The notes under the pieces: generated by a model
The model's database searches: none
Seen by the model: only the letters and a program-made list of their open reading frames with translations
What the model was told of the DNA's origin: nothing
Source: Microbulbifer bruguierae
GTDB lineage: Bacteria > Pseudomonadota > Gammaproteobacteria > Pseudomonadales > Cellvibrionaceae
Reading direction: 5' to 3'
DNA: 64,000 nucleotides
Assembly (NCBI RefSeq): GCF_029869925.1
Contig: NZ_CP118605.1
Location: 1,924,001-1,988,000 of the forward strand
Translations under genes and position numbers: made by a program
Shown here: positions 1-64,000 of the stretch, piece by piece
How the letters are laid out: each line of letters opens with the position of its first letter
Numbering within the stretch: the first letter of the stretch is position 1

Positions 1-1352
<1,352 letters not shown>

Positions 1353-1385
1353 TCAACCCGGCCATCACTTCTCGGGGCCGGGAAG

Positions 1386-1411
1386 GCCGGCAGAATCGAT
1401 ATTCTGCCGGC
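1386..1411 (-). other. Perfect hairpin in the rpoB-rpoC spacer
   Basis: GCCGGCAGAAT and ATTCTGCCGGC form an 11-bp perfect stem around a 4-base loop. It is not followed by a T-tract on the minus strand, so it does not look like an intrinsic terminator. It may be an RNA processing or mRNA-stability element, or half of a compound repeat with the palindrome at 1424-1446. Confidence 0.6.
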
Positions 1412-1423
1412 ACTTTCAACAGT

Positions 1424-1446
1424 TCGCCTGCAAGCAGGCTCCTACA
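1424..1446 (-). repeat. REP-like palindromic element between rpoB and rpoC
   Basis: The minus strand reads TGTAGGAGCCTGC then TTGCAGGCGA, a short palindrome (GCCTGC-TT-GCAGGC) preceded by TGTAGGA. This layout matches the REP sequences common between genes in Pseudomonas and related gammaproteobacteria. I see only this copy in the window. It sits 84 bases upstream of the GGAGG of rpoC. Confidence 0.55.
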
Positions 1447-1463
1447 CCTATTACCTTCCGGTC

Positions 1464-4400
1464 TTACTCGTTTTCCAGCTCGAAGTTCATACCCAGCGAG
1501 CGGATTTCCTTGACCAGTACGTTGAAGGATTCGGGCATGCCCGGCTCCATGCGGTGGTCGCCGTCCACGATGTTTTTGTACATCTTGGTACGACCTTCCA
1601 CGTCATCGGACTTGACCGTGAGCATTTCCTGCAGGGTGTAGGCGGCACCGTAAGCTTCCAGTGCCCACACCTCCATCTCACCGAAACGCTGACCACCGAA
1701 CTGCGCCTTACCACCCAGCGGCTGCTGGGTAACCAGGCTGTAGGAACCGGTAGAACGCGCGTGCATCTTGTCGTCTACCAGGTGGTTCAGCTTCAGCATG
1801 TACATGTAGCCCACGGTAACCGGACGCTCGAACGCGTCGCCGGTACGGCCGTCGAACAGGGTGATCTGACCGGAATCCGGGATATCCGCCAGACGCAGCA
1901 GCTTCTTGATCTCGGGCTCTGCCGCACCATCGAACACCGGAGTCGCCATGGGTACACCGCGACGCAGGTTTTCGGCCATTGCCAGAACTTCCTGGTCGGT
2001 GAGCTCGTTCAGATCCTCAACACGGCCAGCGGTGGAGTTGTAGACCTCTTCCAGGAAGCCCCGCACTTTGGCTGCTTCCTGCTTTTCCTTGACCATGCGA
2101 TCAATCTTCACGCCGAGGCCCTTGGCTGCCATGCCCAGGTGCATTTCCAGTACCTGGCCGACGTTCATCCGCGACGGTACACCCAGCGGGTTCAGAACCA
2201 CATCTACCGGGTCGCCGTTTTCGTCGTACGGCATATCTTCGACCGGCTTGATCACGGAGATAACACCTTTGTTACCGTGACGGCCGGCCATTTTGTCACC
2301 GGGCTGGATACGACGTTTGATCGCCAGGTACACCTTGACGATTTTCAGCACGCCGGGCGCCAGATCGTCGCCGGATTCCAGTTTTTTCTTCTTGTCTTCG
2401 AAGGCTTCGTCGAGCAGCTTGCGGCGCTCTTTCAGCTGGGCTTCGGCTTTTTCCAACTGCTCATTCAGGCTCTCTTCCGCCATGCGCAGTTTGAACCAGT
2501 CTTCGCGCGGCAGCGCGGACAGGATTTCAGCGTTCAGCACGTCGCCTTTCTTGACGCCCTTACCGCCGGCAACGGCCTGGCCTTCCAGTGCGGCAGCCAG
2601 ACGCTCGAAGGTAGCGCCTTCAACGATGCGGTATTCCTCATTGAGATCCTTGCGCACTTCGTCCAGCTGGGCTTTCTCGATGGCGAGAGAGCGCTGGTCT
2701 TTCTGCAGACCGTCGCGGGTGAACACCTGTACGTCGATCACGGTACCGCGAGTGCCGGAAGGCGCGCGCAGAGAAGTATCTTTTACGTCGGACGCCTTCT
2801 CACCAAAGATCGCACGCAGTAGCTTCTCTTCCGGGGTCAGCTGGGCTTCGCCTTTCGGCGTTACCTTGCCCACCAGGATATCGCCGGCACCCACTTCCGC
2901 ACCGATATACACGATGCCGGACTCGTCCAGCTTATTCAGCGCAGACTCACCCACGTTGGGGATATCCGCGGTGATTTCCTCGCTGCCCAGCTTGGTGTCA
3001 CGGGCAATACAGGTCAGCTCCTGGATGTGGATGGTGGTGAAGCGATCTTCCTGAACTACACGCTCGGACACGAGGATGGAGTCCTCGAAGTTGTAGCCGT
3101 TCCAGGGCATGAACGCGATGCGCATGTTCTGGCCCAGGGCCAGCTCGCCCAGGTCAACGGACGGGCCGTCGGCCAGGATATCGCCACGCTCAACCACATC
3201 ACCGGTCTTCACGATCGGGCGCTGGTTGATACAGGTATTCTGGTTGGAACGGGTGTATTTGGTAAGACCGTACAGGTCTACACCGGCGTCACCAGCTTCC
3301 ACTTCGTCGTCGCGTACGCGTACAACTACACGGCTGGCATCGACACGCTCGATCACACCACCGCGCTTCGCTACCACACATACACCGGAGTCGCGCGCTA
3401 CGGTACGCTCCATACCGGTACCTACCAGCGGCTTCTCGGCACGCAGGGTCGGAACCGCCTGACGCTGCATGTTGGAACCCATGAGTGCACGGTTGGCGTC
3501 ATCGTGTTCCAGGAACGGAATCATTGCCGCGGCCACGGACACTACCTGACGGGCGGACACGTCCATGTACTGGATTTCGTCCGGGGTCTTCAGGGTGAAT
3601 TCGTACTGGTAACGCACGCTGACCAGGTCATCGGTAAAACGACCGTTCTCATCAACTGCTGCAGACGCCTGTGCAACCACGTAATTGGCTTCGTTGATCG
3701 CAGACAGATATTCGATCTGGTCAGTTACCTGACCGTCCACTACCTTGCGGTACGGGCTTTCCAGGAAGCCGTAGTGGTTGGCGCGGGCGTAGGTCGCCAG
3801 CGAGTTGATCAGACCGATGTTCGGACCTTCCGGGGTTTCGATCGGACACACGCGACCGTAGTGGGTCGGGTGCACGTCGCGCACTTCGAAGCCCGCGCGC
3901 TCGCGAGTCAGACCACCCGGGCCAAGCGCGGACACACGGCGCTTGTGGGTCACTTCCGACAGCGGGTTGTTCTGGTCCATAAACTGGGACAGCTGGGAAG
4001 AGCCAAAGAACTCTTTCACCGCGGCAGCCACCGGCTTGGCGTTGATCAGATCCTGTGGCATCAGGCCTTCGGATTCCGCCATGGACAGACGCTCTTTCAC
4101 CGCGCGCTCTACACGCACCAGGCCGACGCGGAACTGGTTTTCCGCCATCTCACCCACGGAACGTACACGACGGTTACCCAGGTGGTCGATATCGTCCACC
4201 ATACCGCGACCGTTGCGGATCTCGATCAGGGTTTTCAGAACATCAACGATGTCTTCCTTGCTGAGGGTACCCTGGCCGGTCTCGTCTTCACGACCCAGAC
4301 GACGGTTGAACTTCATGCGACCAACCGCGGACAGATCGTAGCGCTCGTCGGAGAAGAACAGGTTCTCGAACAGGGACTCCGCAGACTCCTTGGTGGGCGG

Positions 4401-5537
4401 CTCGCCCGGGCGCATCATGCGGTAGATTTCTACCAGCGCTTCCAGCTGGGTGCGGGAAGGATCGGCACGCAGGGTGTCGGACACGAACGGACCACAGTCC
4501 AGGTCGTTGGTGTACAGGGTCTCGAACTGTTGGATGTTCAGGACACGCAGCTTGTTGACGACCTCATCGGTAATTTCGGTATTACATTCGATGGCCACTT
4601 CACCAGTGGACTCGTCGATGATGTCGTGCGCCAGTACCCGACCATTGGCGTAGGTAACCGGCGCTTCCAGAGTTTCCACGCCGGCTTTTTCCAGCTGACG
4701 GATGTGGCGCGGAGTGATACGGCGGCCTTCCTCAACGATGACCTTGCCCTTGTCGTCTTTGATATCGAAAGAGGCAACATCACCACGCAGGCGCGACGGG
4801 ATCAGTTTCAGGCTGACGGTTTCGTTGTTCAGGGTGAAATTGCTGGTTTCGAAGAACATTTCCAGCATTTCCTGGGAGCTGAAACCCAGGGCGCGCAGCA
4901 GGATAGTCGCCGGCAGTTTGCGGCGACGGTCGATACGTACGTAAACCAGATCTTTCGGGTCGAACTCGAAGTCGAGCCATGAACCGCGGTAAGGGATTAC
5001 CCGCGCAGCGTACAGCAGCTTACCGGAAGAGTGGGTCTTGCCTTTGTCGTGATCGAAGAATACACCCGGGGAGCGGTGCAGCTGGGACACGATCACGCGC
5101 TCGGTACCGTTAATTACGAAGGTACCGTTCTCGGTCATGAGCGGAATTTCGCCCATGTAGACTTCCTGCTCCTTGATGTCCTTGATGGACTTATTCGCAG
5201 ATTCTTTATCGTAAATGATCAGACGCACACGCACGCGCAGCGGGCAGGCGTAGGTAACACCGCGCAGGGTACATTCCTTGACATCGAAGGCGGGTTTGCC
5301 GAGGGTATAGCTCACGTACTCTAGAGCGGCATTGCCAGAGTAGCTGACTATTGGAAATACTGACTTGAACGCCGCTTGCAGACCGACATCCAGCCGCTCG
5401 TCAGGGCGCTTGTCAGCCTGTGTGAAATTGCGATAAGAATCGAGCTGTATCGCAAGCAGGAAAGGCACATCCATGACCTTAGGCAGTTTGCCAAAATCCT
5501 TGCGGATACGTTTTTTCTCAGTGTATGAGTAAGCCAT
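1464..5537 (-). CDS. rpoB: DNA-directed RNA polymerase subunit beta
   Basis: Complete RpoB of 1357 residues, the usual gammaproteobacterial length (E. coli 1342). It begins [19 protein letters not shown] and ends GMNFELENE. The rifampicin-binding region ([19 protein letters not shown], then [13 protein letters not shown]) carries the wild-type residues at the usual resistance positions, so the sequence predicts rifampicin sensitivity. It is followed by rpoC and preceded by rplL, with an attenuator-like hairpin in the 294-base spacer. Large plus-strand open frames opposite it are reading-frame shadows of this high-GC gene. Confidence 0.99.
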
Positions 5538-5749
5538 TCATATTCCCCAGCTTGATCGGTGACAAGACTTCAGTCGGGTTGCGGTCAGTAGCCTGACGAT
5601 ACGCAACCCATCCGGGCGAGAAGTCTCTGCACAATGCAGCGGCTTTGCACTACGCTTTTTACAGGCGGTCATAAAACGAACTGCCCTGTGCACAAACCTC
5701 TCGAACCCTTTTGCGACTTGGCGGACAAAACCACCATCCCGCAAACGGC

Positions 5750-5782
5750 AAAAAGGCCGGCGGACAAACGTCCACCAGCCTT
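5750..5782 (-). terminator. Attenuator-like intrinsic terminator in the rplL-rpoB spacer
   Basis: On the minus strand a 13-bp stem (5770-5782 with 5753-5765, including two G-T pairs) around a 4-base loop is followed by TTTTT. The rplL-rpoB spacer of E. coli contains a partial terminator that lowers rpoBC expression relative to the ribosomal protein genes; position and shape suggest the same role here. It must be leaky because no obvious rpoB promoter lies downstream of it. Confidence 0.75.
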
Positions 5783-5831
5783 GCCGTCGCTGAACAAAAA
5801 ACATCCAACGACGGTAGCTTGTAGATCCGAA

Positions 5832-6194
5832 TTACTTCAGTTCTACGGTAGCGCCAGCTTCTTCCAGCTCTTTCTTCGCTGCTTCGGCTTCTTCTTTGGT
5901 AGCGCCTTCTTTCAGCGGGCTCGGAGCGCCGTCTACCAGAGCTTTGGCTTCTTTCAGACCCAGACCAGTGATACCGCGAACAACCTTGATCACGTTCACT
6001 TTCTTGTCGCCTGCAGAGGTCAGAACAACGTCGAAAGAGTCTTTCTCTTCAGCAGCTTCAGCAGCAGCCGGTGCAGCAGCTGCTACCGCTGCAGTTACGC
6101 CGAACTTCTCTTCCATAGCTTCGATCAGCTCAACAACGTCCTTAACGGACATTTCAGCGATCGCATTGATGATATCTTCTTTAGTCAGAGACAT
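5832..6194 (-). CDS. rplL: 50S ribosomal protein L7/L12
   Basis: A 120-residue protein with the N-terminal dimerisation region ([19 protein letters not shown]), an Ala/Glu-rich hinge near residues 36-52, and the C-terminal domain that recruits translation factors ([15 protein letters not shown]). It is present in multiple dimers on L10 in the ribosomal stalk. It follows rplJ by 97 bases; that spacer has a 14-base perfect palindrome at 6274-6287 followed eight bases later by a T-run, which could tune the rplL to rplJ ratio. Length and sequence are standard for the family. Confidence 0.99.
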
Positions 6195-6291
6195 GAGTTA
6201 GTACCTGATTTCGTGTGAGCAGCAAACTGCTCGACTATTCATTAATAAAAAGAGTATTTGAAAAAACTGCCGCTTCGCAATTGCGAAACGA

Positions 6292-6786
6292 TTAAGCAGC
6301 TTCTTGCTCTTTTTGGTCGCGAACGGCCGCAATAGTGCGAACCAGTTTGCCAGCAGAGGCTTCTTTCAAGACGCTCATCAGCTTGGCGATTGCTTCGTCG
6401 TACGTCGGCAGGCTTGCCAACAGTGCAACGTCAGTCGCTACGCCTTCGAAGGCGGCACCTTTCAGTTCCAGCTTGTCATTCTTCTTCGCGAACTCTTTCA
6501 GGATGCGCGCGCCGGCACCCGGGTGTTCGTTGGAGAAGGCAATAATGCTGGGACCGACGAATTTCTCAAGGAGACATTCGAATTCGGTACCGGCCAGAGC
6601 GCGACGCGCCAGAGTATTGCGGACGACTTTTAACCAAACGCCGTTCTCGCGAGCCTCTTTGCGCAGGGCTGTCATGTCATTCACGGTTACGCCACGGGAA
6701 TCCGCAACCACCGCAGACAGAGCACCCTCAGCAGCCTGCTGGACTTCCGCGACAATCGCTTTCTTGTCTACGAGTCCAATAGCCAT
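6292..6786 (-). CDS. rplJ: 50S ribosomal protein L10
   Basis: L10 anchors the L7/L12 dimers at the base of the ribosomal stalk. The chosen start, [12 protein letters not shown] at 6786, has AGGAGTGAC just upstream and gives 164 residues, the family length. The open frame extends 13 codons further to 6825, but those residues are not part of the family. In E. coli the L10-L12 complex binds its own mRNA leader, and the 280-base region upstream (6787-7066) is the right place for that control. Confidence 0.98.
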
Positions 6787-7066
6787 AGTGTCACTCCTGG
6801 ATTTGAAAAAAGATCGGGACATCATGAACCCGATCCGTTCCGGTGCTTAAAGCTCAAATCCAGTAAAAAATACTGGTTTGGGCACACCGTCTGCGTAGGC
6901 TCGCTCTCGTCAATGACCAGCCTGGCCTGAGAGCGGATTAAGCAGCGGGCATTTAAACCTCAAACACCCGCTACACCTACGGTCTTTGACGGCCCGCCGC
7001 CCTGCCAAAGCAGTGCGGCGAACCCCAAAGTTCTTTTTACTGAACGCCAATAACCTTCCTAGAAAG
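6787..7066 (-). promoter_or_regulatory. rplJ leader region (candidate L10 leader)
   Basis: A 280-base non-coding spacer between rplA and rplJ. It contains a GC-rich hairpin near 7001-7020 (GCCGC-A-CTGC, loop, GCAG-G-GCGGC) and further pairable segments downstream. This location carries the autoregulatory L10 leader in many bacteria. I assign it by position and visible secondary structure; I cannot match the covariance model. Confidence 0.4.
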
Positions 7067-7765
7067 TTATTTAACGTCCAGAGAAGCCTGGTCGATGGTC
7101 AGACCCGGGCCCATAGTGGTGCTCAGGGTGATCTTTTTCAGATACACACCTTTTGCAGAAGCCGGCTTGACCTTCTTCAGGTCAGCAACCAGTGCTTCCA
7201 GGTTTTCTTTCAGAGCATTCACGTCGAAAGAAACCTTGCCGATACCACCGTGGATGATACCGCCCTTGTCAGCGCGGAAACGCACCTGACCAGCTTTGGC
7301 ATTCTTAACCGCAGTCACAACGTCTGGAGTTACGGTGCCGGTTTTCGGGTTCGGCATCAGGCCGCGCGGACCGAGGATCTGGCCCAGCTGGCCGACAACG
7401 CGCATCGCGTCCGGAGAGGCGATAACCACGTCGAAATCCATCTTGCCAGCTTTCACTTCAGCAGCCAGCTCGTCCATACCTACCAGCTCAGCGCCCGCTT
7501 CTTTCGCAGCTTCCGCGTTGGCGCCCTGGGTAAATACCGCGACACGTACGTCTTTACCGTTGCCGTGGGGCAGAGTGGTTGCTCCGCGAACAGCCTGGTC
7601 AGATTTACGCGGGTCGATACCCAGATTGATAGCTGCGTCGACAGTCTCGGCGAACTTGACGTTGGAGATCTCTTTCAGCAGGGCTACGGCTTCATCGATA
7701 CCGTAAGCTTTGCCCGCTTCCAGTTTTTCAGCGATAGCGCGCTGACGCTTGGTCAATTTGGCCAC
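7067..7765 (-). CDS. rplA: 50S ribosomal protein L1
   Basis: Complete L1 of 232 residues, beginning [19 protein letters not shown] and containing the conserved [14 protein letters not shown] segment near the middle. L1 binds 23S rRNA at the mobile L1 stalk and, in E. coli, represses the L11-L1 operon by binding the rplK leader. The start is GTG, placed directly after the TAA stop of rplK with no spacer; its GGAGG lies inside the last rplK codons, which indicates translational coupling. Confidence 0.99.
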
Positions 7766-8197
7766 TTACAGACCCTCCACTTCGATACCGGCACTGCGTG
7801 CGGAACCAGCGATGGTGCGCACAGCTGCTTCCAGGTCGGATGCAGTCAGGTCTGCCTTTTTGATTTCCACGATCTCTTCGATCTGAGCGCGGGTTACTTT
7901 ACCGACTTTCTCAGTGTTCGGACGACCGGAACCGCTCTTGATCTTGGCAGCCTTGCGCAGCAGAACCGCGGCGGGCGGAGACTTCATGATGAAGGTGAAG
8001 GAGCGATCGCTGTATACAGAGATCACAACCGGTACCGGCAGGCCCGGCTCCATACCCTGAGTCTGTGCGTTGAACGCCTTACAGAACTCCATGATATTCA
8101 CACCGTGCTGACCCAGTGCAGGGCCGACGGGCGGGCTCGGGTTGGCCTGACCGGCCTTAACTTGCAGCTTGATGTAAGCTTCTACTTTCTTAGCCAT
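7766..8197 (-). CDS. rplK: 50S ribosomal protein L11
   Basis: Complete L11 of 143 residues: [20 protein letters not shown], then the proline-rich [21 protein letters not shown] motif of the family. L11 forms the GTPase-associated centre and is needed for RelA activation by uncharged tRNA. It is preceded by a 178-base spacer after nusG that includes a hairpin formed by GCGCTG and CAGCGC around 8230-8255. Its stop is flush with the rplA start. Confidence 0.99.
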
Positions 8198-8375
8198 TAC
8201 AGCTTCCTCTTTAACTGGGTGCTAACGCCTGCGCTGTACACTCATACAAACGTGCAGCGCTCAGCTCCCCTGTTTGCCCTGTAGCCGAACCCCGCGAAGG
8301 GATACTTGGTTTCCAGGGACGCGAAAGCCCCCTTCCGCAAACCGCGAAAGAGGGCCGAATCCTTTCAGCTCGAAA

Positions 8376-8909
8376 TCAGCTCTTTTCTACCTGACTGAAT
8401 TCCAGCTCTACCGGAGTGGAGCGACCGAAGATCAACACTGCCACCCGCAGGCGACTCTTCTCGTAGTTGACTTCTTCGACCACACCATTGAAATCATTAA
8501 ACGGACCGTCGATAACACGTACCATCTCGCCCGGCTCAAACAGAGTCTTGGGCTTGGGCTTATCGACAGAGTCATCGATGCGATTCAGGATCGCCTGAGC
8601 TTCGCGATCGGTAATCGGCGCCGGTTTGTCCGCCTTACCACCGATAAAGCCCAGCACGCGCGGTGTCTCTTTCACCAGGTGCCAGGTATCGTCATTCAGC
8701 TCCATCTCCACCAGCACATAGCCGGGGAAAAACTTGCGCTCACTCTTGCGCTTCTGGCCGGCACGCATCTCCACCACCTCTTCCGTGGGGACAAGCACTT
8801 CACCAAACAGGTGATCCATTTCGTGCAGCTCAATGCGCTCCTTCAGAGAAGTCTTTACACGCTTCTCATAACCGGAGTAAGCCTGAACCACGTACCAATG
8901 CTTTGCCAT
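8376..8909 (-). CDS. nusG: Transcription termination/antitermination protein NusG
   Basis: NusG of 177 residues, with the NGN domain at the N-terminus ([18 protein letters not shown]) and the KOW domain near the C-terminus ([19 protein letters not shown]). It binds elongating RNA polymerase, suppresses pausing, and links transcription to Rho and ribosomes. It follows secE after 10 bases, the normal secE-nusG operon. Length and sequence are standard. Confidence 0.99.
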
Positions 8910-8919
8910 GGATTAACCT

Positions 8920-9288
8920 TTAGCCAATAATCTTGGAAGCGGCCCAGCCGAGACCGGAATCCAGCGCCCACAGAATGACCGCCATCAACAGTACAAACAC
9001 CACCACAATCAAGGTGGTCTGAGTAGCTTCCTGACGGCTCGGCCATACTACCCGGCGCACCTCATTCTGAGCTTCCCGCAACAGATTCCAGAAGGCATTA
9101 CCCTTCTCGGTTTGCACTGCAACAAACGCTGCCATCAGGCAAAGCGCAACAATTGCCAGCACACGATACAACAGGGGAATTTCGGCGTAGTAGGAATTGC
9201 CTGCTACGGCACCGCCGACGAGCAGCGCAACCAGCAGCCACTTCAGGCCGTCAAGACGAAAGGTTTTCGCCTCTACTTTAGCATTCAT
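8920..9288 (-). CDS. secE: Preprotein translocase subunit SecE
   Basis: A 122-residue inner-membrane protein with three hydrophobic segments (about residues 13-32, 36-55 and 91-115), as in gammaproteobacterial SecE. The conserved amphipathic region EVRRVVWPSRQEATQTTLIV precedes the last membrane segment. SecE clamps the SecYEG channel. It lies between tRNA-Trp and nusG, the conserved order in Pseudomonas-like genomes. Confidence 0.97.
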   Translation of the reverse strand: MNAKVEAKTFRLDGLKWLLVALLVGGAVAGNSYYAEIPLLYRVLAIVALCLMAAFVAVQTEKGNAFWNLLREAQNEVRRVVWPSRQEATQTTLIVVVFVLLMAVILWALDSGLGWAASKIIG

Positions 9289-9405
9289 ACATTGAAGCCT
9301 TTAGCGCGCCTGGATACCGCAAGGCGCCTTAATTGCCAACGACCGCAAAGAGCGACAGCAGTACAGGATAGCCCAACTGCAGGCCCCTTGCGGGCATCTT
9401 GAAGT

Positions 9406-9481
9406 TGGCAGGCCAGGAGGGACTCGAACCCCCAACACCCGGTTTTGGAGACCGGTGCTCTACCAATTGAACTACTGGCCT
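9406..9481 (-). tRNA. tRNA-Trp (anticodon CCA)
   Basis: A full 76-base cloverleaf on the minus strand: acceptor AGGCCAG/CTGGCCT, anticodon loop CTCCAAA giving CCA, T-arm GGTTCGAGTCC, and an encoded 3' CCA. It lies between tuf and secE, the usual place for trpT in this group. Confidence 0.97.
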
Positions 9482-9603
9482 GGAACACTTCCGAAAGTAA
9501 TCTGCGCCACTTCCGGAAAAAATGAGGGGCGGATCATACCACCCACCCCAGCATTTGCAAGCGCGACCTTCCGTTCAAATGAAGATCGCACTCGATACAT
9601 CGA

Positions 9604-10797
9604 TTACTCGACGATCTTGGCTACCACGCCAGCACCAACGGTACGGCCACCTTCGCGAATCGCGAAGCGCAGACCTTCTTCCATCGCGATCGGCGCGATC
9701 AGGGTAACAACCATCTGTACGTTGTCGCCCGGCATTACCATCTCGGTACCTTCCGGCAGTTCACACGCACCCGTTACGTCGGTGGTACGGAAGTAGAACT
9801 GAGGACGGTAGCCTTTGAAGAACGGGGTGTGACGACCACCTTCGTCCTTGGACAGTACGTACACTTCCGCTTCGAACTTGGTGTGCGGAGTGATGGAACC
9901 CGGCTTGGCCAGTACCTGACCACGCTCTACTTCGTCACGCTTGGTGCCGCGCAGCAGGGCGCCGATGTTCTCACCAGCACGGCCTTCGTCCAGCAGCTTG
10001 CGGAACATTTCCACACCGGTACAGGTGGTGGTGGTGGTTTCTTTGATACCAACGATCTGGATTTCGTCACCAGTCTTGACGATACCACGCTCTACACGGC
10101 CGGTTACTACGGTACCGCGACCAGAGATGGAGAATACGTCTTCGATCGGCATCAGGAACGGCTTGTCGATAGCGCGCTCCGGCTCAGGAATGTAAGAATC
10201 CAGAGTCTCAACCAGCTTCTTAACAGCAGTGGTACCCAGCTCGTTGTCGTCTTCGCCGTTCAGCGCCATCAGAGCAGAACCAACGATGATCGGGGTGTCG
10301 TCACCCGGGAACTCGTACTGGTCCAGAAGTTCGCGAACTTCCATTTCTACCAGTTCCAGCAGCTCTTCGTCGTCAACCATGTCGGCTTTGTTCAGGAATA
10401 CCACGATGTACGGTACACCTACCTGACGGGACAGCAGGATGTGCTCACGAGTCTGCGGCATGGGGCCGTCTGCTGCGGAACATACCAGGATAGCGCCGTC
10501 CATCTGGGCAGCACCGGTGATCATGTTCTTAACGTAGTCGGCGTGTCCCGGGCAGTCTACGTGCGCGTAGTGGCGAGTCGGGGACTCGTACTCTACGTGA
10601 GAGGTAGAGATGGTGATACCGCGCTCACGCTCTTCCGGTGCATTGTCGATACCGTCAAAGGCAACAGCGGAGCCGCCCCATACTTCCGCACATACGCGAG
10701 TCAGCGCAGCGGTCAGGGTGGTTTTACCGTGGTCAACGTGACCGATGGTGCCCACGTTTACGTGGGGCTTGGAACGTTCAAACTTTTCTTTTGCCAT
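9604..10797 (-). CDS. tuf: Translation elongation factor Tu
   Basis: EF-Tu of 397 residues, the GTPase that delivers aminoacyl-tRNA to the ribosome. The start [16 protein letters not shown] at 10797 is chosen from the family; the open frame runs 50 codons further upstream but that stretch is non-homologous leader. Visible motifs are GHVDHGKT (residues 19-26), DCPGHADY, and NKAD, followed by domains II and III ending [14 protein letters not shown]. The gene follows four tRNAs and precedes tRNA-Trp and secE, i.e. the tufB arrangement. The elongation factor G operon is outside this window. Confidence 0.99.
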
Positions 10798-10969
10798 TGC
10801 AGGCCTCCCAATATAAGCGTGAGCCGAACTAGCGACTTTACGTAAGAACGGCTCCCGCACACTCACAAACAAGAGGCGGCTCGGGAGCCATCGTACCCAG
10901 GCCCGCCTAACGGCAAAAAAGCCAGATACAAATAGCCGCGGAGACACAGGTCACCGCGGCCACGAAAAA

Positions 10970-11044
10970 TGGAGCTCATGGGCGGATTTGAACCGCCGAC
11001 CTCACCCTTACCAAGGGTGTGCTCTACCCCTGAGCTACATGAGC
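10970..11044 (-). tRNA. tRNA-Thr (anticodon GGT)
   Basis: A 75-base cloverleaf with acceptor GCTCATG/CATGAGC, anticodon loop TTGGTAA (GGT), T-arm GGTTCAAATCC and encoded CCA. It is the last of four tRNAs upstream of tuf and corresponds to thrT of the E. coli thrU-tyrU-glyT-thrT-tufB operon. Confidence 0.97.
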
Positions 11045-11154
11045 TTACTCCGACATCGATAGCGAACTACCGACTGCAAGCGGGGCTGCCTGCATATGCA
11101 CTCTTGCGAGTGACTTAACAATCAAACCTAACCGACCAGGCTCCGCACAAAAAA

Positions 11155-11228
<74 letters not shown>

Positions 11229-11308
11229 GCAATCGCGTGCGTTACCTCCAAGCAGAAGACCAAACAACCTCTTCTACTTTCGATGCCAGCACACCGGCAT
11301 CTGAATAA

Positions 11309-11392
11309 TGGTGCAGGGGGGTGGATTCGAACCACCGAAGCTTGCGCGTCAGATTTACAGTCTGATCCCTTTGGCCACTCGGGAACCCCTGC
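11309..11392 (-). tRNA. tRNA-Tyr (anticodon GTA)
   Basis: An 84-base class II tRNA with the long variable arm expected for Tyr, acceptor GCAGGGG, anticodon loop CTGTAAA (GTA), T-arm GGTTCGAATCC and encoded CCA. Corresponds to tyrU. Confidence 0.97.
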
Positions 11393-11502
11393 CCGATTGC
11401 GGTGCGTATTCTCTACAGCAAACCGCTGACTGTCAACAATTTTTCTTTCAAATTCACACACTTAGCAGATTTTCTTGACCAAGCAGTGAAGCGAGAAAGA
11501 AA

Positions 11503-11578
11503 TGGAGCTGGCGAGAGGAGTCGAACCCCCGACCGGCTGATTACAAGTCAGCTGCTCTACCAACTGAGCTACGCCAGC
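11503..11578 (-). tRNA. tRNA-Thr (anticodon TGT)
   Basis: A 76-base cloverleaf with acceptor GCTGGCG/CGCCAGC, anticodon loop CTTGTAA (TGT), T-arm GGTTCGACTCC and encoded CCA. It is the first gene of the four-tRNA cluster and corresponds to thrU. Confidence 0.97.
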
Positions 11579-11644
11579 ACCTCCAGAAACTTTTTCAGCT
11601 CCCGCCACTTCCGGGTTGTTAACACCCCCTGAAGTGGAGGCGGG

Positions 11645-11673
11645 ATTCTAGGGGAAGAGAACTCGACAAGCAA
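11645..11673 (-). promoter_or_regulatory. Sigma-70 promoter of the tRNA-tuf operon
   Basis: The minus strand has TTGCTT, a 17-base spacer and TAGAAT, followed by a GC-rich discriminator (CCCGCC). It lies about 67 bases upstream of the first tRNA. A GC-rich discriminator is typical of stable-RNA promoters under stringent (ppGpp/DksA) control. Assigned by inspection. Confidence 0.65.
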
Positions 11674-11718
11674 CAGCCTATTGTCGTTTTTCTTCACCTC
11701 CATACTGGATTTCGGATT

Positions 11719-12462
11719 TTACGGATTTTCCGTTGCGCGAATTTCGCTGCACAGGTTCTGGCGGCGACCAATATCCGGGTAATCCAACTGTAATTGCTGC
11801 CAGAATGCGTCGGCAATCTGGCGCTCACCACCACCCTCCACAACGACCCAACGTTCTAGATACGTCTGCGGCTCCTCGCGATACTCAGCGGCAAAGCCGC
11901 GCTGCTGGAGATCCGCAGTCATCGCCTTGGCCCGGTCCATTTCAGAAAAGATGCCGAAAGAGATTCCATTTTCCAGCGAGCCCTTGGGAATCACGTAACT
12001 GTCGACGCCCGCAGCCTGCAACTCACGCAATTTCCTGAACGCCTCCTGGGAGGAGTTCAACGGAGCCAGGTACACCCAGTAGCGCATCTGTCCCTGCATT
12101 TCGATTTCCCGCAAGGCAGCTTCGACATCCAGCGCCTGCAGACGCTGGGCGACATCCTCCCCCTGATATCCCTCAGCAAACGGACCGACCATCGTGCACA
12201 GACCACCGGCCGGGCGTTTATCCTCCGCGCCATCACCCGGCTTCTCCTCCACAACCGGGGCTTCCCCGCTCCTCCCACGGCTATTTTTGGCTTTCGCGGG
12301 GGCCAACTGTCCTGGCCCAGCTTCACCGACGAGAGTGATACCAGGCACCCTGTCGTCATCGATTGCCGGCGCAGAGACCACCGCGGGATTGCGCCCGGAA
12401 GTCAGAAACCATCCAAGCAGGGCGAGATTGGCCACCACCAGGAAAAGAAAGATCCAACGCAT
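11719..12462 (-). CDS. SPOR-domain membrane protein
   Basis: A 247-residue protein with one N-terminal membrane anchor (WIFLFLVVANLALLGWFL), a low-complexity periplasmic stretch (about residues 30-85), and a C-terminal SPOR-like domain (from about 90: GGLCTMVGPFAEGYQGEDVA to about 200). SPOR domains bind denuded peptidoglycan at division sites. A related gene lies next to coaX in pseudomonads, so the context is conserved. The frame also allows a TTG start nine bases upstream (12471) with a GAGG six bases ahead of it; the ATG was preferred. The exact role is not known. Confidence 0.8.
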   Translation of the reverse strand: MRWIFLFLVVANLALLGWFLTSGRNPAVVSAPAIDDDRVPGITLVGEAGPGQLAPAKAKNSRGRSGEAPVVEEKPGDGAEDKRPAGGLCTMVGPFAEGYQGEDVAQRLQALDVEAALREIEMQGQMRYWVYLAPLNSSQEAFRKLRELQAAGVDSYVIPKGSLENGISFGIFSEMDRAKAMTADLQQRGFAAEYREEPQTYLERWVVVEGGGERQIADAFWQQLQLDYPDIGRRQNLCSEIRATENP

Positions 12463-12517
12463 AAGGTTCAATACCTTCCTCTTTCAGCCGCATTTATTTC
12501 AGCCGCACAAAATATTT

Positions 12518-13297
12518 TCAGGGATTGGTGAATGCCAACCCCTCCATGACCAGATCTTCGACTAACTGGCTCGGACGGTCACACAGGGATGCCATCAGCG
12601 CGCCATCGCCGCCGGTCATCCACAACCTCGGTGTGGGCAACCCGGTGAGCACACATTGGTGTGCGAGATAGTCGTAAGCGCGCTCGATGGCACCGAGTAC
12701 CATCATCGGCAACCCCCGATTGACCGCATCCGCGGTGTTTTCACCGGGCGCCAGCGACATCCGCTCAGCGAATGCAGACTCGACCTTCACTGCATCGGTA
12801 TCGCTGTAGAGCGCGCGGCGCATCAACCCCAACCCCGGAACGATGTAACCGCCCAGATGCCGGCCGTCGCCGCCGAGCAGATCCAGAGTCACGGCACTGC
12901 CGCAGTCCACCACCAATGCCGGACCAGGATCGCGATGGTGGACGGCGACAACGGCCAGCCAGCGATCCACCCCGAGTCGATGTACCTCCTCGTAGGCGCA
13001 GTGTACGCCGGCACACTCGGCGGTTACCCGTGCAAACTCCACATCTGCACACAGTTGCTGACGCAAACAGGTGGAAATCTTCCGCTCCACCTCACTGCCC
13101 GCCACATTGGCCACCCGCACTCTCGGCTGCGGATGAAGAAACCAGGCCGCGGGCAAGACATCTCTTTCCCACCAGGGTCCACGGGCGAGGGCCCCGCGCT
13201 CGACGACAGAAAACCCTCCCGAGCGATCCTTTGAAGGCGCCAGCAAGCGCCATTTACAGCGGGTGTTGCCCTGGTCCAGTTCTAGAATTGCCGGCAT
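12518..13297 (-). CDS. coaX: Type III pantothenate kinase
   Basis: A 259-residue CoaX that phosphorylates pantothenate, the first step of coenzyme A synthesis. Family motifs are the N-terminal ELDQGNTRCKW (phosphate-binding), GVDRWLAVVA (substrate) and VVDCGSAVTLDLL, followed by GGYIVPGLGLM. The start at 13297 has GGAGCGGG upstream and avoids a long overlap with birA; longer starts (13321 or 13378) are possible. It is 13 bases downstream of birA, the usual birA-coaX order of pseudomonads. Confidence 0.95.
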   Translation of the reverse strand: MPAILELDQGNTRCKWRLLAPSKDRSGGFSVVERGALARGPWWERDVLPAAWFLHPQPRVRVANVAGSEVERKISTCLRQQLCADVEFARVTAECAGVHCAYEEVHRLGVDRWLAVVAVHHRDPGPALVVDCGSAVTLDLLGGDGRHLGGYIVPGLGLMRRALYSDTDAVKVESAFAERMSLAPGENTADAVNRGLPMMVLGAIERAYDYLAHQCVLTGLPTPRLWMTGGDGALMASLCDRPSQLVEDLVMEGLAFTNP

Positions 13298-13310
13298 ATC
13301 CCGCTCCACG

Positions 13311-14351
13311 TCACTGACCATCGCTGCCTGCCGGACGCAGAGATACCTCGCCGCCATGGAAACTGCGGCGCTCGCCATCGACGTCCAGCAGCAGTGCGCC
13401 GCTGCGATCTACACCGCGACCAATACCACACCAGCGCTGCTGTCCCGAGTGAACACACACCTCGGCGCCGGCAAACTGGTCCAGCGCCAACCAGGACTCC
13501 CGCCAGTCGGCAAATCCGCCCCCGGGGTAGGCCGCCAACAGCGGCAGCAACTCGTCCAGCATCGCCGCCACCAGCGCATTGCGGGAAATACCCGGGCGCA
13601 CGGCGGCAAGATCAATCCACGGTTGATCAATGGCGTCCGCAGCGGCCGCCGGCAGGCGCATATTCAGGCCGATACCAATGACCACAGCGCAGCGGTCTGT
13701 CAAGTCACCACTCAATTCCAGCAGCACACCTGCCAGCTTGCGCCCGCGACACCAGACATCATTGGGCCACTTCAGGCGCACATCGGGGACTTCGAAGCGC
13801 GCCAACGCACGCGCTACAGCCACCCCCACCGCGAGGCTGAGCCCCTCGAGCAGCTGGACACCGCCACTGAAGCGCCAGCCGATGGAAATACTGATACCAG
13901 AAGCGAAAGGGCTCGCCCAGCTGCGGCCGCGACGACCGCGCCCGGCAGTCTGCTGTTCCGCCAGGACCACCAGACCATGCCCACCACCGTCCTCGAGGTT
14001 GGAAAGAACGCGGGCATTGGTGGAATCCAGCTGATCGAATATCTGCAGGTCCGCCATCAGACCCGATGCCTCGCCGCCCAATTGCCGGGTAATTTCGCCG
14101 GATTCCAAAAGATCGAGTCCACCCCTGAGCCGATAGCCGCGTCCTTTTACGGATTCAACTTCCAACCCCAGGGGTTCCAGCTTGTGCAATTGTTTCCATA
14201 CCGCTGCGCGACTGACCCCGAGCAGCTCGCCGAGCGTCTCCCCTGAATGCACTTCGCCATCAGCCAGCAGCAGCAACAGCGGCCGTAACGCTTCCACAGC
14301 GACAGCAGCTGCCGCTGCGGGGACTTGTTCGTAGGATTTGCGCGTGGCCAA
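13311..14351 (-). CDS. birA: Bifunctional biotin ligase / biotin operon repressor
   Basis: BirA of about 346 residues. An N-terminal winged helix (HSGETLGELLGVSRAAVWKQ) for DNA binding precedes the ligase domain with the biotinyl-AMP loop QQTAGRGRRGRSWASP and the catalytic KWPNDVWCRGRKLAGVLLE. It biotinylates the BCCP subunit of acetyl-CoA carboxylase and may repress bio genes. The start is TTG with GGAG ten bases upstream; a GTG at 14300 would give a start closer to the family. It sits 36 bases from alr and 13 from coaX. Confidence 0.95.
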   Translation of the reverse strand: MATRKSYEQVPAAAAAVAVEALRPLLLLLADGEVHSGETLGELLGVSRAAVWKQLHKLEPLGLEVESVKGRGYRLRGGLDLLESGEITRQLGGEASGLMADLQIFDQLDSTNARVLSNLEDGGGHGLVVLAEQQTAGRGRRGRSWASPFASGISISIGWRFSGGVQLLEGLSLAVGVAVARALARFEVPDVRLKWPNDVWCRGRKLAGVLLELSGDLTDRCAVVIGIGLNMRLPAAAADAIDQPWIDLAAVRPGISRNALVAAMLDELLPLLAAYPGGGFADWRESWLALDQFAGAEVCVHSGQQRWCGIGRGVDRSGALLLDVDGERRSFHGGEVSLRPAGSDGQ

Positions 14352-14387
14352 GTTAAGCGAACTCCGAGTAAACGATTCTGCAAGAGG

Positions 14388-15518
14388 TCAAAGGTAGCGC
14401 CGGCTGTAACGGCGCCCGAGTGAAGTGAGAATTTCATAGCCGATGGTGCCGGCGGCGGCACCCATATCGTCCACCGTCACCGAATCACCCAGCAACTCGA
14501 TCACCTCCAGGCGCGCGCGCTGGGCCTCGCTGAGCGCGGAAATATCAAACACCGTCGTATCCATGGAGACACGCCCCATCATCGGCACCACAACCCGCTC
14601 ATCGCCGGCCAGTGCCACACCGCAACCGCGGCCGCTCTGGGCGCGCAGTATACCGTCCGCATAGCCCCCTCTCACCACCGCCAGCCAGCTACCCGCCGCG
14701 GCGAATTGCGTCGCGCCGTAACCGACTGCGCTGTCATGGGAAACCCGGCGCAATTGCAGTACCGGCAGCCGCAGGCTCACCACAGGCCGCATCGGGTTGG
14801 GCTCGCTGGGGGTCGGGTTCACTCCGTAGAGTGCGCACCCTGGACGTACCAGGTCAAAATGATAGGCTTCACCAAGACAGATAGCGGATGAATTGGCAAA
14901 ACTAGCCGGTAACTGCGGACATATCCGGCGCAACTGGGCCAGTGCACCAGTAAATGTGGCGAGCTGGGCATCATTCTGTGCATGTCCATTTTCATCGGCA
15001 CAGGCCAGGTGACTGAGCACCAGTTGCAGGTTCGCTCGCTGTAGCAACGCTGGTTGCGCCAGCAATTCCGCGAGCTCCTCTGTCCCCATCCCCAGGCGCG
15101 TCATTCCCGAGTCCAGCTTGAGTGCCGAGGGGGCAGCCAGACCGCCGCCGTCGAGTTCCCCGGTGGCTTCAATCCACCGCTGCACCTGCGCGGGAGTCAC
15201 CAGAACGGGAATCAAGCCCGCTTCGGCACAGGCGCGCTCACAGCCCCTGCGCACCCCGGTAAGCAGGAAAATACGCACGTCTTCCGGCAAGAGGGCGCGC
15301 AGCTGCTCACCCTCTTGCCGGGTCGCGGCAAAAAAAGTCCGGCAACCGACCCGGTACAGAACCGGCGCCACCTTGGCAGCACCGAGGCCATAGGCATCGG
15401 CCTTCACCACTGCGCCGCACTCGCTGCCATTTTTCAGGCGCGCGCGCATACGCGTGTAATTCTCAGCAATGGCACCCAGATCAATGGTGAGCAGCCCTTC
15501 GCCCTCGTAATCCGACAT
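14388..15518 (-). CDS. alr: Alanine racemase
   Basis: A 376-residue PLP enzyme that interconverts L- and D-alanine for peptidoglycan. The PLP lysine lies in AVVKADAYGLG near residue 40; the second catalytic tyrosine and partners are in the C-terminal half (AVGYGATQF, MGRVSMDTTVFDIS, and the terminal GYEILTSLGRRYSRRYL). ATG at 15518 was chosen; a TTG six bases upstream is also possible. It lies 30 bases downstream of the ABC permease in the same direction and could be part of that transcript. Confidence 0.96.
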   Translation of the reverse strand: MSDYEGEGLLTIDLGAIAENYTRMRARLKNGSECGAVVKADAYGLGAAKVAPVLYRVGCRTFFAATRQEGEQLRALLPEDVRIFLLTGVRRGCERACAEAGLIPVLVTPAQVQRWIEATGELDGGGLAAPSALKLDSGMTRLGMGTEELAELLAQPALLQRANLQLVLSHLACADENGHAQNDAQLATFTGALAQLRRICPQLPASFANSSAICLGEAYHFDLVRPGCALYGVNPTPSEPNPMRPVVSLRLPVLQLRRVSHDSAVGYGATQFAAAGSWLAVVRGGYADGILRAQSGRGCGVALAGDERVVVPMMGRVSMDTTVFDISALSEAQRARLEVIELLGDSVTVDDMGAAAGTIGYEILTSLGRRYSRRYL

Positions 15519-15548
15519 TGTCAAAATCTACTCGCTTATTCCTGCCGC

Positions 15549-16751
15549 TTATCCGGCGGACAACAAACTTTCCCGGCGCAGCGCGCGCGCACCGGTTACT
15601 ACCGCCGCAACCACCAGCACCAGGGTGATGGCAGACCCGGCCAGTGCCCACAGAGGTGACACCGAATCACCGATCAACAGTGCCTTGAGCCACTGCTGAT
15701 GACCGACCAGGGGCAACAATTGCCAGCTTCCTGTGAGACTGACCTGCGCCATGTCCAGTGCCATTAACAGAAGCAGCGGCGCTATCTGGAAAATACTCAG
15801 TTGGGTTTGCGCATCCTTGAATGACCTGGAGCGCAGTGCCAGCAATATCTGCAGCACCGCCACCAGCAATGCCAGTGGCAACAACAGCAATCCCATACTC
15901 AACACACCGACCGGAGTAGTGTCCTGCTTGATGCCGAGCTCTGCCAGCGGCATGGTGGGCATCAACAGTACCAGTGCGCCGATCGCCAGCACGGATCCGA
16001 TCCAGCCGAGGCTCGCCACCGCAAACATTTTGGCGGTAATAATCTGCCATGGCGGCAGTGGCTGCAGCAGCAGGGTTTCCATGCTCAGGCGCTCGCGCTC
16101 GCCCGCGGAAGTATCCACGGATGTAGCCAGGCTGGCCACGAATAGCGTCAACACCAGCAGCCCTGGCACCATCGCCAGTAACAAGGCGCCGCGGCTCGAA
16201 GGAGTGCTCACATCTCGCACTTCCAGCTGCCAGGGTGCCAGCAACCCCGCTCCCACGCCCCGTGCGACCAGGCGCTGTGTCACCACCATCTGCTGCAGCG
16301 CGGCAAGCCGTTCCTGCACCTGGCGCTGAGCGCGACCGGCCTCTCTGCTCGAACTATCCAGATACAGGTACAGCTGCGGTGCACGGAATTCCTGATAGCG
16401 CTCGACAAAGCCCTCGCTGACGGACAGCACCAGGTGATAGCCCTGCGCCAGCAACTCGCGGGGCTCCCCCGCTTCCAGGCGCTCTACTTCCAGGCCCGGC
16501 CCACGCAGTCGTTCCAGCAGCAGCGGCGCGCGCTCCCCGCCGAGAATCGCAACCCTGGAGGTTTCTTCGATCTGCTTCTTGATCATGAAGGTTGCACCGC
16601 CGGCCATCATCACTGGAAACAGCAGCGCAAAGCTCACCGCCATAATCAGCGCGCGACGGTCGCGCCAGGCTTCCAGGAATTCTTTGCGCAACAGCGGCAC
16701 AATCAGTCCCAGCTCGGCGATCCACCGGCCTTTTTCCCTGACACGACTCAT
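15549..16751 (-). CDS. ABC-2 type (NatB-like) transporter permease
   Basis: A 400-residue membrane protein with one N-terminal membrane segment (about residues 35-56), a large extracytoplasmic domain (about 60-185), and five or six more helices towards the C-terminus. This is the layout of NatB/YhaP-type ABC-2 permeases. It starts ATGA, overlapping the stop of its ATPase by four bases. NatAB of Bacillus exports sodium, but substrates of this family vary, so the substrate is unassigned. Confidence 0.85.
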   Translation of the reverse strand: MSRVREKGRWIAELGLIVPLLRKEFLEAWRDRRALIMAVSFALLFPVMMAGGATFMIKKQIEETSRVAILGGERAPLLLERLRGPGLEVERLEAGEPRELLAQGYHLVLSVSEGFVERYQEFRAPQLYLYLDSSSREAGRAQRQVQERLAALQQMVVTQRLVARGVGAGLLAPWQLEVRDVSTPSSRGALLLAMVPGLLVLTLFVASLATSVDTSAGERERLSMETLLLQPLPPWQIITAKMFAVASLGWIGSVLAIGALVLLMPTMPLAELGIKQDTTPVGVLSMGLLLLPLALLVAVLQILLALRSRSFKDAQTQLSIFQIAPLLLLMALDMAQVSLTGSWQLLPLVGHQQWLKALLIGDSVSPLWALAGSAITLVLVVAAVVTGARALRRESLLSAG

Positions 16752-17497
16752 GCTGGCACCCCCTGTGGCTGCACGGGACTCTGGCCATACGCCAGCGCAA
16801 CAAAACTGTCTTCGAGAGTGTCACACCCGCTCTGCTGCGCCAGCTCCGCGGGAGTACCACGTCCGACAATGCGACCGGCAGACATCACCAGAATGGCGTC
16901 TGACAGTTCCGCCACCTCCGGCATGACATGACTGGAAAACACGATAGCGGTTCCGGCGGCTCGCAGACGCAGCAGGGTTTTGCGCAACAGGCGCACGGCC
17001 AGCACATCCAGCCCCCGGGTGGGCTCATCCAGAATCAGGTGTTGGGGACGATGCACCAGAGCCCGGGCGAGGGATACCTTCATCCGTTCGCCCTGGGAAA
17101 AACCTGCCACACGGCGCTGCCACAGGGACTCCAGTTCCAGCTCGGCACACACGGCCTCCAGCGCCGTGTTCAGTTCCGCCCCTACAAGCCCCTGCATCTG
17201 CGCAAAGATTTTCAAATATTCAGCCACGGTCAGGCGTTCATACAGCCCCTCGCGGTCTCCCACCACGCCCAGTTGTCGCCGCGCACCCCGAGGATCCCGG
17301 GCCGGGTCGACACCGCCCACCAACACGCGCCCGGATTCCGCCCGCAGCAGCCCGCAGACGATGCGCAGACAACTGGTTTTACCCGCGCCGTTGGCACCGA
17401 GCAGTGCGGTGATGCGACCGTCCGGAACGTCAAAACTCAGATCCTGCAATACCGGCTTGCCGGCAAAGGATTTACGAATATTTTCCACACGAATCAC
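16748..17497 (-). CDS. ABC transporter ATP-binding protein (NatA-like)
   Basis: A 249-residue ATPase with Walker A GANGAGKTS (about 33-41), signature FSQGERMKVSLARAL, Walker B HLILDEPTRGLD and the switch histidine in VFSSHVMPE. It powers the permease encoded immediately downstream. The start is GTG, overlapping the TGA of the upstream hydrolase (GTGA), so hydrolase, ATPase and permease are translationally coupled. Confidence 0.9.
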   Translation of the reverse strand: MIRVENIRKSFAGKPVLQDLSFDVPDGRITALLGANGAGKTSCLRIVCGLLRAESGRVLVGGVDPARDPRGARRQLGVVGDREGLYERLTVAEYLKIFAQMQGLVGAELNTALEAVCAELELESLWQRRVAGFSQGERMKVSLARALVHRPQHLILDEPTRGLDVLAVRLLRKTLLRLRAAGTAIVFSSHVMPEVAELSDAILVMSAGRIVGRGTPAELAQQSGCDTLEDSFVALAYGQSPVQPQGVPA

Positions 17498-19020
17498 TGG
17501 GCAGCATCTCCTTTGTCGGCCAGCTGTTTCCCGGCGCTGTCTTTATCAGCCACTTGATGCTCCCCATCAGGATGATCACCGCCTTGCGCCATCAATGTCG
17601 GCACCGCCAGCGCCGGCCCGTAGGCCGCCGCCATAAACGGCGGCCGGCGTATCTCCGCCACGCAACCGGCGTCGAGCGGCTGCTCCGGTGTATCGAGGAA
17701 ATCCCTGATCAGGTCCGGAATACAGCCGCGGGGCGTATTGATATGTCCACCGCCGTTTACGATCAGATGCTGGCGATTTTGCAGGTAGCCCAACGCCTGT
17801 TCCGCATACTGTGGCGGGGTTATGGGATCGGCACTGCCACTGATCAACAGCACCGGATGCGCGCGGGGTTCGCTGCGAGCGTATGGCCGCGGCGGCACCG
17901 ACCAGGACGCGCACCCCTGTACAAACACGCGGATAAAGCCGTCGCCGAGAAAGGTATTCGCACCATCGGCCGCAATCTCCTGCGGGGTAATCCGGTTCAA
18001 CTCTTCGGCACAGGCAACAGAAAAGGTCAGGCCCATCGCCATGCTGCCTTCCATCTGCGCAAACAGCCCGACAATCCCCGCCAGCGGCGAAAGGTTGCCG
18101 CTGCTGGCCTGGTGAATGGCAAAGGGCAGCTGTGCCGCCGCCGCGGGGTCATACAGGGCCGCGCGTACGGCATTGGCCAGCATCCAGGCCTCAACCGGCT
18201 GCTCTACTCGCCGGCCGGTGAACGGATCGGGAAAATTGCTCGCCTGAATATCACTCCAGCTGGCCAGCAACCGGTCCATATCACCGCGCCAGTCCCCAAA
18301 ACCGGCGCAAACGGCATCCGCTGCACAGTCGCGCTGCAATTGCTGCAATGCGGCCTCGGCTTTCTGCGCGGAGAGAAACACCTTGCTCTCGATCGGCGCC
18401 ACCCCGTCCAGCACCAGACTCTGCAGGGATTCCGGGTGCCACTGCTGATACAGCAGCGCGGTGCGGGTTCCCCAGGAACCGCCCCACAGGGAAATTTTTT
18501 CGTGCCCCAGAGCCACCCTCACCTGCTCCAGATCATTGACCGCCTGGCGGCTGTTGAGGGTCTGGGGACGTTCAGGATTCTGCGCGTAGCAGTTCGCCAG
18601 CAATTGTGAAAACTCTGACGGGTCAGAGGGAGGCTCGGCTTTGATGCCGCAGTCGAACACATCGGAGCGACCGGCCCCTCGGCGGTCCACCAAAACGATA
18701 TCCCGCTCGCGATTGATTTTCTGCAACGGGTGCAGCAATCGCGCGAGATCGCTGGCTGCCTGCCCCGGACCACCGGCCAGCAGGTACAGCGGCTCTTTCT
18801 CGCTTCCGGCAAGCGCCGGCGCCACCAGTACCGAAAGCGCGATTTTTTCGTGCTCCGGCCCATCGGCGACGTCGACCTGATGACAGTTCAGGGCGTTAGG
18901 CCAGCCATCGATAAAACAGGGTTCAGCAAGCGGCAGCTGCCGCGCCGGTTCAGCCTGCACAAGTTGCGCCCCACTCCCCAATACCGCAAGCAGAGCGAGT
19001 AAATGTATCCTTACGTTCAC
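17494..19020 (-). CDS. Secreted alpha/beta hydrolase (TAP/proline iminopeptidase-like)
   Basis: A 508-residue protein with a signal peptide (residues 1-23, cleavage after VQA) and an alpha/beta-hydrolase fold. Visible elements are the oxyanion region LAGGPGQAA, the nucleophile elbow GGSWG (Ser about 194), a C-terminal acid in ISGSADPITPP and a histidine in NGGGHINTP. This order matches secreted tripeptidyl/prolyl aminopeptidases (TAP family). The start is GTG with GGAG six bases upstream. It overlaps the ABC ATPase by four bases; the tail of about 70 residues is Gln/Asp/Lys-rich. The natural substrate is unknown. Confidence 0.85.
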   Translation of the reverse strand: MNVRIHLLALLAVLGSGAQLVQAEPARQLPLAEPCFIDGWPNALNCHQVDVADGPEHEKIALSVLVAPALAGSEKEPLYLLAGGPGQAASDLARLLHPLQKINRERDIVLVDRRGAGRSDVFDCGIKAEPPSDPSEFSQLLANCYAQNPERPQTLNSRQAVNDLEQVRVALGHEKISLWGGSWGTRTALLYQQWHPESLQSLVLDGVAPIESKVFLSAQKAEAALQQLQRDCAADAVCAGFGDWRGDMDRLLASWSDIQASNFPDPFTGRRVEQPVEAWMLANAVRAALYDPAAAAQLPFAIHQASSGNLSPLAGIVGLFAQMEGSMAMGLTFSVACAEELNRITPQEIAADGANTFLGDGFIRVFVQGCASWSVPPRPYARSEPRAHPVLLISGSADPITPPQYAEQALGYLQNRQHLIVNGGGHINTPRGCIPDLIRDFLDTPEQPLDAGCVAEIRRPPFMAAAYGPALAVPTLMAQGGDHPDGEHQVADKDSAGKQLADKGDAAQ

Positions 19021-19174
19021 ACTTTCTCCCGAAGATTCGCCATAAGCTTACGCAGTCTACCGAAGTTTCCCCGCCACCGCTGCCGACGAATTCCACATAG
19101 CCATAGCGCCCCATCACGCACAGTGATAAGGTTTGCGGTCCGTTGGTTCCGCACAATTTCCAGACTTCCGATCA

Positions 19175-20131
19175 ATGATCTTTTCAGATAGAGAAAAACA
19201 ACTAATACGGGCGGCTTTTGCCTGGGGGCAAATCACCCAGAAAGAAGGCTACACCCTGTCTGACCTGGAAATCGAAAAATCGGTTCTCTTCCGCCGCCTG
19301 CTGGCCGGCCGGCCGCCCCTGGCATTTCCACCCCCCTTGCGTCACGGCTTCCCCTGGTACGAAGCCATCGAAGGTCGCAGCGAACATGTGGTCAACGCCT
19401 CCGAAGCATCCCCCGAGCACAGCATCATTGCCCCCGGCAGCAAGCCGGGGGATACCTGTATCCTGATTGACGGAGCCTTCTGGCGTGTTGCCGAGACAAT
19501 CCGCGAGCGCGAGGAATATCTGGTGGAATGGGGCGAGTATCCGCTGCAGTGGCGACTGGAGAAGCACTGGGAAGTGAATTACGAGATGACCCAGCAGCTG
19601 CACAATTTCCGCAAACATAACCCGGATGCCAACGTAAACCTGGCGAGCCGCAGCGGCCAGCGTGAGTACAGCGAGTTTCGCGTGGATGACGACCAGACGG
19701 TGTGGTTGTCCGAGTGGCACCTGACCCGCATCGGTCTGTCGGGCTGGGTGTGGGTAGGCCACACCGTAGAGGCCGAGCCCTCGACACACGAACTGACCCC
19801 TCTGTGTCAGGACCAGCAGGGCCCGCTGGTATTGGGGGTTTCCGGCACAGAGCGCGGCCCCGGCTGGCTGCGCATCGAGCAGGTGGGCAGCGATGCCCGC
19901 TTTATCAAGCTGGGAGATGAGCTGGAGTACAAGGCTCTGATTGCGTCAGCGGTCACTGAATTCGAGCGCCTGATACACAGTATCGCCGGCAGCGAACTCG
20001 AAGTGATGGACCGCCAGGACCACGAACTACTGCGCTGCTACCGCGTGCCCATGCACCTTGCCCCTCTCGAGCAGATCGATCTTGGGGAAGTGAATTACGA
20101 TCTGGTGCCTGAGAACGCTTACGCTGTGTAA
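19175..20131 (+). CDS. Hypothetical protein
   Basis: A 318-residue soluble protein that I do not recognise. There is no signal peptide or membrane segment. It is rich in acidic and aromatic residues, with a Trp/Tyr-rich middle (REEYLVEWGEYPLQWRLEK) and a second aromatic block (WHLTRIGLSGWVWVGHTVEA). The ATG at 19175 was chosen because upstream codons (to 19133) lie over the divergent promoter region. It is divergent from the hydrolase operon and convergent with the aldo/keto reductase. Codon usage matches its neighbours, so it is likely real. Confidence 0.7.
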   Translation: MIFSDREKQLIRAAFAWGQITQKEGYTLSDLEIEKSVLFRRLLAGRPPLAFPPPLRHGFPWYEAIEGRSEHVVNASEASPEHSIIAPGSKPGDTCILIDGAFWRVAETIREREEYLVEWGEYPLQWRLEKHWEVNYEMTQQLHNFRKHNPDANVNLASRSGQREYSEFRVDDDQTVWLSEWHLTRIGLSGWVWVGHTVEAEPSTHELTPLCQDQQGPLVLGVSGTERGPGWLRIEQVGSDARFIKLGDELEYKALIASAVTEFERLIHSIAGSELEVMDRQDHELLRCYRVPMHLAPLEQIDLGEVNYDLVPENAYAV

Positions 20132-20181
20132 CACCTGGGGGATGCGTTTATAGCTATGTATATAGCTTTGTCGCACTTTCA

Positions 20182-20205
20182 GCGGCAGTGCTTCGGCACC
20201 ACCGC
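20182..20205. terminator. TTCG-loop hairpin between convergent genes
   Basis: GCGG-CA-GTGC, TTCG loop, GCAC-CA-CCGC: two short stems with a 2x2 internal loop and a very stable tetraloop. It lies between the ends of the hypothetical gene and the aldo/keto reductase. No T-tract follows on either strand, so terminator function is an inference. Confidence 0.4.
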
Positions 20206-20251
20206 ACCGCCTTACGCCCCCCTTAAAAGAAATTACCACCAGAACCGGAAC

Positions 20252-21166
20252 TCAATCCACATCCCTGCCGCGCCCCGCACGCAACAATTCAAACCAGTCT
20301 TCCCGATCCAGTTCCAATTCCACAGCCTCAAGACAAGCAACCAGACGTTCCGGATTACCACTTCCCAATACCGGTACCATCTGCGCCGGGTGTTTCAGTA
20401 ACCACGCCAACGCCAACTGCATAGCACCCATTTCAGGTCTCAAACCCCGTGCCTCGCAAAGCTGCCGCAAACAATTCCGCACCCGCGACGAGTCCATATC
20501 CTCGCCGGCAAACAACCGGCCACCGGCAAATGGCGACCACGCCATGGGAATAATTCGGTGCTGCTGGCAGTGATCCAGCTGACCGTCAAACATCGGCTGC
20601 GAGTGCAACAGGGAAACTTCTATCTGATTCGCCACCAACGGCAACGACAGTCGCGACTGCAACAGATCCACCTGTTGCGGCAGGAAATTGGAAACCCCCA
20701 AGTGTTTTACCTTGCCCTCAGCCACCAGTTGCTCCAGTACTGCCGCCAGTGTGCCCGCATCCATCAATGGATCCGGCCGGTGCAGCAACAGCAGATCCAT
20801 CTGCTCCACCCCCATATCCCGCAAACTGGTTTCCACCGCCTTGCGCACGTGCTCCGCGCTGGTGTCGTAGTGATTGATGCGCGCACCAGACACCGCACCG
20901 GCGAGGCGAATACTGCACTTGCTCACGATTTCCATACGCGCCCGCAGTTCCGGTTTCAGCTTCAACGCCTCGCCAAAGAACTGCTCACAGCGGTAATCCC
21001 CGTAAATATCCGCAAGGTCAAATGTAGTGACGCCGAGATCCAGCATCTGCTCGAACAGAGCAATGCGCTCGCGGGGAGAGTAATTCCAGTCAGTCAGGCG
21101 CCAGAGACCAAAGGCGATGCGGGAAAATGAAAACTCGCGAACAAGTGTGGAGGAAACGCGTTGCAT
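20252..21166 (-). CDS. Aldo/keto reductase (YdhF-like)
   Basis: A 304-residue NADPH-dependent oxidoreductase of the AKR superfamily, close to E. coli YdhF in layout. The tetrad is visible: Asp and Tyr in FDLADIYGDY, Lys in IVSKC, His in LLLHRPDPLMDAG. The ATG at 21166 fits the family length, but it stands directly after the T-tract of the phytase terminator and has no Shine-Dalgarno. A longer frame to 21226 would translate through that terminator. Substrate unknown. Confidence 0.88.
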   Translation of the reverse strand: MQRVSSTLVREFSFSRIAFGLWRLTDWNYSPRERIALFEQMLDLGVTTFDLADIYGDYRCEQFFGEALKLKPELRARMEIVSKCSIRLAGAVSGARINHYDTSAEHVRKAVETSLRDMGVEQMDLLLLHRPDPLMDAGTLAAVLEQLVAEGKVKHLGVSNFLPQQVDLLQSRLSLPLVANQIEVSLLHSQPMFDGQLDHCQQHRIIPMAWSPFAGGRLFAGEDMDSSRVRNCLRQLCEARGLRPEMGAMQLALAWLLKHPAQMVPVLGSGNPERLVACLEAVELELDREDWFELLRAGRGRDVD

Positions 21167-21202
21167 AAAAAAATCCGCCGGATCAAAGGATACCGGCGGA
21201 TT
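21167..21202 (-). terminator. Intrinsic terminator of the phytase gene
   Basis: AATCCGCCGG and CCGGCGGATT form a perfect 10-bp stem around an 11-base loop, followed by seven T residues on the minus strand. It lies 60 bases after the phytase stop. The last T is adjacent to the start codon of the aldo/keto reductase. Confidence 0.85.
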
Positions 21203-21261
21203 CTCGCATAAATTTCCCGGAGACAAACCCGCCCCCGGGGGGGCAGGACCAGGCCAGGAAT

Positions 21262-23205
21262 CTATTTCAGCTGCAGGGTATCGGCAATATCTGCCCAGGA
21301 CACCAGCTTGAAGTTCTGGGTTTCGCTCGGCATGCGATTGCGACCGTCCTGCACCACCAGCAGACCCCGCGGGTACTGACTACCGAAGGAAGCGCTGGAG
21401 ACTTCCAGGCCATCGGTTTCCGAGCTGCCATCCAGATTCTTGTCCAGGTTGATATCCACCCGGAAGTGGCCAACAAACTGGCTGCCGTCGCGGCTGAACA
21501 GCGCATAACTGTTATTGCCCTGACTGGAGACCACCAGATAGCTGTTTTCACCAGCGTCCTCATTATTAATGTAGAGGCCCATGCCCTCCACATCCGCGGC
21601 CAGGCGCTCGCCATCCACCGGCGCTATCAACTGCGGCCGGGCTTCACCCGCCAGAAAGGCCGCGATATCCAGGCGCCAGATGCCACCATCTTCTTCACCG
21701 AAGAACAGCATCTGTTTCTCGTCGTCCACCACACAACCTTCCACCTGGCTCTGCACCGCCAGCTGCGCGACCGGTTGCAGGCGCCAGTCCACGTTGCCCT
21801 CACCGGGGAGTATCTGCAGCAGATGCACCGCGCCATCCTTGTCGGACACCCAGGTCATCAGGTCCGCACCGCGGCGGTACACACACAGGCCATAGGGGTC
21901 GCCCATGTCCAGGTTGCGCAGCCCCAGGTCCTCGACCTTGCCATCCGCGGTAATACCGAACAGGCTGACACCGGGATCGGTGCGGTTGCTGGCGGCAGCA
22001 ATCGCGACATATTTACCGTGTTTCATCGGGCGCAGGTCGACATTGTTCACACGTCCAACCGGAAAGTGCTCCAACAGTTTGCCGTTCAGGTTGTAAACAC
22101 TGAGACCGCTTTTCTTGTCGGTGCCAAGAATCAGGCTGGCAGACGGATTGACCGGATTGACCCAGATCGCCGGATCATCGGCGGCGTCACCCCCGGACTG
22201 TACCGGTGCCGTCTGGGCGCTGGCGCGCACTCGCGGGATTTCCACCGCGCCGCGGAAGGCCTGCATTTCTGCCGCAGGCTCGGGCAGGGTTACGGCAAAT
22301 TGCTGCACGCGATCGCTCTCTTCTTCGAGCGCCAGCAGGGAGCCCTGCTGTACCGCCGCAGACACCGGCTCCATATCCGCCAGGGTTTCAACAAAATGCG
22401 GCTGACCGGGATTGTTGATACTGAATGCCAGCACCCGATCGCCAGAAGTCAGCCACAGATTGCCACTGCTGCTGTCCAGCCACAGGCCGCCGAATTCGTT
22501 GGCGCCAAGCGCTGCGGAAGTAGCAAAAACCTGGCGGTCTTCATCCATTTCCGCATCGACATTGAGACTCCAGATCCCCAGAGGCGGCTGCGCCACCAGC
22601 AGCTTGCCGCTGTGATCGTCCACCGCACAGGAAGAAACCTGCTCGCCGAAATACAGCGGGCGCACGCCGGTAAATTCCCAGGCCTGCTCGCGGGGGTGCA
22701 CCACGTACTCGTGGCCGAGGCCGTTTTCATCGATTGAGAACAGGTGCGTGCGCTCTGCCTGGCGGGAGAAGCACATGGCGACCTGCGGTGCACTGGTAGC
22801 CATGGCGCCGAGATAGCGGATACGCGGGCTGCCCTGCTCCATATCCAGCAGGCGCAATTGCAGCTGACCACTATCTTCGTCATACACAGCCACCAGCCAG
22901 CGGTCCTGCTCCAGCTGCTGCAAGGCAAAGCGTTCGACCTTGCCGCCATCCAGCGCCAGTTTTTCCTCACCCGCGGCGTTTACCAGTACCAGGCCGCGCT
23001 TTTCGCTGGCCAGCAACAGGTAATCGGTACCGCCCAGCACCAGCGGTGCCAGCTGGCTGGAAATCACATTGCTGAGATCCAGTGCACTCTGAGGAGTCAG
23101 GGGTTTGTGCGTCGCTGCGGACTTGTCGATCTGTGGGCCACAGCCACCGAGCGCACCGGCCAGAACCAGCGCAATCGCGGGAAAAATTAATGTTTTACGC
23201 GTCAT
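21262..23205 (-). CDS. 3-phytase lipoprotein, beta-propeller type with two propeller-like halves
   Basis: A 647-residue lipoprotein: signal peptide MTRKTLIFPAIALVLAGALGG followed by the lipobox Cys. The C-terminal half (from about residue 325: DDPAIWVNPVNPSASLILGT, NNVDLRP, VEGCVVDDE, ADVEGMGLYI) is a complete beta-propeller phytase domain, which removes phosphate from phytate in a calcium-dependent manner. The N-terminal half (about 30-310) has weaker repeats of the same general kind and resembles the incomplete extra domain of two-domain phytases. The ATG at 23205 was chosen because it creates the lipoprotein signal. It follows a TonB-dependent receptor, a known partner for such phytases. 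Confidence 0.9.
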   Translation of the reverse strand: MTRKTLIFPAIALVLAGALGGCGPQIDKSAATHKPLTPQSALDLSNVISSQLAPLVLGGTDYLLLASEKRGLVLVNAAGEEKLALDGGKVERFALQQLEQDRWLVAVYDEDSGQLQLRLLDMEQGSPRIRYLGAMATSAPQVAMCFSRQAERTHLFSIDENGLGHEYVVHPREQAWEFTGVRPLYFGEQVSSCAVDDHSGKLLVAQPPLGIWSLNVDAEMDEDRQVFATSAALGANEFGGLWLDSSSGNLWLTSGDRVLAFSINNPGQPHFVETLADMEPVSAAVQQGSLLALEEESDRVQQFAVTLPEPAAEMQAFRGAVEIPRVRASAQTAPVQSGGDAADDPAIWVNPVNPSASLILGTDKKSGLSVYNLNGKLLEHFPVGRVNNVDLRPMKHGKYVAIAAASNRTDPGVSLFGITADGKVEDLGLRNLDMGDPYGLCVYRRGADLMTWVSDKDGAVHLLQILPGEGNVDWRLQPVAQLAVQSQVEGCVVDDEKQMLFFGEEDGGIWRLDIAAFLAGEARPQLIAPVDGERLAADVEGMGLYINNEDAGENSYLVVSSQGNNSYALFSRDGSQFVGHFRVDINLDKNLDGSSETDGLEVSSASFGSQYPRGLLVVQDGRNRMPSETQNFKLVSWADIADTLQLK

Positions 23206-23316
23206 AGTACTCACGCTTTGCAAAGAGTCGATTTGCGGTTTCGACCGCGCCGGGCACCAAAATACGCCCCACCGATGACAAAACCATGTCAAACAGATGA
23301 CCGCCGAATCCCATGT

Positions 23317-23357
23317 AAAAAAATAGCAGAAAGCCCGGGCACACCTGCTGCCCGGGC
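23317..23357 (-). terminator. Terminator or attenuator after the TonB-dependent receptor gene
   Basis: GCCCGGGCA and TGCCCGGGC form a perfect 9-bp stem with a 7-base loop, followed by TTTCTGCTATTTTTTT on the minus strand. It stands between receptor and phytase, so the phytase may need read-through or its own promoter. Confidence 0.65.
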
Positions 23358-23379
23358 CATCTGCCTGTCAACCCGAAAC

Positions 23380-25971
23380 TCAGAAGCTTGAGTAAGTCAG
23401 GCCCAGCACGTAGGAAGTGCCGTACTCCTCATATACACCGTTGTAACCGGAGTTATTGGTGTAGAAGGGCTCATCGGTCAGGTTAACCGCGCTGAAGGAC
23501 AGCTTCAGGCCGTTGTTGAAGCGGTACTTGGCAGAGAAGTCCACCTGCATATGGTTGTCTTCATACAGGTCGGCGGCTTCGTCTTCCATATTCACTTCCA
23601 GCAGGCGTTCGCCTTTGAAGGTGGTGGACAGACGCAGACTCAGGGCATCGCGCTCGTAGCCGACGATGAAGTTACCAACCAGATCCGCTTGTGACGGCAG
23701 GCTGATCTTGTCGCTGCGCTCCGCGTCTGCGCCCAGGCCGAGGCTCGCTTCGGAGTCAGTGAAGGTGGCGTTGGCGCGCAGCAGCAGGCCATTGTCAAAG
23801 CCCTGGGTCCAGGACAGCTCCGCACCGGTCAGGGTGGCGCTGTCGCCATTGATCGGCAGGTAGATTTCTGCCTCTTCCACCGCCAGAGAGCCTACGTACT
23901 GGGACACATCCACAGTACCGGACACATCCGCAGTCACGATGAAGTTATCGATGTTCTTGTGGAATACACCCACAGAGAACATACCCAGCTTGTCGGCGTA
24001 GTACTCCACGGAAAAGTCCAGGTTCTGGGCCTCATAGGGATCCAGCGCCGGATTGCCCGCTTCCACTTCCAGCTCGCCTTCGTCGTATTCGATGGCTTCC
24101 GGAGACGGATTCAGGTCGCCGAAGGATGGACGCGACAGGGACTCGGTGTAGGCAGCGCGCAGCACGATGTTGTCGGTGTAGTCGTACTTGAAGTTCACAC
24201 TCGGGAACAGCTTGCTGTACTTGCGATCGAAGTTGACTTCGCTGGCGTAGACATCTTCAGCAATTTCCTCGGCGCCGGGGATGACCTCGGAAGATTCGGC
24301 CACACGGTAGCCTTTGGCACTGAAGTCGGTGGTTTCGTAGCGCACACCGTAGACCAGATTGGCGCGACCGAAATCGATGTCGTTCATCAGGTAAAACGCG
24401 GAGATATCCTCGTTCATCACGTAGTCACGCGCAGAGCTCAGCGCGGTCTCGGTTTCGTCGACTTCGAAGCTGCTCAGATTCTGGTTGATGAACGCGTTGA
24501 GTTTTTCTCTGCTAATGCCCGGGCCGAAGGCGGCGAGGCTGTAATCCACATCGTTCAGAGCAAAGTCCGCGAGCGTGTAATCACCACCGAAATCGCCGTA
24601 CACGGTGGCATTCAGATCACCGGATTTTTCACGACGGCGCTCGTGCAGACCGAATTTCAGTTCGGACGGGTTACCGGCCACTTCGATATCGCGGCGGATA
24701 TCGATGCGGAAGCTGATTTCCTCATCTTCGGTGTAGTTGTCTTCGATGACGATTTCATCCAGCTCAAACTGGGAAGCGTCCATGGCCGCGGCGTCGCCGG
24801 CAACCAGGGTCGGGATCTCACCGGCGGAGCTATAACCCAGCTCCAGGTCTTTCTGCTCGAAGCCGGTGTCGCGGCGGTGCGGCTCGGCTTCTTCCGCGTG
24901 AGAGTAGCCCAGGGAGTATTCGATGCCCCATTCGTCGAGATTGTGTTCACCGCCCACAACCAGTGACAGGATTTCCTGCTCTTCGTAGCGATCCTTCAGA
25001 GACTTGTCCAGGGTGGCATCGGACCAGGTCGCGGAATTGGCGCTGATGGTCTGCAGGTCGCCCTTGTCCAGCTTGAATGAGTTACGCTGGCGCTGTTCGG
25101 CGTCGGAGAAATCGGAATACAGGGTATGCAGGTAAAGCTGACTGCTGTCGGACACTTTCAGATCGAAGTTGGCGGCCAGGCCAGTGCGCTCACGGGTAAT
25201 GGTGTAATCGCGCTGTTCGATTTCCGGCGCGCCGACGGCCTCGGTGCCATCTTCCGCTTCCATCATTTCCCATGCGCCGTCGGTTTCAATGTTTTCGGAA
25301 CCGAACTTGCGCTCCTGGTGGCTGCCGGCGATTGCGACACCCAGCTCGCTGCCACCCAGATCAAAGCGATTGGTGTATTTGCCAGAAATTTTCGGGCTGT
25401 TTTCACCCTGTAGATCGTTGTAGCCGTTTTCAATATTGACGCTGTAGGTCTGGCCGTCCTTATCCAGCGCATTGATGCTTTTGATCTCAATGGCGCCACC
25501 GATGGAGTCGGCGCTCATATCCGGGGTCAGAGTTTTGAAGACTTCCAGGCTCGCCAGCAGGTCGGACGGAATCACATCCAGTGCCACCGCGCGGCTGTCG
25601 GTTTCCGGTGCCGGCAGGCTCATGCCATTGATGGTGGAGGCGTTGAGGTTAGGGTCGATACCGCGCACGCCGACAAATCGGCCTTCACCCTGGTCGCGCG
25701 CGATAAATACACCGGCCATACGCTGCAGAGCTTCGGTGACGTTGGCATCCGGCAGTTCGCCGATGGCCTCAGAGGTCTGAACCGCGACCACCTTGTTGGA
25801 TTCACGCTGGCGCTCGATGTCGCTGCGGGCGTTGGCGGCCTGACCGGTAACCACTATGGTTTCCATCAGTGCGTCCGATTTGACCGCGGCCTCTTCGGCA
25901 CCGGCATTGATACTGATAATCGCTGCCGCAAGGGGCGCTACCAGTTTGAAAGTGAATGCAGTTTTAGTCAT
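23380..25971 (-). CDS. TonB-dependent outer-membrane receptor
   Basis: An 863-residue receptor with a signal peptide (residues 1-25), a TonB-box-like segment (METIVVTG, about 36-43), a plug domain (EALQRMAGVFIARDQGEGRF, RGIDPNLNASTINGM) and a 22-strand barrel ending with the terminal aromatic (LGLTYSSF). It energises uptake of a large substrate across the outer membrane. The gene directly precedes a phytase and is divergent from a PhoX phosphatase, so phytate or inositol phosphates are the likely ligand; this is inference from context. Confidence 0.92.
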   Translation of the reverse strand: MTKTAFTFKLVAPLAAAIISINAGAEEAAVKSDALMETIVVTGQAANARSDIERQRESNKVVAVQTSEAIGELPDANVTEALQRMAGVFIARDQGEGRFVGVRGIDPNLNASTINGMSLPAPETDSRAVALDVIPSDLLASLEVFKTLTPDMSADSIGGAIEIKSINALDKDGQTYSVNIENGYNDLQGENSPKISGKYTNRFDLGGSELGVAIAGSHQERKFGSENIETDGAWEMMEAEDGTEAVGAPEIEQRDYTITRERTGLAANFDLKVSDSSQLYLHTLYSDFSDAEQRQRNSFKLDKGDLQTISANSATWSDATLDKSLKDRYEEQEILSLVVGGEHNLDEWGIEYSLGYSHAEEAEPHRRDTGFEQKDLELGYSSAGEIPTLVAGDAAAMDASQFELDEIVIEDNYTEDEEISFRIDIRRDIEVAGNPSELKFGLHERRREKSGDLNATVYGDFGGDYTLADFALNDVDYSLAAFGPGISREKLNAFINQNLSSFEVDETETALSSARDYVMNEDISAFYLMNDIDFGRANLVYGVRYETTDFSAKGYRVAESSEVIPGAEEIAEDVYASEVNFDRKYSKLFPSVNFKYDYTDNIVLRAAYTESLSRPSFGDLNPSPEAIEYDEGELEVEAGNPALDPYEAQNLDFSVEYYADKLGMFSVGVFHKNIDNFIVTADVSGTVDVSQYVGSLAVEEAEIYLPINGDSATLTGAELSWTQGFDNGLLLRANATFTDSEASLGLGADAERSDKISLPSQADLVGNFIVGYERDALSLRLSTTFKGERLLEVNMEDEAADLYEDNHMQVDFSAKYRFNNGLKLSFSAVNLTDEPFYTNNSGYNGVYEEYGTSYVLGLTYSSF

Positions 25972-26177
25972 TGCTCCCCGTCCCGTATTTACTGGCGGTT
26001 ATTTTGATGGGGCGCAGGCTAGTCTTGAGATGTGAAAATTTCGTTACGCTTTTTTTAAATTTGTCATATTGCGCCGCTAATCTTGGCGCAACTTGAATCG
26101 GGCACCAGCCCCAGACTCCGAAAACACAGGCGTCCCCCGGTGGTCCCGGCAAAATATTGCAGTCAGGTGAATAATTT

Positions 26178-28130
26178 ATGACAAACGACAACCAGCAACC
26201 CACGAGCGCTGCACCGCAGAATCCGGCGCGCCGCACCCTGATCAAAGCGCTGGGCGTAGCCACTGCAGCCACGGCGGGCGGTGGTCTGCTGCCGGGTTGC
26301 AGCGCTGAAAAAAAAAATGCCAGCAGGCAGAACCTGGCATTCGCGGAAATTCCCCACCGACTGGATCACCACCACCATCTTCCCGACGGCTATGCCGCGG
26401 ATCTGCTGATGCGCTGGGGGGATCCGCTGGACGGGTTTGCCGGCAACTTCGACCCGGAAAACCTGGACGCCGGCGAACAGGCCCGTCGCTTCGGCTACAA
26501 CAACGACTTTATTGCCTTCATGCCCCTCGCCCCGGAGGCCGGCCCCGGTGAGGGGGATAAACACTGCCAGAGTCGCAATAGCGAACGCGGCTTGCTATGC
26601 GTCAACCACGAGTACACCCAGCCGCACCTGATGTTCGCCGGCTACAGCGAAGACAGCTCGATCCGCGGCACCAGCCACCCACACATCGCGGTGGAGCAGC
26701 AGGCCTGCGGCCACAGTGTGGTGGAAATCGAAAATACCGCGGAAGGCTGGCAGCCGGTATTGGGCAGTCCCTATAACCGTCGCATAACACTTACCACTGC
26801 GATGGATATCATCGGCGCTGCCGCCGGGGACCAGCGGTTGCAGACCAGTGAAGATCCGAGCGGCGCCCGGGTTTTCGGCACCGTCGGCAACTGTGCCGGC
26901 GGCAAAACACCCTGGGGAACGGTACTGATTGCGGAGGAAGGCTTCGGCGGCGCATTCCAGGGCGATCCGGACAATGTGGCGGACGAGGTGGAGGCGCGCA
27001 ATCACCACGCCTTTGGTATCTCCCCGCAAAATCGCAACTGGGGCGACTACGACCTGCGCTTCGATATTGCGGTAGAACCCAATGAGCCCAATCGCTTCGG
27101 CTGGATGGTGGAATACGATCCCTACGACCCCGGTTCCAGACCGCGCAAGCTGACCGCGCTCGGCCGCTTCGAGCACGAGGGTTTTACCCTGGTAAGCAAA
27201 CCCGGCCAGCCAATCGTGGCCTACGGCGGTGACGACGATGAGCACCAGTTCGTATATCGCTTTGTGTCTTCGGGCATTTACCACCCTGGCGACAACCGGC
27301 ACAACCGCGAGTTGCTGACGGAAGGCACGCTGTATGCCGGTCAGTTCCGCGAGGGCGGTGCCGGGATGTGGCTGCCACTGGTGTTCGGTCAGGGGCCGCT
27401 GACGGAGGAGAACGGCTTTCGCAATCAGGCGGATGTGCTGATCGACTGCCGGCGTGCGGCAAAACTGATTGGCGCTACACCGATGGACAGGCCGGAGGAT
27501 GTGGAAACGAATCCGGTGAACGACTGCACTTATGTGATGCTGACAAAGAACAGGAAGCGCGCGGAAGGCGATGAAAATGCGGCGAACCCGCGCGCGCGCA
27601 ATACCGCGGGGCATGTTCTTGAGATAGTGCCGCCGGGGCGCAGTGGTGAGCGGGATCACGTGAGTGATTCCTTCCGCTGGAATACGTTTTTACTCGGTGG
27701 CAATCCCAATGCGGAAAGCCCGGCGGAGCGCGGGGCTTATGGTCAGCAACTGCCGGGCACTATGTCCGAGCACAGCTGGTTTGCCAACCCGGACAATGTA
27801 GCGTTCGATCAACACGGCAATATGTGGATTGCCACAGATGGTTGCGAGAGTTTCGGCTTTCACGATGGGCTCTGGGCGATGGCGACCGAGGGCGACCTGC
27901 GCGCGGCGCCGAAGCACTTCTTTGGCTGCCCGGAGGGAGCTGAAATCTGCGGCCCGGAATTTACTCCGGATGGCAAAACCCTGTTTGTTTCGGTACAGCA
28001 CCCGGCGGACACGGATAACTCGACCTTTGATAATCCGCTCCATCGGTGGCCAGACAACGATCCCGCTATGCCACCACGCCCTTCGGTTTTGGCGATTCGT
28101 CGCAAGGACGGTGGGGCTGTGGGTAGCTGA
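26178..28130 (+). CDS. phoX: PhoX-family alkaline phosphatase, Tat-exported
   Basis: A 650-residue protein of the PhoX (DUF839) family, iron/calcium-dependent phosphatases that release phosphate from organic esters. A twin-arginine signal is visible (ARRTLIKALGVATAATAGG) and ends in LLPGC, close to a lipobox, so the protein may be anchored as a lipoprotein. Family segments include LLCVNHEYTQPHLMF, TPWGTVLIAEEGFGG, and NPVNDCTYVMLTKN. A run of ten A residues at 26309-26318 lies just behind the signal. It is divergent from the receptor-phytase genes; the shared 206-base region has one PhoB-like half site (TTGTCAT). Confidence 0.92.
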   Translation: MTNDNQQPTSAAPQNPARRTLIKALGVATAATAGGGLLPGCSAEKKNASRQNLAFAEIPHRLDHHHHLPDGYAADLLMRWGDPLDGFAGNFDPENLDAGEQARRFGYNNDFIAFMPLAPEAGPGEGDKHCQSRNSERGLLCVNHEYTQPHLMFAGYSEDSSIRGTSHPHIAVEQQACGHSVVEIENTAEGWQPVLGSPYNRRITLTTAMDIIGAAAGDQRLQTSEDPSGARVFGTVGNCAGGKTPWGTVLIAEEGFGGAFQGDPDNVADEVEARNHHAFGISPQNRNWGDYDLRFDIAVEPNEPNRFGWMVEYDPYDPGSRPRKLTALGRFEHEGFTLVSKPGQPIVAYGGDDDEHQFVYRFVSSGIYHPGDNRHNRELLTEGTLYAGQFREGGAGMWLPLVFGQGPLTEENGFRNQADVLIDCRRAAKLIGATPMDRPEDVETNPVNDCTYVMLTKNRKRAEGDENAANPRARNTAGHVLEIVPPGRSGERDHVSDSFRWNTFLLGGNPNAESPAERGAYGQQLPGTMSEHSWFANPDNVAFDQHGNMWIATDGCESFGFHDGLWAMATEGDLRAAPKHFFGCPEGAEICGPEFTPDGKTLFVSVQHPADTDNSTFDNPLHRWPDNDPAMPPRPSVLAIRRKDGGAVGS

Positions 28131-28163
28131 TGGTTTGGTTTTAGTGGTTGTTTCGCTGGCTCG

Positions 28164-28184
28164 GTGGCGGCCAAGCACCGCCAC
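28164..28184. terminator. GTGGCGG hairpin between phoX and msrQ
   Basis: GTGGCGG and CCGCCAC form a perfect 7-bp stem with a 7-base loop, between two convergent genes. There is no T-tract. Similar cores occur at other convergent junctions in this window. Confidence 0.35.
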
Positions 28185-28209
28185 TGCACCCGCTTCAAAG
28201 CTTCCTAAA

Positions 28210-28827
28210 CTACCAGCTTCGTAAGGACTTGATCCAACGCATGACGGATTCCTTTCTCCAGCACAACAAGGAAATCGCAATTCCGAGATAAATTGCCGGC
28301 TCAATCCAGCCACTTTTCACCGACCACCAAAAGTGCCAGCACGCCAGCAATACCGCCACATAAAGCAAGCCATGCAGTTTCTTCCAGTTTTTACCCATTT
28401 TCCTGAGCAGTGCCGGTATCGAGGTGATCGCCAGTGCGAACAGGATCAACCAGCAGGTAAATCCCAGCAGAATATACGTACGCCTGACCAGTTCCTCACC
28501 AATCAACGACCAGTCGAGCCCGAGATCCAGCGCCAGCCAGGTGCTGAAATGCAGGCTCGCCCAGACAAAGCACCACAACCCGAGAGGCCGGCGCAAACGG
28601 TTCAGTTGACCAAAATGCAGTGCTTTCGCCAGCGGCGAAACCACTAGCGTGAGCAGCAGCAAGCGAATGGTGCCCATGCCCAGATAGTGGATCAGTTCCA
28701 CCACCGGGTCGCCGCCAAGATGTCCGGCGTTAATCGCATAAAAAAGCCACAGTAATGGTAGTAACCCGCCGAGATGCACACCGATCTGCAGCAATACGGC
28801 AACGGATTTCTTCGCGATAGCAGCCAC
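28210..28827 (-). CDS. msrQ: Heme-binding subunit of the MsrPQ methionine sulfoxide reductase
   Basis: A 205-residue inner-membrane b-type cytochrome of the ferric reductase-like family (YedZ). About six hydrophobic helices are visible, with candidate heme histidines in ELIHYLGMG, VWASLHFSTWL, KLHGLLYVAV and CWHFWW. It passes electrons from the respiratory chain to periplasmic MsrP. The start is GTG overlapping the TAG stop of msrP by one base (TAGTG), so the two are translationally coupled. Confidence 0.95.
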   Translation of the reverse strand: MAAIAKKSVAVLLQIGVHLGGLLPLLWLFYAINAGHLGGDPVVELIHYLGMGTIRLLLLTLVVSPLAKALHFGQLNRLRRPLGLWCFVWASLHFSTWLALDLGLDWSLIGEELVRRTYILLGFTCWLILFALAITSIPALLRKMGKNWKKLHGLLYVAVLLACWHFWWSVKSGWIEPAIYLGIAISLLCWRKESVMRWIKSLRSW

Positions 28828-29840
28828 TAGTAGAACTTCCGCAGGTCCATATTTTTGTACAGCGACGCCACTTCCTCGCCGTAGCCATTGAACGGCAGGG
28901 TTGGTTGGCGTTTTACCGAAAACAGTCCACCGGGACCGATAAAGCGCTCGCTGGCCTGCGACCAGCGCGGGTGGTCGACATCGGGGTTTACGTTGGCATA
29001 GAAGCCGTATTCATTGGGGGCGAGTTTGTTCCAGCTGGTGGGGGGCATTTTTTCCACCAGTGTGATTTTGACGATGGACTTGATGCCCTTGAAGCCGTAT
29101 TTCCACGGAACTACAAGGCGAATCGGCGCACCGTTCTGGGGGGGCAGGGTTTTGCCATAGAGACCGACGGAGAGGATAGTCAGCGGGTGCATGGCTTCGT
29201 CCATGCGCAGGCCTTCCACGTAGGGATAGTGCACCCCACCGCCAACATAGCGATTGCGCTGGCCGGGCATCTGCTCCGGGTCATAGACAGTTTCGAAGGC
29301 GACGTATTTTGCGCGGCTGGTTGGCTGGAAACGCTGGAGGAATTTGCCCAGCTCAAAACCCACCCAGGGAATCACCATGGACCAGGCTTCAACGCAACGC
29401 ATGCGGTAGATGCGTTCTTCGAGGCCGATGTCGCTCATCAGCTTCCAGACATCCACCGTGCCCGGCTTTTCCACTTCCCCTTCCACCCGCAGGGTCCAGG
29501 GTTCGGTCTTGAACCCCTGGCTGTATTTGGCCGGGTCGGTCTTGCCGGTGCCGAATTCGTAGAAGTTGTTGTGATTGGTCACCTTGTCCACCGGTGTCAG
29601 TACCAGATCCGGTGCCGGCCGCTGAGGGCTGAACTGCAGGGGCTTGCGTGGGGTCGCTTCACTAGCGCCACCTTCTACGCCATCGCCAAACAGATCCACG
29701 GCACCGGTATTGCCACTCAGCAGCAAGCCACCAATACCCGCGCCCAGGCCCTTGATCACACTGCGACGGGATACATAGGCAGATTCGGAGGTGGTTTGTG
29801 CTTCGCGCAACGCGCTCTTGGGGGGTACTTTGATCAACAC
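28827..29840 (-). CDS. msrP: Periplasmic methionine sulfoxide reductase, molybdopterin subunit
   Basis: A 337-residue Tat-exported protein ([20 protein letters not shown]) of the YedY family. The molybdenum-ligating cysteine is in [20 protein letters not shown]. MsrP repairs oxidised methionines of periplasmic proteins using electrons from MsrQ. The start is GTG with AGAGG seven bases upstream. The first gene of the two-gene msrPQ operon. Confidence 0.96.
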
Positions 29841-30130
29841 GTGAAGGCCTCTTTCCTGTCCTGAAACTTTTTCTCGCCACAGTACTTGGTCGTTGCCGGG
29901 CGTTTTTTCTTACACTTTATTGCCGCTTGTGCCTCTATGGCAGCATCTCTTCGGGCACTCAGGCAAGCACTAAGAATGGTTCCAGATAGCGCGCCTCACC
30001 GTTATATCCGATTGCAATGTAGGACAGTTTTCTTGGTGGCTGCGCAAAGTGCAGACTATCGTTTCCTCAATACAGCCGAGTCCGTCTCACCGGCAGCGGC
30101 TGCAATTGGCAATGAAGTGAGGTAGCTCAG

Positions 30131-30277
30131 ATGCTTGAGACGATTATCGTTATTCTGGTTGTGCTCTGGTTACTGGGACTGGTGAGTTCTTACACCATGG
30201 GCGGGTTTCTGCACATTTTACTGGTCATTGCGGTGATCCTGCTCATCCTGCGCCTTGTGCGCGGCCGCAGGCCATAA
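30131..30277 (+). CDS. Small membrane protein, lmo0937 family
   Basis: A 48-residue peptide (MLETIIVILVVLWLLGLVSS, then YTMGGFLHILLVIAVILLIL, then a basic tail ending GRRP). Two membrane helices and an Arg-rich C-terminus match the lmo0937 (DUF5670) family of small membrane proteins, whose function is unknown and which are often linked to stress. GAGG lies about nine bases upstream of the ATG. A strong terminator follows at 30351. Confidence 0.8.
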   Translation: MLETIIVILVVLWLLGLVSSYTMGGFLHILLVIAVILLILRLVRGRRP

Positions 30278-30348
30278 TGTTATTTTTGTCAGATCGACAC
30301 TGCGCTGACTTCATGCTGCTGCGGCAGCGATGATTGCTCAACGGAGGT

Positions 30349-30376
30349 AAAAAGCGCCGCTATTGCGGCGTTTTTT
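30349..30376 (+). terminator. Bidirectional intrinsic terminator
   Basis: AAAAAG, CGCCGC, TATT loop, GCGGCG, TTTTTT. Flanking A- and T-runs allow function in both directions, serving the small membrane protein (plus) and marC (minus). Confidence 0.75.
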
Positions 30377-30432
30377 ATGGCTGTACTTTTATGGCTGTAC
30401 TTTTATGGCTGTACTTTTATGGCTGTATTTTA
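30377..30432. repeat. 14-bp tandem repeat, about four copies
   Basis: The unit ATGGCTGTACTTTT is repeated three times exactly (30377-30418) and a fourth time with one change (ATGGCTGTATTTT). It lies between the terminator at 30349-30376 and the end of marC, in non-coding sequence. Confidence 0.85.
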
Positions 30433-30453
30433 CGCTGGCACCAGGGCTGCGGA

Positions 30454-31062
30454 TCAACTCATAAAAAATTGCTGAATACCCAGCAGCACATTGGTGGTCG
30501 CCACCGAGGCCAGGATCAGCCCCATCACCCGGCTGACGATACTGGCACCGGCATTGCCAATCCAGCGGTAAATCCAGTTGGCGGTCAATAACAGCAGCAG
30601 CACGATCGCCAGGACCGCGAGCATGGCACTGGCGGTATTCGCCTGGTGAATAGTGTCGAAACGGTGATTATCCGTCAGTACCACCGCGGCCAACATCGCA
30701 CCCGGTGATGCTATAGAAGGTACGGCTAACGGGAAAATCGCCGTCTCGTGTCCTTCGCGGATGATTTCCACTTCTCGCTCCGGCTTGCCTTCGCCGAAGA
30801 TCATAGTCAGTGCGAACAGGAACAGCACGATGCCCCCCGCAACCTGAAATGCCGACAGCGGCACACCGATGGCTTCCAGTAAATATTGCCCCAGCAGCAG
30901 GAAGAAAAACAGGATGCCAGTGGCAACCAGCACCGCAATAATCGCGATCTTGCGCCGCTGCCAGTCGCTGTGGCGACTGGTCACCGCAATAAACACCGGC
31001 AGAGTGCCTACCGGGTCAATCACCGCAAAGAAAAAGACAAAGCTGCTGATCCAATCGTTCAA
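30454..31062 (-). CDS. MarC family membrane protein
   Basis: A 202-residue inner-membrane protein with six hydrophobic helices and the family segments FFAVIDPVGTLPVFIAVT at the N-terminus and PLAVPSIASPGAMLAAVV in the middle. MarC proteins were once linked to multiple antibiotic resistance but have no settled function. The start is TTG with GGAG six bases upstream; no ATG fits. Confidence 0.88.
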   Translation of the reverse strand: MNDWISSFVFFFAVIDPVGTLPVFIAVTSRHSDWQRRKIAIIAVLVATGILFFFLLLGQYLLEAIGVPLSAFQVAGGIVLFLFALTMIFGEGKPEREVEIIREGHETAIFPLAVPSIASPGAMLAAVVLTDNHRFDTIHQANTASAMLAVLAIVLLLLLTANWIYRWIGNAGASIVSRVMGLILASVATTNVLLGIQQFFMS

Positions 31063-31129
31063 GTGGTCTCCCGCAGGCCCGTGCTAGTATCGGAAAAATA
31101 ATGGAGATGATTCCTCAAGAGTCTAGTGC

Positions 31130-32890
31130 ATGACAAACCACTCCCCGACCGCGCGGCGTATCGCCAAAACCATTCTCAATGGCTTTGATGCCTACTTCGC
31201 AGATTTCCAGAATATTACCCTGGGAGCCAAGGCGCGCTTCGAGACCGCAGCCTGGCCGGCGGTGCACGAGACCAACAAGGAGCGAATCGATCTTTACAAG
31301 GTCAAGGCCAACCAGGTGCTGAAGCTGGTGCACTCGGTGACCAGCAAAGATACCACCCAGCTCGAACTCTGGGGCCAGGCAAAAGCCACTTACAGTCAGT
31401 TGATTGCCAATAACAACAACTACGAAATTGCCGAAACCTTTTTCAATTCGGTGTTCTGTAGTCAGTTCCAGCACGCCCATATTCACGACAGTCATATCTT
31501 CGTCAAATCCTCCCGCGCCCCAGACGAAAAACCCCTGCGGGATTACAGCATCTACATAAGCTATAACGGCCGCCATGGGCTCAGAGCGATGATTGAGGAC
31601 ATCCTCGCGGACTACGAATTCTCCATTCCCTGGGAGGATCTGGAGCGGGACCTGGAACATATCTGCGATGCCCTGCGGGATGGACCGCTGGCCGGCAAGC
31701 TGGAGGATGAAGACGACGAGCAGCGCCTGCGGGTCGACATGCTGGAGTCGGTTTTCTATCGCAACAAGGCCGCCTATCTGGTGGGCCGGCTGATGTTTGC
31801 CGGTGAGGTGATTCCACTGATCCTGCCCTGCCTCAACAATGGCCGCGGCAGCGTCTATGTCGATACGGTGATCCACGACAACGACTCCGCCAGTATCATT
31901 TTCAGTTTCACCCGCTCGTATTTTATGGTGGATGCGCCCATTCCCTCGCGGTTTGTGCGCTTTCTCTCGACGATCATGCCACTGAAGGAAAAATCGGAGC
32001 TGTATAACTCCATCGGTTTCCACAAGCATGGCAAGACCGAGTTCTATCGCCATATTCTGGCGCACATGAAAGTGAGCAATGACAAGTTCATCATCGCCCC
32101 CGGGATCAAGGGCATGGTGATGAGCGTATTTACCCTCCCCTCTTATCCGGTGGTGTTCAAAGTCATCAAGGACAAATTCGACAACCCGAAAACGGTGACC
32201 GAAGAAATCGTCAAGGAAAAATACAAGTTCGTATCCCGCGCCGATCGTGTGGGACGCATGGCCGACACCCAGGAATACACCAACTTCATTTTCTATCGCA
32301 ATCGCTTCAGTGAGGAACTGCTAAAAGAACTCCAGACCCTGGCGCCTTCTAAACTGCATGTGGACGACAAATGGATAATTATCAAACACCTGTATGTCGA
32401 ACGGCGTATGGAACCCCTCAACCTGTATCTCGATGTGGCGGATGAGCCGCAGACCATCGCCGCGATGGAGGAGTACGGCAATGCCATCAAGCAACTGGCG
32501 GCGGCGAATATTTTCCCCGGCGATATGCTGCTGAAAAACTTCGGTGTTACCCGTCACGGACGCGTGGTGTTTTACGATTACGACGAGCTGTGTCCGCTGA
32601 CCGAGTGCAATTTCCGAAAAATTCCCGAGGCCCAGACCGCAGAGCAGGAGCTGGCAGACAGGCCCTGGTACACGGTCGCAGAAGCCGACGTTTTCCCGGA
32701 GGAATTCCGGCTGTTCTTCTCCGGCAACCCGGTGGCACGCAAGGCCTTTGAAGATCAGCACAGCGATCTCTACGACTACCGCTACTGGCAGCGACTGCAG
32801 GAACGTATTCGCGCCGGCCGTATAGAAAGCACCTTCCCCTATCGCCGCAAGGTGCGCTTCCCGCGCCTGCCGATAAAACGCCTCCGCTGA
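31130..32890 (+). CDS. aceK: Isocitrate dehydrogenase kinase/phosphatase
   Basis: A 586-residue AceK, the bifunctional enzyme that phosphorylates and dephosphorylates isocitrate dehydrogenase to control flux into the glyoxylate shunt. The N-terminal regulatory domain and the ATP-binding segment APGIKGMVMSVFTLP followed by VVFKVIKDKF are visible, then a kinase catalytic region (FYDYDELCPLTECNFRKIP). Length is typical (E. coli 578). No aceA or aceB lies beside it in this window, unlike the aceBAK operon of enterics. Confidence 0.96.
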   Translation: MTNHSPTARRIAKTILNGFDAYFADFQNITLGAKARFETAAWPAVHETNKERIDLYKVKANQVLKLVHSVTSKDTTQLELWGQAKATYSQLIANNNNYEIAETFFNSVFCSQFQHAHIHDSHIFVKSSRAPDEKPLRDYSIYISYNGRHGLRAMIEDILADYEFSIPWEDLERDLEHICDALRDGPLAGKLEDEDDEQRLRVDMLESVFYRNKAAYLVGRLMFAGEVIPLILPCLNNGRGSVYVDTVIHDNDSASIIFSFTRSYFMVDAPIPSRFVRFLSTIMPLKEKSELYNSIGFHKHGKTEFYRHILAHMKVSNDKFIIAPGIKGMVMSVFTLPSYPVVFKVIKDKFDNPKTVTEEIVKEKYKFVSRADRVGRMADTQEYTNFIFYRNRFSEELLKELQTLAPSKLHVDDKWIIIKHLYVERRMEPLNLYLDVADEPQTIAAMEEYGNAIKQLAAANIFPGDMLLKNFGVTRHGRVVFYDYDELCPLTECNFRKIPEAQTAEQELADRPWYTVAEADVFPEEFRLFFSGNPVARKAFEDQHSDLYDYRYWQRLQERIRAGRIESTFPYRRKVRFPRLPIKRLR

Positions 32891-33003
32891 ACCCCCCTCC
32901 CATCGCGCCTGTCAGCCGCGACAACCAACCTCTTACTAGCGCGGCGAGGGCGGGATCAGGGGCTATAGTTAGGTGAGCGGTTTGATACCGAGGGAGGTTG
33001 GAA

Positions 33004-33507
33004 GTGCGGTATTTCGGCTGTGGCGCGATCTGCGCCGGTTTGGCCCTGTGGAGCCTGGCCTTGAGCGGTTGTGGCTACCTGCCCAGTGAAATGGAGCCGA
33101 CCCCCAAGACCGAGAAGTCGCCGGAGACCGCCGACGGTGTCAGCCTGCACGCCGCCAGCTGCGACGTCAAAGCCAAGGGCTACAAGCTGGTGGACTTTGG
33201 CGACCTCTACGACGCTACCAGTGACCCCCGACACCCGTTTCGCCCCGCCACCAACCTTCCCGCCAAGTACGATGTGCGCGCCTACGTGTGGGGGTACGAC
33301 AACTGCATGGAAAAAGGCCAGTGCCAAAACGGTGACCACTACTGGCTGATCAAGCGTGGACCGGAAAATGATTTTTCCACCTGGGTGGTAACGCCGCAGT
33401 TTCCCCGCATCACGATTGAATCCCGTTGCAAGGATCGCCTCAAGGTTGGGGAGCGTTACCGGCTTTCGTTTGAGAATGGGAATCTGGTGGGGTTCAGCAA
33501 AAACTAA
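33004..33507 (+). CDS. Small lipoprotein of unknown function
   Basis: A 167-residue predicted lipoprotein: MRYFGCGAICAGLALWSLAL then SGC forms a lipoprotein signal. The start is GTG with GGGAGG seven bases upstream; a TTG two codons earlier is a weaker option. The mature part has five further cysteines (DVKAKG-side Cys, DNCMEKGQCQN, SRCKDR) and a compact beta-like C-terminus. I do not recognise a family. Confidence 0.7.
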   Translation: MRYFGCGAICAGLALWSLALSGCGYLPSEMEPTPKTEKSPETADGVSLHAASCDVKAKGYKLVDFGDLYDATSDPRHPFRPATNLPAKYDVRAYVWGYDNCMEKGQCQNGDHYWLIKRGPENDFSTWVVTPQFPRITIESRCKDRLKVGERYRLSFENGNLVGFSKN

Positions 33508-33544
33508 CCACATTCCGTATTCGCGCGAATGAAATTTCTGCGAA

Positions 33545-33658
33545 GGTGGCGATGCCGGGGGCAGCCTTGCCAGACCTTCACCGCCATGGATGGCGGTGCA
33601 GAGCCCCCAGGGAGGGGTTTACGGCGTGTCTGGGAAGGCTGCCCCCGGTAGCGCCACC
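33545..33658. repeat. 114-base compound palindrome (cruciform-like)
   Basis: Two 31-base arms (33545-33575 and 33628-33658) are inverted copies with three mismatches. Inside them sits a perfect inner hairpin ACCGCCAT-GG-ATGGCGGT (33580-33597) and a CCCC/GGGG hairpin near 33604-33617. It lies between the convergent lipoprotein and ppk genes. It looks like an intergenic mobile-type palindrome or an RNA stabiliser. Confidence 0.8.
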
Positions 33659-33689
33659 GCCACATAGCCAGCACCGGAGCATCCTCAAC

Positions 33690-35738
33690 TCATACCTCCA
33701 GCTTCTTCAGGTAGCGATAAATCGCATCCTGAGAACGCACATTGCGCTTGCTGTCGCGATTGGCAATACGGCTGTTGCTCTGTTCTGCATCCATCTCCCG
33801 CGCCTTCTGGTTGTCCTGCCACTGCAGTTCGAGAATATCCAGCACGGTTTGCCGGTGTTCTGGCAACTGCAGCGGGAAAGAGACTTCCACCCGGTGATCC
33901 AGATTGCGCGTCATCAGATCTGCCGATGACAGGTACACCAGCGGATCCCCGTCATTGTGAAATGCGTATACCCGCGCATGCTCCAGAAACTTGTCCACCA
34001 GACTGATCACCTGGATATTGTCGGAAACACCTTCAGCCCGGCACAACAGCGCGCACATGCTGCGCACAATGATGCGTACCCGCACCCCGGCGTCCCCGGC
34101 CTGGTAGAGGCGCTCGATCACCTCCGAATCCACCAGATTGTTGCACTTGATAAAAATCTCCGCCGGTTTCCCCGCCACCGCCGCGGATATTTCCCGATCG
34201 ATCGCCGCCAGCAGGTTAGGCCTGTTGGTGTGGGGAGAAACCCAGATATGCTCATACTCCGGTCGCAGGTGGGTCTGCTTGATGAAATCGAACACCCGAT
34301 AGGCGTCGGCACCCAGCTTGTTATCACTGGAGAGCAGACTGAAATCGCAATAAAGACGCGCAGTGCTCTCGTTGAAGTTGCCAGTGCCAAAATGGCTGTA
34401 ATAGCGGTCGCGACCGCCCTCTTCGCGCACGATTGATATCAGTTTGCAGTGCACTTTGAGACCGGGGACACCGTAAATGACCTCGACCCCGGCATCGCTC
34501 AGCTCGTTGGACCAGTGGATATTGGCCAGCTCGTCAAAACGCGCTTGCAGTTCCACCACTGCGGTGACCTGTTTCTGGTTGCGCACCGCATTGATCAGTG
34601 CCGCAACCACCCGGGAGTTTTTTGCCACCCGGTACAGGTTGATGCGAATCTCCTTCACTTTCGGATCGATAGCGGCGGATGCCAGCAGCTTGGTGATCAC
34701 CCGAAAATCGTGATACGGGTAGTAGCACAGGCGATCGCGCTCCCGCAGCCAGTCAAAAATATTGGCGCTGTCCGGCAAGGTGGGCAGCGGCTTGATACTG
34801 CGGTAGGTATGCTGCCGGCTGTCTGCCGGGAAGCTCATGAAGTCTTTCGAGTTGTGGTAGCGCCCACCGGGGGTGTAACTGTCGTAGCGCCCCATCTTGA
34901 GCTTTTTCTTGACCGCCTCCAGCAGCGCCTCGGGCATGGTGGAGTCATACACCAGACGTACCGGCTCCGCCTGCTTGCGTTTCTTCAGGGACTTTGCCAC
35001 CCGGTCGACGATGTTCTGGGTCACATACTCACCCAGCTCCAGCTCCGCGTCGCGGCTGATCTTGAAGGTGTAGGCGGCGGCCTTCTCGATCGGCAGCACA
35101 TAGCGGAACACGTCCACCAGACACGCGCGGATGACATTGTCGAGCACGATATACACCTTCTCGTGACGCTTCTCCCGGTGCGGCACCGCGATAAAACGCG
35201 GCAGTATATCCGTGGGAATTTCCAGCGCGGCAAAGCGCAGGCTGCCATCCTGCAGCTCCAGGTAGATACCGAAGTAAATGCTCGCTTCATTCAGCAGCGG
35301 CATGGTTTCCCGGTCGTCGATAAAAAACGGCTCCAGTTCCGGCAGCACTTCGCGATGGAAAAATTCCTCGATATACGCGCGCTGGTTGTCCGTGAGCTGA
35401 CGCTCGTTGATGAGATGGATATTGTGCTCGCCCAGGCTTTTCAGCACCTTGGTGTAGGCGTTGCCAAAACGGGCCTGCAGTCGCAGTACTTTTTCATTGA
35501 TATTGCCAAGCAGCTCGGAGAACTGCTCTTTCTGGCTACTGCCTTTGGCGAAGGTGGCAAGGCGCCGGACATCTGCCACGCGGACGCGGTAGAATTCGTC
35601 CAGGTTGTTGGAAAAGATGCCAAGAAAGCGAACCCGTTCAATAATGGGCACACTCTCGTCTTCCACCTCCTGCAGCACCCGGGCGTTGAACGAGAGCCAG
35701 CTGAGCTCTTTGGGGTACAGGGGAATGTCTTTTGCCAT
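33690..35738 (-). CDS. ppk1: Polyphosphate kinase 1
   Basis: A 682-residue PPK1 that polymerises the gamma phosphate of ATP into polyphosphate. The start MAKDIPLYPKELSWLSFN matches the family; the frame continues 31 codons upstream from a TTG but those are non-homologous. The N-terminal KELSWLSFNARVLQE and IFSNNLDEFYRVR segments and the catalytic histidine in YYSHFGTGNFNESTA are present. It is divergent from ppx, with a 172-base shared region that contains a PhoB-box-like sequence. Confidence 0.97.
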   Translation of the reverse strand: MAKDIPLYPKELSWLSFNARVLQEVEDESVPIIERVRFLGIFSNNLDEFYRVRVADVRRLATFAKGSSQKEQFSELLGNINEKVLRLQARFGNAYTKVLKSLGEHNIHLINERQLTDNQRAYIEEFFHREVLPELEPFFIDDRETMPLLNEASIYFGIYLELQDGSLRFAALEIPTDILPRFIAVPHREKRHEKVYIVLDNVIRACLVDVFRYVLPIEKAAAYTFKISRDAELELGEYVTQNIVDRVAKSLKKRKQAEPVRLVYDSTMPEALLEAVKKKLKMGRYDSYTPGGRYHNSKDFMSFPADSRQHTYRSIKPLPTLPDSANIFDWLRERDRLCYYPYHDFRVITKLLASAAIDPKVKEIRINLYRVAKNSRVVAALINAVRNQKQVTAVVELQARFDELANIHWSNELSDAGVEVIYGVPGLKVHCKLISIVREEGGRDRYYSHFGTGNFNESTARLYCDFSLLSSDNKLGADAYRVFDFIKQTHLRPEYEHIWVSPHTNRPNLLAAIDREISAAVAGKPAEIFIKCNNLVDSEVIERLYQAGDAGVRVRIIVRSMCALLCRAEGVSDNIQVISLVDKFLEHARVYAFHNDGDPLVYLSSADLMTRNLDHRVEVSFPLQLPEHRQTVLDILELQWQDNQKAREMDAEQSNSRIANRDSKRNVRSQDAIYRYLKKLEV

Positions 35739-35884
35739 ACTGTCTACAGCTTTTTCCGGGAAGTGTTGATCCTGTCCCGCGACATCCGGGCAGTGAAGGC
35801 CTGTTGGCAATGCAAAGGTTTTCGGTTTCAAGTTTATCTGTACCCAACGGCCAAAGTAATGGCTGCGCAGTTTGCTACATTTTT

Positions 35885-35902
35885 ATTACCGTTATTTGAC
35901 AA
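35885..35902 (-). promoter_or_regulatory. Candidate PhoB box upstream of ppk1
   Basis: The minus strand reads TTGTCAAATAACGGTAAT. Compared with the enterobacterial PhoB box (two CTGTCAT half sites spaced by four AT-rich bases), each half matches five of seven and the spacer is ATAA. It lies about 150 bases from the ppk1 start and just in front of ppx. By-eye match only. Confidence 0.35.
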
Positions 35903-35910
35903 CCATAAGC

Positions 35911-37410
35911 ATGACAAATAATTCCACGACCGAGTCCAATCATGCGCGCTATGCTGCGCTCGATCTCGGGTCCAACAGCTTTCACCTGCTACTGGCGGAA
36001 TTCCGCGAACTACGGATGGTGCGCCTGCACACCGACCGCGCCATGGTGCGACTGGCCGAGGGCCTCGACAGTGAACGCAATCTGGCGCCGGAAGTGGCGG
36101 AACGGGCGCTGGAAGCTCTGCGCCGCTTCGCCCCGGTGATCCAGGACCTGCCGGCAGACAATGTGCGTATTGTGGGTACCAATACACTGCGTATGGCCAG
36201 CACCCAGGCGGACGGTTTTCTGGAAGCGGCGGAAAGTATTCTCGGCGCGCCGATCGAAATCATTTCCGGGATTGAAGAGGCGCGCCTGATTTTCTCCGGT
36301 GTCATGGCCGCTGCCGAGGGGCCGCCGCGCCTCCGCTGTGTGGTGGATATCGGTGGCGGTTCCACCGAGCTGGTGCGCGGAGTCGAGACCCCGAAGCAGC
36401 TGCAGAGCGTGAATATGGGCTGCGTCGCCTTCAACCGGCGCTTTTTCGACAGCGGCAAAATTGACGCTGGCAAGCGCAATAATTTTGTACGCGCCCGCCG
36501 CGCCGCCCAGGCGGAACTACAGGAACTGCAGCATATGGCCGACGAGGCGCTGGTGATGGGCGCTTCCGGCACCATCAAATCGGTGGCGCGGATTCTGAAC
36601 GACGGCGAGCTGCTGCCTATCCTGCGGGATGATATCGACCAGCTGGCGGAGAAAGTCTCCCGCTGCAAGACCGTAGAAGCCATCGACCTGCCCCATCTGG
36701 ACCCCCTGCGGCGCCCGGTATTCGCCTCCGGCCTGGCAATTCTGCACGGTATTTTCCGTGAACTGGATATCCGCGAAATGCAGGTTTCCCCCTTTGCGAT
36801 CCGCGAGGGTATCGTCCACGACCTGGCCGGGCGCGCTCAGGGCGGTGACCGCCGCGCGGATACCGTGGCGTATATGATGGAGCGCAGCGAAATTGATCCG
36901 ACCCAGGCCAAGCGGGTGGCCAATACCGCGCTGCAGTTTTTTGGCCAACTGAATCCTCACTCCCGCGTCGCCGAACGCCGCCTGCTGCACTGGGCGGCGG
37001 ACTTGCACGAGGTGGGTCTGTCCCTGTCCCACAGCAGCTTCCGCAAGCTCGGCGCCTTTATGATCGAGCACGCGGATATGGCCGGCTTCAGCCGCAGCGA
37101 GCAGGAAAATCTCGCCTATCTTGTGCGCAACCAGCGCGGGGATATCAAAGCGGTACAGGAGCACTACGGTTTTCACCCCAACAATGACCTGTTACTGTGC
37201 CTGCGTCTGGCCTGTATCGTGCACCGGGATCATGTGGACCGCAGCATAACCGGCCTGCAGCTCGCCGCCGACGGCCCCGGTTATACCCTTGCGATCCCCG
37301 AAGACTGGCTGTACCAGTACCCGGCCATTGAAGACCTGCTGAGCATGGAAGTGGATTGCTGGGACGACAAGAACATCAAGCTTACCCTGACCCAGGCATC
37401 CAGTGACTGA
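35911..37410 (+). CDS. ppx: Exopolyphosphatase (Ppx/GppA family)
   Basis: A 499-residue Ppx/GppA phosphatase, which shortens polyphosphate (and in some members hydrolyses pppGpp). Actin-like phosphate loops are visible: YAALDLGSNSFHLLLAEF at the N-terminus and CVVDIGGGSTELV near residue 135. The C-terminal HD-like domain extends to the end. ATG at 35911 is chosen; the frame begins 13 codons earlier. It overlaps selO by eight bases, suggesting coupled translation. Confidence 0.95.
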   Translation: MTNNSTTESNHARYAALDLGSNSFHLLLAEFRELRMVRLHTDRAMVRLAEGLDSERNLAPEVAERALEALRRFAPVIQDLPADNVRIVGTNTLRMASTQADGFLEAAESILGAPIEIISGIEEARLIFSGVMAAAEGPPRLRCVVDIGGGSTELVRGVETPKQLQSVNMGCVAFNRRFFDSGKIDAGKRNNFVRARRAAQAELQELQHMADEALVMGASGTIKSVARILNDGELLPILRDDIDQLAEKVSRCKTVEAIDLPHLDPLRRPVFASGLAILHGIFRELDIREMQVSPFAIREGIVHDLAGRAQGGDRRADTVAYMMERSEIDPTQAKRVANTALQFFGQLNPHSRVAERRLLHWAADLHEVGLSLSHSSFRKLGAFMIEHADMAGFSRSEQENLAYLVRNQRGDIKAVQEHYGFHPNNDLLLCLRLACIVHRDHVDRSITGLQLAADGPGYTLAIPEDWLYQYPAIEDLLSMEVDCWDDKNIKLTLTQASSD

Positions 37411-38893
37411 TCCGAAACCCGTTTTGCACAAACTCGACTCCTTCACGCTGCAGCATCATTACGCTGATCTCGGCCCTGTATTCGGAACACCTACGGCACC
37501 CGCACCGCTGTCTGAGCCCCACATCATTCATGTCAACAAATCCGTGATGACGGAACTGGGACTGGACCCGGCGGAGTCGAATCATCCGGATTGGGCGCTG
37601 TTCAGCAGTGGCGGCAAGCTGTTTTCCGGCAGCCTGCCGTTTGCGATGAAATACACCGGCCACCAGTTCGGCGCCTTTAACCCGGAGCTGGGCGATGGGC
37701 GCGCGCTGTTGCTGGGCGAGGTGACGCACAATGGCAAACGCTGGGACCTGCATTTGAAGGGCGCCGGTAAAACCCCCTACTCCCGCTTCGGCGATGGTCG
37801 CGCGGTGTTGCGCTCCACCATTCGCGAATATCTCGCGGGCGAGGCGCTTACCGCCCTGGGCATTCGCAGCACCCGCGCGCTGTGTATTGCGGGCAGCAGT
37901 GAGCTGGTGGCGCGGGAAAAAATGGAAACCGGTGCGGCACTGATCCGTGTGGCCCAAAGCCATATTCGTTTCGGACACTTTGAATACCTGTTTTACACCC
38001 GTCAGCTGGAGGCACAGCACAAACTGGTGGAGTATGTGTGCGCGCAGTTTTTACCGGAAGTAGTCGGGGAACCGGTGCAGGTGCAGGCAGAGGCACTGTT
38101 GCGGCTTACGGTAAAGCGCAGTGCGGAACTGGCAGCAGGCTGGCAGTCGGTGGGCTTCGCCCACGGGGTGTTGAATACGGACAATATGTCGATCATCGGC
38201 GATACATTCGATTTCGGCCCTTACGGTTTTCTGGATGATTACGAACCGGGATTGATCTGCAACCATTCGGATCACACCGGTCGCTACGCCTTCGACGCGC
38301 AGCCCGGGGTGGTGCTGTGGAACCTGAACGCCCTGGCCCACGCGCTTTCTTCGCTGCTGGATACTGAGACGCTGAAGGATTGTCTGGGGCAGTATCAGCC
38401 GCTGTTAATTGAGTTTTATGCCGGGTTAATGCGCCGCAAGCTTGGGCTCGCGACAGAGGACGATGGGGACCAGCAGTTGTGTGCGGACCTGATGCAGTTG
38501 CTGGAATCCGGGCGGGTGGATTACTCGCTGTTTTTCCGCACGTTGAGCCATTACTGCGGGGAGCGGCCGGCTGCGGCACTGGAAGCTCTTGTTTCGCCGT
38601 CTCAGCATGAGCCGCTGGGGCACTGGCTTTCTCGCTATGACCAGCGTCTACAGAAAGAAACCCGTTCTGCCCAGGAGCGCAGCCGTGCAATGCTCCAGAC
38701 TAACCCGAAGTTTGTGTTGCGAAATTATCTGGCACAGCGGGTAATTGAGGCGGCAGAGGGCGGAGATTTCCAGCCGCTGCATATTTTGTTTGATTTGTTA
38801 CAGACGCCGTTTGATGAACACCCGGGGTTTGAGGGTTGGTCTGCCGCACCACCCGAGTCGGGGAAACATTTGCCCATTAGTTGCTCATCATAA
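37403..38893 (+). CDS. selO: Protein adenylyltransferase SelO
   Basis: A 496-residue pseudokinase-fold enzyme (YdiU/UPF0061) that transfers AMP to protein side chains, linked to oxidative stress. Visible motifs: LPFAMKYTGHQFGAFNPELG, LHLKGAGKTPYSRFGDGRAV (nucleotide site), FAHGVLNTDNMSIIGDTFDF (metal-binding). The C-terminus ends in the characteristic SCSS with the redox cysteine. The start is GTG overlapping the end of ppx. The ppx-selO pairing suggests a shared stress context. Confidence 0.96.
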   Translation: MTDPKPVLHKLDSFTLQHHYADLGPVFGTPTAPAPLSEPHIIHVNKSVMTELGLDPAESNHPDWALFSSGGKLFSGSLPFAMKYTGHQFGAFNPELGDGRALLLGEVTHNGKRWDLHLKGAGKTPYSRFGDGRAVLRSTIREYLAGEALTALGIRSTRALCIAGSSELVAREKMETGAALIRVAQSHIRFGHFEYLFYTRQLEAQHKLVEYVCAQFLPEVVGEPVQVQAEALLRLTVKRSAELAAGWQSVGFAHGVLNTDNMSIIGDTFDFGPYGFLDDYEPGLICNHSDHTGRYAFDAQPGVVLWNLNALAHALSSLLDTETLKDCLGQYQPLLIEFYAGLMRRKLGLATEDDGDQQLCADLMQLLESGRVDYSLFFRTLSHYCGERPAAALEALVSPSQHEPLGHWLSRYDQRLQKETRSAQERSRAMLQTNPKFVLRNYLAQRVIEAAEGGDFQPLHILFDLLQTPFDEHPGFEGWSAAPPESGKHLPISCSS

Positions 38894-38918
38894 TTTCGTG
38901 GTCTTTTGTTGACCTTTG

Positions 38919-38940
38919 GTGGCGGCAGCGGTGCCGCCAC
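38919..38940. terminator. GTGGCGGCA hairpin between selO and the xylanase gene
   Basis: GTGGCGGCA and TGCCGCCAC form a perfect 9-bp stem with a 4-base loop; flanking CTTT and AAAG extend it past one bulge. It sits between convergent genes without a T-tract. Possible bidirectional terminator. Confidence 0.4.
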
Positions 38941-38963
38941 AAAGCTCCACTATGACGCGCCAT

Positions 38964-40172
38964 TCAACCGGAACTAGCTCCTCCCTTTAGTCCAGCAACA
39001 GCGTAATACGCTTTCTTCGGCTCACCTTCACGATCAAAAATTAGCGGGTAATTGGTGCGCCCAACTACCGGCCAATCATTTTTCCACGACTCCGCATCCG
39101 TGGTCCCCCACAAAGAAACCCGGCGAACCTTGTCCCGGTGTTTCAGGAACAATTTAAACAGCGATTCGTAGCGCGCCGCCAATTCGTCGACCAGCTTTTC
39201 CGGCAACTGCTCGGGGAAAGGATTGAGTTCTTCGGAGTAGGCAAAGTTGGTGGAGATCTCCGCGCCCATGTAATCGTAGGCTTTTGGCAGTACGTCCACG
39301 TCCAGCTCGGTGATATGCACATCGAGGCCGACGGCGGCGATGGCCTCGATGGAGGCTTCCAGTTCTGAGATTGCCGGATCGTCCAGATGGACGTGGGCCT
39401 GCATGCCAACGCCATGGATCGGCATGCCCTGCTTGCGAAGTTTTGCGATCTTGTCGATGACGCCGTCACGTTTGGCCGGGAGGTGCATGCTGTAGTCGTT
39501 GTACAACAGTTCCGCGCCGGGGTCGGCTTCCCGGGCCAGGTGGAAGGCGCGGGAAAAATAGCTGTCCCCCAGCGTGTTGTACCAGAGGCTTTTGCGCCAC
39601 TGGCCGTCGTCGGTAACCGCTTCATTGACCACATCCCACGCCTGGATCTTGCCCCGGTATCGGCCCGCCAGGGTGCCGATATGAGTCTCCATTGCCCGCA
39701 CGATCTCGCCGCGCTTGCGCAGTCGGCCGTGGGTGTCGACAAATACGGACTCGGGTATCTGCGAGTGCCAAACCAGGGTATGGCCGATGGTGTACATCTG
39801 TTTGCGATGGCCGAAATCCACAAAGTGATCGGCCCGTTGCCAGTCCCAGGTATCCGCCTGCGGGTGGACTTCCTCCCACTTCATCGCGTTTTCCGCGGTG
39901 ATGGCGCTGAATTCCCGGGACACCAGTGCTTCCAGTTCCGGATTCTGCGCGAGGAGTGTGGTGTTGGACAGGGCGGTACCGACTTTGAAATCCCCGGCAA
40001 AAAGTGCACCGAGGCCCGGTGTAGATGGTCCGGCTTTGGCGCTCAACGCTTCCGCCAACAGGCGCCGGGGGCTGGCACTGCCAAGCACCAGGCCGATTCC
40101 TGCGACGGTGAGGGCGTTGCGTAAAAACTGTCGCCGTTGATCACTCAGATCACTCATCATCGTTTTTTTCAT
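38964..40172 (-). CDS. Endo-1,4-beta-xylanase, GH10, Tat-exported
   Basis: A 402-residue GH10 enzyme. A twin-arginine signal lies at residues 12-40 (DQRRQFLRNALTVAGIG). The catalytic acid/base is Glu184 in AWDVVNEAVTD and the nucleophile Glu289 in VHITELDVDV; substrate-binding WHSQ and ENAMKWEE are also present. It cleaves xylan or xylo-oligosaccharides, probably in the periplasm because there is no carbohydrate-binding module or surface anchor. Divergent from a sugar transporter gene, sharing the palindrome at 40277-40293. Confidence 0.95.
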   Translation of the reverse strand: MKKTMMSDLSDQRRQFLRNALTVAGIGLVLGSASPRRLLAEALSAKAGPSTPGLGALFAGDFKVGTALSNTTLLAQNPELEALVSREFSAITAENAMKWEEVHPQADTWDWQRADHFVDFGHRKQMYTIGHTLVWHSQIPESVFVDTHGRLRKRGEIVRAMETHIGTLAGRYRGKIQAWDVVNEAVTDDGQWRKSLWYNTLGDSYFSRAFHLAREADPGAELLYNDYSMHLPAKRDGVIDKIAKLRKQGMPIHGVGMQAHVHLDDPAISELEASIEAIAAVGLDVHITELDVDVLPKAYDYMGAEISTNFAYSEELNPFPEQLPEKLVDELAARYESLFKLFLKHRDKVRRVSLWGTTDAESWKNDWPVVGRTNYPLIFDREGEPKKAYYAVAGLKGGASSG

Positions 40173-40276
40173 CTTCCTACCTTTATTTGCCTTCTTATTT
40201 TTCTGATTATTTTTTAATCTGAACAGGACGATATCCCAGTCGGCGCAAAATGCTAGACAGCCCTTGCCTCTGTGAT

Positions 40277-40293
40277 ATAGTCACTGAGACTAT
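40277..40293. promoter_or_regulatory. Candidate operator between the xylanase and transporter genes
   Basis: ATAGTC-ACTGA-GACTAT, a perfect inverted repeat with 6-base arms and a 5-base spacer, placed 104 bases from the GH10 start and 168 bases from the transporter start. It could be the binding site of the Nudix-like regulator of this locus. No second copy was seen. Confidence 0.4.
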
Positions 40294-40461
40294 TATTAAT
40301 GGTCAATGAAAGCCAGAACAAAATAACAGCAGTAAAAACCAACTGTGAAGCTTATCGACACCAGCCAAGAAGCCGGTGCGGTAACCGCCGACATAGCGAC
40401 GGCGCCGTCATCAATAGTGACGAATAAAAAATCAATAACAATAACGAATGAGAGAAACACC

Positions 40462-41865
40462 ATGCCTGCGTCCAGCATCAGCATCCGTGAAAAAATCGGC
40501 TACGGCCTCGGGGATACCGCCAGCAACATCGTATTCCAGGTGGTAATCAATTTTCTGTTGGTGTTCTACACCGACGTGTTCGGCATCTCCGCCGCCGCTG
40601 CAGGTACATTGCTGCTGGTCGTGCGGATATTTGACGGAATAACGGATCCATTAGTAGGCGGTATGGCAGACCGCACCCGCTCCCGCTGGGGGCGTTACCG
40701 GCCCTACCTGCTGTTGATGGCGCTGCCCTATGCGGGCCTCGCAGTGCTGGCGTTCACCACTCCAGACCTGAGTGAAAACGGCAAGCTGGTTTACGCCTAC
40801 ATTACTTACACACTACTGATGACTGTCTACACCGCCATCAATATTCCCTACTCAGCCCTCGGTGGGGTAATTACCGAAGACACTACCGAGCGCGCTTCGA
40901 TCCAGTCCTACCGCTTTGCCATGGCAATGGTCGGCGGCGCTCTGGTATCGGCACTCACATTGCCACTGGTCAATCTGCTCGGCCAGGGAGACAAGGCGTT
41001 CGGCTACCAGATGGCGATGGCGGTGATGGCGGCCATTGCGGCGCTGTGCTTTTTTATCTGTTTCTGGAGTACCCGTGAGCGGGTGCAGCCGGAAGCGGAA
41101 GTCGCAGCCGCAGAAAAGCAAAACGTGGCGGTCAACTTTGCCGCGGACTTTATCAACCTGTTCCGCAACAGCCAGTGGGCCGTCATCGCCGCAGCGACCT
41201 TCTTCCTGCTGGTACTGGTGGCCATGCGCGGTGCCGTCACCCCCTTCTATGTAACCTACTACTTCCAGTCGGAAAGCCTGGTGAGCATGTTCGTTACCCT
41301 GCCGATGCTGGCAGGTGTCGCCGGTGCGGTGTGCACTAACTTTCTCACCAAACATTTCTGCAAGGCGCGTTTGTTCAACTGGTCGATGATCGGTGTGATC
41401 GTCACCCACGCGGCGCTGCTGCCACTGGGGCGGGATCAGGTGTACCTGGCGCTGGTACTGGCGATGGCGGCGAACTTCGTACACATGATCGCTATTCCAC
41501 TGATTTTCTCCATGGTGCCTGACACCGTGGACTGGTTTGCCCAGAAAGGCCACCCGAAAAAAATGGCCATGGCCTACTCCGGCCACCTGATGGCACTGAA
41601 GCTTGGCCTCGCTTTCGGGGGCGCCAGTGCCGGCTGGCTGCTGGGCTACTTCGACTATGTTCCCAACGCCGAGCAGAGCGAACGCACTCTGAACGGCATC
41701 GTGCTGATCTACGCCGCGGGCCCGGTGATCTGCACCCTGATCACCATGGCGGTTTTCCGTTACTACCGACTCACCAACGCCTATATCGCCGAGGGTATGG
41801 CTGAGGACGACGTGTCGGGCGAAGTCTCACACCGCAAGCCCGCAACCCAAACAGTTTCCAACTAA
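40462..41865 (+). CDS. Sugar/cation symporter, GPH family (xyloside transporter)
   Basis: A 467-residue inner-membrane transporter with about 12 helices and typical GPH features (REKIGYGLGDTASNIVFQ, GGMADRTRSRWGRYRPYLLL, YSALGGVITEDTTERA). Such proteins import disaccharides or xylosides with sodium or protons. The upstream position of a cytoplasmic GH43 xylosidase points to xylo-oligosaccharides. The ATG at 40462 matches the family start; the open frame begins 39 codons earlier over the promoter. It is 24 bases from the GH43 gene. Confidence 0.92.
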   Translation: MPASSISIREKIGYGLGDTASNIVFQVVINFLLVFYTDVFGISAAAAGTLLLVVRIFDGITDPLVGGMADRTRSRWGRYRPYLLLMALPYAGLAVLAFTTPDLSENGKLVYAYITYTLLMTVYTAINIPYSALGGVITEDTTERASIQSYRFAMAMVGGALVSALTLPLVNLLGQGDKAFGYQMAMAVMAAIAALCFFICFWSTRERVQPEAEVAAAEKQNVAVNFAADFINLFRNSQWAVIAAATFFLLVLVAMRGAVTPFYVTYYFQSESLVSMFVTLPMLAGVAGAVCTNFLTKHFCKARLFNWSMIGVIVTHAALLPLGRDQVYLALVLAMAANFVHMIAIPLIFSMVPDTVDWFAQKGHPKKMAMAYSGHLMALKLGLAFGGASAGWLLGYFDYVPNAEQSERTLNGIVLIYAAGPVICTLITMAVFRYYRLTNAYIAEGMAEDDVSGEVSHRKPATQTVSN

Positions 41866-41889
41866 GCATGTATTCGAAGTAAGGACGTG

Positions 41890-43500
41890 ATGAACAATCC
41901 AATTCTGAAAGGCTTCAACCCGGATCCCTCCATCGTACGGGTGGGTGACGATTATTACATCGCCACCTCCACCTTCGAGTGGTACCCCGGGGTACAGATT
42001 CATCATTCGAAAGACCTGGTGAACTGGCGTCTGATCAGCCGCCCGCTGAATCGGGAAGCACTGCTGGATATGCGTGGCAATCCAGACTCCTGCGGTATCT
42101 GGGCGCCCTGCCTGTCCTACTGCGACGGCCTGTTTTACCTGGTATACACCGATGTAAAGCGCTTCAACGGCAATTACAAGGATGCGCACAACTACATTAC
42201 CACCAGCGCCACTATCGACGGCGAGTGGAGCGATCCTGTGTATGTGAACAGCAGCGGTTTCGATCCCTCCCTGTTTCACGACGAGGACGGCCGCAAGTGG
42301 TTTACCAATATGGTGTGGGATCACCGCACCGGCAAAAACGCGTTCGGCGGGATTCTGTTGCAGGAATACGATGCGATTGCGAAAAAACTGGTGGGGCCGA
42401 TCACCAATATTTTCCGCGGCACCGAAGCGGGCCTTACGGAAGCGCCGCATATTTACCGTCGCAACGGTTATTACTACCTGCTCACCGCGGAAGGCGGCAC
42501 CGGCTATGAACACCGTATGACCTTTGCGCGTGCGAAAAATATCGAGGGTCCCTACGAGCTGGACCCACAGGGTTATTTCCTCACCTCTGCGGACAACCCG
42601 GATCTGGTACTGCAGCGCTCCGGCCACGGCGACTTTGTGGAAACCCCACAGGGCGAGATTTTCGCCGTGCACCTGAGCACCCGCCCGCTACCAGGCCTGA
42701 AGCGCAGCCCACTTGGGCGCGAAACCGCGATTCAGCGCGCGCACTGGAGTGTCGATGGCTGGCTGCGTCTCGCCCACGGTAACAACCAGCCCCGCGCCAC
42801 ACTGGATGCACCTGACCTGGCACCACACCCCTGGCCTGGCGACCCAGCGCGGGACGAGTTCAACAGCGATGTGCTGCCCATGCACTATCAATGGCTGCGC
42901 ACGCCCTACCCGGAAAACTTCTACAGCCTGAAGGACCGGCCAGGATATCTGCGTTTGTACGGCAAGCAGTCCATCGGCAATACCTTCGAGCAGGCACTGC
43001 TCGCCCGCCGCCAGCAGGCATTCTGTTTTACCGCCACCACCTGCGTGACGTTTGAACCGGAAACCTTTCAGCAGATGGCGGGCATCACCTGTTACTACAA
43101 CGGGCAGAAGTTCCACTACCTGTATATTTCCCACGACGACGAACACGGTAAACACCTGGGCATCATGAGCCACAGCGACGGCGAAGTGACCGACCTTCAG
43201 TTTCCTCTGGGCAACTACGGGTCGGGAACAGAAGGCGTTGTCGCCGTGCCCGAAGACGCGCCCATCTACCTGCGTGCACAAGTGAATTTTGAAAAGCTGG
43301 ATTTCCTCTGGTCCAGCGACGGAGAAAACTGGCAGAAGATTGGACAAACGCTGGATTACAGCATCGTTTCCGACGAGGCGGGCCGCGGTGAGGGCGCCAG
43401 TTTTACCGGTGCTTTTGTCGGCATGGCCTGTCAGGATATTTCCGGGGCCAATCGCCCCGCCGACTTTGATTTCTTCGAGTATTTAGAAGGTTCTGGTTGA
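41890..43500 (+). CDS. xynB: Beta-xylosidase, GH43
   Basis: A 536-residue GH43 enzyme with no signal peptide, so it acts in the cytoplasm on imported xylo-oligosaccharides. The expected triad is visible: base Asp12 in GFNPDPSI, pKa-modulating Asp124 in GFDPSLF, and acid Glu183 in LTEAPHIY. The five-bladed propeller is followed by a C-terminal beta-sandwich (from about 330), as in XynB-type xylosidases. The ATG at 41890 is chosen over the adjacent GTG. Alpha-L-arabinofuranosidase activity is a possible alternative. Confidence 0.93.
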   Translation: MNNPILKGFNPDPSIVRVGDDYYIATSTFEWYPGVQIHHSKDLVNWRLISRPLNREALLDMRGNPDSCGIWAPCLSYCDGLFYLVYTDVKRFNGNYKDAHNYITTSATIDGEWSDPVYVNSSGFDPSLFHDEDGRKWFTNMVWDHRTGKNAFGGILLQEYDAIAKKLVGPITNIFRGTEAGLTEAPHIYRRNGYYYLLTAEGGTGYEHRMTFARAKNIEGPYELDPQGYFLTSADNPDLVLQRSGHGDFVETPQGEIFAVHLSTRPLPGLKRSPLGRETAIQRAHWSVDGWLRLAHGNNQPRATLDAPDLAPHPWPGDPARDEFNSDVLPMHYQWLRTPYPENFYSLKDRPGYLRLYGKQSIGNTFEQALLARRQQAFCFTATTCVTFEPETFQQMAGITCYYNGQKFHYLYISHDDEHGKHLGIMSHSDGEVTDLQFPLGNYGSGTEGVVAVPEDAPIYLRAQVNFEKLDFLWSSDGENWQKIGQTLDYSIVSDEAGRGEGASFTGAFVGMACQDISGANRPADFDFFEYLEGSG

Positions 43501-43575
43501 AATCAAAGCCTGAAGCTCCCCCCGGGTTTCAGGAGTTACTGTGGTAAATGGTGAGTCGTCTCTCTCACACTTCAT

Positions 43576-43606
43576 GCCCGGAGCGTTGCACTCCGGGCTT
43601 TTTTTT
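43576..43606 (+). terminator. Intrinsic terminator of the transporter-xylosidase operon
   Basis: GCCCGGAG, 7-base loop, CTCCGGGC and eight T residues. It ends at the stop codon of the convergent Nudix-like regulator gene. Confidence 0.9.
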
Positions 43607-44282
43607 ATACCTCGAAAACAAACCCCTGCTCGGTCAGTTCCTTGTATACCCGCAGATCAAAGCGGTACAAATTGGCCGCGCGATAGCTCACACCGGACTG
43701 TTTTTCATCGGTGGAAACCAGCAGGTTCATTTTCATCATCTTGCGGCGGAAGTTGGGCTTGTCCAGAGAAATATCCAGCACCGCTTCATACAGGCGCTGC
43801 AGTTCCAGCAGAGTGAATTTTTCCGGCAGCAGATTGAACCCGATGGGTTCGTGCCGCACCTTGTGCTTCAGGCGCGCCAGCGCCTTGGTGAGGATGGTGT
43901 TGTGATCGAAGATCAGTTCCGGCGTCTCACGCACATTGACCCAGCGCGCATCCAGCTCGGTTTTCCCCACCGAGAGCGCATGTGCATCGGAGCGCACCAG
44001 CGCAAAAAATGCGACGGTGATAATTCGCTCCCCCGGGTGCCGCTGCGGCTCGCTGAACGCGTGTAGCTGTTCAAGAAAAATATCCCGCACCCCGGTGCGG
44101 TCCAGCAGCACCCGGCTCGCGGCCTGTTCCAGGGTTTCGTCCGGGTACAACCAGTCCCCGGGCAACCCCCAACGACCGCGACTTTCCCCCTCGCCGTGCT
44201 TGACGATCAACACCTTGAGCTCGCCATCGTCGAAGCCGAAAATGACATTGTCTACGGTCAGTGCGTGTTTTGGCGTATCCAT
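43605..44282 (-). CDS. Nudix-related transcriptional regulator (NrtR/AraR-like)
   Basis: A 225-residue protein with an N-terminal Nudix-fold domain (HALTVDNVIFGFDDGELKVL, RWGLPGDWLYPDETLE) and a C-terminal winged helix (FTLLELQRLYEAVLD, FRRKMMKMNLL). The Nudix box is degenerate: where REUxEExGU is expected it has RVLLDRTGV, so the catalytic glutamates are missing. That is typical of Nudix-derived repressors, which sense NAD metabolites or sugars. Its position after the xylan genes suggests it controls them. The ATG at 44282 fits the family; the frame begins 13 codons earlier. Confidence 0.85.
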   Translation of the reverse strand: MDTPKHALTVDNVIFGFDDGELKVLIVKHGEGESRGRWGLPGDWLYPDETLEQAASRVLLDRTGVRDIFLEQLHAFSEPQRHPGERIITVAFFALVRSDAHALSVGKTELDARWVNVRETPELIFDHNTILTKALARLKHKVRHEPIGFNLLPEKFTLLELQRLYEAVLDISLDKPNFRRKMMKMNLLVSTDEKQSGVSYRAANLYRFDLRVYKELTEQGFVFEV

Positions 44283-44519
44283 ATAAGCATGTTCTTTGTA
44301 TCCCCGGCCTGCACTTCTCACCGGCGTCTTGCATCCGGGACCGAACCAGGGCCCGCTTGAGTTGCGGATTATTCCACAGTTAACCGAGCTTGGCAGCGCC
44401 AGTGGCCAGAGCCCGCGGCGCGATGACCCGTAGCAACTACACTCAAATGAAACCCGCAGCGGAGAGCGACCGCATTAGGTGTTATGTTCACACCTGGTCT
44501 GTTAGCGATGGATACCCCA

Positions 44520-44936
44520 ATGAAGACACTATTCCTTACCTTTATCAGCCTACTTTTCACTACCCAGCTTGCCTTTGCCAACGACGTGATCGGACGCTGG
44601 AAAACGATTGATGATGAAACCGGCCAGGCCAAGTCCATCGTGGAGATTTACGAACAGGGCGGCAAGTATTACGGGCGCGTGGTAGACCTGCTGATGAAGC
44701 CGGACGACACCGTCTGCGACGCCTGTTCCGGCGACAACAAGGGCAAGAAAATCGTCGGCATGAATGTCATCACCAACATGGTGAAAACCGGAGACAGGTA
44801 CGAAGGCGGGCAGATTCTCGATCCGGTGACGGGTAAGGTTTACGACTGCAAAATGTGGCTGGAAGACGGCAACCTGAAAGTGCGGGGTTATCTGGGATTC
44901 TTTTACCGTACCCAGACGTGGTATCCGGCAAACTAG
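44520..44936 (+). CDS. DUF2147 domain protein, exported
   Basis: A 138-residue protein with a signal peptide (MKTLFLTFISLLFTTQLAFA) and a DUF2147 domain (DVIGRWKTIDDETGQAKSIV, GKVYDCKMWLEDGNLKVRGY). The domain has an up-and-down beta-barrel appearance and contains a CDAC pair. Function is unknown. The ATG at 44520 was chosen because it begins the signal peptide. Confidence 0.8.
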   Translation: MKTLFLTFISLLFTTQLAFANDVIGRWKTIDDETGQAKSIVEIYEQGGKYYGRVVDLLMKPDDTVCDACSGDNKGKKIVGMNVITNMVKTGDRYEGGQILDPVTGKVYDCKMWLEDGNLKVRGYLGFFYRTQTWYPAN

Positions 44937-44949
44937 CTTTTCTCGATTG

Positions 44950-45022
44950 AGGCCCTGTGGCGGACTGGTACAGAGAAGCAGGTTTTCTAAACCACATTAC
45001 CTGCTTTTCTGTACACAGGCCT
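44950..45022. repeat. Inverted repeat downstream of the DUF2147 gene
   Basis: Arms TACAGAGAAGCAGGT and ACCTGCTTTTCTGTA pair with one mismatch over 15 bases around a 15-base loop, and outer GGCCcTGTG/CACAGGCC extends the stem. It lies between convergent genes, next to a second long inverted repeat. Confidence 0.7.
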
Positions 45023-45031
45023 AGATGTGAA

Positions 45032-45099
45032 AGCCTCTTGGTGGCCCTGTGCGGAACGATTGCCGATGAGGTTGTGGAGCACAGGGCCACCAAGAGGCT
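45032..45099. repeat. Perfect 21-bp inverted repeat before the emrB end
   Basis: AGCCTCTTGGTGGCCCTGTG plus C is repeated inverted at 45079-45099 with no mismatch, separated by 26 bases. It shares GGCCCTGTG with the outer stem of the neighbouring repeat. No T-tract. Could be a compact intergenic mobile element or a terminator. Confidence 0.75.
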
Positions 45100-45134
45100 G
45101 CCAGCCAACCCTCTATCGCACCGCACACATGCCG

Positions 45135-46655
45135 CTATCCCTTCCGATCTGGATTAGACAGCAAAAATACCAGCGGCATGGCCGCAATATTGATCCACAT
45201 CAGCATCTGGAAATCGTTCACATAGGCAATTTCCGCCGCCTGCTGACTGATGGTGTTCATCAGCTCCGCCGGTAGCGCCGAGACCTGGTCCATCGAAGGC
45301 AGTCCCATTCCCGGTGGAATCTGTACCCGCTCCCCCAGCTGCTGCTGATTGATCCACAGATTACGCGTCAGTGCCGCCATTACAATCGACACGCCGATAC
45401 TGCTTCCCAGGTTGCGCGACAGACTGAACAGCGCCGTCGCCTCACCTCGCAGCTGCGGTGCCAGAGTTGCGTAGGCCAGGGTGGAGATGGGCACAAACAC
45501 CAGGCCCAGTCCCAGCCCCTGCAGAATCCCGGTCCAGACCAGATCGTGCTGGCTCACCTGCAGGGTGAAACCGCTCATCACCCACAGGGAAATGGAAATC
45601 AGCCCCATTCCCAGCAGGATTAGCCCGCGCGCATCAAAGCGCTGCATCAGCTTGCTCACCAGCATCATCGAGATCATGGTGCCAATCCCGCGGGGCATCA
45701 GCACCATGCCGGTGGTCATCACCGGGTAACCCTTCCACTGCTGCAGAAACGGCGGCAGCAGGGCCATGGTGGCCAGCAGTGTGATCCCAACAACAAATAT
45801 GAACACCACCCCGGACACATAATTGCGATCGCGGAACAGGTCCAGAGACAGGAACGGGGTCGGCGTGGTGCGCGAGTGCACCACAAACAGGTACACGCCC
45901 AGTGCGGTAGCGATGGCGTAGAGCTGGATTTCCAGTGCCTCGAACCAGTCCACCAGTTCGCCGCGGTCCAGCAACATCTGCAGCGCGCCCACCGCCAGAG
46001 CCAACAGCGCAAACCCCAGGGCGTCAAAGCGCTGTTTGCGGGTCTCGCTCTCCGGCACAAAGAAGTAGATCCCGAGCATGGACAGGATGCCGAACGGCAG
46101 ATTGATGTAGAACACCCAGCGCCAGGAGTAGTACTCCGTCAGCCAGCCGCCGAGAGTCGGGCCCAGCACCGGTCCGATCATCACCCCCACGCCCCAGATT
46201 CCCATGGCGGAAGCGTGCTTCTCCTTTGGATAGGTATCGAGCAGTGTCGCCTGGGACAGCGGCACCAGAGACGCGCCGAACACCCCCTGCAACAGCCGCC
46301 ACAGCACCATCTCGTTGAGACTGCTGGCCTGGCCACAGAGCATGGAAGTAATGGTGAACCCGCCCACGGACCAGAGGAACAGGCGACGACGACCGAAGCG
46401 CTGGGCCATATAACCCACCGGCGCGGTCATAATCGCGGCGGCCACGATATAGGAGGTGAGTACCCAGGTGATCTGGTCACTGCTGGCGCCGAGGCTGCCC
46501 TGCATATGCGGCAGGGCCACGTTGGCGATGGTGGTATCCAGCACCTGGATAATGGTGGCCAGCATCACACTGAGCGCGACCAGCGCCTCGCTGGTCGATG
46601 CCTTTGCCTGTGGTGCCGGCGCGGACAGGGCACCGGGCTGTAGCGTCTGGCTCAT
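45135..46655 (-). CDS. emrB: MFS multidrug transporter, DHA2/EmrB family
   Basis: A 506-residue transporter with 14 predicted helices and DHA2 motifs (VLDTTIANVALPHMQGSL, GRRRLFLWSVGGF, GVMIGPVLGPTLGGWL). It works with a membrane fusion protein and an outer-membrane channel to expel hydrophobic compounds by proton antiport. ATG at 46655 is preferred; the frame starts at a TTG seven codons earlier. It is the third gene of a MarR-EmrA-EmrB operon. No TolC-like gene lies beside it. Confidence 0.92.
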   Translation of the reverse strand: MSQTLQPGALSAPAPQAKASTSEALVALSVMLATIIQVLDTTIANVALPHMQGSLGASSDQITWVLTSYIVAAAIMTAPVGYMAQRFGRRRLFLWSVGGFTITSMLCGQASSLNEMVLWRLLQGVFGASLVPLSQATLLDTYPKEKHASAMGIWGVGVMIGPVLGPTLGGWLTEYYSWRWVFYINLPFGILSMLGIYFFVPESETRKQRFDALGFALLALAVGALQMLLDRGELVDWFEALEIQLYAIATALGVYLFVVHSRTTPTPFLSLDLFRDRNYVSGVVFIFVVGITLLATMALLPPFLQQWKGYPVMTTGMVLMPRGIGTMISMMLVSKLMQRFDARGLILLGMGLISISLWVMSGFTLQVSQHDLVWTGILQGLGLGLVFVPISTLAYATLAPQLRGEATALFSLSRNLGSSIGVSIVMAALTRNLWINQQQLGERVQIPPGMGLPSMDQVSALPAELMNTISQQAAEIAYVNDFQMLMWINIAAMPLVFLLSNPDRKG

Positions 46656-46700
46656 GTGCGCTGCGTCCTTTTCCAATCCGGCTGGCAGTACGACACGGGG

Positions 46701-46772
46701 TACATCGGTCGGTACATCGGTGCATACATCGGTGCATACATCGGTGCATACATCGGTGCATACATCGGTGCG
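46701..46772. repeat. 12-bp tandem repeat, six copies, between emrA and emrB
   Basis: Six copies of TACATCGGTGCA (first ends TCGG, last ends TGCG) fill most of the 135-base gap between emrA and emrB. The unit length is a multiple of three and all three plus frames stay open, but no translation start fits. Confidence 0.95.
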
Positions 46773-46790
46773 TACAACTCAAAGAACAAC

Positions 46791-47918
46791 TTAAAGTACG
46801 ACGCGGTGGTCATCGGCGGCGCGGGCAGAAACCAGTTTCTTGTCTTCGGTGGTGTCGATGATCACCTCCGCGCTCATGCCCGCGCGCAGCACCGGAGCCT
46901 CCTCTGCCGGCAGCAGGCGCAGGCGAACCGGCACCCGCTGTACCACTTTCACCCAGTTGCCACTGGCATTCTGCGGCGGAATCAGCGCGAACTCACTGCC
47001 GCTGGCGCCGCTCAGGCTTTCGACCAGCGCCTGGAATTTCACCCCGGGATAGGCATCTACGGTCACTTCCGCCTGTTGCCCCGCGTGCACGTGCTCGAGC
47101 TGGGTTTCCTTCAGGTTGGCTTCGATCCACATATCTTCGGTGCTGAGCAGTGTCACCACCGACAGACCCATCGCCGCCATTTCACCGACCTGCGGCGCTT
47201 CGTTGGCGATAACACCGGAAACCGGTGCGGTAATACGGGTACGGGAAAGCTGGTAGCGCGCTTTATCCAGTTTCGCCTGCGCCACCATCACGTCAGCCTG
47301 CTGTTCCAGCGGCACCTGGGAATTGCCCCCCAGCTCCGCGCGCAGGCTGGCGAGTTTCTCGGTGTTGACCGCAATCCGGGCGCGGGCCTGATCCAACTTC
47401 TGGCGGGATTCGTCCAGCTGCGACTCCGACAGCGCCACCTTGCCAAGTTTTTCATTGCGGTCCAGTTGGCGACGGAAAAATTCCGCATCGCTCTGGGCCT
47501 GTTGCAGTTCCGCTTCCGCTTCGGCGTACTCCGCCTGGCGCGCATGCACCTGGTTTTTGACCTGGGCGAGATGGGCCTCGGCCTCCGCCACCGCCAGGCG
47601 GAAGGCGGTGTCATCCAGGCGCACCAGCAGATCCCCTTTATTCACGTGCTGGTTCGCGCGAATCGGCACCTCGGCGACAATGCCGCTCACTTCCAGCGCA
47701 AGCGCAAACTTGTCCGCTTTCACATAGGCGTTTTCCGTGTGTACGCTGCTGTCAGCACCCCAGATGCACCAACCGGCAACCGCGCCGGCGATCAAAATCC
47801 CCAGAGTAAAACCCGCACGTCGGGATTTCAGCTTCTGCACCATGTTGTTTTCCTTCCGATTGTTTTCTGCGGGCAGTTGGTTTTCCACAGGCGGTTTGTT
47901 TCCCAGTGCGTTAGTCAC
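46791..47918 (-). CDS. emrA: Membrane fusion protein, EmrA/HlyD family
   Basis: A 375-residue periplasmic adaptor with one N-terminal membrane helix (about residues 36-53: FTLGILIAGAVAGWCIWG), a lipoyl-like half motif (VSGIVAEVPIRANQHVNKGD), a long alpha-hairpin (about 95-200) and the second lipoyl half and beta-barrel. It bridges EmrB to an outer-membrane channel. The GTG at 47918 has GGAG seven bases upstream and overlaps the MarR stop; an internal ATG at 47843 with its own GGAAGG is an alternative start. Confidence 0.92.
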   Translation of the reverse strand: MTNALGNKPPVENQLPAENNRKENNMVQKLKSRRAGFTLGILIAGAVAGWCIWGADSSVHTENAYVKADKFALALEVSGIVAEVPIRANQHVNKGDLLVRLDDTAFRLAVAEAEAHLAQVKNQVHARQAEYAEAEAELQQAQSDAEFFRRQLDRNEKLGKVALSESQLDESRQKLDQARARIAVNTEKLASLRAELGGNSQVPLEQQADVMVAQAKLDKARYQLSRTRITAPVSGVIANEAPQVGEMAAMGLSVVTLLSTEDMWIEANLKETQLEHVHAGQQAEVTVDAYPGVKFQALVESLSGASGSEFALIPPQNASGNWVKVVQRVPVRLRLLPAEEAPVLRAGMSAEVIIDTTEDKKLVSARAADDHRVVL

Positions 47919-48360
47919 ACACCGTCTCCTCGCGACTCAGATTCTCGCGCACCCGACTCAGTAAATTCTGCAATTGCTGCTGTTCTTCCTGCGACAGTCC
48001 CTCCAGCGCCTCGGTGCGAGTCTGCTCGGCGAGACCGTGCAGGGCCTGTAACACCGGAGCGGCGGCCCCGGTGAGATAAATGCGGTAGCAGCGCCGGTCC
48101 TGGGGATCCTGGCGGCGCTCCACCAGCCCCTCCGCCTGTAACAGGTCTATCTGGCGGGTCAGGCTGATGGGGGCCACGTCCATACGCTCGGCCAGTTCTG
48201 CCTGCTTCATGCCCTGGTTCTTGTGCAGGATCCAGAGCACCTGCCAGCGGGCGCGGGTCAGGCCGTGGGTTTTCGCGCGGCGATCGAAATTGCGCTTTAG
48301 CAAGCGAGCGGCGGTGTGCAGCTCAAACCCCAAATGCGCTGCGATATCAGATTTATTCAC
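47911..48360 (-). CDS. MarR family transcriptional regulator
   Basis: A 149-residue winged-helix repressor (LTRARWQVLWILHKNQGMKQ, ELAERMDVAPISLTRQIDLL, and the wing RRQDPQDRRCYRIYLT). It overlaps emrA by eight bases and probably controls the efflux operon and itself, like EmrR. The start is GTG. A palindrome suitable as its operator lies 41-54 bases upstream. Confidence 0.93.
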   Translation of the reverse strand: MNKSDIAAHLGFELHTAARLLKRNFDRRAKTHGLTRARWQVLWILHKNQGMKQAELAERMDVAPISLTRQIDLLQAEGLVERRQDPQDRRCYRIYLTGAAAPVLQALHGLAEQTRTEALEGLSQEEQQQLQNLLSRVRENLSREETVCD

Positions 48361-48400
48361 AGAGTGGCTTTTATATCAGGTCTTCTTGAGGGCGCTTATT

Positions 48401-48414
48401 GTAAGGATGCTTAC
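48401..48414. promoter_or_regulatory. Candidate MarR operator
   Basis: GTAAG-GATG-CTTAC is a perfect palindrome, extended imperfectly by ATT/TAAT outside. Position and shape fit the autoregulatory operator of a MarR repressor. Confidence 0.5.
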
Positions 48415-48515
48415 TAATTTGGCAAGCCATCTGCGCACCAGATGCCGCTTCTTACTTGCTTGCGAAGCCTGAAAATAAATCGAGGGAGAGTGAGAAGGGG
48501 AGCCGAGGGTACAGA

Positions 48516-48542
48516 AAAGAAAAGGGCCGGCAATGCCGGCCC
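48516..48542 (-). terminator. Terminator of the DUF1302-DUF1329 operon
   Basis: GGGCCGGC, 3-base loop, GCCGGCCC, then TTTTCTTTT on the minus strand, 29 bases after the stop of the DUF1329 gene. Confidence 0.85.
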
Positions 48543-48570
48543 TGTCAGGCGTGTCAGGAAACCAAACGGA

Positions 48571-49950
48571 TCAGCGACCGATACGGCGCAGTGCCGCAGA
48601 GGAGAAGTCCCGACGGTTGACCTTACTGCCCCACTCCATGAATTTCGGCTCTTCGTTGGCCAGGCCGGTCACCAGGTAGCGGCCGGAATCCAGGTCGTGG
48701 AACACTTCGGCGGACATCCAGGGGGTGCCCACGTCATAGAACATCACGTTGTGGCCCTCGCCCAGGCGCCACAGATTGCCACGGCCGTCGTAGTGATCCA
48801 CCACCGATACACCCCAGGTGTCCTCATCCAGGAACATGGTGCGCTTGGCGTAGATATGGCGCTCGCCGTCTTTCAGGGTCGCTTCCACTTCCCATACCCG
48901 GTGCAGCTCATAACGCAGGTACTCCGGGTTCAGGTGGCCGGCCTGTACGATGTCGTCGTACTTCAGAGAGGTGTCCAGCAGCTTGTAGTCGTTGTACGGG
49001 ATGTACAGCTCGCGCTTGCCGATGAGTTTCCACTCGTACTTGTCTGGAGCACCGTTGTACATATCCAGGTTGTCCGCGGTGCGCAGACCATCGGTACCCT
49101 CGGCGGGGCCGTCGTAAGCCACGTTCGGGGCGCGGCGTACGCGGCGCTGGCCGGCGTTGTATACCCAGGCACGGCGGGCTTCTTTTACCTGGTCCACGGT
49201 CTCGTGCACCAGCAGCGCAGTACCCGTGAGTCGCGCCGGTGCGGTGATCTGCTGCAGGTAATAGAACAGCACATTGTCATCGCCCTGGGCGTCGCGGCCA
49301 CCGTCGAGGAATTCCGGCCACACCAGCTGGTCGGTGAACTTCACCGGCACAAAAGAGCCATCGGCCTGTACCGGGATTGCGGTGGTGTTGCGGATCGCGG
49401 AGCCACCGCGGTAGCGGGTGATGTGGTTCCACACCACTTCCAGCGCGCTCTGGGGCATCGGGAAGGGAATCACGGTATCGAAATTGGTGACGCCGTTGCC
49501 GCCGGACACCAGCTCGGCATTGAGGGCGTTTTTCTTCACCACGTCGTACAGGGACTCCGGGTAGGCCGCGGAGCGACGGGTCTGGTACACCGGCATGCGG
49601 TATTCCGGGTACTTCTTGAACATGGCGATCTGGCCCGGGCTCAGCTTGTCTTTGTACTGGTCCAGGTTGGCATTGGTGATCTCGAACAGCGGCTTGTCGC
49701 CCGCGAAGGGGTCGACCGGACGACCGGGATCGCTGCTGTTTTTGGCCACTTCAGCACCGCTGATCAGGCCGCCGGTCCAGGCCGGGATGGAACCGTCCGC
49801 ATTGCCCGCCTTTACCGCACCCAGTGGGGTCAGGGAATCACCCAGTTTGGCCGCGTCCTGCTCCGATACCTTGGCGAACGCGGTGCCGCTCATCAAAGAC
49901 ACCAGCAGCAGCGCGGCTGCGGTCATTTTCTTGTTGATTGTCGGGTTCAT
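48571..49950 (-). CDS. DUF1329 domain protein (LolB-like, periplasmic/outer membrane)
   Basis: A 459-residue exported protein: signal peptide of about 26 residues (AAALLLVSLMSGTAFA), then the DUF1329 fold with segments LGDSLTPLGAVKAGNADG, IPAWTGGL, WNHITRYRGGSA, and HVWEVEATLKDGERHIY-type core near residue 350. DUF1329 is structurally related to lipoprotein-handling LolB/LppX barrels and is presumed to bind lipids. It is 11 bases downstream of a DUF1302 gene with its own AAGAGG. Function unproven. Confidence 0.85.
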   Translation of the reverse strand: MNPTINKKMTAAALLLVSLMSGTAFAKVSEQDAAKLGDSLTPLGAVKAGNADGSIPAWTGGLISGAEVAKNSSDPGRPVDPFAGDKPLFEITNANLDQYKDKLSPGQIAMFKKYPEYRMPVYQTRRSAAYPESLYDVVKKNALNAELVSGGNGVTNFDTVIPFPMPQSALEVVWNHITRYRGGSAIRNTTAIPVQADGSFVPVKFTDQLVWPEFLDGGRDAQGDDNVLFYYLQQITAPARLTGTALLVHETVDQVKEARRAWVYNAGQRRVRRAPNVAYDGPAEGTDGLRTADNLDMYNGAPDKYEWKLIGKRELYIPYNDYKLLDTSLKYDDIVQAGHLNPEYLRYELHRVWEVEATLKDGERHIYAKRTMFLDEDTWGVSVVDHYDGRGNLWRLGEGHNVMFYDVGTPWMSAEVFHDLDSGRYLVTGLANEEPKFMEWGSKVNRRDFSSAALRRIGR

Positions 49951-49961
49951 ATCGCTACCTC

Positions 49962-51803
49962 TTAATAGGAGACTTTGAAGCTCAGGGACACGAAGTCCTT
50001 GTCTTCCAGGATGTTGTGGCTGCCGCCGTCAAACGCGGTGACGCCGAGGGTGGCGCTGTACTTCATCTTGTACACGGCTTCCACTGCCAGGCCGAGGGAC
50101 TTGGCACCCTCGTGGAACTGCTGGCCCGGCTCCGCCGAATAGCCGTTCACATCGTGTGACCAGGCCAGGGTCGGATTCAGGGAAATGCCGGCGAATACGT
50201 TCGGATACTCCAGCGCAGCGCGCGCGCGGTAACCCCAGGCGGTGTCGGTAACGTAACCTTCGGCGCTGCAGTCGCCATCGATCGCCCCTAGAGCCACCAG
50301 ATTGCTGCACGTAGTGCCGTTGGGCAGGGTGAAGTCGCCGAGGCCAAACACGGTGTTGCGGCCGTAGCGCTGGTCGGAGTCTTCCACCCCGTCCAGCATG
50401 GACACGCCCACTTCACCGATCAGCGCCAGACGCGAGGCACCCAGTACGCGGTCGAAGAACTTGATCGCGGTGACCTGCAGCTGGGTCTGGTCGAATGTGT
50501 CATAACCCCGGACCACCTCACCGTAACCAACCTCATTCACGCGACTGGTAAACGCGAACATCGGGTTTTCGGACAGTGCGGCATTGAGGATGTCGGAGCC
50601 GTTGACCTGCAGCGGGGTGTCCGGCTTGTAGGACAGCTCACCGGACAGCGCCACGCCGGCCACATTGGTGGCGAAGCTCAGGCCGTACACTTTCAGGTCT
50701 TCGGGGAAGCTGACCATGTATGCCGGGTTATACACGGAGAGCGCACCGAATTCAGGGTGCGAAGAAGGCACAAAGACCGGAGCGCCCTCGCCGACTGCTG
50801 CAGGGATCGCCGTGCGAATCGCACTGACATAAGGCATGCGCGAGTGAATATTCATAAAGTAGACACCGAACTCGGTATCGTTCAGTGCCGCTGCGTAGTA
50901 GCGCGCGGCAAAGCCGTACTGGCCGCCGTCTTCAGGCTCGATATCGTCCTGACGCTGGGCGTACAGGCCCCCGGCTACGGCCATCGCATCCGGAGCCATA
51001 ATGGTGACGCGATCACAGCCATCGGCAGCGTAGTCGGTGGAAGAGAAGTAGGTACCACAACCTTCGATCTGGGTCTTCTCCCACTCGTACTGGTAAAAAC
51101 CTTCCACACTCAGGTTTTCGGTGACGCCGGCGTTGAAGTAGGCCATGCCCACCGGCAGCAGGCCTTCCTTCAGCTCTGCGCCCGGGCGGCGGAATGCGCT
51201 TACGTCCACCGGGTTGATGGCGTTGATACCGCCCTGGATAAAGGTGCTCTCACCCCAGCTCAATACCTGACGCCCCAGGCGCAGGCTGACCGGCATCTCG
51301 GCGACTTCGGTATCCAGGTAGGTGTAGGCGTCCAGCAGCGCGAGCCCGGAGAATTTCGCAAACTCGGAGAAGCCTTCGTCTGAAAGCGGCTCACCGGCAG
51401 CGTAGTTGTTGGAGTTGGTGCCGTGGGGGCGGTTTTCCCCTTCCAGCTCCTTGTCGTACCAGTACTTGACCCGCATAAACACACCGAAGTTGTCTTTCGA
51501 CAGTTCGATATCGTGTACACCCTTGATGATCTTCGAGAAGGTCTCGCCTTCTTCAAAGTTCAGGTTGCCGTCGTCAGTGGTGCTGGTGAAACCCTCACCG
51601 CCGTTCAGATAACCGATAAAGCGCGGATCCGCTTCGTTCAGACGCCAGCTCGCACCGACATCCAGCTGCGAGCTGATACGCAAAGAGATATCTTCATCCG
51701 CACCGAAGTAAAACTCGGCCGCCTGTGCAGGCACTACTGCTGCGCTGATCGCCGCAGCGAGCAGAGCTCGACTGAAACCAGATACATTTATTCTTATAGC
51801 CAT
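49962..51803 (-). CDS. DUF1302 domain protein (outer-membrane beta-barrel)
   Basis: A 613-residue exported protein: signal peptide MAIRINVSGFSRALLAAAIS to about residue 29, followed by alternating beta-strand segments rich in aromatic and acidic residues and ending with KDFVSLSFKVSY, a terminal aromatic typical of barrels. The DUF1302 family accompanies DUF1329 and RND proteins in many Proteobacteria. Characteristic segments include LRISSQLDVGASWRLNEAD and LRLGRQVLSWGESTFIQGG. Role: a candidate outer-membrane channel or receptor for hydrophobic compounds. Confidence 0.85.
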   Translation of the reverse strand: MAIRINVSGFSRALLAAAISAAVVPAQAAEFYFGADEDISLRISSQLDVGASWRLNEADPRFIGYLNGGEGFTSTTDDGNLNFEEGETFSKIIKGVHDIELSKDNFGVFMRVKYWYDKELEGENRPHGTNSNNYAAGEPLSDEGFSEFAKFSGLALLDAYTYLDTEVAEMPVSLRLGRQVLSWGESTFIQGGINAINPVDVSAFRRPGAELKEGLLPVGMAYFNAGVTENLSVEGFYQYEWEKTQIEGCGTYFSSTDYAADGCDRVTIMAPDAMAVAGGLYAQRQDDIEPEDGGQYGFAARYYAAALNDTEFGVYFMNIHSRMPYVSAIRTAIPAAVGEGAPVFVPSSHPEFGALSVYNPAYMVSFPEDLKVYGLSFATNVAGVALSGELSYKPDTPLQVNGSDILNAALSENPMFAFTSRVNEVGYGEVVRGYDTFDQTQLQVTAIKFFDRVLGASRLALIGEVGVSMLDGVEDSDQRYGRNTVFGLGDFTLPNGTTCSNLVALGAIDGDCSAEGYVTDTAWGYRARAALEYPNVFAGISLNPTLAWSHDVNGYSAEPGQQFHEGAKSLGLAVEAVYKMKYSATLGVTAFDGGSHNILEDKDFVSLSFKVSY

Positions 51804-51985
51804 TGCTGTTCTCCCATTCATACATGGGAAAACTTAAGGCGAGAGGAGGCAAGGGTCGATCCCGTTCAATGTGCGCAATATGCCAGATTCTTATCCGTAC
51901 ATGCCGCACAGGGAGGTAAATGGACCAAGAGGGATAACCAGGGCTTGAGCAAAGACAGAAGCGAGTACGCCAGTCACGGCAGACG

Positions 51986-52009
51986 GGGACTGGCGTCACA
52001 TCCAGTCCC
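51986..52009 (-). terminator. Candidate terminator after the AraC-type gene
   Basis: GGGACTGG and CCAGTCCC form a perfect 8-bp stem with an 8-base loop, 20 bases beyond the regulator stop. No T-tract follows on the minus strand, so this is weak. Confidence 0.35.
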
Positions 52010-52028
52010 GTTTAAACAGAAACACCCA

Positions 52029-53066
52029 TTAATTTAACTGGTTCACAATTCGGTTTTCGCGGTAGTCGCCCGGCGTCTGCCCGGTCCAGCGCTTGAAGGC
52101 GCGATTGAAATTAGTGACCGAAGAAAAGCCCACCAGGTAGCCAATTTCCCCAAGGGAGAGGTTCGACTGCCCCATATATTTCACCGCCAGTTGCTTGCGG
52201 GTTTGCTCGAGGATGTCCTTGTAGCTGGTACCCAGTTCGCTGAGCCGGCGCTGCAGATTCCGCAGGCTCATCCCCAGAGCCTCCGCCACCTCAGTCTGCG
52301 CCGGCGCGCTGCCCGGCAGGTAATCGTAGATTTTGCAACGGATCAGATTGACCAGATCACTCTTGTCCACCCGCGCCAGGTATTCATCCAGCATGGCCTC
52401 GTGGCTGCGTGCGAGAAAACTGTTGTGGGTCAGGAGCTTGCGTGTTGCCAGCTCGCGGGGGAATACCACCGCGTTGTAGCTGTGGCCGTAATGAATCTCG
52501 CAACCAAAAAATATCTGCAGCGGGTCGACCTGCTGACTGGGCTGCTCGGCTTCCAGATAGACACACAGCGGTGTCAGGTCACTGGAGACCAGATCTCGCG
52601 CGAACTTTACCAGGGATGCGAGAAACACCTCGGCCTCGCGCATGCCCAGCCCCGGCACCACCCGCTGCTCAATACGCACCGGGCGTATGCCAAATTCAAA
52701 GCCACCGGCAACCTCTTGCAGGCGCACATTGCACAGACTGGAAACAATGCGCCGGTAACGCACGATGTAATCGAGACCGTCGCACAGGCTGGGAGCGGAC
52801 ATCATCGCGTAGCCCAGGACATGCAACATACTGGGATGGAAGTTTTCCGCCATCATCACCCGCATGTCGTGCTCCGGCGCCCGGGCGCTGGCGTAGTTCA
52901 GCAGCTCCACCAGTTTGCTGAGGGTCACCCTGGATTCCAGATCCCCGAGTTCCTCCCACTGAATTTCGCAGGCAGCCAACGCTTCCGGCACATCGATATC
53001 GCAAGCCTGCATGGCTCTGACCATCAGGATCAGCCAGCCGCTCATTACCGCGTGTTCAAAATTCAC
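52029..53066 (-). CDS. AraC family transcriptional regulator
   Basis: A 345-residue regulator with an N-terminal effector domain of the Arabinose-binding-like (PF12625-type) class and a C-terminal double helix-turn-helix (ALGMSLRNLQRRLSELG, IGYLVGFSSVTNFNRAFKRW, then TGQTPGDYRENR). This subgroup often controls lipid and hydrocarbon genes. The start is GTG at 53066 with AGGA seven bases upstream; the frame extends 85 codons further to 53321, but that part has no family counterpart. It separates the DUF1302 operon from the divergent propeller-RND genes, so it may regulate both. Confidence 0.88.
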   Translation of the reverse strand: MNFEHAVMSGWLILMVRAMQACDIDVPEALAACEIQWEELGDLESRVTLSKLVELLNYASARAPEHDMRVMMAENFHPSMLHVLGYAMMSAPSLCDGLDYIVRYRRIVSSLCNVRLQEVAGGFEFGIRPVRIEQRVVPGLGMREAEVFLASLVKFARDLVSSDLTPLCVYLEAEQPSQQVDPLQIFFGCEIHYGHSYNAVVFPRELATRKLLTHNSFLARSHEAMLDEYLARVDKSDLVNLIRCKIYDYLPGSAPAQTEVAEALGMSLRNLQRRLSELGTSYKDILEQTRKQLAVKYMGQSNLSLGEIGYLVGFSSVTNFNRAFKRWTGQTPGDYRENRIVNQLN

Positions 53067-53332
53067 TTTTTTATCCTGACTTTTATGACAGTGAATGCAT
53101 TTTCGCGCCAGTCTATCAACACTCAGTTCATGATGCCGTAACAATGTCGCCTGCTGGCGGCAGAATTTGTGACTCCAGGGCCTTTTGAATTCACCGCTAA
53201 GATACCAACCGCGCAGAGCTAAGGTGAGTGCCTCCTGCGGGCTCGGATAATGATTTGGCGCGTATGACATATCGAGACGCGAATCGGCTACCAGATAATC
53301 GGGCGGACGAATAATAAGCACACAAGCGACTT

Positions 53333-54469
53333 ATGAGACTTTTCCGACTTTTTATCCCCCGACTCCTGCTGCCAGCGCTGATGGCTTCCCAGCCCCTGAT
53401 GGCCAGCGCAAACGTAGAGCTACTAAATACCCCGGCGCTGCACAGCACCCGCGCCGCCCACAGCGTCATCACTAACCTGCAACCCCTGAATGACGGCTAC
53501 CTGCTGACCGGCGAGCGCGGCCTGTTGCTGCAGTGGCGGGCCGATGGCCACTGGCAACAGCAGGATTCCCCGGTGAGCGTTGGCCTCACCGCAGTCACCC
53601 TGCTTGCGGACGGCAGTGCCGTGGCCGTGGGCCAGGATGCTGCGATCCTGCGCCGCACCCGCGATGGCGCCTGGCAGAAAGTGTTTGACGGCTACGACCT
53701 GAGCCGCCTGCAGATCAACGCCCAGGAAGCGCGCCGCGACCAGCTGCAGCAGCTTATCGACGATACCGGTAACAATGCCGAAGACGACGCCGATATCGAA
53801 GAACTGGAATACCAGCTGGAAGAGCTGGAGTTCGCCCTCGAAGACAGTCAGGCCGAACTGGAAAGCGGGCCCAACAAACCGCTGCTCGACATCGTCGTCG
53901 CCGGCGGCAACCGTCTGTACGCCATCGGCGCCTACGGCACCCTGCTGCGCAGTGACGACGGCGGCGACAGCTGGCAGCTGCGCAGCGCCAGTCTCGATAA
54001 TCCCGATCGCTTCCACCTCAGCGCCATCACCCGCAGTGACGACGGCAGCCTGTACATCGTCGGCGAGAGCGGCCTCGGCTTCGTTTCCCGCGACGGCGGC
54101 GACAGCTGGGAAACCATGGATTTGCCCTACGACGGCAGCCTGTTTGGCATCGTCAGCCAGGCGGGCTCCGGCAACCTGGTGGCCTTTGGCCTGCAGGGAC
54201 ACGTGCTGGTGTCCCGCGATGGCGGCAACAGCTGGCAGCACCACAAGGTAGAGGCCGGTGCCAGTCTGCTGGGTGGCACCATCGACGATAGCGGCCGCGT
54301 CGTGCTGGTGGGCCACGGCGGCCTGATTGCCAGCTTCGCGATCGCGGAGCCCGCAGTAATTTCCGTACGCAAGCACCCCTCTGGCGCCGCCTTTTCCGCG
54401 GTCGCCGTACAAGGTGAACAGCTGATTCTGGCGGGCCAGTTCGGCGTCACCGCGTGGAACATGAACTGA
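53333..54469 (+). CDS. BNR/YCF48-type beta-propeller protein, exported, with coiled-coil insert
   Basis: A 378-residue exported protein: signal peptide of about 26 residues (MRLFRLFIPRLLLPALMASQ), then propeller blades with Asp-box motifs (SDDGGDSWQLR, SRDGGDSWETMD, SRDGGNSWQHH). An acidic, leucine-rich segment at residues 124-182 (IEELEYQLEELEFALEDSQA) breaks the blade series and is predicted to form a coiled coil. YCF48/BNR propellers act in assembly and binding. The gene is 13 bases upstream of an RND transporter, and such pairs recur with DUF1302/DUF1329. Function unproven. Confidence 0.85.
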   Translation: MRLFRLFIPRLLLPALMASQPLMASANVELLNTPALHSTRAAHSVITNLQPLNDGYLLTGERGLLLQWRADGHWQQQDSPVSVGLTAVTLLADGSAVAVGQDAAILRRTRDGAWQKVFDGYDLSRLQINAQEARRDQLQQLIDDTGNNAEDDADIEELEYQLEELEFALEDSQAELESGPNKPLLDIVVAGGNRLYAIGAYGTLLRSDDGGDSWQLRSASLDNPDRFHLSAITRSDDGSLYIVGESGLGFVSRDGGDSWETMDLPYDGSLFGIVSQAGSGNLVAFGLQGHVLVSRDGGNSWQHHKVEAGASLLGGTIDDSGRVVLVGHGGLIASFAIAEPAVISVRKHPSGAAFSAVAVQGEQLILAGQFGVTAWNMN

Positions 54470-54482
54470 GGTAGTGGCAAGC

Positions 54483-56945
54483 ATGAGTAATACATCCCCG
54501 AATCAACAAGCTGCCGCGCCCGCCTCCCGGGTACAGGCATTTTTCGAATCCCTGGTCTTCGGCCAGCGCGCACTGGCGCTGTCTGTCTTGTCACTGCTTC
54601 TGGTCTTCCTCAGCTGGCAGGGCCTGCAGGTGCGCCCCGAGGCCAGCTTCACCAAGATGATTCCCGGCAACCACGAGTTCATCAATAACTACATGGACTA
54701 CCGCCAGGAACTCGCGGACCTCGGCAACGTGGTGCGTATCGTGGTGGAGAGTAAGCAAGGTGACATCTTCACCCCCGAATTCCAGGAAGTGCTGAAGCAG
54801 GTCACCGACGAGGTGTTCTACGTCCCAGGGGTCAATCGCGATGGCATGAAGTCTCTGTGGACACCCAACGTTCGCTGGCAGGAAGTCACCGAGGAAGGCT
54901 TTGTTGGCGGCGCCGTGATTCCCAACGGCTACGATGGCAGTGAGGCCATGCTCGCACGCCTGAAGGCCAACGTGTTCAAATCCGGCCAGGTTGGCGTGCT
55001 GGTGGGTAACGACTTCCGCTCCGCGATCGTGCTGGCACCACTACAGGACGTGAACCCGGAAACCGGACTGCCACTGGATTACCGCGAGCTGTCGGATTTC
55101 CTCGAGCAGAATGTGCGCGACAAATACAGCAGCGATCAGGCGCAGATTCGCATTGTCGGCTTCGCCAAGGTCATCGGTGACCTGATCGACGGCGCGGTGC
55201 AGGTGGTGCTGTTCTTCGTACTCGCGGTACTCATCACCTTCACCCTGCTGTGGCTCTACTCCCGCTGCCTGCGCAGCACCTTTGCAGTGCTCGCCTGCTC
55301 CATCTTTGCGGTGTTCTGCCAGCTGGGTGTGCTCAACCTGCTGGGTTACGGTATCAACCCCTACTCCATGCTGGTGCCCTTCCTGGTGTTCGCCATTGGT
55401 GTCAGCCACGGGGTGCAGATCATCAGCGCCGTAGTGCACAACACCGTGCAGGGTGCCGACAAACTGAACGCGGCCAAACTCGCGTTCCGTTCCCTGTACC
55501 TGGCCGGCATCACCGCGCTGGTGAGCGACGCCATCGGCTTCACCACCCTGATGGTGATCGACATCGGCGTTATCCGCGAACTGGCGATTGCCGCCAGTAT
55601 CGGTGTAGCGGTGATCATCGTCACCAATCTGGTGGCGCTGCCGATCATTGCCAGCTATGTGGGTGTGTCCAAAGGCGGCGTGGCCTATGCGCGTGCGCAA
55701 CAGGACAAGGCCTCGCTGGTGGAGCGCCTTTTCGCACGTTTCGCGCGCCCGCGCCAGGCCAAGGCGATGCTGGCGGTTGCCCTGATTCTCTGCGGTGCCG
55801 GCGCCTACTACGCGCAGTTCATGAAGATCGGCGACCTCGACGCCGGCGCCCCGGAACTGCGCCCGGATTCCCGCTACAACCGTGACAACGCCTACCTGGT
55901 GGCAAACTACAGCACCAGTACCGACGTGTTCGTGGTGATGGCGAAAACCGAAGCCGAGCAGTGCGTGGCCTACAGCAATCTGGTGTGGATGGATCAACTA
56001 TCGGCCCACCTGAGCAATGTGCCGGGCGTGCAGAAGGTCACATCGGTGGCGGACGTCTCCAAGTTCGGCAACTTCGGTATGAACGAGGGCTCGCTGAAAT
56101 GGTACGGCCTCAACCGCAACCAGTTCATCACCAACGCGTCGGTCGCCAAAGCTCCGGAAGGACTGATCAATTCCGAGTGCACCATGGCGCCGGTACTGGT
56201 GTTCCTGAACGATCACAAGGCGGAAACCCTGGATCGCGTGGTCGCCGCGATGCGCGTCTTCAACGCCGAGCGCACTCCAGACTCGGTGGAGTTCCTGCTG
56301 GCCGCCGGCAACGCCGGTATCGAAGCCGCCACCAATGACGTGATCGAAAAGGCACAGACGGAAATGCTGATCTGGGTCTACGGCGTGGTCATCGCCCTGT
56401 GCCTGCTCACCTTCCGCTCGCCGCGCATTGTGCTCGCGGTGGTGCTGCCGCTGATGCTGACGTCCCTGCTGGGCCAGGCGCTGATGACGCTGATGGGCAT
56501 CGGTGTGAAGGTGGCCACCCTGCCGGTGATCGCCCTCGGCGTCGGCATCGGCGTGGACTACGGCATCTACATTTTCAGCAAGGTGCGCGAAGCCCTGGCA
56601 CAAGGCAAAAATCTGGTGGAATCCTACACCTATACCCTGCACCAGACCGGCAAGGCGGTGGCCTTTACCGGAGTGACCCTGGGCATTGGCGTAGCCACCT
56701 GGGTGTTTTCACCGATCAAGTTCCAGGCCGATATGGGCCTGCTGCTGACCTTCATGTTTCTGTGGAATATGCTCGGTGCGCTGATCCTGGTGCCGGCGAT
56801 TGCCTGGCTGCTGCGGATCGACAACCTGGCCGCCAAGCCCGCAGCGACGGTTGCGCCGGAAGCCGGCGCGGCAGTCGCCGAGACGCCATCTCACAGCGAA
56901 AGCAGCAAAGTTCAAAACGTCCGACTGGAATCAGAACCGGCCTGA
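54483..56945 (+). CDS. RND superfamily transporter (MMPL type)
   Basis: An 820-residue inner-membrane protein with the duplicated RND layout: helix 1 (ALALSVLSLLLVFLSW), a periplasmic loop (about residues 55-220), five helices (about 225-400), helix 7 (about 420), a second periplasmic loop, and five C-terminal helices. Sterol-sensing-like segments are visible (FLVFAIGVSHGVQIIS and VIALGVGIGVDYGIYIFSKV). MMPL/HpnN-type members move lipids. The ATG at 54483 was chosen; a GTG nine bases earlier is too close to its GAGG. Ends with a strong terminator. Confidence 0.92.
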   Translation: MSNTSPNQQAAAPASRVQAFFESLVFGQRALALSVLSLLLVFLSWQGLQVRPEASFTKMIPGNHEFINNYMDYRQELADLGNVVRIVVESKQGDIFTPEFQEVLKQVTDEVFYVPGVNRDGMKSLWTPNVRWQEVTEEGFVGGAVIPNGYDGSEAMLARLKANVFKSGQVGVLVGNDFRSAIVLAPLQDVNPETGLPLDYRELSDFLEQNVRDKYSSDQAQIRIVGFAKVIGDLIDGAVQVVLFFVLAVLITFTLLWLYSRCLRSTFAVLACSIFAVFCQLGVLNLLGYGINPYSMLVPFLVFAIGVSHGVQIISAVVHNTVQGADKLNAAKLAFRSLYLAGITALVSDAIGFTTLMVIDIGVIRELAIAASIGVAVIIVTNLVALPIIASYVGVSKGGVAYARAQQDKASLVERLFARFARPRQAKAMLAVALILCGAGAYYAQFMKIGDLDAGAPELRPDSRYNRDNAYLVANYSTSTDVFVVMAKTEAEQCVAYSNLVWMDQLSAHLSNVPGVQKVTSVADVSKFGNFGMNEGSLKWYGLNRNQFITNASVAKAPEGLINSECTMAPVLVFLNDHKAETLDRVVAAMRVFNAERTPDSVEFLLAAGNAGIEAATNDVIEKAQTEMLIWVYGVVIALCLLTFRSPRIVLAVVLPLMLTSLLGQALMTLMGIGVKVATLPVIALGVGIGVDYGIYIFSKVREALAQGKNLVESYTYTLHQTGKAVAFTGVTLGIGVATWVFSPIKFQADMGLLLTFMFLWNMLGALILVPAIAWLLRIDNLAAKPAATVAPEAGAAVAETPSHSESSKVQNVRLESEPA

Positions 56946-56972
56946 CGCGAATCGGGACACACAAAATAAAAA

Positions 56973-57001
56973 GGGCCGCCCATTGGGCGGCCCTTTTTTT
57001 T
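56973..57001. terminator. Bidirectional terminator between the RND gene and parC
   Basis: GGGCCGCCC, ATT loop, GGGCGGCCC, with T8 on the plus side and A-rich sequence on the other, so it can serve both convergent genes. Confidence 0.92.
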
Positions 57002-57031
57002 CACTCATATCCCGGCGAGAAGCCTGCACGT

Positions 57032-59281
57032 CTACTTCCTCTGCACTTCCACCTTGTCCACTTTCTGGAATCCGCGGGGCAGCTTGTTGCCGCGACGGCC
57101 GCGTTCGCCCTGGTAGTGTTCCAGCTCCGAGACCTTGATCTTGGTGTGGCGCTTGCCGGCGTGGATCACCAGCTGGTCGCCGGCTTCCAGCACCGCAACG
57201 CCGACGAGGATTTCCTCGCGGCTGGCGGCGCGGGCGGACGGGATATTGATGATCTTGTTGCCCTTACCCTTGGCCAGTTCCGGCAGCTCCGTTACCGGGA
57301 ACACCAGCATGCGCCCCTCGCTGGAGACCGCCGCCAGCAGCGCTGCCGCGGGGTTGGTAATTTCCTGCGGCGGCAACACGCGGGCATTGCTGGGCAGGGA
57401 CAGCATGGCCTTACCCGCCTTGTTGCGGGACTGCAGGTCGGCGAACTTGGCGATAAAGCCGTAGCCCGCGTCACTTGCCAGCAACACCTTCTGCTCGTCA
57501 GCGCCCATCAGCAGGCCTTCAAAGGTGGCGCCGGAGGGCGGGTTGATGCGCCCGGACAGCGGCTCACCCTGGCCCCGCGCAGACGGCAGGGTGTGGGAGG
57601 CGATGGCGTAGCTGCGGCCGGTACTGTCGAGCAGCAGCGCCATCTGGTTGCTCTTGCCGTGGGCGGCGTACTTGAAGCTGTCGCCGGCCTTGTAGCTGAG
57701 CGAAGTGGGGTCGATATCGTGACCCTTGGCCTGACGAATCCAGCCCTTGTCCGACAGCACCACGGTAATCGGATCACTGGTGAGCAGGTCGGTCTCGCTG
57801 AAGGCTTTCGCTTCTTCGCGCTCGACGATCGGGGAGCGGCGGTCATCGCCAAACTCGTCGGCCGCCGCCAGCAGCTCCTTCTTGATCAGGGTCTTGAGGC
57901 GGCGCTCGCTTTCCAGGGTTTTGGTGAGCATATCGCGCTCTTTTTCCAGCTCTGCCTGCTCGCCGCGGATCTTCACTTCTTCCAGGCGCGCCAACTGGCG
58001 CAACTTGGTGTCGAGCACGTATTCCGCCTGCACATCGGACAGACCGAAGCGCTCCATCAGCGCCGCCTTGGGCTCGTCGTGGGTGCGGATGATCTCGATC
58101 ACTTCATCGATGTTCAGGAACGCGATCAGCAAACCGTCCAACAAGTGCAGGCGCTTCTCCACCTTGTCGAGGCGGAACTGCAGGCGGCGCCTTGTGGTGA
58201 CGGTGCGGAAGCTCAGCCACTCGGACAGGATTTTGTCCAGGGACTTCACCTGCGGGCGGCCGTCGATACCGATCATGTTCATGTTGACCCGGTAGCTCCT
58301 CTCCAGGTCAGTGGTGGCGAACAGGTGATTCATCACCTGCTCCAGATCCACCCGATTGGATTTGGGCACGATGACCAGACGGGTCGGGTTTTCGTGGTCG
58401 GATTCATCGCGCAGGTCGCTGACCATCGGCAGCTTCTTCGCCTGCATCTGCGCGGCGATCTGCTCCAGCACCTTGGAGCCGCTGGCCTGGTACGGCAGCG
58501 CGGTGATGACGATATCGCCATCCTCCTTGGTCCACACCGCACGCATTTTCACCGAGCCCTTGCCGGTCTCGTACATCTTGTGCAGGTCTGCGCGGGGAGA
58601 AATGATCTCTGCCTCGGTGGGCATATCCGGGCCGTGAATGAACTCGCACAGCTCGCTGACCGTGGCCTTGGGGTTCTCCAGCATATGCACAGTGGCATCC
58701 ACCACCTCGCGCAGGTTGTGCGGGAGTATGTCCGTAGCCATACCCACCGCGATACCGGTGGTGCCGTTCAGCAGGATGTTGGGTACCCGCGCCGGCAGTA
58801 CCGCCGGCTCATCCATGGTGCCATCGAAGTTCGGCTGCCAGTCCACGGTGCCCTGGCCCAGCTCGGACAGCAGCACTTCGGAGTACTTGCCCATGCGGGA
58901 TTCGGTGTAACGCATGGCAGCAAAGGACTTGGGATCGTCCGGGGAGCCCCAGTTGCCCTGGCCGTCCACCAGCGGATAGCGGTAGCTGAACGGCTGCGCC
59001 ATGAGCACCATCGCCTCGTACACGGCGCTGTCGCCGTGCGGATGGTACTTACCGATCACGTCGCCCACGGTGCGCGCGGACTTCTTGTACTTGGCGGTGT
59101 TCTTCAGCCCCAGCTCGCTCATGGCGTAGACAATACGGCGCTGTACCGGCTTCAGGCCGTCGCCGATATTGGGCAGGGCGCGGTCGAGGATCACGTACAT
59201 GGAGTAATCCAGGTACGCCTTCTCGGTGTATTCCGCCAGATGCTGGCGCTCGGAAGCTTCGTAGACAGAGGGCTCGGTCAT
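57032..59281 (-). CDS. parC: DNA topoisomerase IV subunit A
   Basis: A 749-residue type IIA topoisomerase subunit that decatenates daughter chromosomes with ParE. The catalytic tyrosine lies in [15 protein letters not shown] near residue 122. The quinolone region reads [14 protein letters not shown], with the wild-type Ser and Glu at the resistance positions. Segments typical of ParC rather than GyrA include [20 protein letters not shown]. parE is not in this window. Large antisense frames over it are shadows. Confidence 0.97.
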
Positions 59282-59510
59282 ACTGCGAGAGTCTCGTTAT
59301 TCTGTTCGGTATAGAGATAGAAGTGGGGGATTATGGCGGACAGACGCCGGGGGTTCAAAGACCTCGTCGACCACAATCCGGGTTTGTGCAGCGGGTTTGT
59401 ACCGCAAATAGACCGGCCGCGCATGGCAGTGACCGATGAATAGCTGCTAAAAACATCAACTCCAAAGACCCGCCGGACCACGCCCGCCCCGACCAGCAAG
59501 GATTGCCGCC

Positions 59511-59960
59511 ATGCCCGCCCTGTTCGCCTTTCTGCACCACCTCGCGTTTCTCGCCCTTACCGTTACCCTCACCGTGCAGCTGGTGGTACTGGGCCAGCCA
59601 CTGACCCTGCAGAGCGCACGCAAGCTGCAGATTGTGGACCGCATCGTTGGCGCCTCCGCGGTGGCGCTGCTGATCGTCGGCCTGTTGCGGGTGTATCACT
59701 TTGAAAAGGGCCCCGAATACTATTTCCACAACGCCGCTTTTCACGCAAAGCTGGCCCTGTTCGCCCTCGCCGCCACCCTATCCGCCCTGCCTACAGTACA
59801 GTTCCTGAGATGGCGCCGGGAAATCGCCCGCGGCCAGGTACCGCAACTGCCAGACAACCGCCGGCGCTGGTTGCGTATCATCGTGCACGCGGAACTGACC
59901 GCAGTGGTAGGCATGGCCCTGTGCGGCGCGCTGATGGCCAAGGGCATCGGATATTTTTGA
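59511..59960 (+). CDS. DUF2214 family membrane protein
   Basis: A 149-residue inner-membrane protein with four hydrophobic helices (about residues 1-28, 42-62, 77-95 and 126-146). The family segments RIVGASAVALLIVGLLRVYHFEKGPEYYF are conserved in DUF2214 proteins of unknown function. Divergent from parC; followed by a terminator at 60023. Confidence 0.85.
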   Translation: MPALFAFLHHLAFLALTVTLTVQLVVLGQPLTLQSARKLQIVDRIVGASAVALLIVGLLRVYHFEKGPEYYFHNAAFHAKLALFALAATLSALPTVQFLRWRREIARGQVPQLPDNRRRWLRIIVHAELTAVVGMALCGALMAKGIGYF

Positions 59961-60022
59961 GCAGAAGAAGACGACGTTACGCCGTCTCTAAAATTTGGGA
60001 AAAAAGACAAAGTCAAAGACAA

Positions 60023-60052
60023 AAAAGGGAGCGCGATAAACGCCTCCCTTTT
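60023..60052. terminator. Intrinsic terminator after the DUF2214 gene
   Basis: AAAAGGGAG and CTCCCTTTT arms with an inner GCG/CGC and one bulged base. The flanking A- and T-runs allow termination on both strands (also the polyserine gene on minus). Confidence 0.7.
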
Positions 60053-60135
60053 ACTTTCACTTCAATCGCGCTGGAGTATCCAGGCCGTCACTGTAAAACT
60101 GTAGTGACAACGATACCTCAGTCTTCAAAGCTCCC

Positions 60136-61662
60136 CTAAGTGCCACTAGCCGAATCATTGGCACACAGTTCCTTCAATTCTGCAGGAATTGGCACATACC
60201 CCACGTCCAATTCTTCTCCCACCATTTTGGAAAGAAATACAAGATCACGGGATATGGCGATTTTTACATCAGAGCGCGTCCCGGCAACCGTTGCGTGATC
60301 AGTCTCGTAAGCATCAACCCCGGTATATTGGTACTCCACACTTCCACAGCTCAGGGAAAGATAATCGGAATCTCTGCCGCTGGAGAATATCGCAAGAACA
60401 TTCTGCTCATTTTTTCGCATCCAGAAGTTGTTCGTATCCATCTCAAGATGACGAACAATCTCTCCCGTGGACGCGTCAAGTTTGTAAACAATCGTGCTGC
60501 CCAACGTAAAATAAATGTGATTGCCCACGACAACGCTCGTCAAGCTGGTGCCGCCTTCCCGTTCGAATGCTGTGTCATTAACCTGGTCACCGTTGTAATA
60601 CCTCAGGCTTAATGCATTCGGATCTTCATAATGGTAAAAGATGGCGACCACATCACCATCAGCACTCACATAATCAAGATTCGCTTCCGTATCCAGCAAT
60701 GGCTCTGCTACCGCCTCTGCAACCGAAGTAAGCCGGTAAACCATGGAATACTGTGTGGGCGTAGAGTAATAATCCTCATACCCTACGAATATTCCAGTAT
60801 TTTTCATGCGGCGATTGAAACTGCCCGAACGAGGTTGAATTTTTTCACCGGTTACCGAAGAAACGATGGCCTCGGTCACCTGCGGACTTCCCAATTCAAA
60901 CAGGGAGTAATATTCGCTTGATCCTACAGCGTCATTTATCAGCGAAGCGTGGATGACATAATCTTTCCCGTCGAGGCGGTAAATCCCCAGATCCCCCTTG
61001 CCGTACCGGTCGGGGTTGGTATTGAACGACGAGATTTGTTCGGAAGTCACACTGTAGCCATCGTATCGGTTGTATTGCCATCCACTGAACCCACCGGTTG
61101 GATAAGTAGTGAATATCGTATTTTCTCCCAACATGCCGTAGTCATTCGACCTTATCGAATACCCGTTGTAAGAATAGCTATAGACAACTTGATAGCCGTT
61201 GAGATCAACACGACTCACCCGAAACTCATCAAGATCTCCATGTGCGGAATGGAAGATCACATAATCACCGCCGTCCGCCCATTTAATCCGAGCGCCATTA
61301 GGGGCTCCGACAAGACTTGCATGTGGGAAACTGTTAACGGAAACGTAGGCATCATCGAGAGACAGGAACGAACTGCCCCCGGAGCTTGAGCTGGAACCTG
61401 AACTGGAACTTGACCCCGAGCTCGAGCTGGAGCTGGAGCTGGAGCTAGAACTTGAACTAGAACTTGAGCTGGAACTCGAACTGGAACTCGAGCTGGAACT
61501 GGAACTGGAGCTGGAACTGGAGCTGGAACTGGAGCTGGAACTGGAACCACCACCATCTCCTGAACTAGAGCCCCCTCCACCGCAAGCGCTCAATAGCACA
61601 GCAAATAAAACCGTCGCGCATAGAGGCAACTTCGAAGCTGAAAATGGGATTGTTAGATTCAT
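60136..61662 (-). CDS. Surface lipoprotein with polyserine linker
   Basis: A 508-residue lipoprotein: signal MNLTIPFSASKLPLCATVLF to the lipobox LLSAC, then Gly-rich and Ser-rich linkers, including 43 consecutive serines (61417-61545), then two S5 blocks separated by glycine. From about residue 100 to the end lies a domain of roughly 400 residues with repeated beta-strand, Tyr/Asp-rich segments (HASLVGAPNGARIKWADGGD, YVSADGDVVAIFYHYEDP), which looks like a propeller. I recognise no catalytic motif. Polyserine linkers of this type typify exported proteins of Saccharophagus-like bacteria. Function unknown; surface sensing or binding is a guess. Confidence 0.85.
   Translation of the reverse strand: MNLTIPFSASKLPLCATVLFAVLLSACGGGGSSSGDGGGSSSSSSSSSSSSSSSSSSSSSSSSSSSSSSSSSSSSSSSSSSSGSSSSSGSSSSSGGSSFLSLDDAYVSVNSFPHASLVGAPNGARIKWADGGDYVIFHSAHGDLDEFRVSRVDLNGYQVVYSYSYNGYSIRSNDYGMLGENTIFTTYPTGGFSGWQYNRYDGYSVTSEQISSFNTNPDRYGKGDLGIYRLDGKDYVIHASLINDAVGSSEYYSLFELGSPQVTEAIVSSVTGEKIQPRSGSFNRRMKNTGIFVGYEDYYSTPTQYSMVYRLTSVAEAVAEPLLDTEANLDYVSADGDVVAIFYHYEDPNALSLRYYNGDQVNDTAFEREGGTSLTSVVVGNHIYFTLGSTIVYKLDASTGEIVRHLEMDTNNFWMRKNEQNVLAIFSSGRDSDYLSLSCGSVEYQYTGVDAYETDHATVAGTRSDVKIAISRDLVFLSKMVGEELDVGYVPIPAELKELCANDSASGT
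61417..61545 (-). repeat. (TCN AGY)n serine-codon repeat
   Basis: Forty-three serine codons alternate strictly between the TCN and AGY boxes. This forms an imperfect hexanucleotide tandem repeat inside the polyserine lipoprotein gene. Confidence 0.95.
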
Positions 61663-62244
61663 ATGCATTCCTGGATACAGTCTTGATTACCGAGCTGTCA
61701 AAAGACGACTTTTTGCCGTGGGCGAATGATCGAAACCCAGGGAGGAAACAGGTCCAGAAATGAGTACGAAATTACCGGTAACAGTCAACAATCTATCAAT
61801 TGCGAGAATGCAAAACCAAGATATTGCAGGGTCTGCACTTCAGCAGGCTACCGCGCCCAAAAGCCACTCCATAGCAGATAGAACTTTATCATTTGGCAAA
61901 ACGGCAACTCCATGCCCCCAAAGGGCTATATGACCAACCCTTTAGTACTAAACTCTTGTCCTTGTTACTTGACGATTACAAGGTGCAGGACGAGCCAACG
62001 GCAGGCTAGCGCAGGCGAAACAGAAGAATCACCGTGTCGTTTAACAAACACAGGATCGAAACATTTCACTGAACGAACAATAGCGAAAATTGCACCGGCA
62101 CCGAATTGGGCGCAGTAGTGGTGAGCAAACTGCAGCGTTTGGACACCGAATACAGGAGGATATGGCACTATGTCCACACCGATCACAACAGCTATTGGGG
62201 TCATCAACTGACTCCAAAACCAGGAAAAATAGAGAAGAACGTCC
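61663..62244. other. 582-base stretch without a confident gene
   Basis: Lower GC than its surroundings. It contains a possible small peptide frame (see 61760-61933) and a few short open frames without Shine-Dalgarno or recognisable products. The promoters of the polyserine gene (minus) and the ABC transporter genes (plus) should lie here, but I could not fix them. Confidence 0.5.
61760..61933 (+). CDS. Possible 57-residue peptide
   Basis: An open frame beginning MSTKLPVTVNNLSIARMQ and ending CPQRAI. The ATG has a GGGAGG about 17 bases upstream, which is rather far. The first 40 residues are polar and Gln/Ala-rich. I recognise no family. It may be spurious; a small secreted or leader peptide is possible but unsupported. 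Confidence 0.25.
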   Translation: MSTKLPVTVNNLSIARMQNQDIAGSALQQATAPKSHSIADRTLSFGKTATPCPQRAI

Positions 62245-62850
62245 TTGGCAAAACTGAATCTTCACCGTGTGACGATCGGTCAGCTTCAAGAGATTGACCT
62301 GACAATATCCCCCGGGGAAATCGTCTGTCTGTCCGGCCCCTCCGGTTGTGGCAAAACCCGACTGCTACGCGCCATCGCCGACCTGGAACCCCACAGCGGC
62401 CACGTGCAACTGGGGAAGATCCGTCAGGGCGAGGTACCGGGCCATCGCTGGCGTGCTGCCGTCATGCTGGTACCGGCAGAAAGCGCCTGGTGGCACGACA
62501 CCGTCGGTGCACACCTGGTTGGGAATAATACCAGTGCCCTAGAACAACTCGGTTTCGACGATGATGTATGTCAGTGGCCCATAGCGCGACTCTCTTCCGG
62601 CGAGAAGCATCGCCTGGCGCTGGTGCGGGCCCTATCGCGCCGGCCTGCCGCGCTGCTGTTGGACGAGCCCACCGCGAATCTCGACCGGGAAAACACCGCA
62701 AAAGTAGAAACCTGGCTGCGCACGATTATTCGCGAACAGCAGCTACCCACCCTGTGGGTCGCGCATCACGAAGACCAGATACAGCGGGTGGCGGACCGGC
62801 ACTTTGTGATAGTGGATAAACATATTGAAGCGCGGGAGGTGAGCCGATGA
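62245..62850 (+). CDS. fetA: ABC transporter ATP-binding protein, FetA-like
   Basis: A 201-residue ATPase with Walker A GPSGCGKT (about 31-38), signature LSSGEKHRLALVRAL, Walker B ALLLDEPTANLD and WVAHHED switch. With the downstream permease it forms a FetAB (YbbLM) pair, which in E. coli exports iron and protects against oxidative stress. The only fitting start is TTG, with GAGAAG upstream. It overlaps the permease by four bases. Confidence 0.87.
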   Translation: MAKLNLHRVTIGQLQEIDLTISPGEIVCLSGPSGCGKTRLLRAIADLEPHSGHVQLGKIRQGEVPGHRWRAAVMLVPAESAWWHDTVGAHLVGNNTSALEQLGFDDDVCQWPIARLSSGEKHRLALVRALSRRPAALLLDEPTANLDRENTAKVETWLRTIIREQQLPTLWVAHHEDQIQRVADRHFVIVDKHIEAREVSR

Positions 62851-63650
62851 ACGTAATTGCGCTCAGCTGGTGGCAGCTGTCCCTGGCCGCGGCACTGGTC
62901 ATCGCCCTCGCCGCCTGCACCTTTGTCGCACGTCTGGGGGTCGGCAAAACCCTGTTGATCGCTGCCGCCCGCACCGCCATCCAGCTCACCCTGGTTGGCC
63001 TGGTACTGGAAGCCCTGTTTTCCGTGGGCAGCCTGCACTGGGTGGCGATTATGGGTTTCGCGATGCTGTTGCTCGCGGGACGCGAAGTAGTCGCGCGGCA
63101 GAAGTATCGCCTCGGCGGCGGCTGGAGTTTTGGTATCGGCACATTGTCGATGTTTATCTCCGCGTTCACCGTTACCGTACTCACCCTGATCGTCGTGATC
63201 CGCCCTGCCCCTTGGTACACACCGCAATATGCGATTCCTCTGCTGGGCATGCTGCTCGGCAACACCATGACCGGCGTCGCCCTCGGGCTCGATCGGCTCA
63301 CAGAAAGCGCGCGCCGCTCTCGCGACATCATCGAAAACCGGCTGATGCTGGGGGAGACCTGGCAACAGGCCCTGGGGGATTTCCGTCGCGAAGCCATGCG
63401 CGCCGGCCTCACCCCGATCATCAACGCCATGGCCGCCGCCGGCCTCGTCTCCCTCCCCGGAATGATGACCGGCCAGATACTCGCCGGCACGCCACCGGAA
63501 CTGGCGGTGAAGTATCAGATACTGATTATGTTCACGATTGCGGCGGGTACCGGGTTTGGCACTTTTGTGGCGGTATCGATCTGTGCGCGGCGGTTGTTTG
63601 ATGGGCGGGAGCGGTTACGGTTGGATCGGTTGTATGGTGAGGCGAACTAA
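62847..63650 (+). CDS. fetB: ABC transporter permease, FetB-like (UPF0014)
   Basis: A 267-residue inner-membrane protein with about seven helices. Family motifs: RTAIQLTLVGLVLEALF, PLLGMLLGNTMTGVALGLDR, and NAMAAAGLVSLPGMMTGQIL. Probable iron exporter subunit with the ATPase upstream; ATGA overlap. Confidence 0.9.
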   Translation: MNVIALSWWQLSLAAALVIALAACTFVARLGVGKTLLIAAARTAIQLTLVGLVLEALFSVGSLHWVAIMGFAMLLLAGREVVARQKYRLGGGWSFGIGTLSMFISAFTVTVLTLIVVIRPAPWYTPQYAIPLLGMLLGNTMTGVALGLDRLTESARRSRDIIENRLMLGETWQQALGDFRREAMRAGLTPIINAMAAAGLVSLPGMMTGQILAGTPPELAVKYQILIMFTIAAGTGFGTFVAVSICARRLFDGRERLRLDRLYGEAN

Positions 63651-63714
63651 CTGAAACGGGAAGAAGAAATCAGAGCGCCTGACAGCCCTATGCTACCTTC
63701 ACAATTCGTCGCAG

Positions 63715-64000
63715 CTACTTACCAAGCGCTATATTTTTGCTTACGTGATCTTTGGCAAGTGCAATCAATTGCTTGCCCAAGTCATCCAAAGCCATTTTTT
63801 TGGCTTCAGCCTCACCTGTATCGGAATCAGCATACATATACGGCCTCAAGCTTTTATATTCACCTTGCCCCTCTGAAACAGCATAAAGGTAGCCATTATT
63901 TACATCGAACAGCGCTGCCTCATAGATCGAATTGGTGTCTCGGTGATGAGCCGGAGCAAACCACATGCCAACAACTGAGAGATTCAGAATACTTAATGGA
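63715..64000 (-). CDS. C-terminal part of a lipoprotein-like gene (cut by window edge)
   Basis: At least 94 residues, open to the right edge of the window. The visible part (SILNLSVVGMWFAPAHHRDT, AALFDVNNGYLYAVSEGQG, and a final helix DDLGKQLIALAKDHV) resembles the C-terminal region of rhombotarget-type lipoproteins: a hydrophobic strand, a variable-looking FDV strand and an amphipathic helix. The N-terminus is missing, so signal and family cannot be verified. It converges with fetB. Confidence 0.45.
   Translation of the reverse strand, partial: PLSILNLSVVGMWFAPAHHRDTNSIYEAALFDVNNGYLYAVSEGQGEYKSLRPYMYADSDTGEAEAKKMALDDLGKQLIALAKDHVSKNIALGK

Follow-up and report, generated by a model that had tools for sequence, protein, structure and literature searches.

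Genes and predicted proteins at the locus

We analysed a 64,000-nucleotide stretch of Microbulbifer bruguierae DNA (hereafter the window). All five genes that an earlier note had proposed between 48571 and 56945 are open reading frames with strong family matches, at the coordinates it gave and on the strands it implied: DUF1329, DUF1302 and an AraC-family regulator on the minus strand, a propeller and an RND transporter on the plus strand (Table 1).

Table 1. Features of the gene set and its flanks (window coordinates)
Feature	Position	Strand	Remarks
DUF1329 periplasmic LolA-fold carrier, predicted	48571..49950	-	459 aa; signal-peptide-like N terminus; AmeB counterpart
DUF1302 outer-membrane beta-barrel, predicted	49962..51821	-	619 aa; signal-peptide-like N terminus; C-terminal Tyr; AmeA counterpart
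Operator-like site GGATAAGAATCTGGC	51882..51896	-	60 bp upstream of DUF1302 start
AraC-family regulator	52029..53066	-	Arabinose_bd + HTH_18; likely GTG start 53066; open frame to 53321
Operator-like site GGATAATGATTTGGC	53245..53259	+	73 bp upstream of propeller start
YCF48/PSII_BNR beta-propeller, exported (predicted)	53333..54469	+	378 aa; AmeC counterpart
MMPL/HAE3-like RND transporter	54474..56945	+	~820 aa; AmeD counterpart
Flanking marR-emrAB	45135-48360		outside the set
Flanking parC	57032-59281		outside the set

Profile matches gave 527.5 bits for DUF1329, 562.7 bits for DUF1302, and 108.7 bits (Arabinose_bd) and 71.2 bits (HTH_18) for the regulator, which lies between the two divergent units, as the note had described, and reads in the same direction as DUF1302-DUF1329. 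Its full open frame is probably overlong, because the relative in G002 (probably M. pacificus) starts at the residue matching the likely GTG; about 266 bp are therefore left for a divergent promoter. The RND frame probably starts at the ATG right behind its listed GTG. marR-emrAB was considered as a member of the set and rejected, being found in 6 of the 8 non-carriers looked at; parC is also found in genomes without the set.

Structures were predicted for DUF1302 and DUF1329 as single chains. The DUF1302 model has 18 long strands by our own count from its DSSP string, and all 50 matches listed by each of its fold searches were outer-membrane channels or complexes with them. The C-terminal residue is F/Y in 23 of 24 DUF1302 proteins, and the modelled window protein combines a predicted barrel fold with this terminal aromatic residue. 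The DUF1329 model has a LolA-type (LolA/LolB) fold. The barrel-like and LolB-like descriptions first given to the two proteins agree with these models, in which the LolA and barrel matches are evidence of fold, not of function.

The propeller matched PF14870 (50.4 bits) and the Ycf48-like structure 5oj5 (E 2.3e-14), and holds an inserted charged segment resembling a helical hairpin. The MMPL-type assignment of the RND held, with 88.6 bits to PF03176; its best NCBIfam match was TIGR00921 (HAE3) at 130.6 bits, below that model's cut-off of 351.9. It also matched the structures of MmpL3, MmpL4, MmpL5 and HpnN. Matches to the HpnN and BstA models and to sterol-sensing domains were weak, and steroid or sterol transport was dropped as a lead rather than rejected outright. 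In the second half of the RND, D695-Y696 forms a relay-type pair that matches, in alignment, the pair in each half of MmpL3, whereas at the position of Asp-Tyr in the first half we placed S311-H312 by eye (LVFAIGVSHGVQII against LGVGIGVDYGIYI). Ser-His is kept here in 101 of 102 aligned rows. The window RND, which departs from the MmpL3 type with its Asp-Tyr pair in each half, could act like an MmpL pump but is a branch of its own.

Association of the parts and place in the chromosome

The note had also claimed that these families recur together. Among 58 genomes, including the window's own, the RND was present in 18, and all 18 carried full-length DUF1329 and DUF1302 (E under 1e-50); in the 40 genomes without the RND, DUF1329 was found in one and DUF1302 in two, counts that omit 11 genomes with partial DUF1329/LolA-like matches only and four with weak DUF1302 only. 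Fisher's test gave 4e-14 for RND-DUF1329 and 4e-13 for RND-DUF1302. Computed over 21 other families, each represented by a single genome, both associations gave 1.3e-4. The association of the parts is far beyond chance, as the claim implied. Surroundings were fetched for 20 of the 26 RND matches, leaving aside the window itself, two G049 pieces and two distant copies (27-28%) in G039 and G057; a second G056 piece falls within a fetched stretch. At 100 loci chosen by the RND alone, the propeller was present in 99, DUF1329 in 47 and DUF1302 in 27. Complete sets numbered 25 among the 100 loci (20 co-directional, 4 divergent and 1 otherwise).

A second locus of the window's genome (L005:6033-10675) encodes a 1083-aa protein that joins MMPL and LolA_like (175.6 bits). 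A DUF1302-like barrel gene follows directly 3', and G042 holds a pair homologous to this fusion and barrel. The natural RND-LolA fusion lends support to a direct contact between carrier and pump.

In the window's genome the set sits as an insert between marR-emrAB and parC, a common insertion point, and is carried by 4 of 37 genomes of the genus. In a tree of 61 rows (loci up to L099) it branches with Colwellia/Paraglaciecola. Transfer was inferred because of this tree and of empty sites; composition was uninformative as a sign of it (GC 0.604 for the cassette, 0.583 for the window, 0.61-0.63 for the flanking genes). The set is an accessory insert in this marine Microbulbifer. The marR-parC interval holds other cargo in G001, G012 and G018, as it would if unrelated genes had merely come together by insertion at a hot spot. 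However, these gene families are also found together and side by side in other bacterial families of the order and outside it, and the fusion exists. Given also the propeller-RND pairing and the DUF-RND counts, such a chance grouping is very unlikely.

At the same locus as the set, a pepN-like gene is found in 29 of 101 gene sets; part of the family therefore has a fixed chromosomal place. This would suit a pump in the style of MmpL/HpnN that exports a lipid made by the cell itself, be it a wax ester, a surfactant or an envelope lipid, with a LolA-like shuttle on to the outer membrane. LolA-fold proteins carry lipids outward, and the MmpL and HpnN structure matches, together with the weaker HpnN/BstA model matches, point the same way. 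On the other side, the patchy occurrence in the genus argues against an envelope role there, and the annotated neighbours included no recognisable lipid-biosynthesis gene, those of the closest clade being degradative in type. We regard such an exporter as improbable.

An operator-like site common to both units

An operator-like site, GGATAA-N5-TGGC, is common to the two divergent units. The copy upstream of DUF1302 is kept in L041 and L042, and in L043 with one change. In a three-genome column-shuffle test, the site scored 10 of 15, and none of 200 shuffles exceeded 8. This result was clearer than those of single-genome tests, in which the observed match was reached in 0 of 60 shuffles for the window and 4 of 60 for L041, and the best stretch reported for L042 was a different one (5 of 60). 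At least two matches with at most one mismatch arose in 6 of 100 shuffles of the window. The genome uniqueness of the pattern is partly circular, because it was derived from these very sites. The neighbouring AraC regulator is the candidate binder of both sites.

Relatives, substrate leads and proposed role

The kind of system is already known, though poorly understood, and the trans-envelope model that the earlier note put forward is in print (PMC6394551, PMC10866462). AmeABCD of Castellaniella defragrans 65Phen comprises a DUF1302 outer-membrane protein, a DUF1329 LolA-superfamily protein, a COG4447 propeller of the photosystem II assembly factor type and an HAE3 RND, and is encoded in an island for the breakdown of hydrophobic compounds; deletion of ameABCD harms growth on apolar monoterpenes, and the authors place the AmeD lineage as a distinct branch inside HAE3 (PMC6394551). 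The window set contains all four components (DUF1302, DUF1329, YCF48-like propeller, MMPL/HAE3 RND), its RND being likened to AmeD by family description rather than by AmeD sequence. Whereas ameABC lies directly upstream of ameD (PMC6394551), the window genes do not follow one direction, and we call the set an AmeABCD-like variant because it is divergent with AraC between.

In Pseudomonas putida, a transport system of DUF1302, DUF1329, a periplasmic protein and a multidrug-efflux-type transporter (PP_0765/PP_0766/PP_2018/PP_2019) was proposed via Foldy; all four genes were required on Tween 20 in RB-TnSeq, and AlphaFold predicted contacts (PMC10866462). Unlike the single window cluster, these are two pairs at two loci. 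Pseudomonas loci, including L104 of a P. putida strain, carry the propeller-RND pair, and from such loci, rather than from sequence comparison, we infer that PP_2018/PP_2019 is this pair. TOL_3187/TOL_3188 of Thalassolituus oleivorans, which rises on n-C28 alkane and pairs an MMPL-LolA protein with a porin-like one, has the make-up of the second locus of the window's genome; it is a distant relative of the window set, with RND and carrier fused and no separate DUF1329 or propeller described (PMC6304351). A nanopod-type cluster of Desulfobacterota ORM2a, expressed on benzene, has DUF1329, YCF48, an MMPL transporter and a porin-like protein, but differs in phylum, substrate and a universal-stress protein, and DUF1302 is not named in the text (PMC13101534). 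AupA/AupB of Marinobacter hydrocarbonoclasticus, an outer-membrane barrel and an inner-membrane protein required for alkane uptake, is an analogue rather than a shown relative: AupA is FadL-like, and RND, MMPL and LolA are absent from the main text (PMC5989066).

In Colwellia (L061) the gene order is GMC - alkyl sulfatase - DUF1329 - DUF1302 - AraC - propeller - RND - ALDH - FadD, and in G002 the genes sulfatase - ALDH - GMC - AraC - alkyl sulfatase lie between the set and parC. Since alkyl-sulfatase, GMC alcohol-dehydrogenase and aldehyde-dehydrogenase genes stand beside these sets, long-chain alcohols are a lead, and the relatives' neighbours may narrow the substrate class to long-chain alcohol-type lipophiles. 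The annotated neighbours included nothing recognisable as a steroid gene. A narrowly worded literature search for alkyl sulfatase with DUF1302 or RND listed a single paper, on SDS degradation in Yersinia ruckeri; other reports may exist.

Against an alcohol cargo in the window strain, neither its genome nor G019 has a PF14863 alkyl sulfatase or a close GMC orthologue (best 48% and 46%, respectively). In the genus, the alkyl sulfatase occurs in 2 of 4 set carriers versus 24 of 33 non-carriers and does not track the set; for the window's strain, alkyl sulfate as a general substrate was rejected. Since 52 of the 58 genomes have GMC relatives at E<=1e-100, the informative copies are limited to the close ones in G002 (the query) and G034 (75%, 68%). 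Two further markers were discarded: the GMC beside seven Idiomarina/Pseudidiomarina sets (44-49%, no closer than general paralogues) and an ALDH cluster of 16 loci, which is of mixed kinds, some members showing only 29-31% to the L061 ALDH.

Export is the best-known activity of RND pumps, and the set could be a tolerance device, an efflux pump for membrane-toxic lipophiles such as solvents or terpenes entering from outside. Deletion of ameABCD lowered limonene tolerance, which acetate relieved, and CCCP-treated mutant cells accumulated more Nile Red, from which the authors argue efflux, but real-time Nile Red efflux was nearly equal in wild type and mutant (PMC6394551). The mutant equalled the wild type on perillyl alcohol, its defect being limited to non-functionalised monoterpenes (PMC6394551); this fits efflux and speaks against alcohols as the cargo in that relative. 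However, the requirement on Tween 20 in P. putida (PMC10866462) and the induction of the fused relative on n-C28 alkane (PMC6304351) are not classical solvent stress, and catabolic-type enzymes lie next to the set in L041 and L061. We consider efflux of toxic compounds possible but rather unlikely.

We favour, with a probability of roughly 0.6, an AmeABCD-type four-part trans-envelope system under divergent AraC control that moves a poorly soluble lipophile for growth. DUF1302 would form the barrel in the outer membrane and DUF1329 the LolA-fold carrier through the periplasm; the propeller would dock this carrier to the RND, a putative proton-driven lipid-type pump of the inner membrane. AraC would turn on both units together via the shared site. 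For the cargo, our best guess is a primary alcohol with a long chain, or an aliphatic product of similar kind. That the parts could span both membranes and the periplasm and move a hydrophobe, as first suggested, is supported by co-occurrence, predicted folds and the shared site. As to direction, we lean slightly towards uptake over export.

A more specific version is tentative. Carrier and propeller might pass long-chain alcohols from the barrel to an RND working inward or drawing lipophile out of the periplasm, as an energised importer with the asymmetric Ser-His/Asp-Tyr relay as its hallmark. Enzymes such as SdsA-type alkyl sulfatases could release these alcohols extracellularly.

What is new here is the insertion between marR-emrAB and parC of a set branching with Colwellia/Paraglaciecola, the operator-like site common to both units, the alkyl-sulfatase, GMC and aldehyde-dehydrogenase genes beside the set in G002 and Colwellia, the RND-LolA fusion beside a DUF1302-like barrel in the same genome, and Ser-His in place of Asp-Tyr in the first RND half. 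The latter signature marks this RND family in sequence data, and the G002 and Colwellia neighbourhoods offer a concrete substrate lead (alkyl sulfates, long-chain alcohols) together with a regulator and its candidate site. The set touches the question of how water-insoluble food crosses the periplasm of Gram-negative bacteria. DUF1302 and DUF1329 are still listed as 'unknown function' in Pfam; if the importer reading were true, they would be assigned a function, and the set would be a rare case, perhaps the first, of an RND-superfamily system that serves uptake.

Gene content and co-occurrence of the transporter set

The earlier note proposed that five neighboring genes form a trans-envelope lipid system. 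All five were confirmed as open frames in the window, which spans 1,924,001-1,988,000 of a 4.48-Mb single contig, and their products matched DUF1329, DUF1302, AraC (Arabinose_bd), PSII_BNR/YCF48 and MMPL, all well over the Pfam cut-offs. The RND was nearest in NCBIfam to HAE3 (130.6 bits, below the HAE3 cut-off), actII and HpnN, and its closest named relatives were five Microbulbifer proteins (81-89%). It probably starts at the ATG right behind the listed GTG.

Features of the window and of compared loci
Feature	Coordinates (strand)	Remarks
Grouped genes for phytase, a TonB-dependent receptor and PhoX phosphatase	window 21262-28130	likely a phosphate-scavenging cluster
DUF1329 gene	window 48571-49950 (-)	
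DUF1302 gene	window 49962-51821 (-)	
AraC gene	window 52029-53066 (-)	probable protein start, GTG 53066
Propeller gene	window 53333-54469 (+)	charged, helical-hairpin-like insertion, residues about 120-183
RND gene	window 54474-56945 (+)	
510-aa protein	window 60136-61668	lipoprotein-like start; serine-rich linker of several dozen residues; no match in Pfam or NCBIfam
RND-LolA_like fusion and barrel	L005:6033-10675 (770,032-774,674)	own genome; preceded by MarR and GST-like genes
Four tandem DUF1329 genes	L055:3-6551	next to one DUF1302 and RND; propeller not found within the 13.8-kb stretch
Two DUF1302 genes	L144:5779-13381	genome G023; weak AraC matches and dehydrogenase-like genes (judged from N termini) nearby

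In MmpL3, Asp-Tyr pairs form the proton relay, and D695-Y696 of the RND aligned with such a pair for either MmpL3 half. In the first half of the RND, S311-H312 occupied the corresponding place (matched by eye); Ser-His was found in 101 of 102 rows, the exception presumably being the very distant L060_427. By a crude rule, the propeller insertion occurs in 34 of 98 sequences and is missing from the Pseudomonas rows printed; by analogy with membrane-fusion-protein hairpins, it is possibly a docking element.

Counted at E<=1e-60, RND relatives occurred in 18 of the 58 genomes: four of the 37 from the genus, the window's own among them, and 14 of the 21 from other families. DUF1329 and DUF1302 track the RND: both were present at full length in 18/18 RND genomes, while among the 40 others DUF1329 occurred in one (G038, 75% complete) and DUF1302 in two (G038 and G023, the latter without full-length DUF1329). 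Fisher tests gave 4e-14 (DUF1329) and 4e-13 (DUF1302) over all 58 genomes; restricted to the 21 genomes from other families (one per family), both gave 1.3e-4. The window's genome holds one full-length copy of each, and a second place has one weak match to each.

We then compared 100 loci chosen by RND sequence alone, 20 from the compared genomes (of 26 RND matches) and the best 80 of 590 named. An iterated HMM detected the propeller in 99, DUF1329 in 47 and DUF1302 in 27; since flanking sequence was limited to 10 kb or stopped where the contig did, the DUF counts are lower bounds, and the 80 named loci are redundant (42 titled Pseudomonas). Among 25 complete sets, 20 were co-directional (DUF1302-DUF1329-propeller-RND), four divergent (three from the genus, one Colwellia) and one otherwise arranged. 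The majority of Pseudomonas loci carried propeller-RND alone, which fits the P. putida numbering, where PP_2018/2019 stand apart from PP_0765/0766.

Insertion site and candidate operator

In a quick tree (61 rows), the four genus RNDs grouped in a single clade with SH-aLRT 100. Colwellia and Paraglaciecola join it at the next node (100) and Idiomarina at the one after (100), and the RNDs of Microbulbifer's own order lie elsewhere in the tree. In the parC region of eight non-carriers, marR directly adjoins parC in three (138-178 bp between matches), three hold different cargo of about 6-8 kb, and two lacked emrAB-marR in the stretch fetched. From the tree and these empty or otherwise filled sites, we conclude that the set was inserted as an accessory element at a site of variable content. 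Within the genus, the marR-parC interval of L151, L155 and L156 carries unrelated cargo by species.

An operator-like site, GGATAA-N5-TGGC, lies 60 bp upstream of DUF1302 and 73 bp upstream of the propeller start, like-oriented to each gene. Both copies are conserved in loci L041 and L042, and in L043 with T->C in each. When only columns that agree among three genomes were counted, 10 of 15 positions matched between the two promoters; 200 shuffles of the columns reached no more than 8, and the opposite strand gave 7. Single-genome tests were weaker. The exact pattern, itself derived from these sites, occurs twice genome-wide, both times at the set. The AraC protein is the obvious proposed binder. 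In carrier G034, AraC was not found inside the set, and one AraC adjoins GMC genes on a separate contig.

Published relatives and a second locus

The four structural parts are the same as those of AmeABCD from Castellaniella defragrans, whose deletion mutant grew poorly on non-functionalised monoterpenes but matched wild-type growth when supplied with acetate or with perillyl alcohol, aldehyde or acid (PMC6394551). Foldy reports that four P. putida genes are required for growth on Tween 20, with AlphaFold contacts among their proteins, some weak (PMC10866462). ORM2a is a further comparison system (PMC13101534), and a Delftia nanopod protein list includes consecutively numbered DUF1302 and DUF1329 proteins (PMC3110197).

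At 770 kb, the own genome encodes a 1083-aa protein consisting of an MMPL RND and a C-terminal LolA_like domain (175.6 bits), with a 462-aa DUF1302-like barrel gene directly 3'. The pair recurs in G042 (58% and 41% identity), and match coordinates suggest a fusion-like pattern in frames of 1,053-1,078 aa in G017, G025 and G049. Its make-up is the same as that of TOL_3187 (MMPL plus LolA-like) and TOL_3188 (porin-like); on n-C28 alkane versus n-C14 and Tween 80, TOL_3187 rose 42-fold and TOL_3188 was expressed exclusively on n-C28 (PMC6304351). We read the fusion as a sign that a LolA-type carrier acts at the pump itself.

Substrate and direction of transport

Barrel, carrier and propeller-RND could, in that order, make up an unbroken path, and we put the probability of this system type at roughly 85%. 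In G002, the insert extends from the RND to parC with a PF00884 sulfatase, ALDH, GMC oxidoreductase, second AraC and SdsA-type alkyl sulfatase. The Colwellia locus L061 reads GMC - alkyl sulfatase - DUF1329 - DUF1302 - AraC - propeller - RND - ALDH - FadD. In G034, ALDH adjoins the set, and GMC-GMC-AraC-alkyl sulfatase lies on a separate contig that may adjoin the set. Alkyl sulfatases are 68-70% identical between L061 and locus L143, and 77% between G002 and L143. Together, alkyl sulfatase, alcohol and aldehyde dehydrogenases and acyl-CoA ligase could plausibly convert a putative alkyl sulfate substrate, by way of the fatty alcohol, to acyl-CoA. Counting against it, alkyl sulfatase (PF14863) was absent from the whole genomes of the window's strain and G019, and ameABCD was dispensable on perillyl alcohol (PMC6394551). 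For the window's strain we have to suppose either that the range of lipophiles is broader or that a partner enzyme is encoded elsewhere.

We slightly favor import for two reasons: the enzymes linked to the set are of a catabolic type, and both n-C28 alkane and Tween 20 count as nutrients rather than membrane-poisoning solvents. Export is possible, as RND pumps mostly export. Nile Red and tolerance data for AmeABCD also speak for it: with CCCP the mutant accumulated more Nile Red (PMC6394551). Counting against export, mutant and wild type were nearly alike in real-time efflux (PMC6394551).

Taken together, the set is a real, conserved and functionally coherent system, already known in kind and new in arrangement and host, and the substrate proposal is now sharper and testable.
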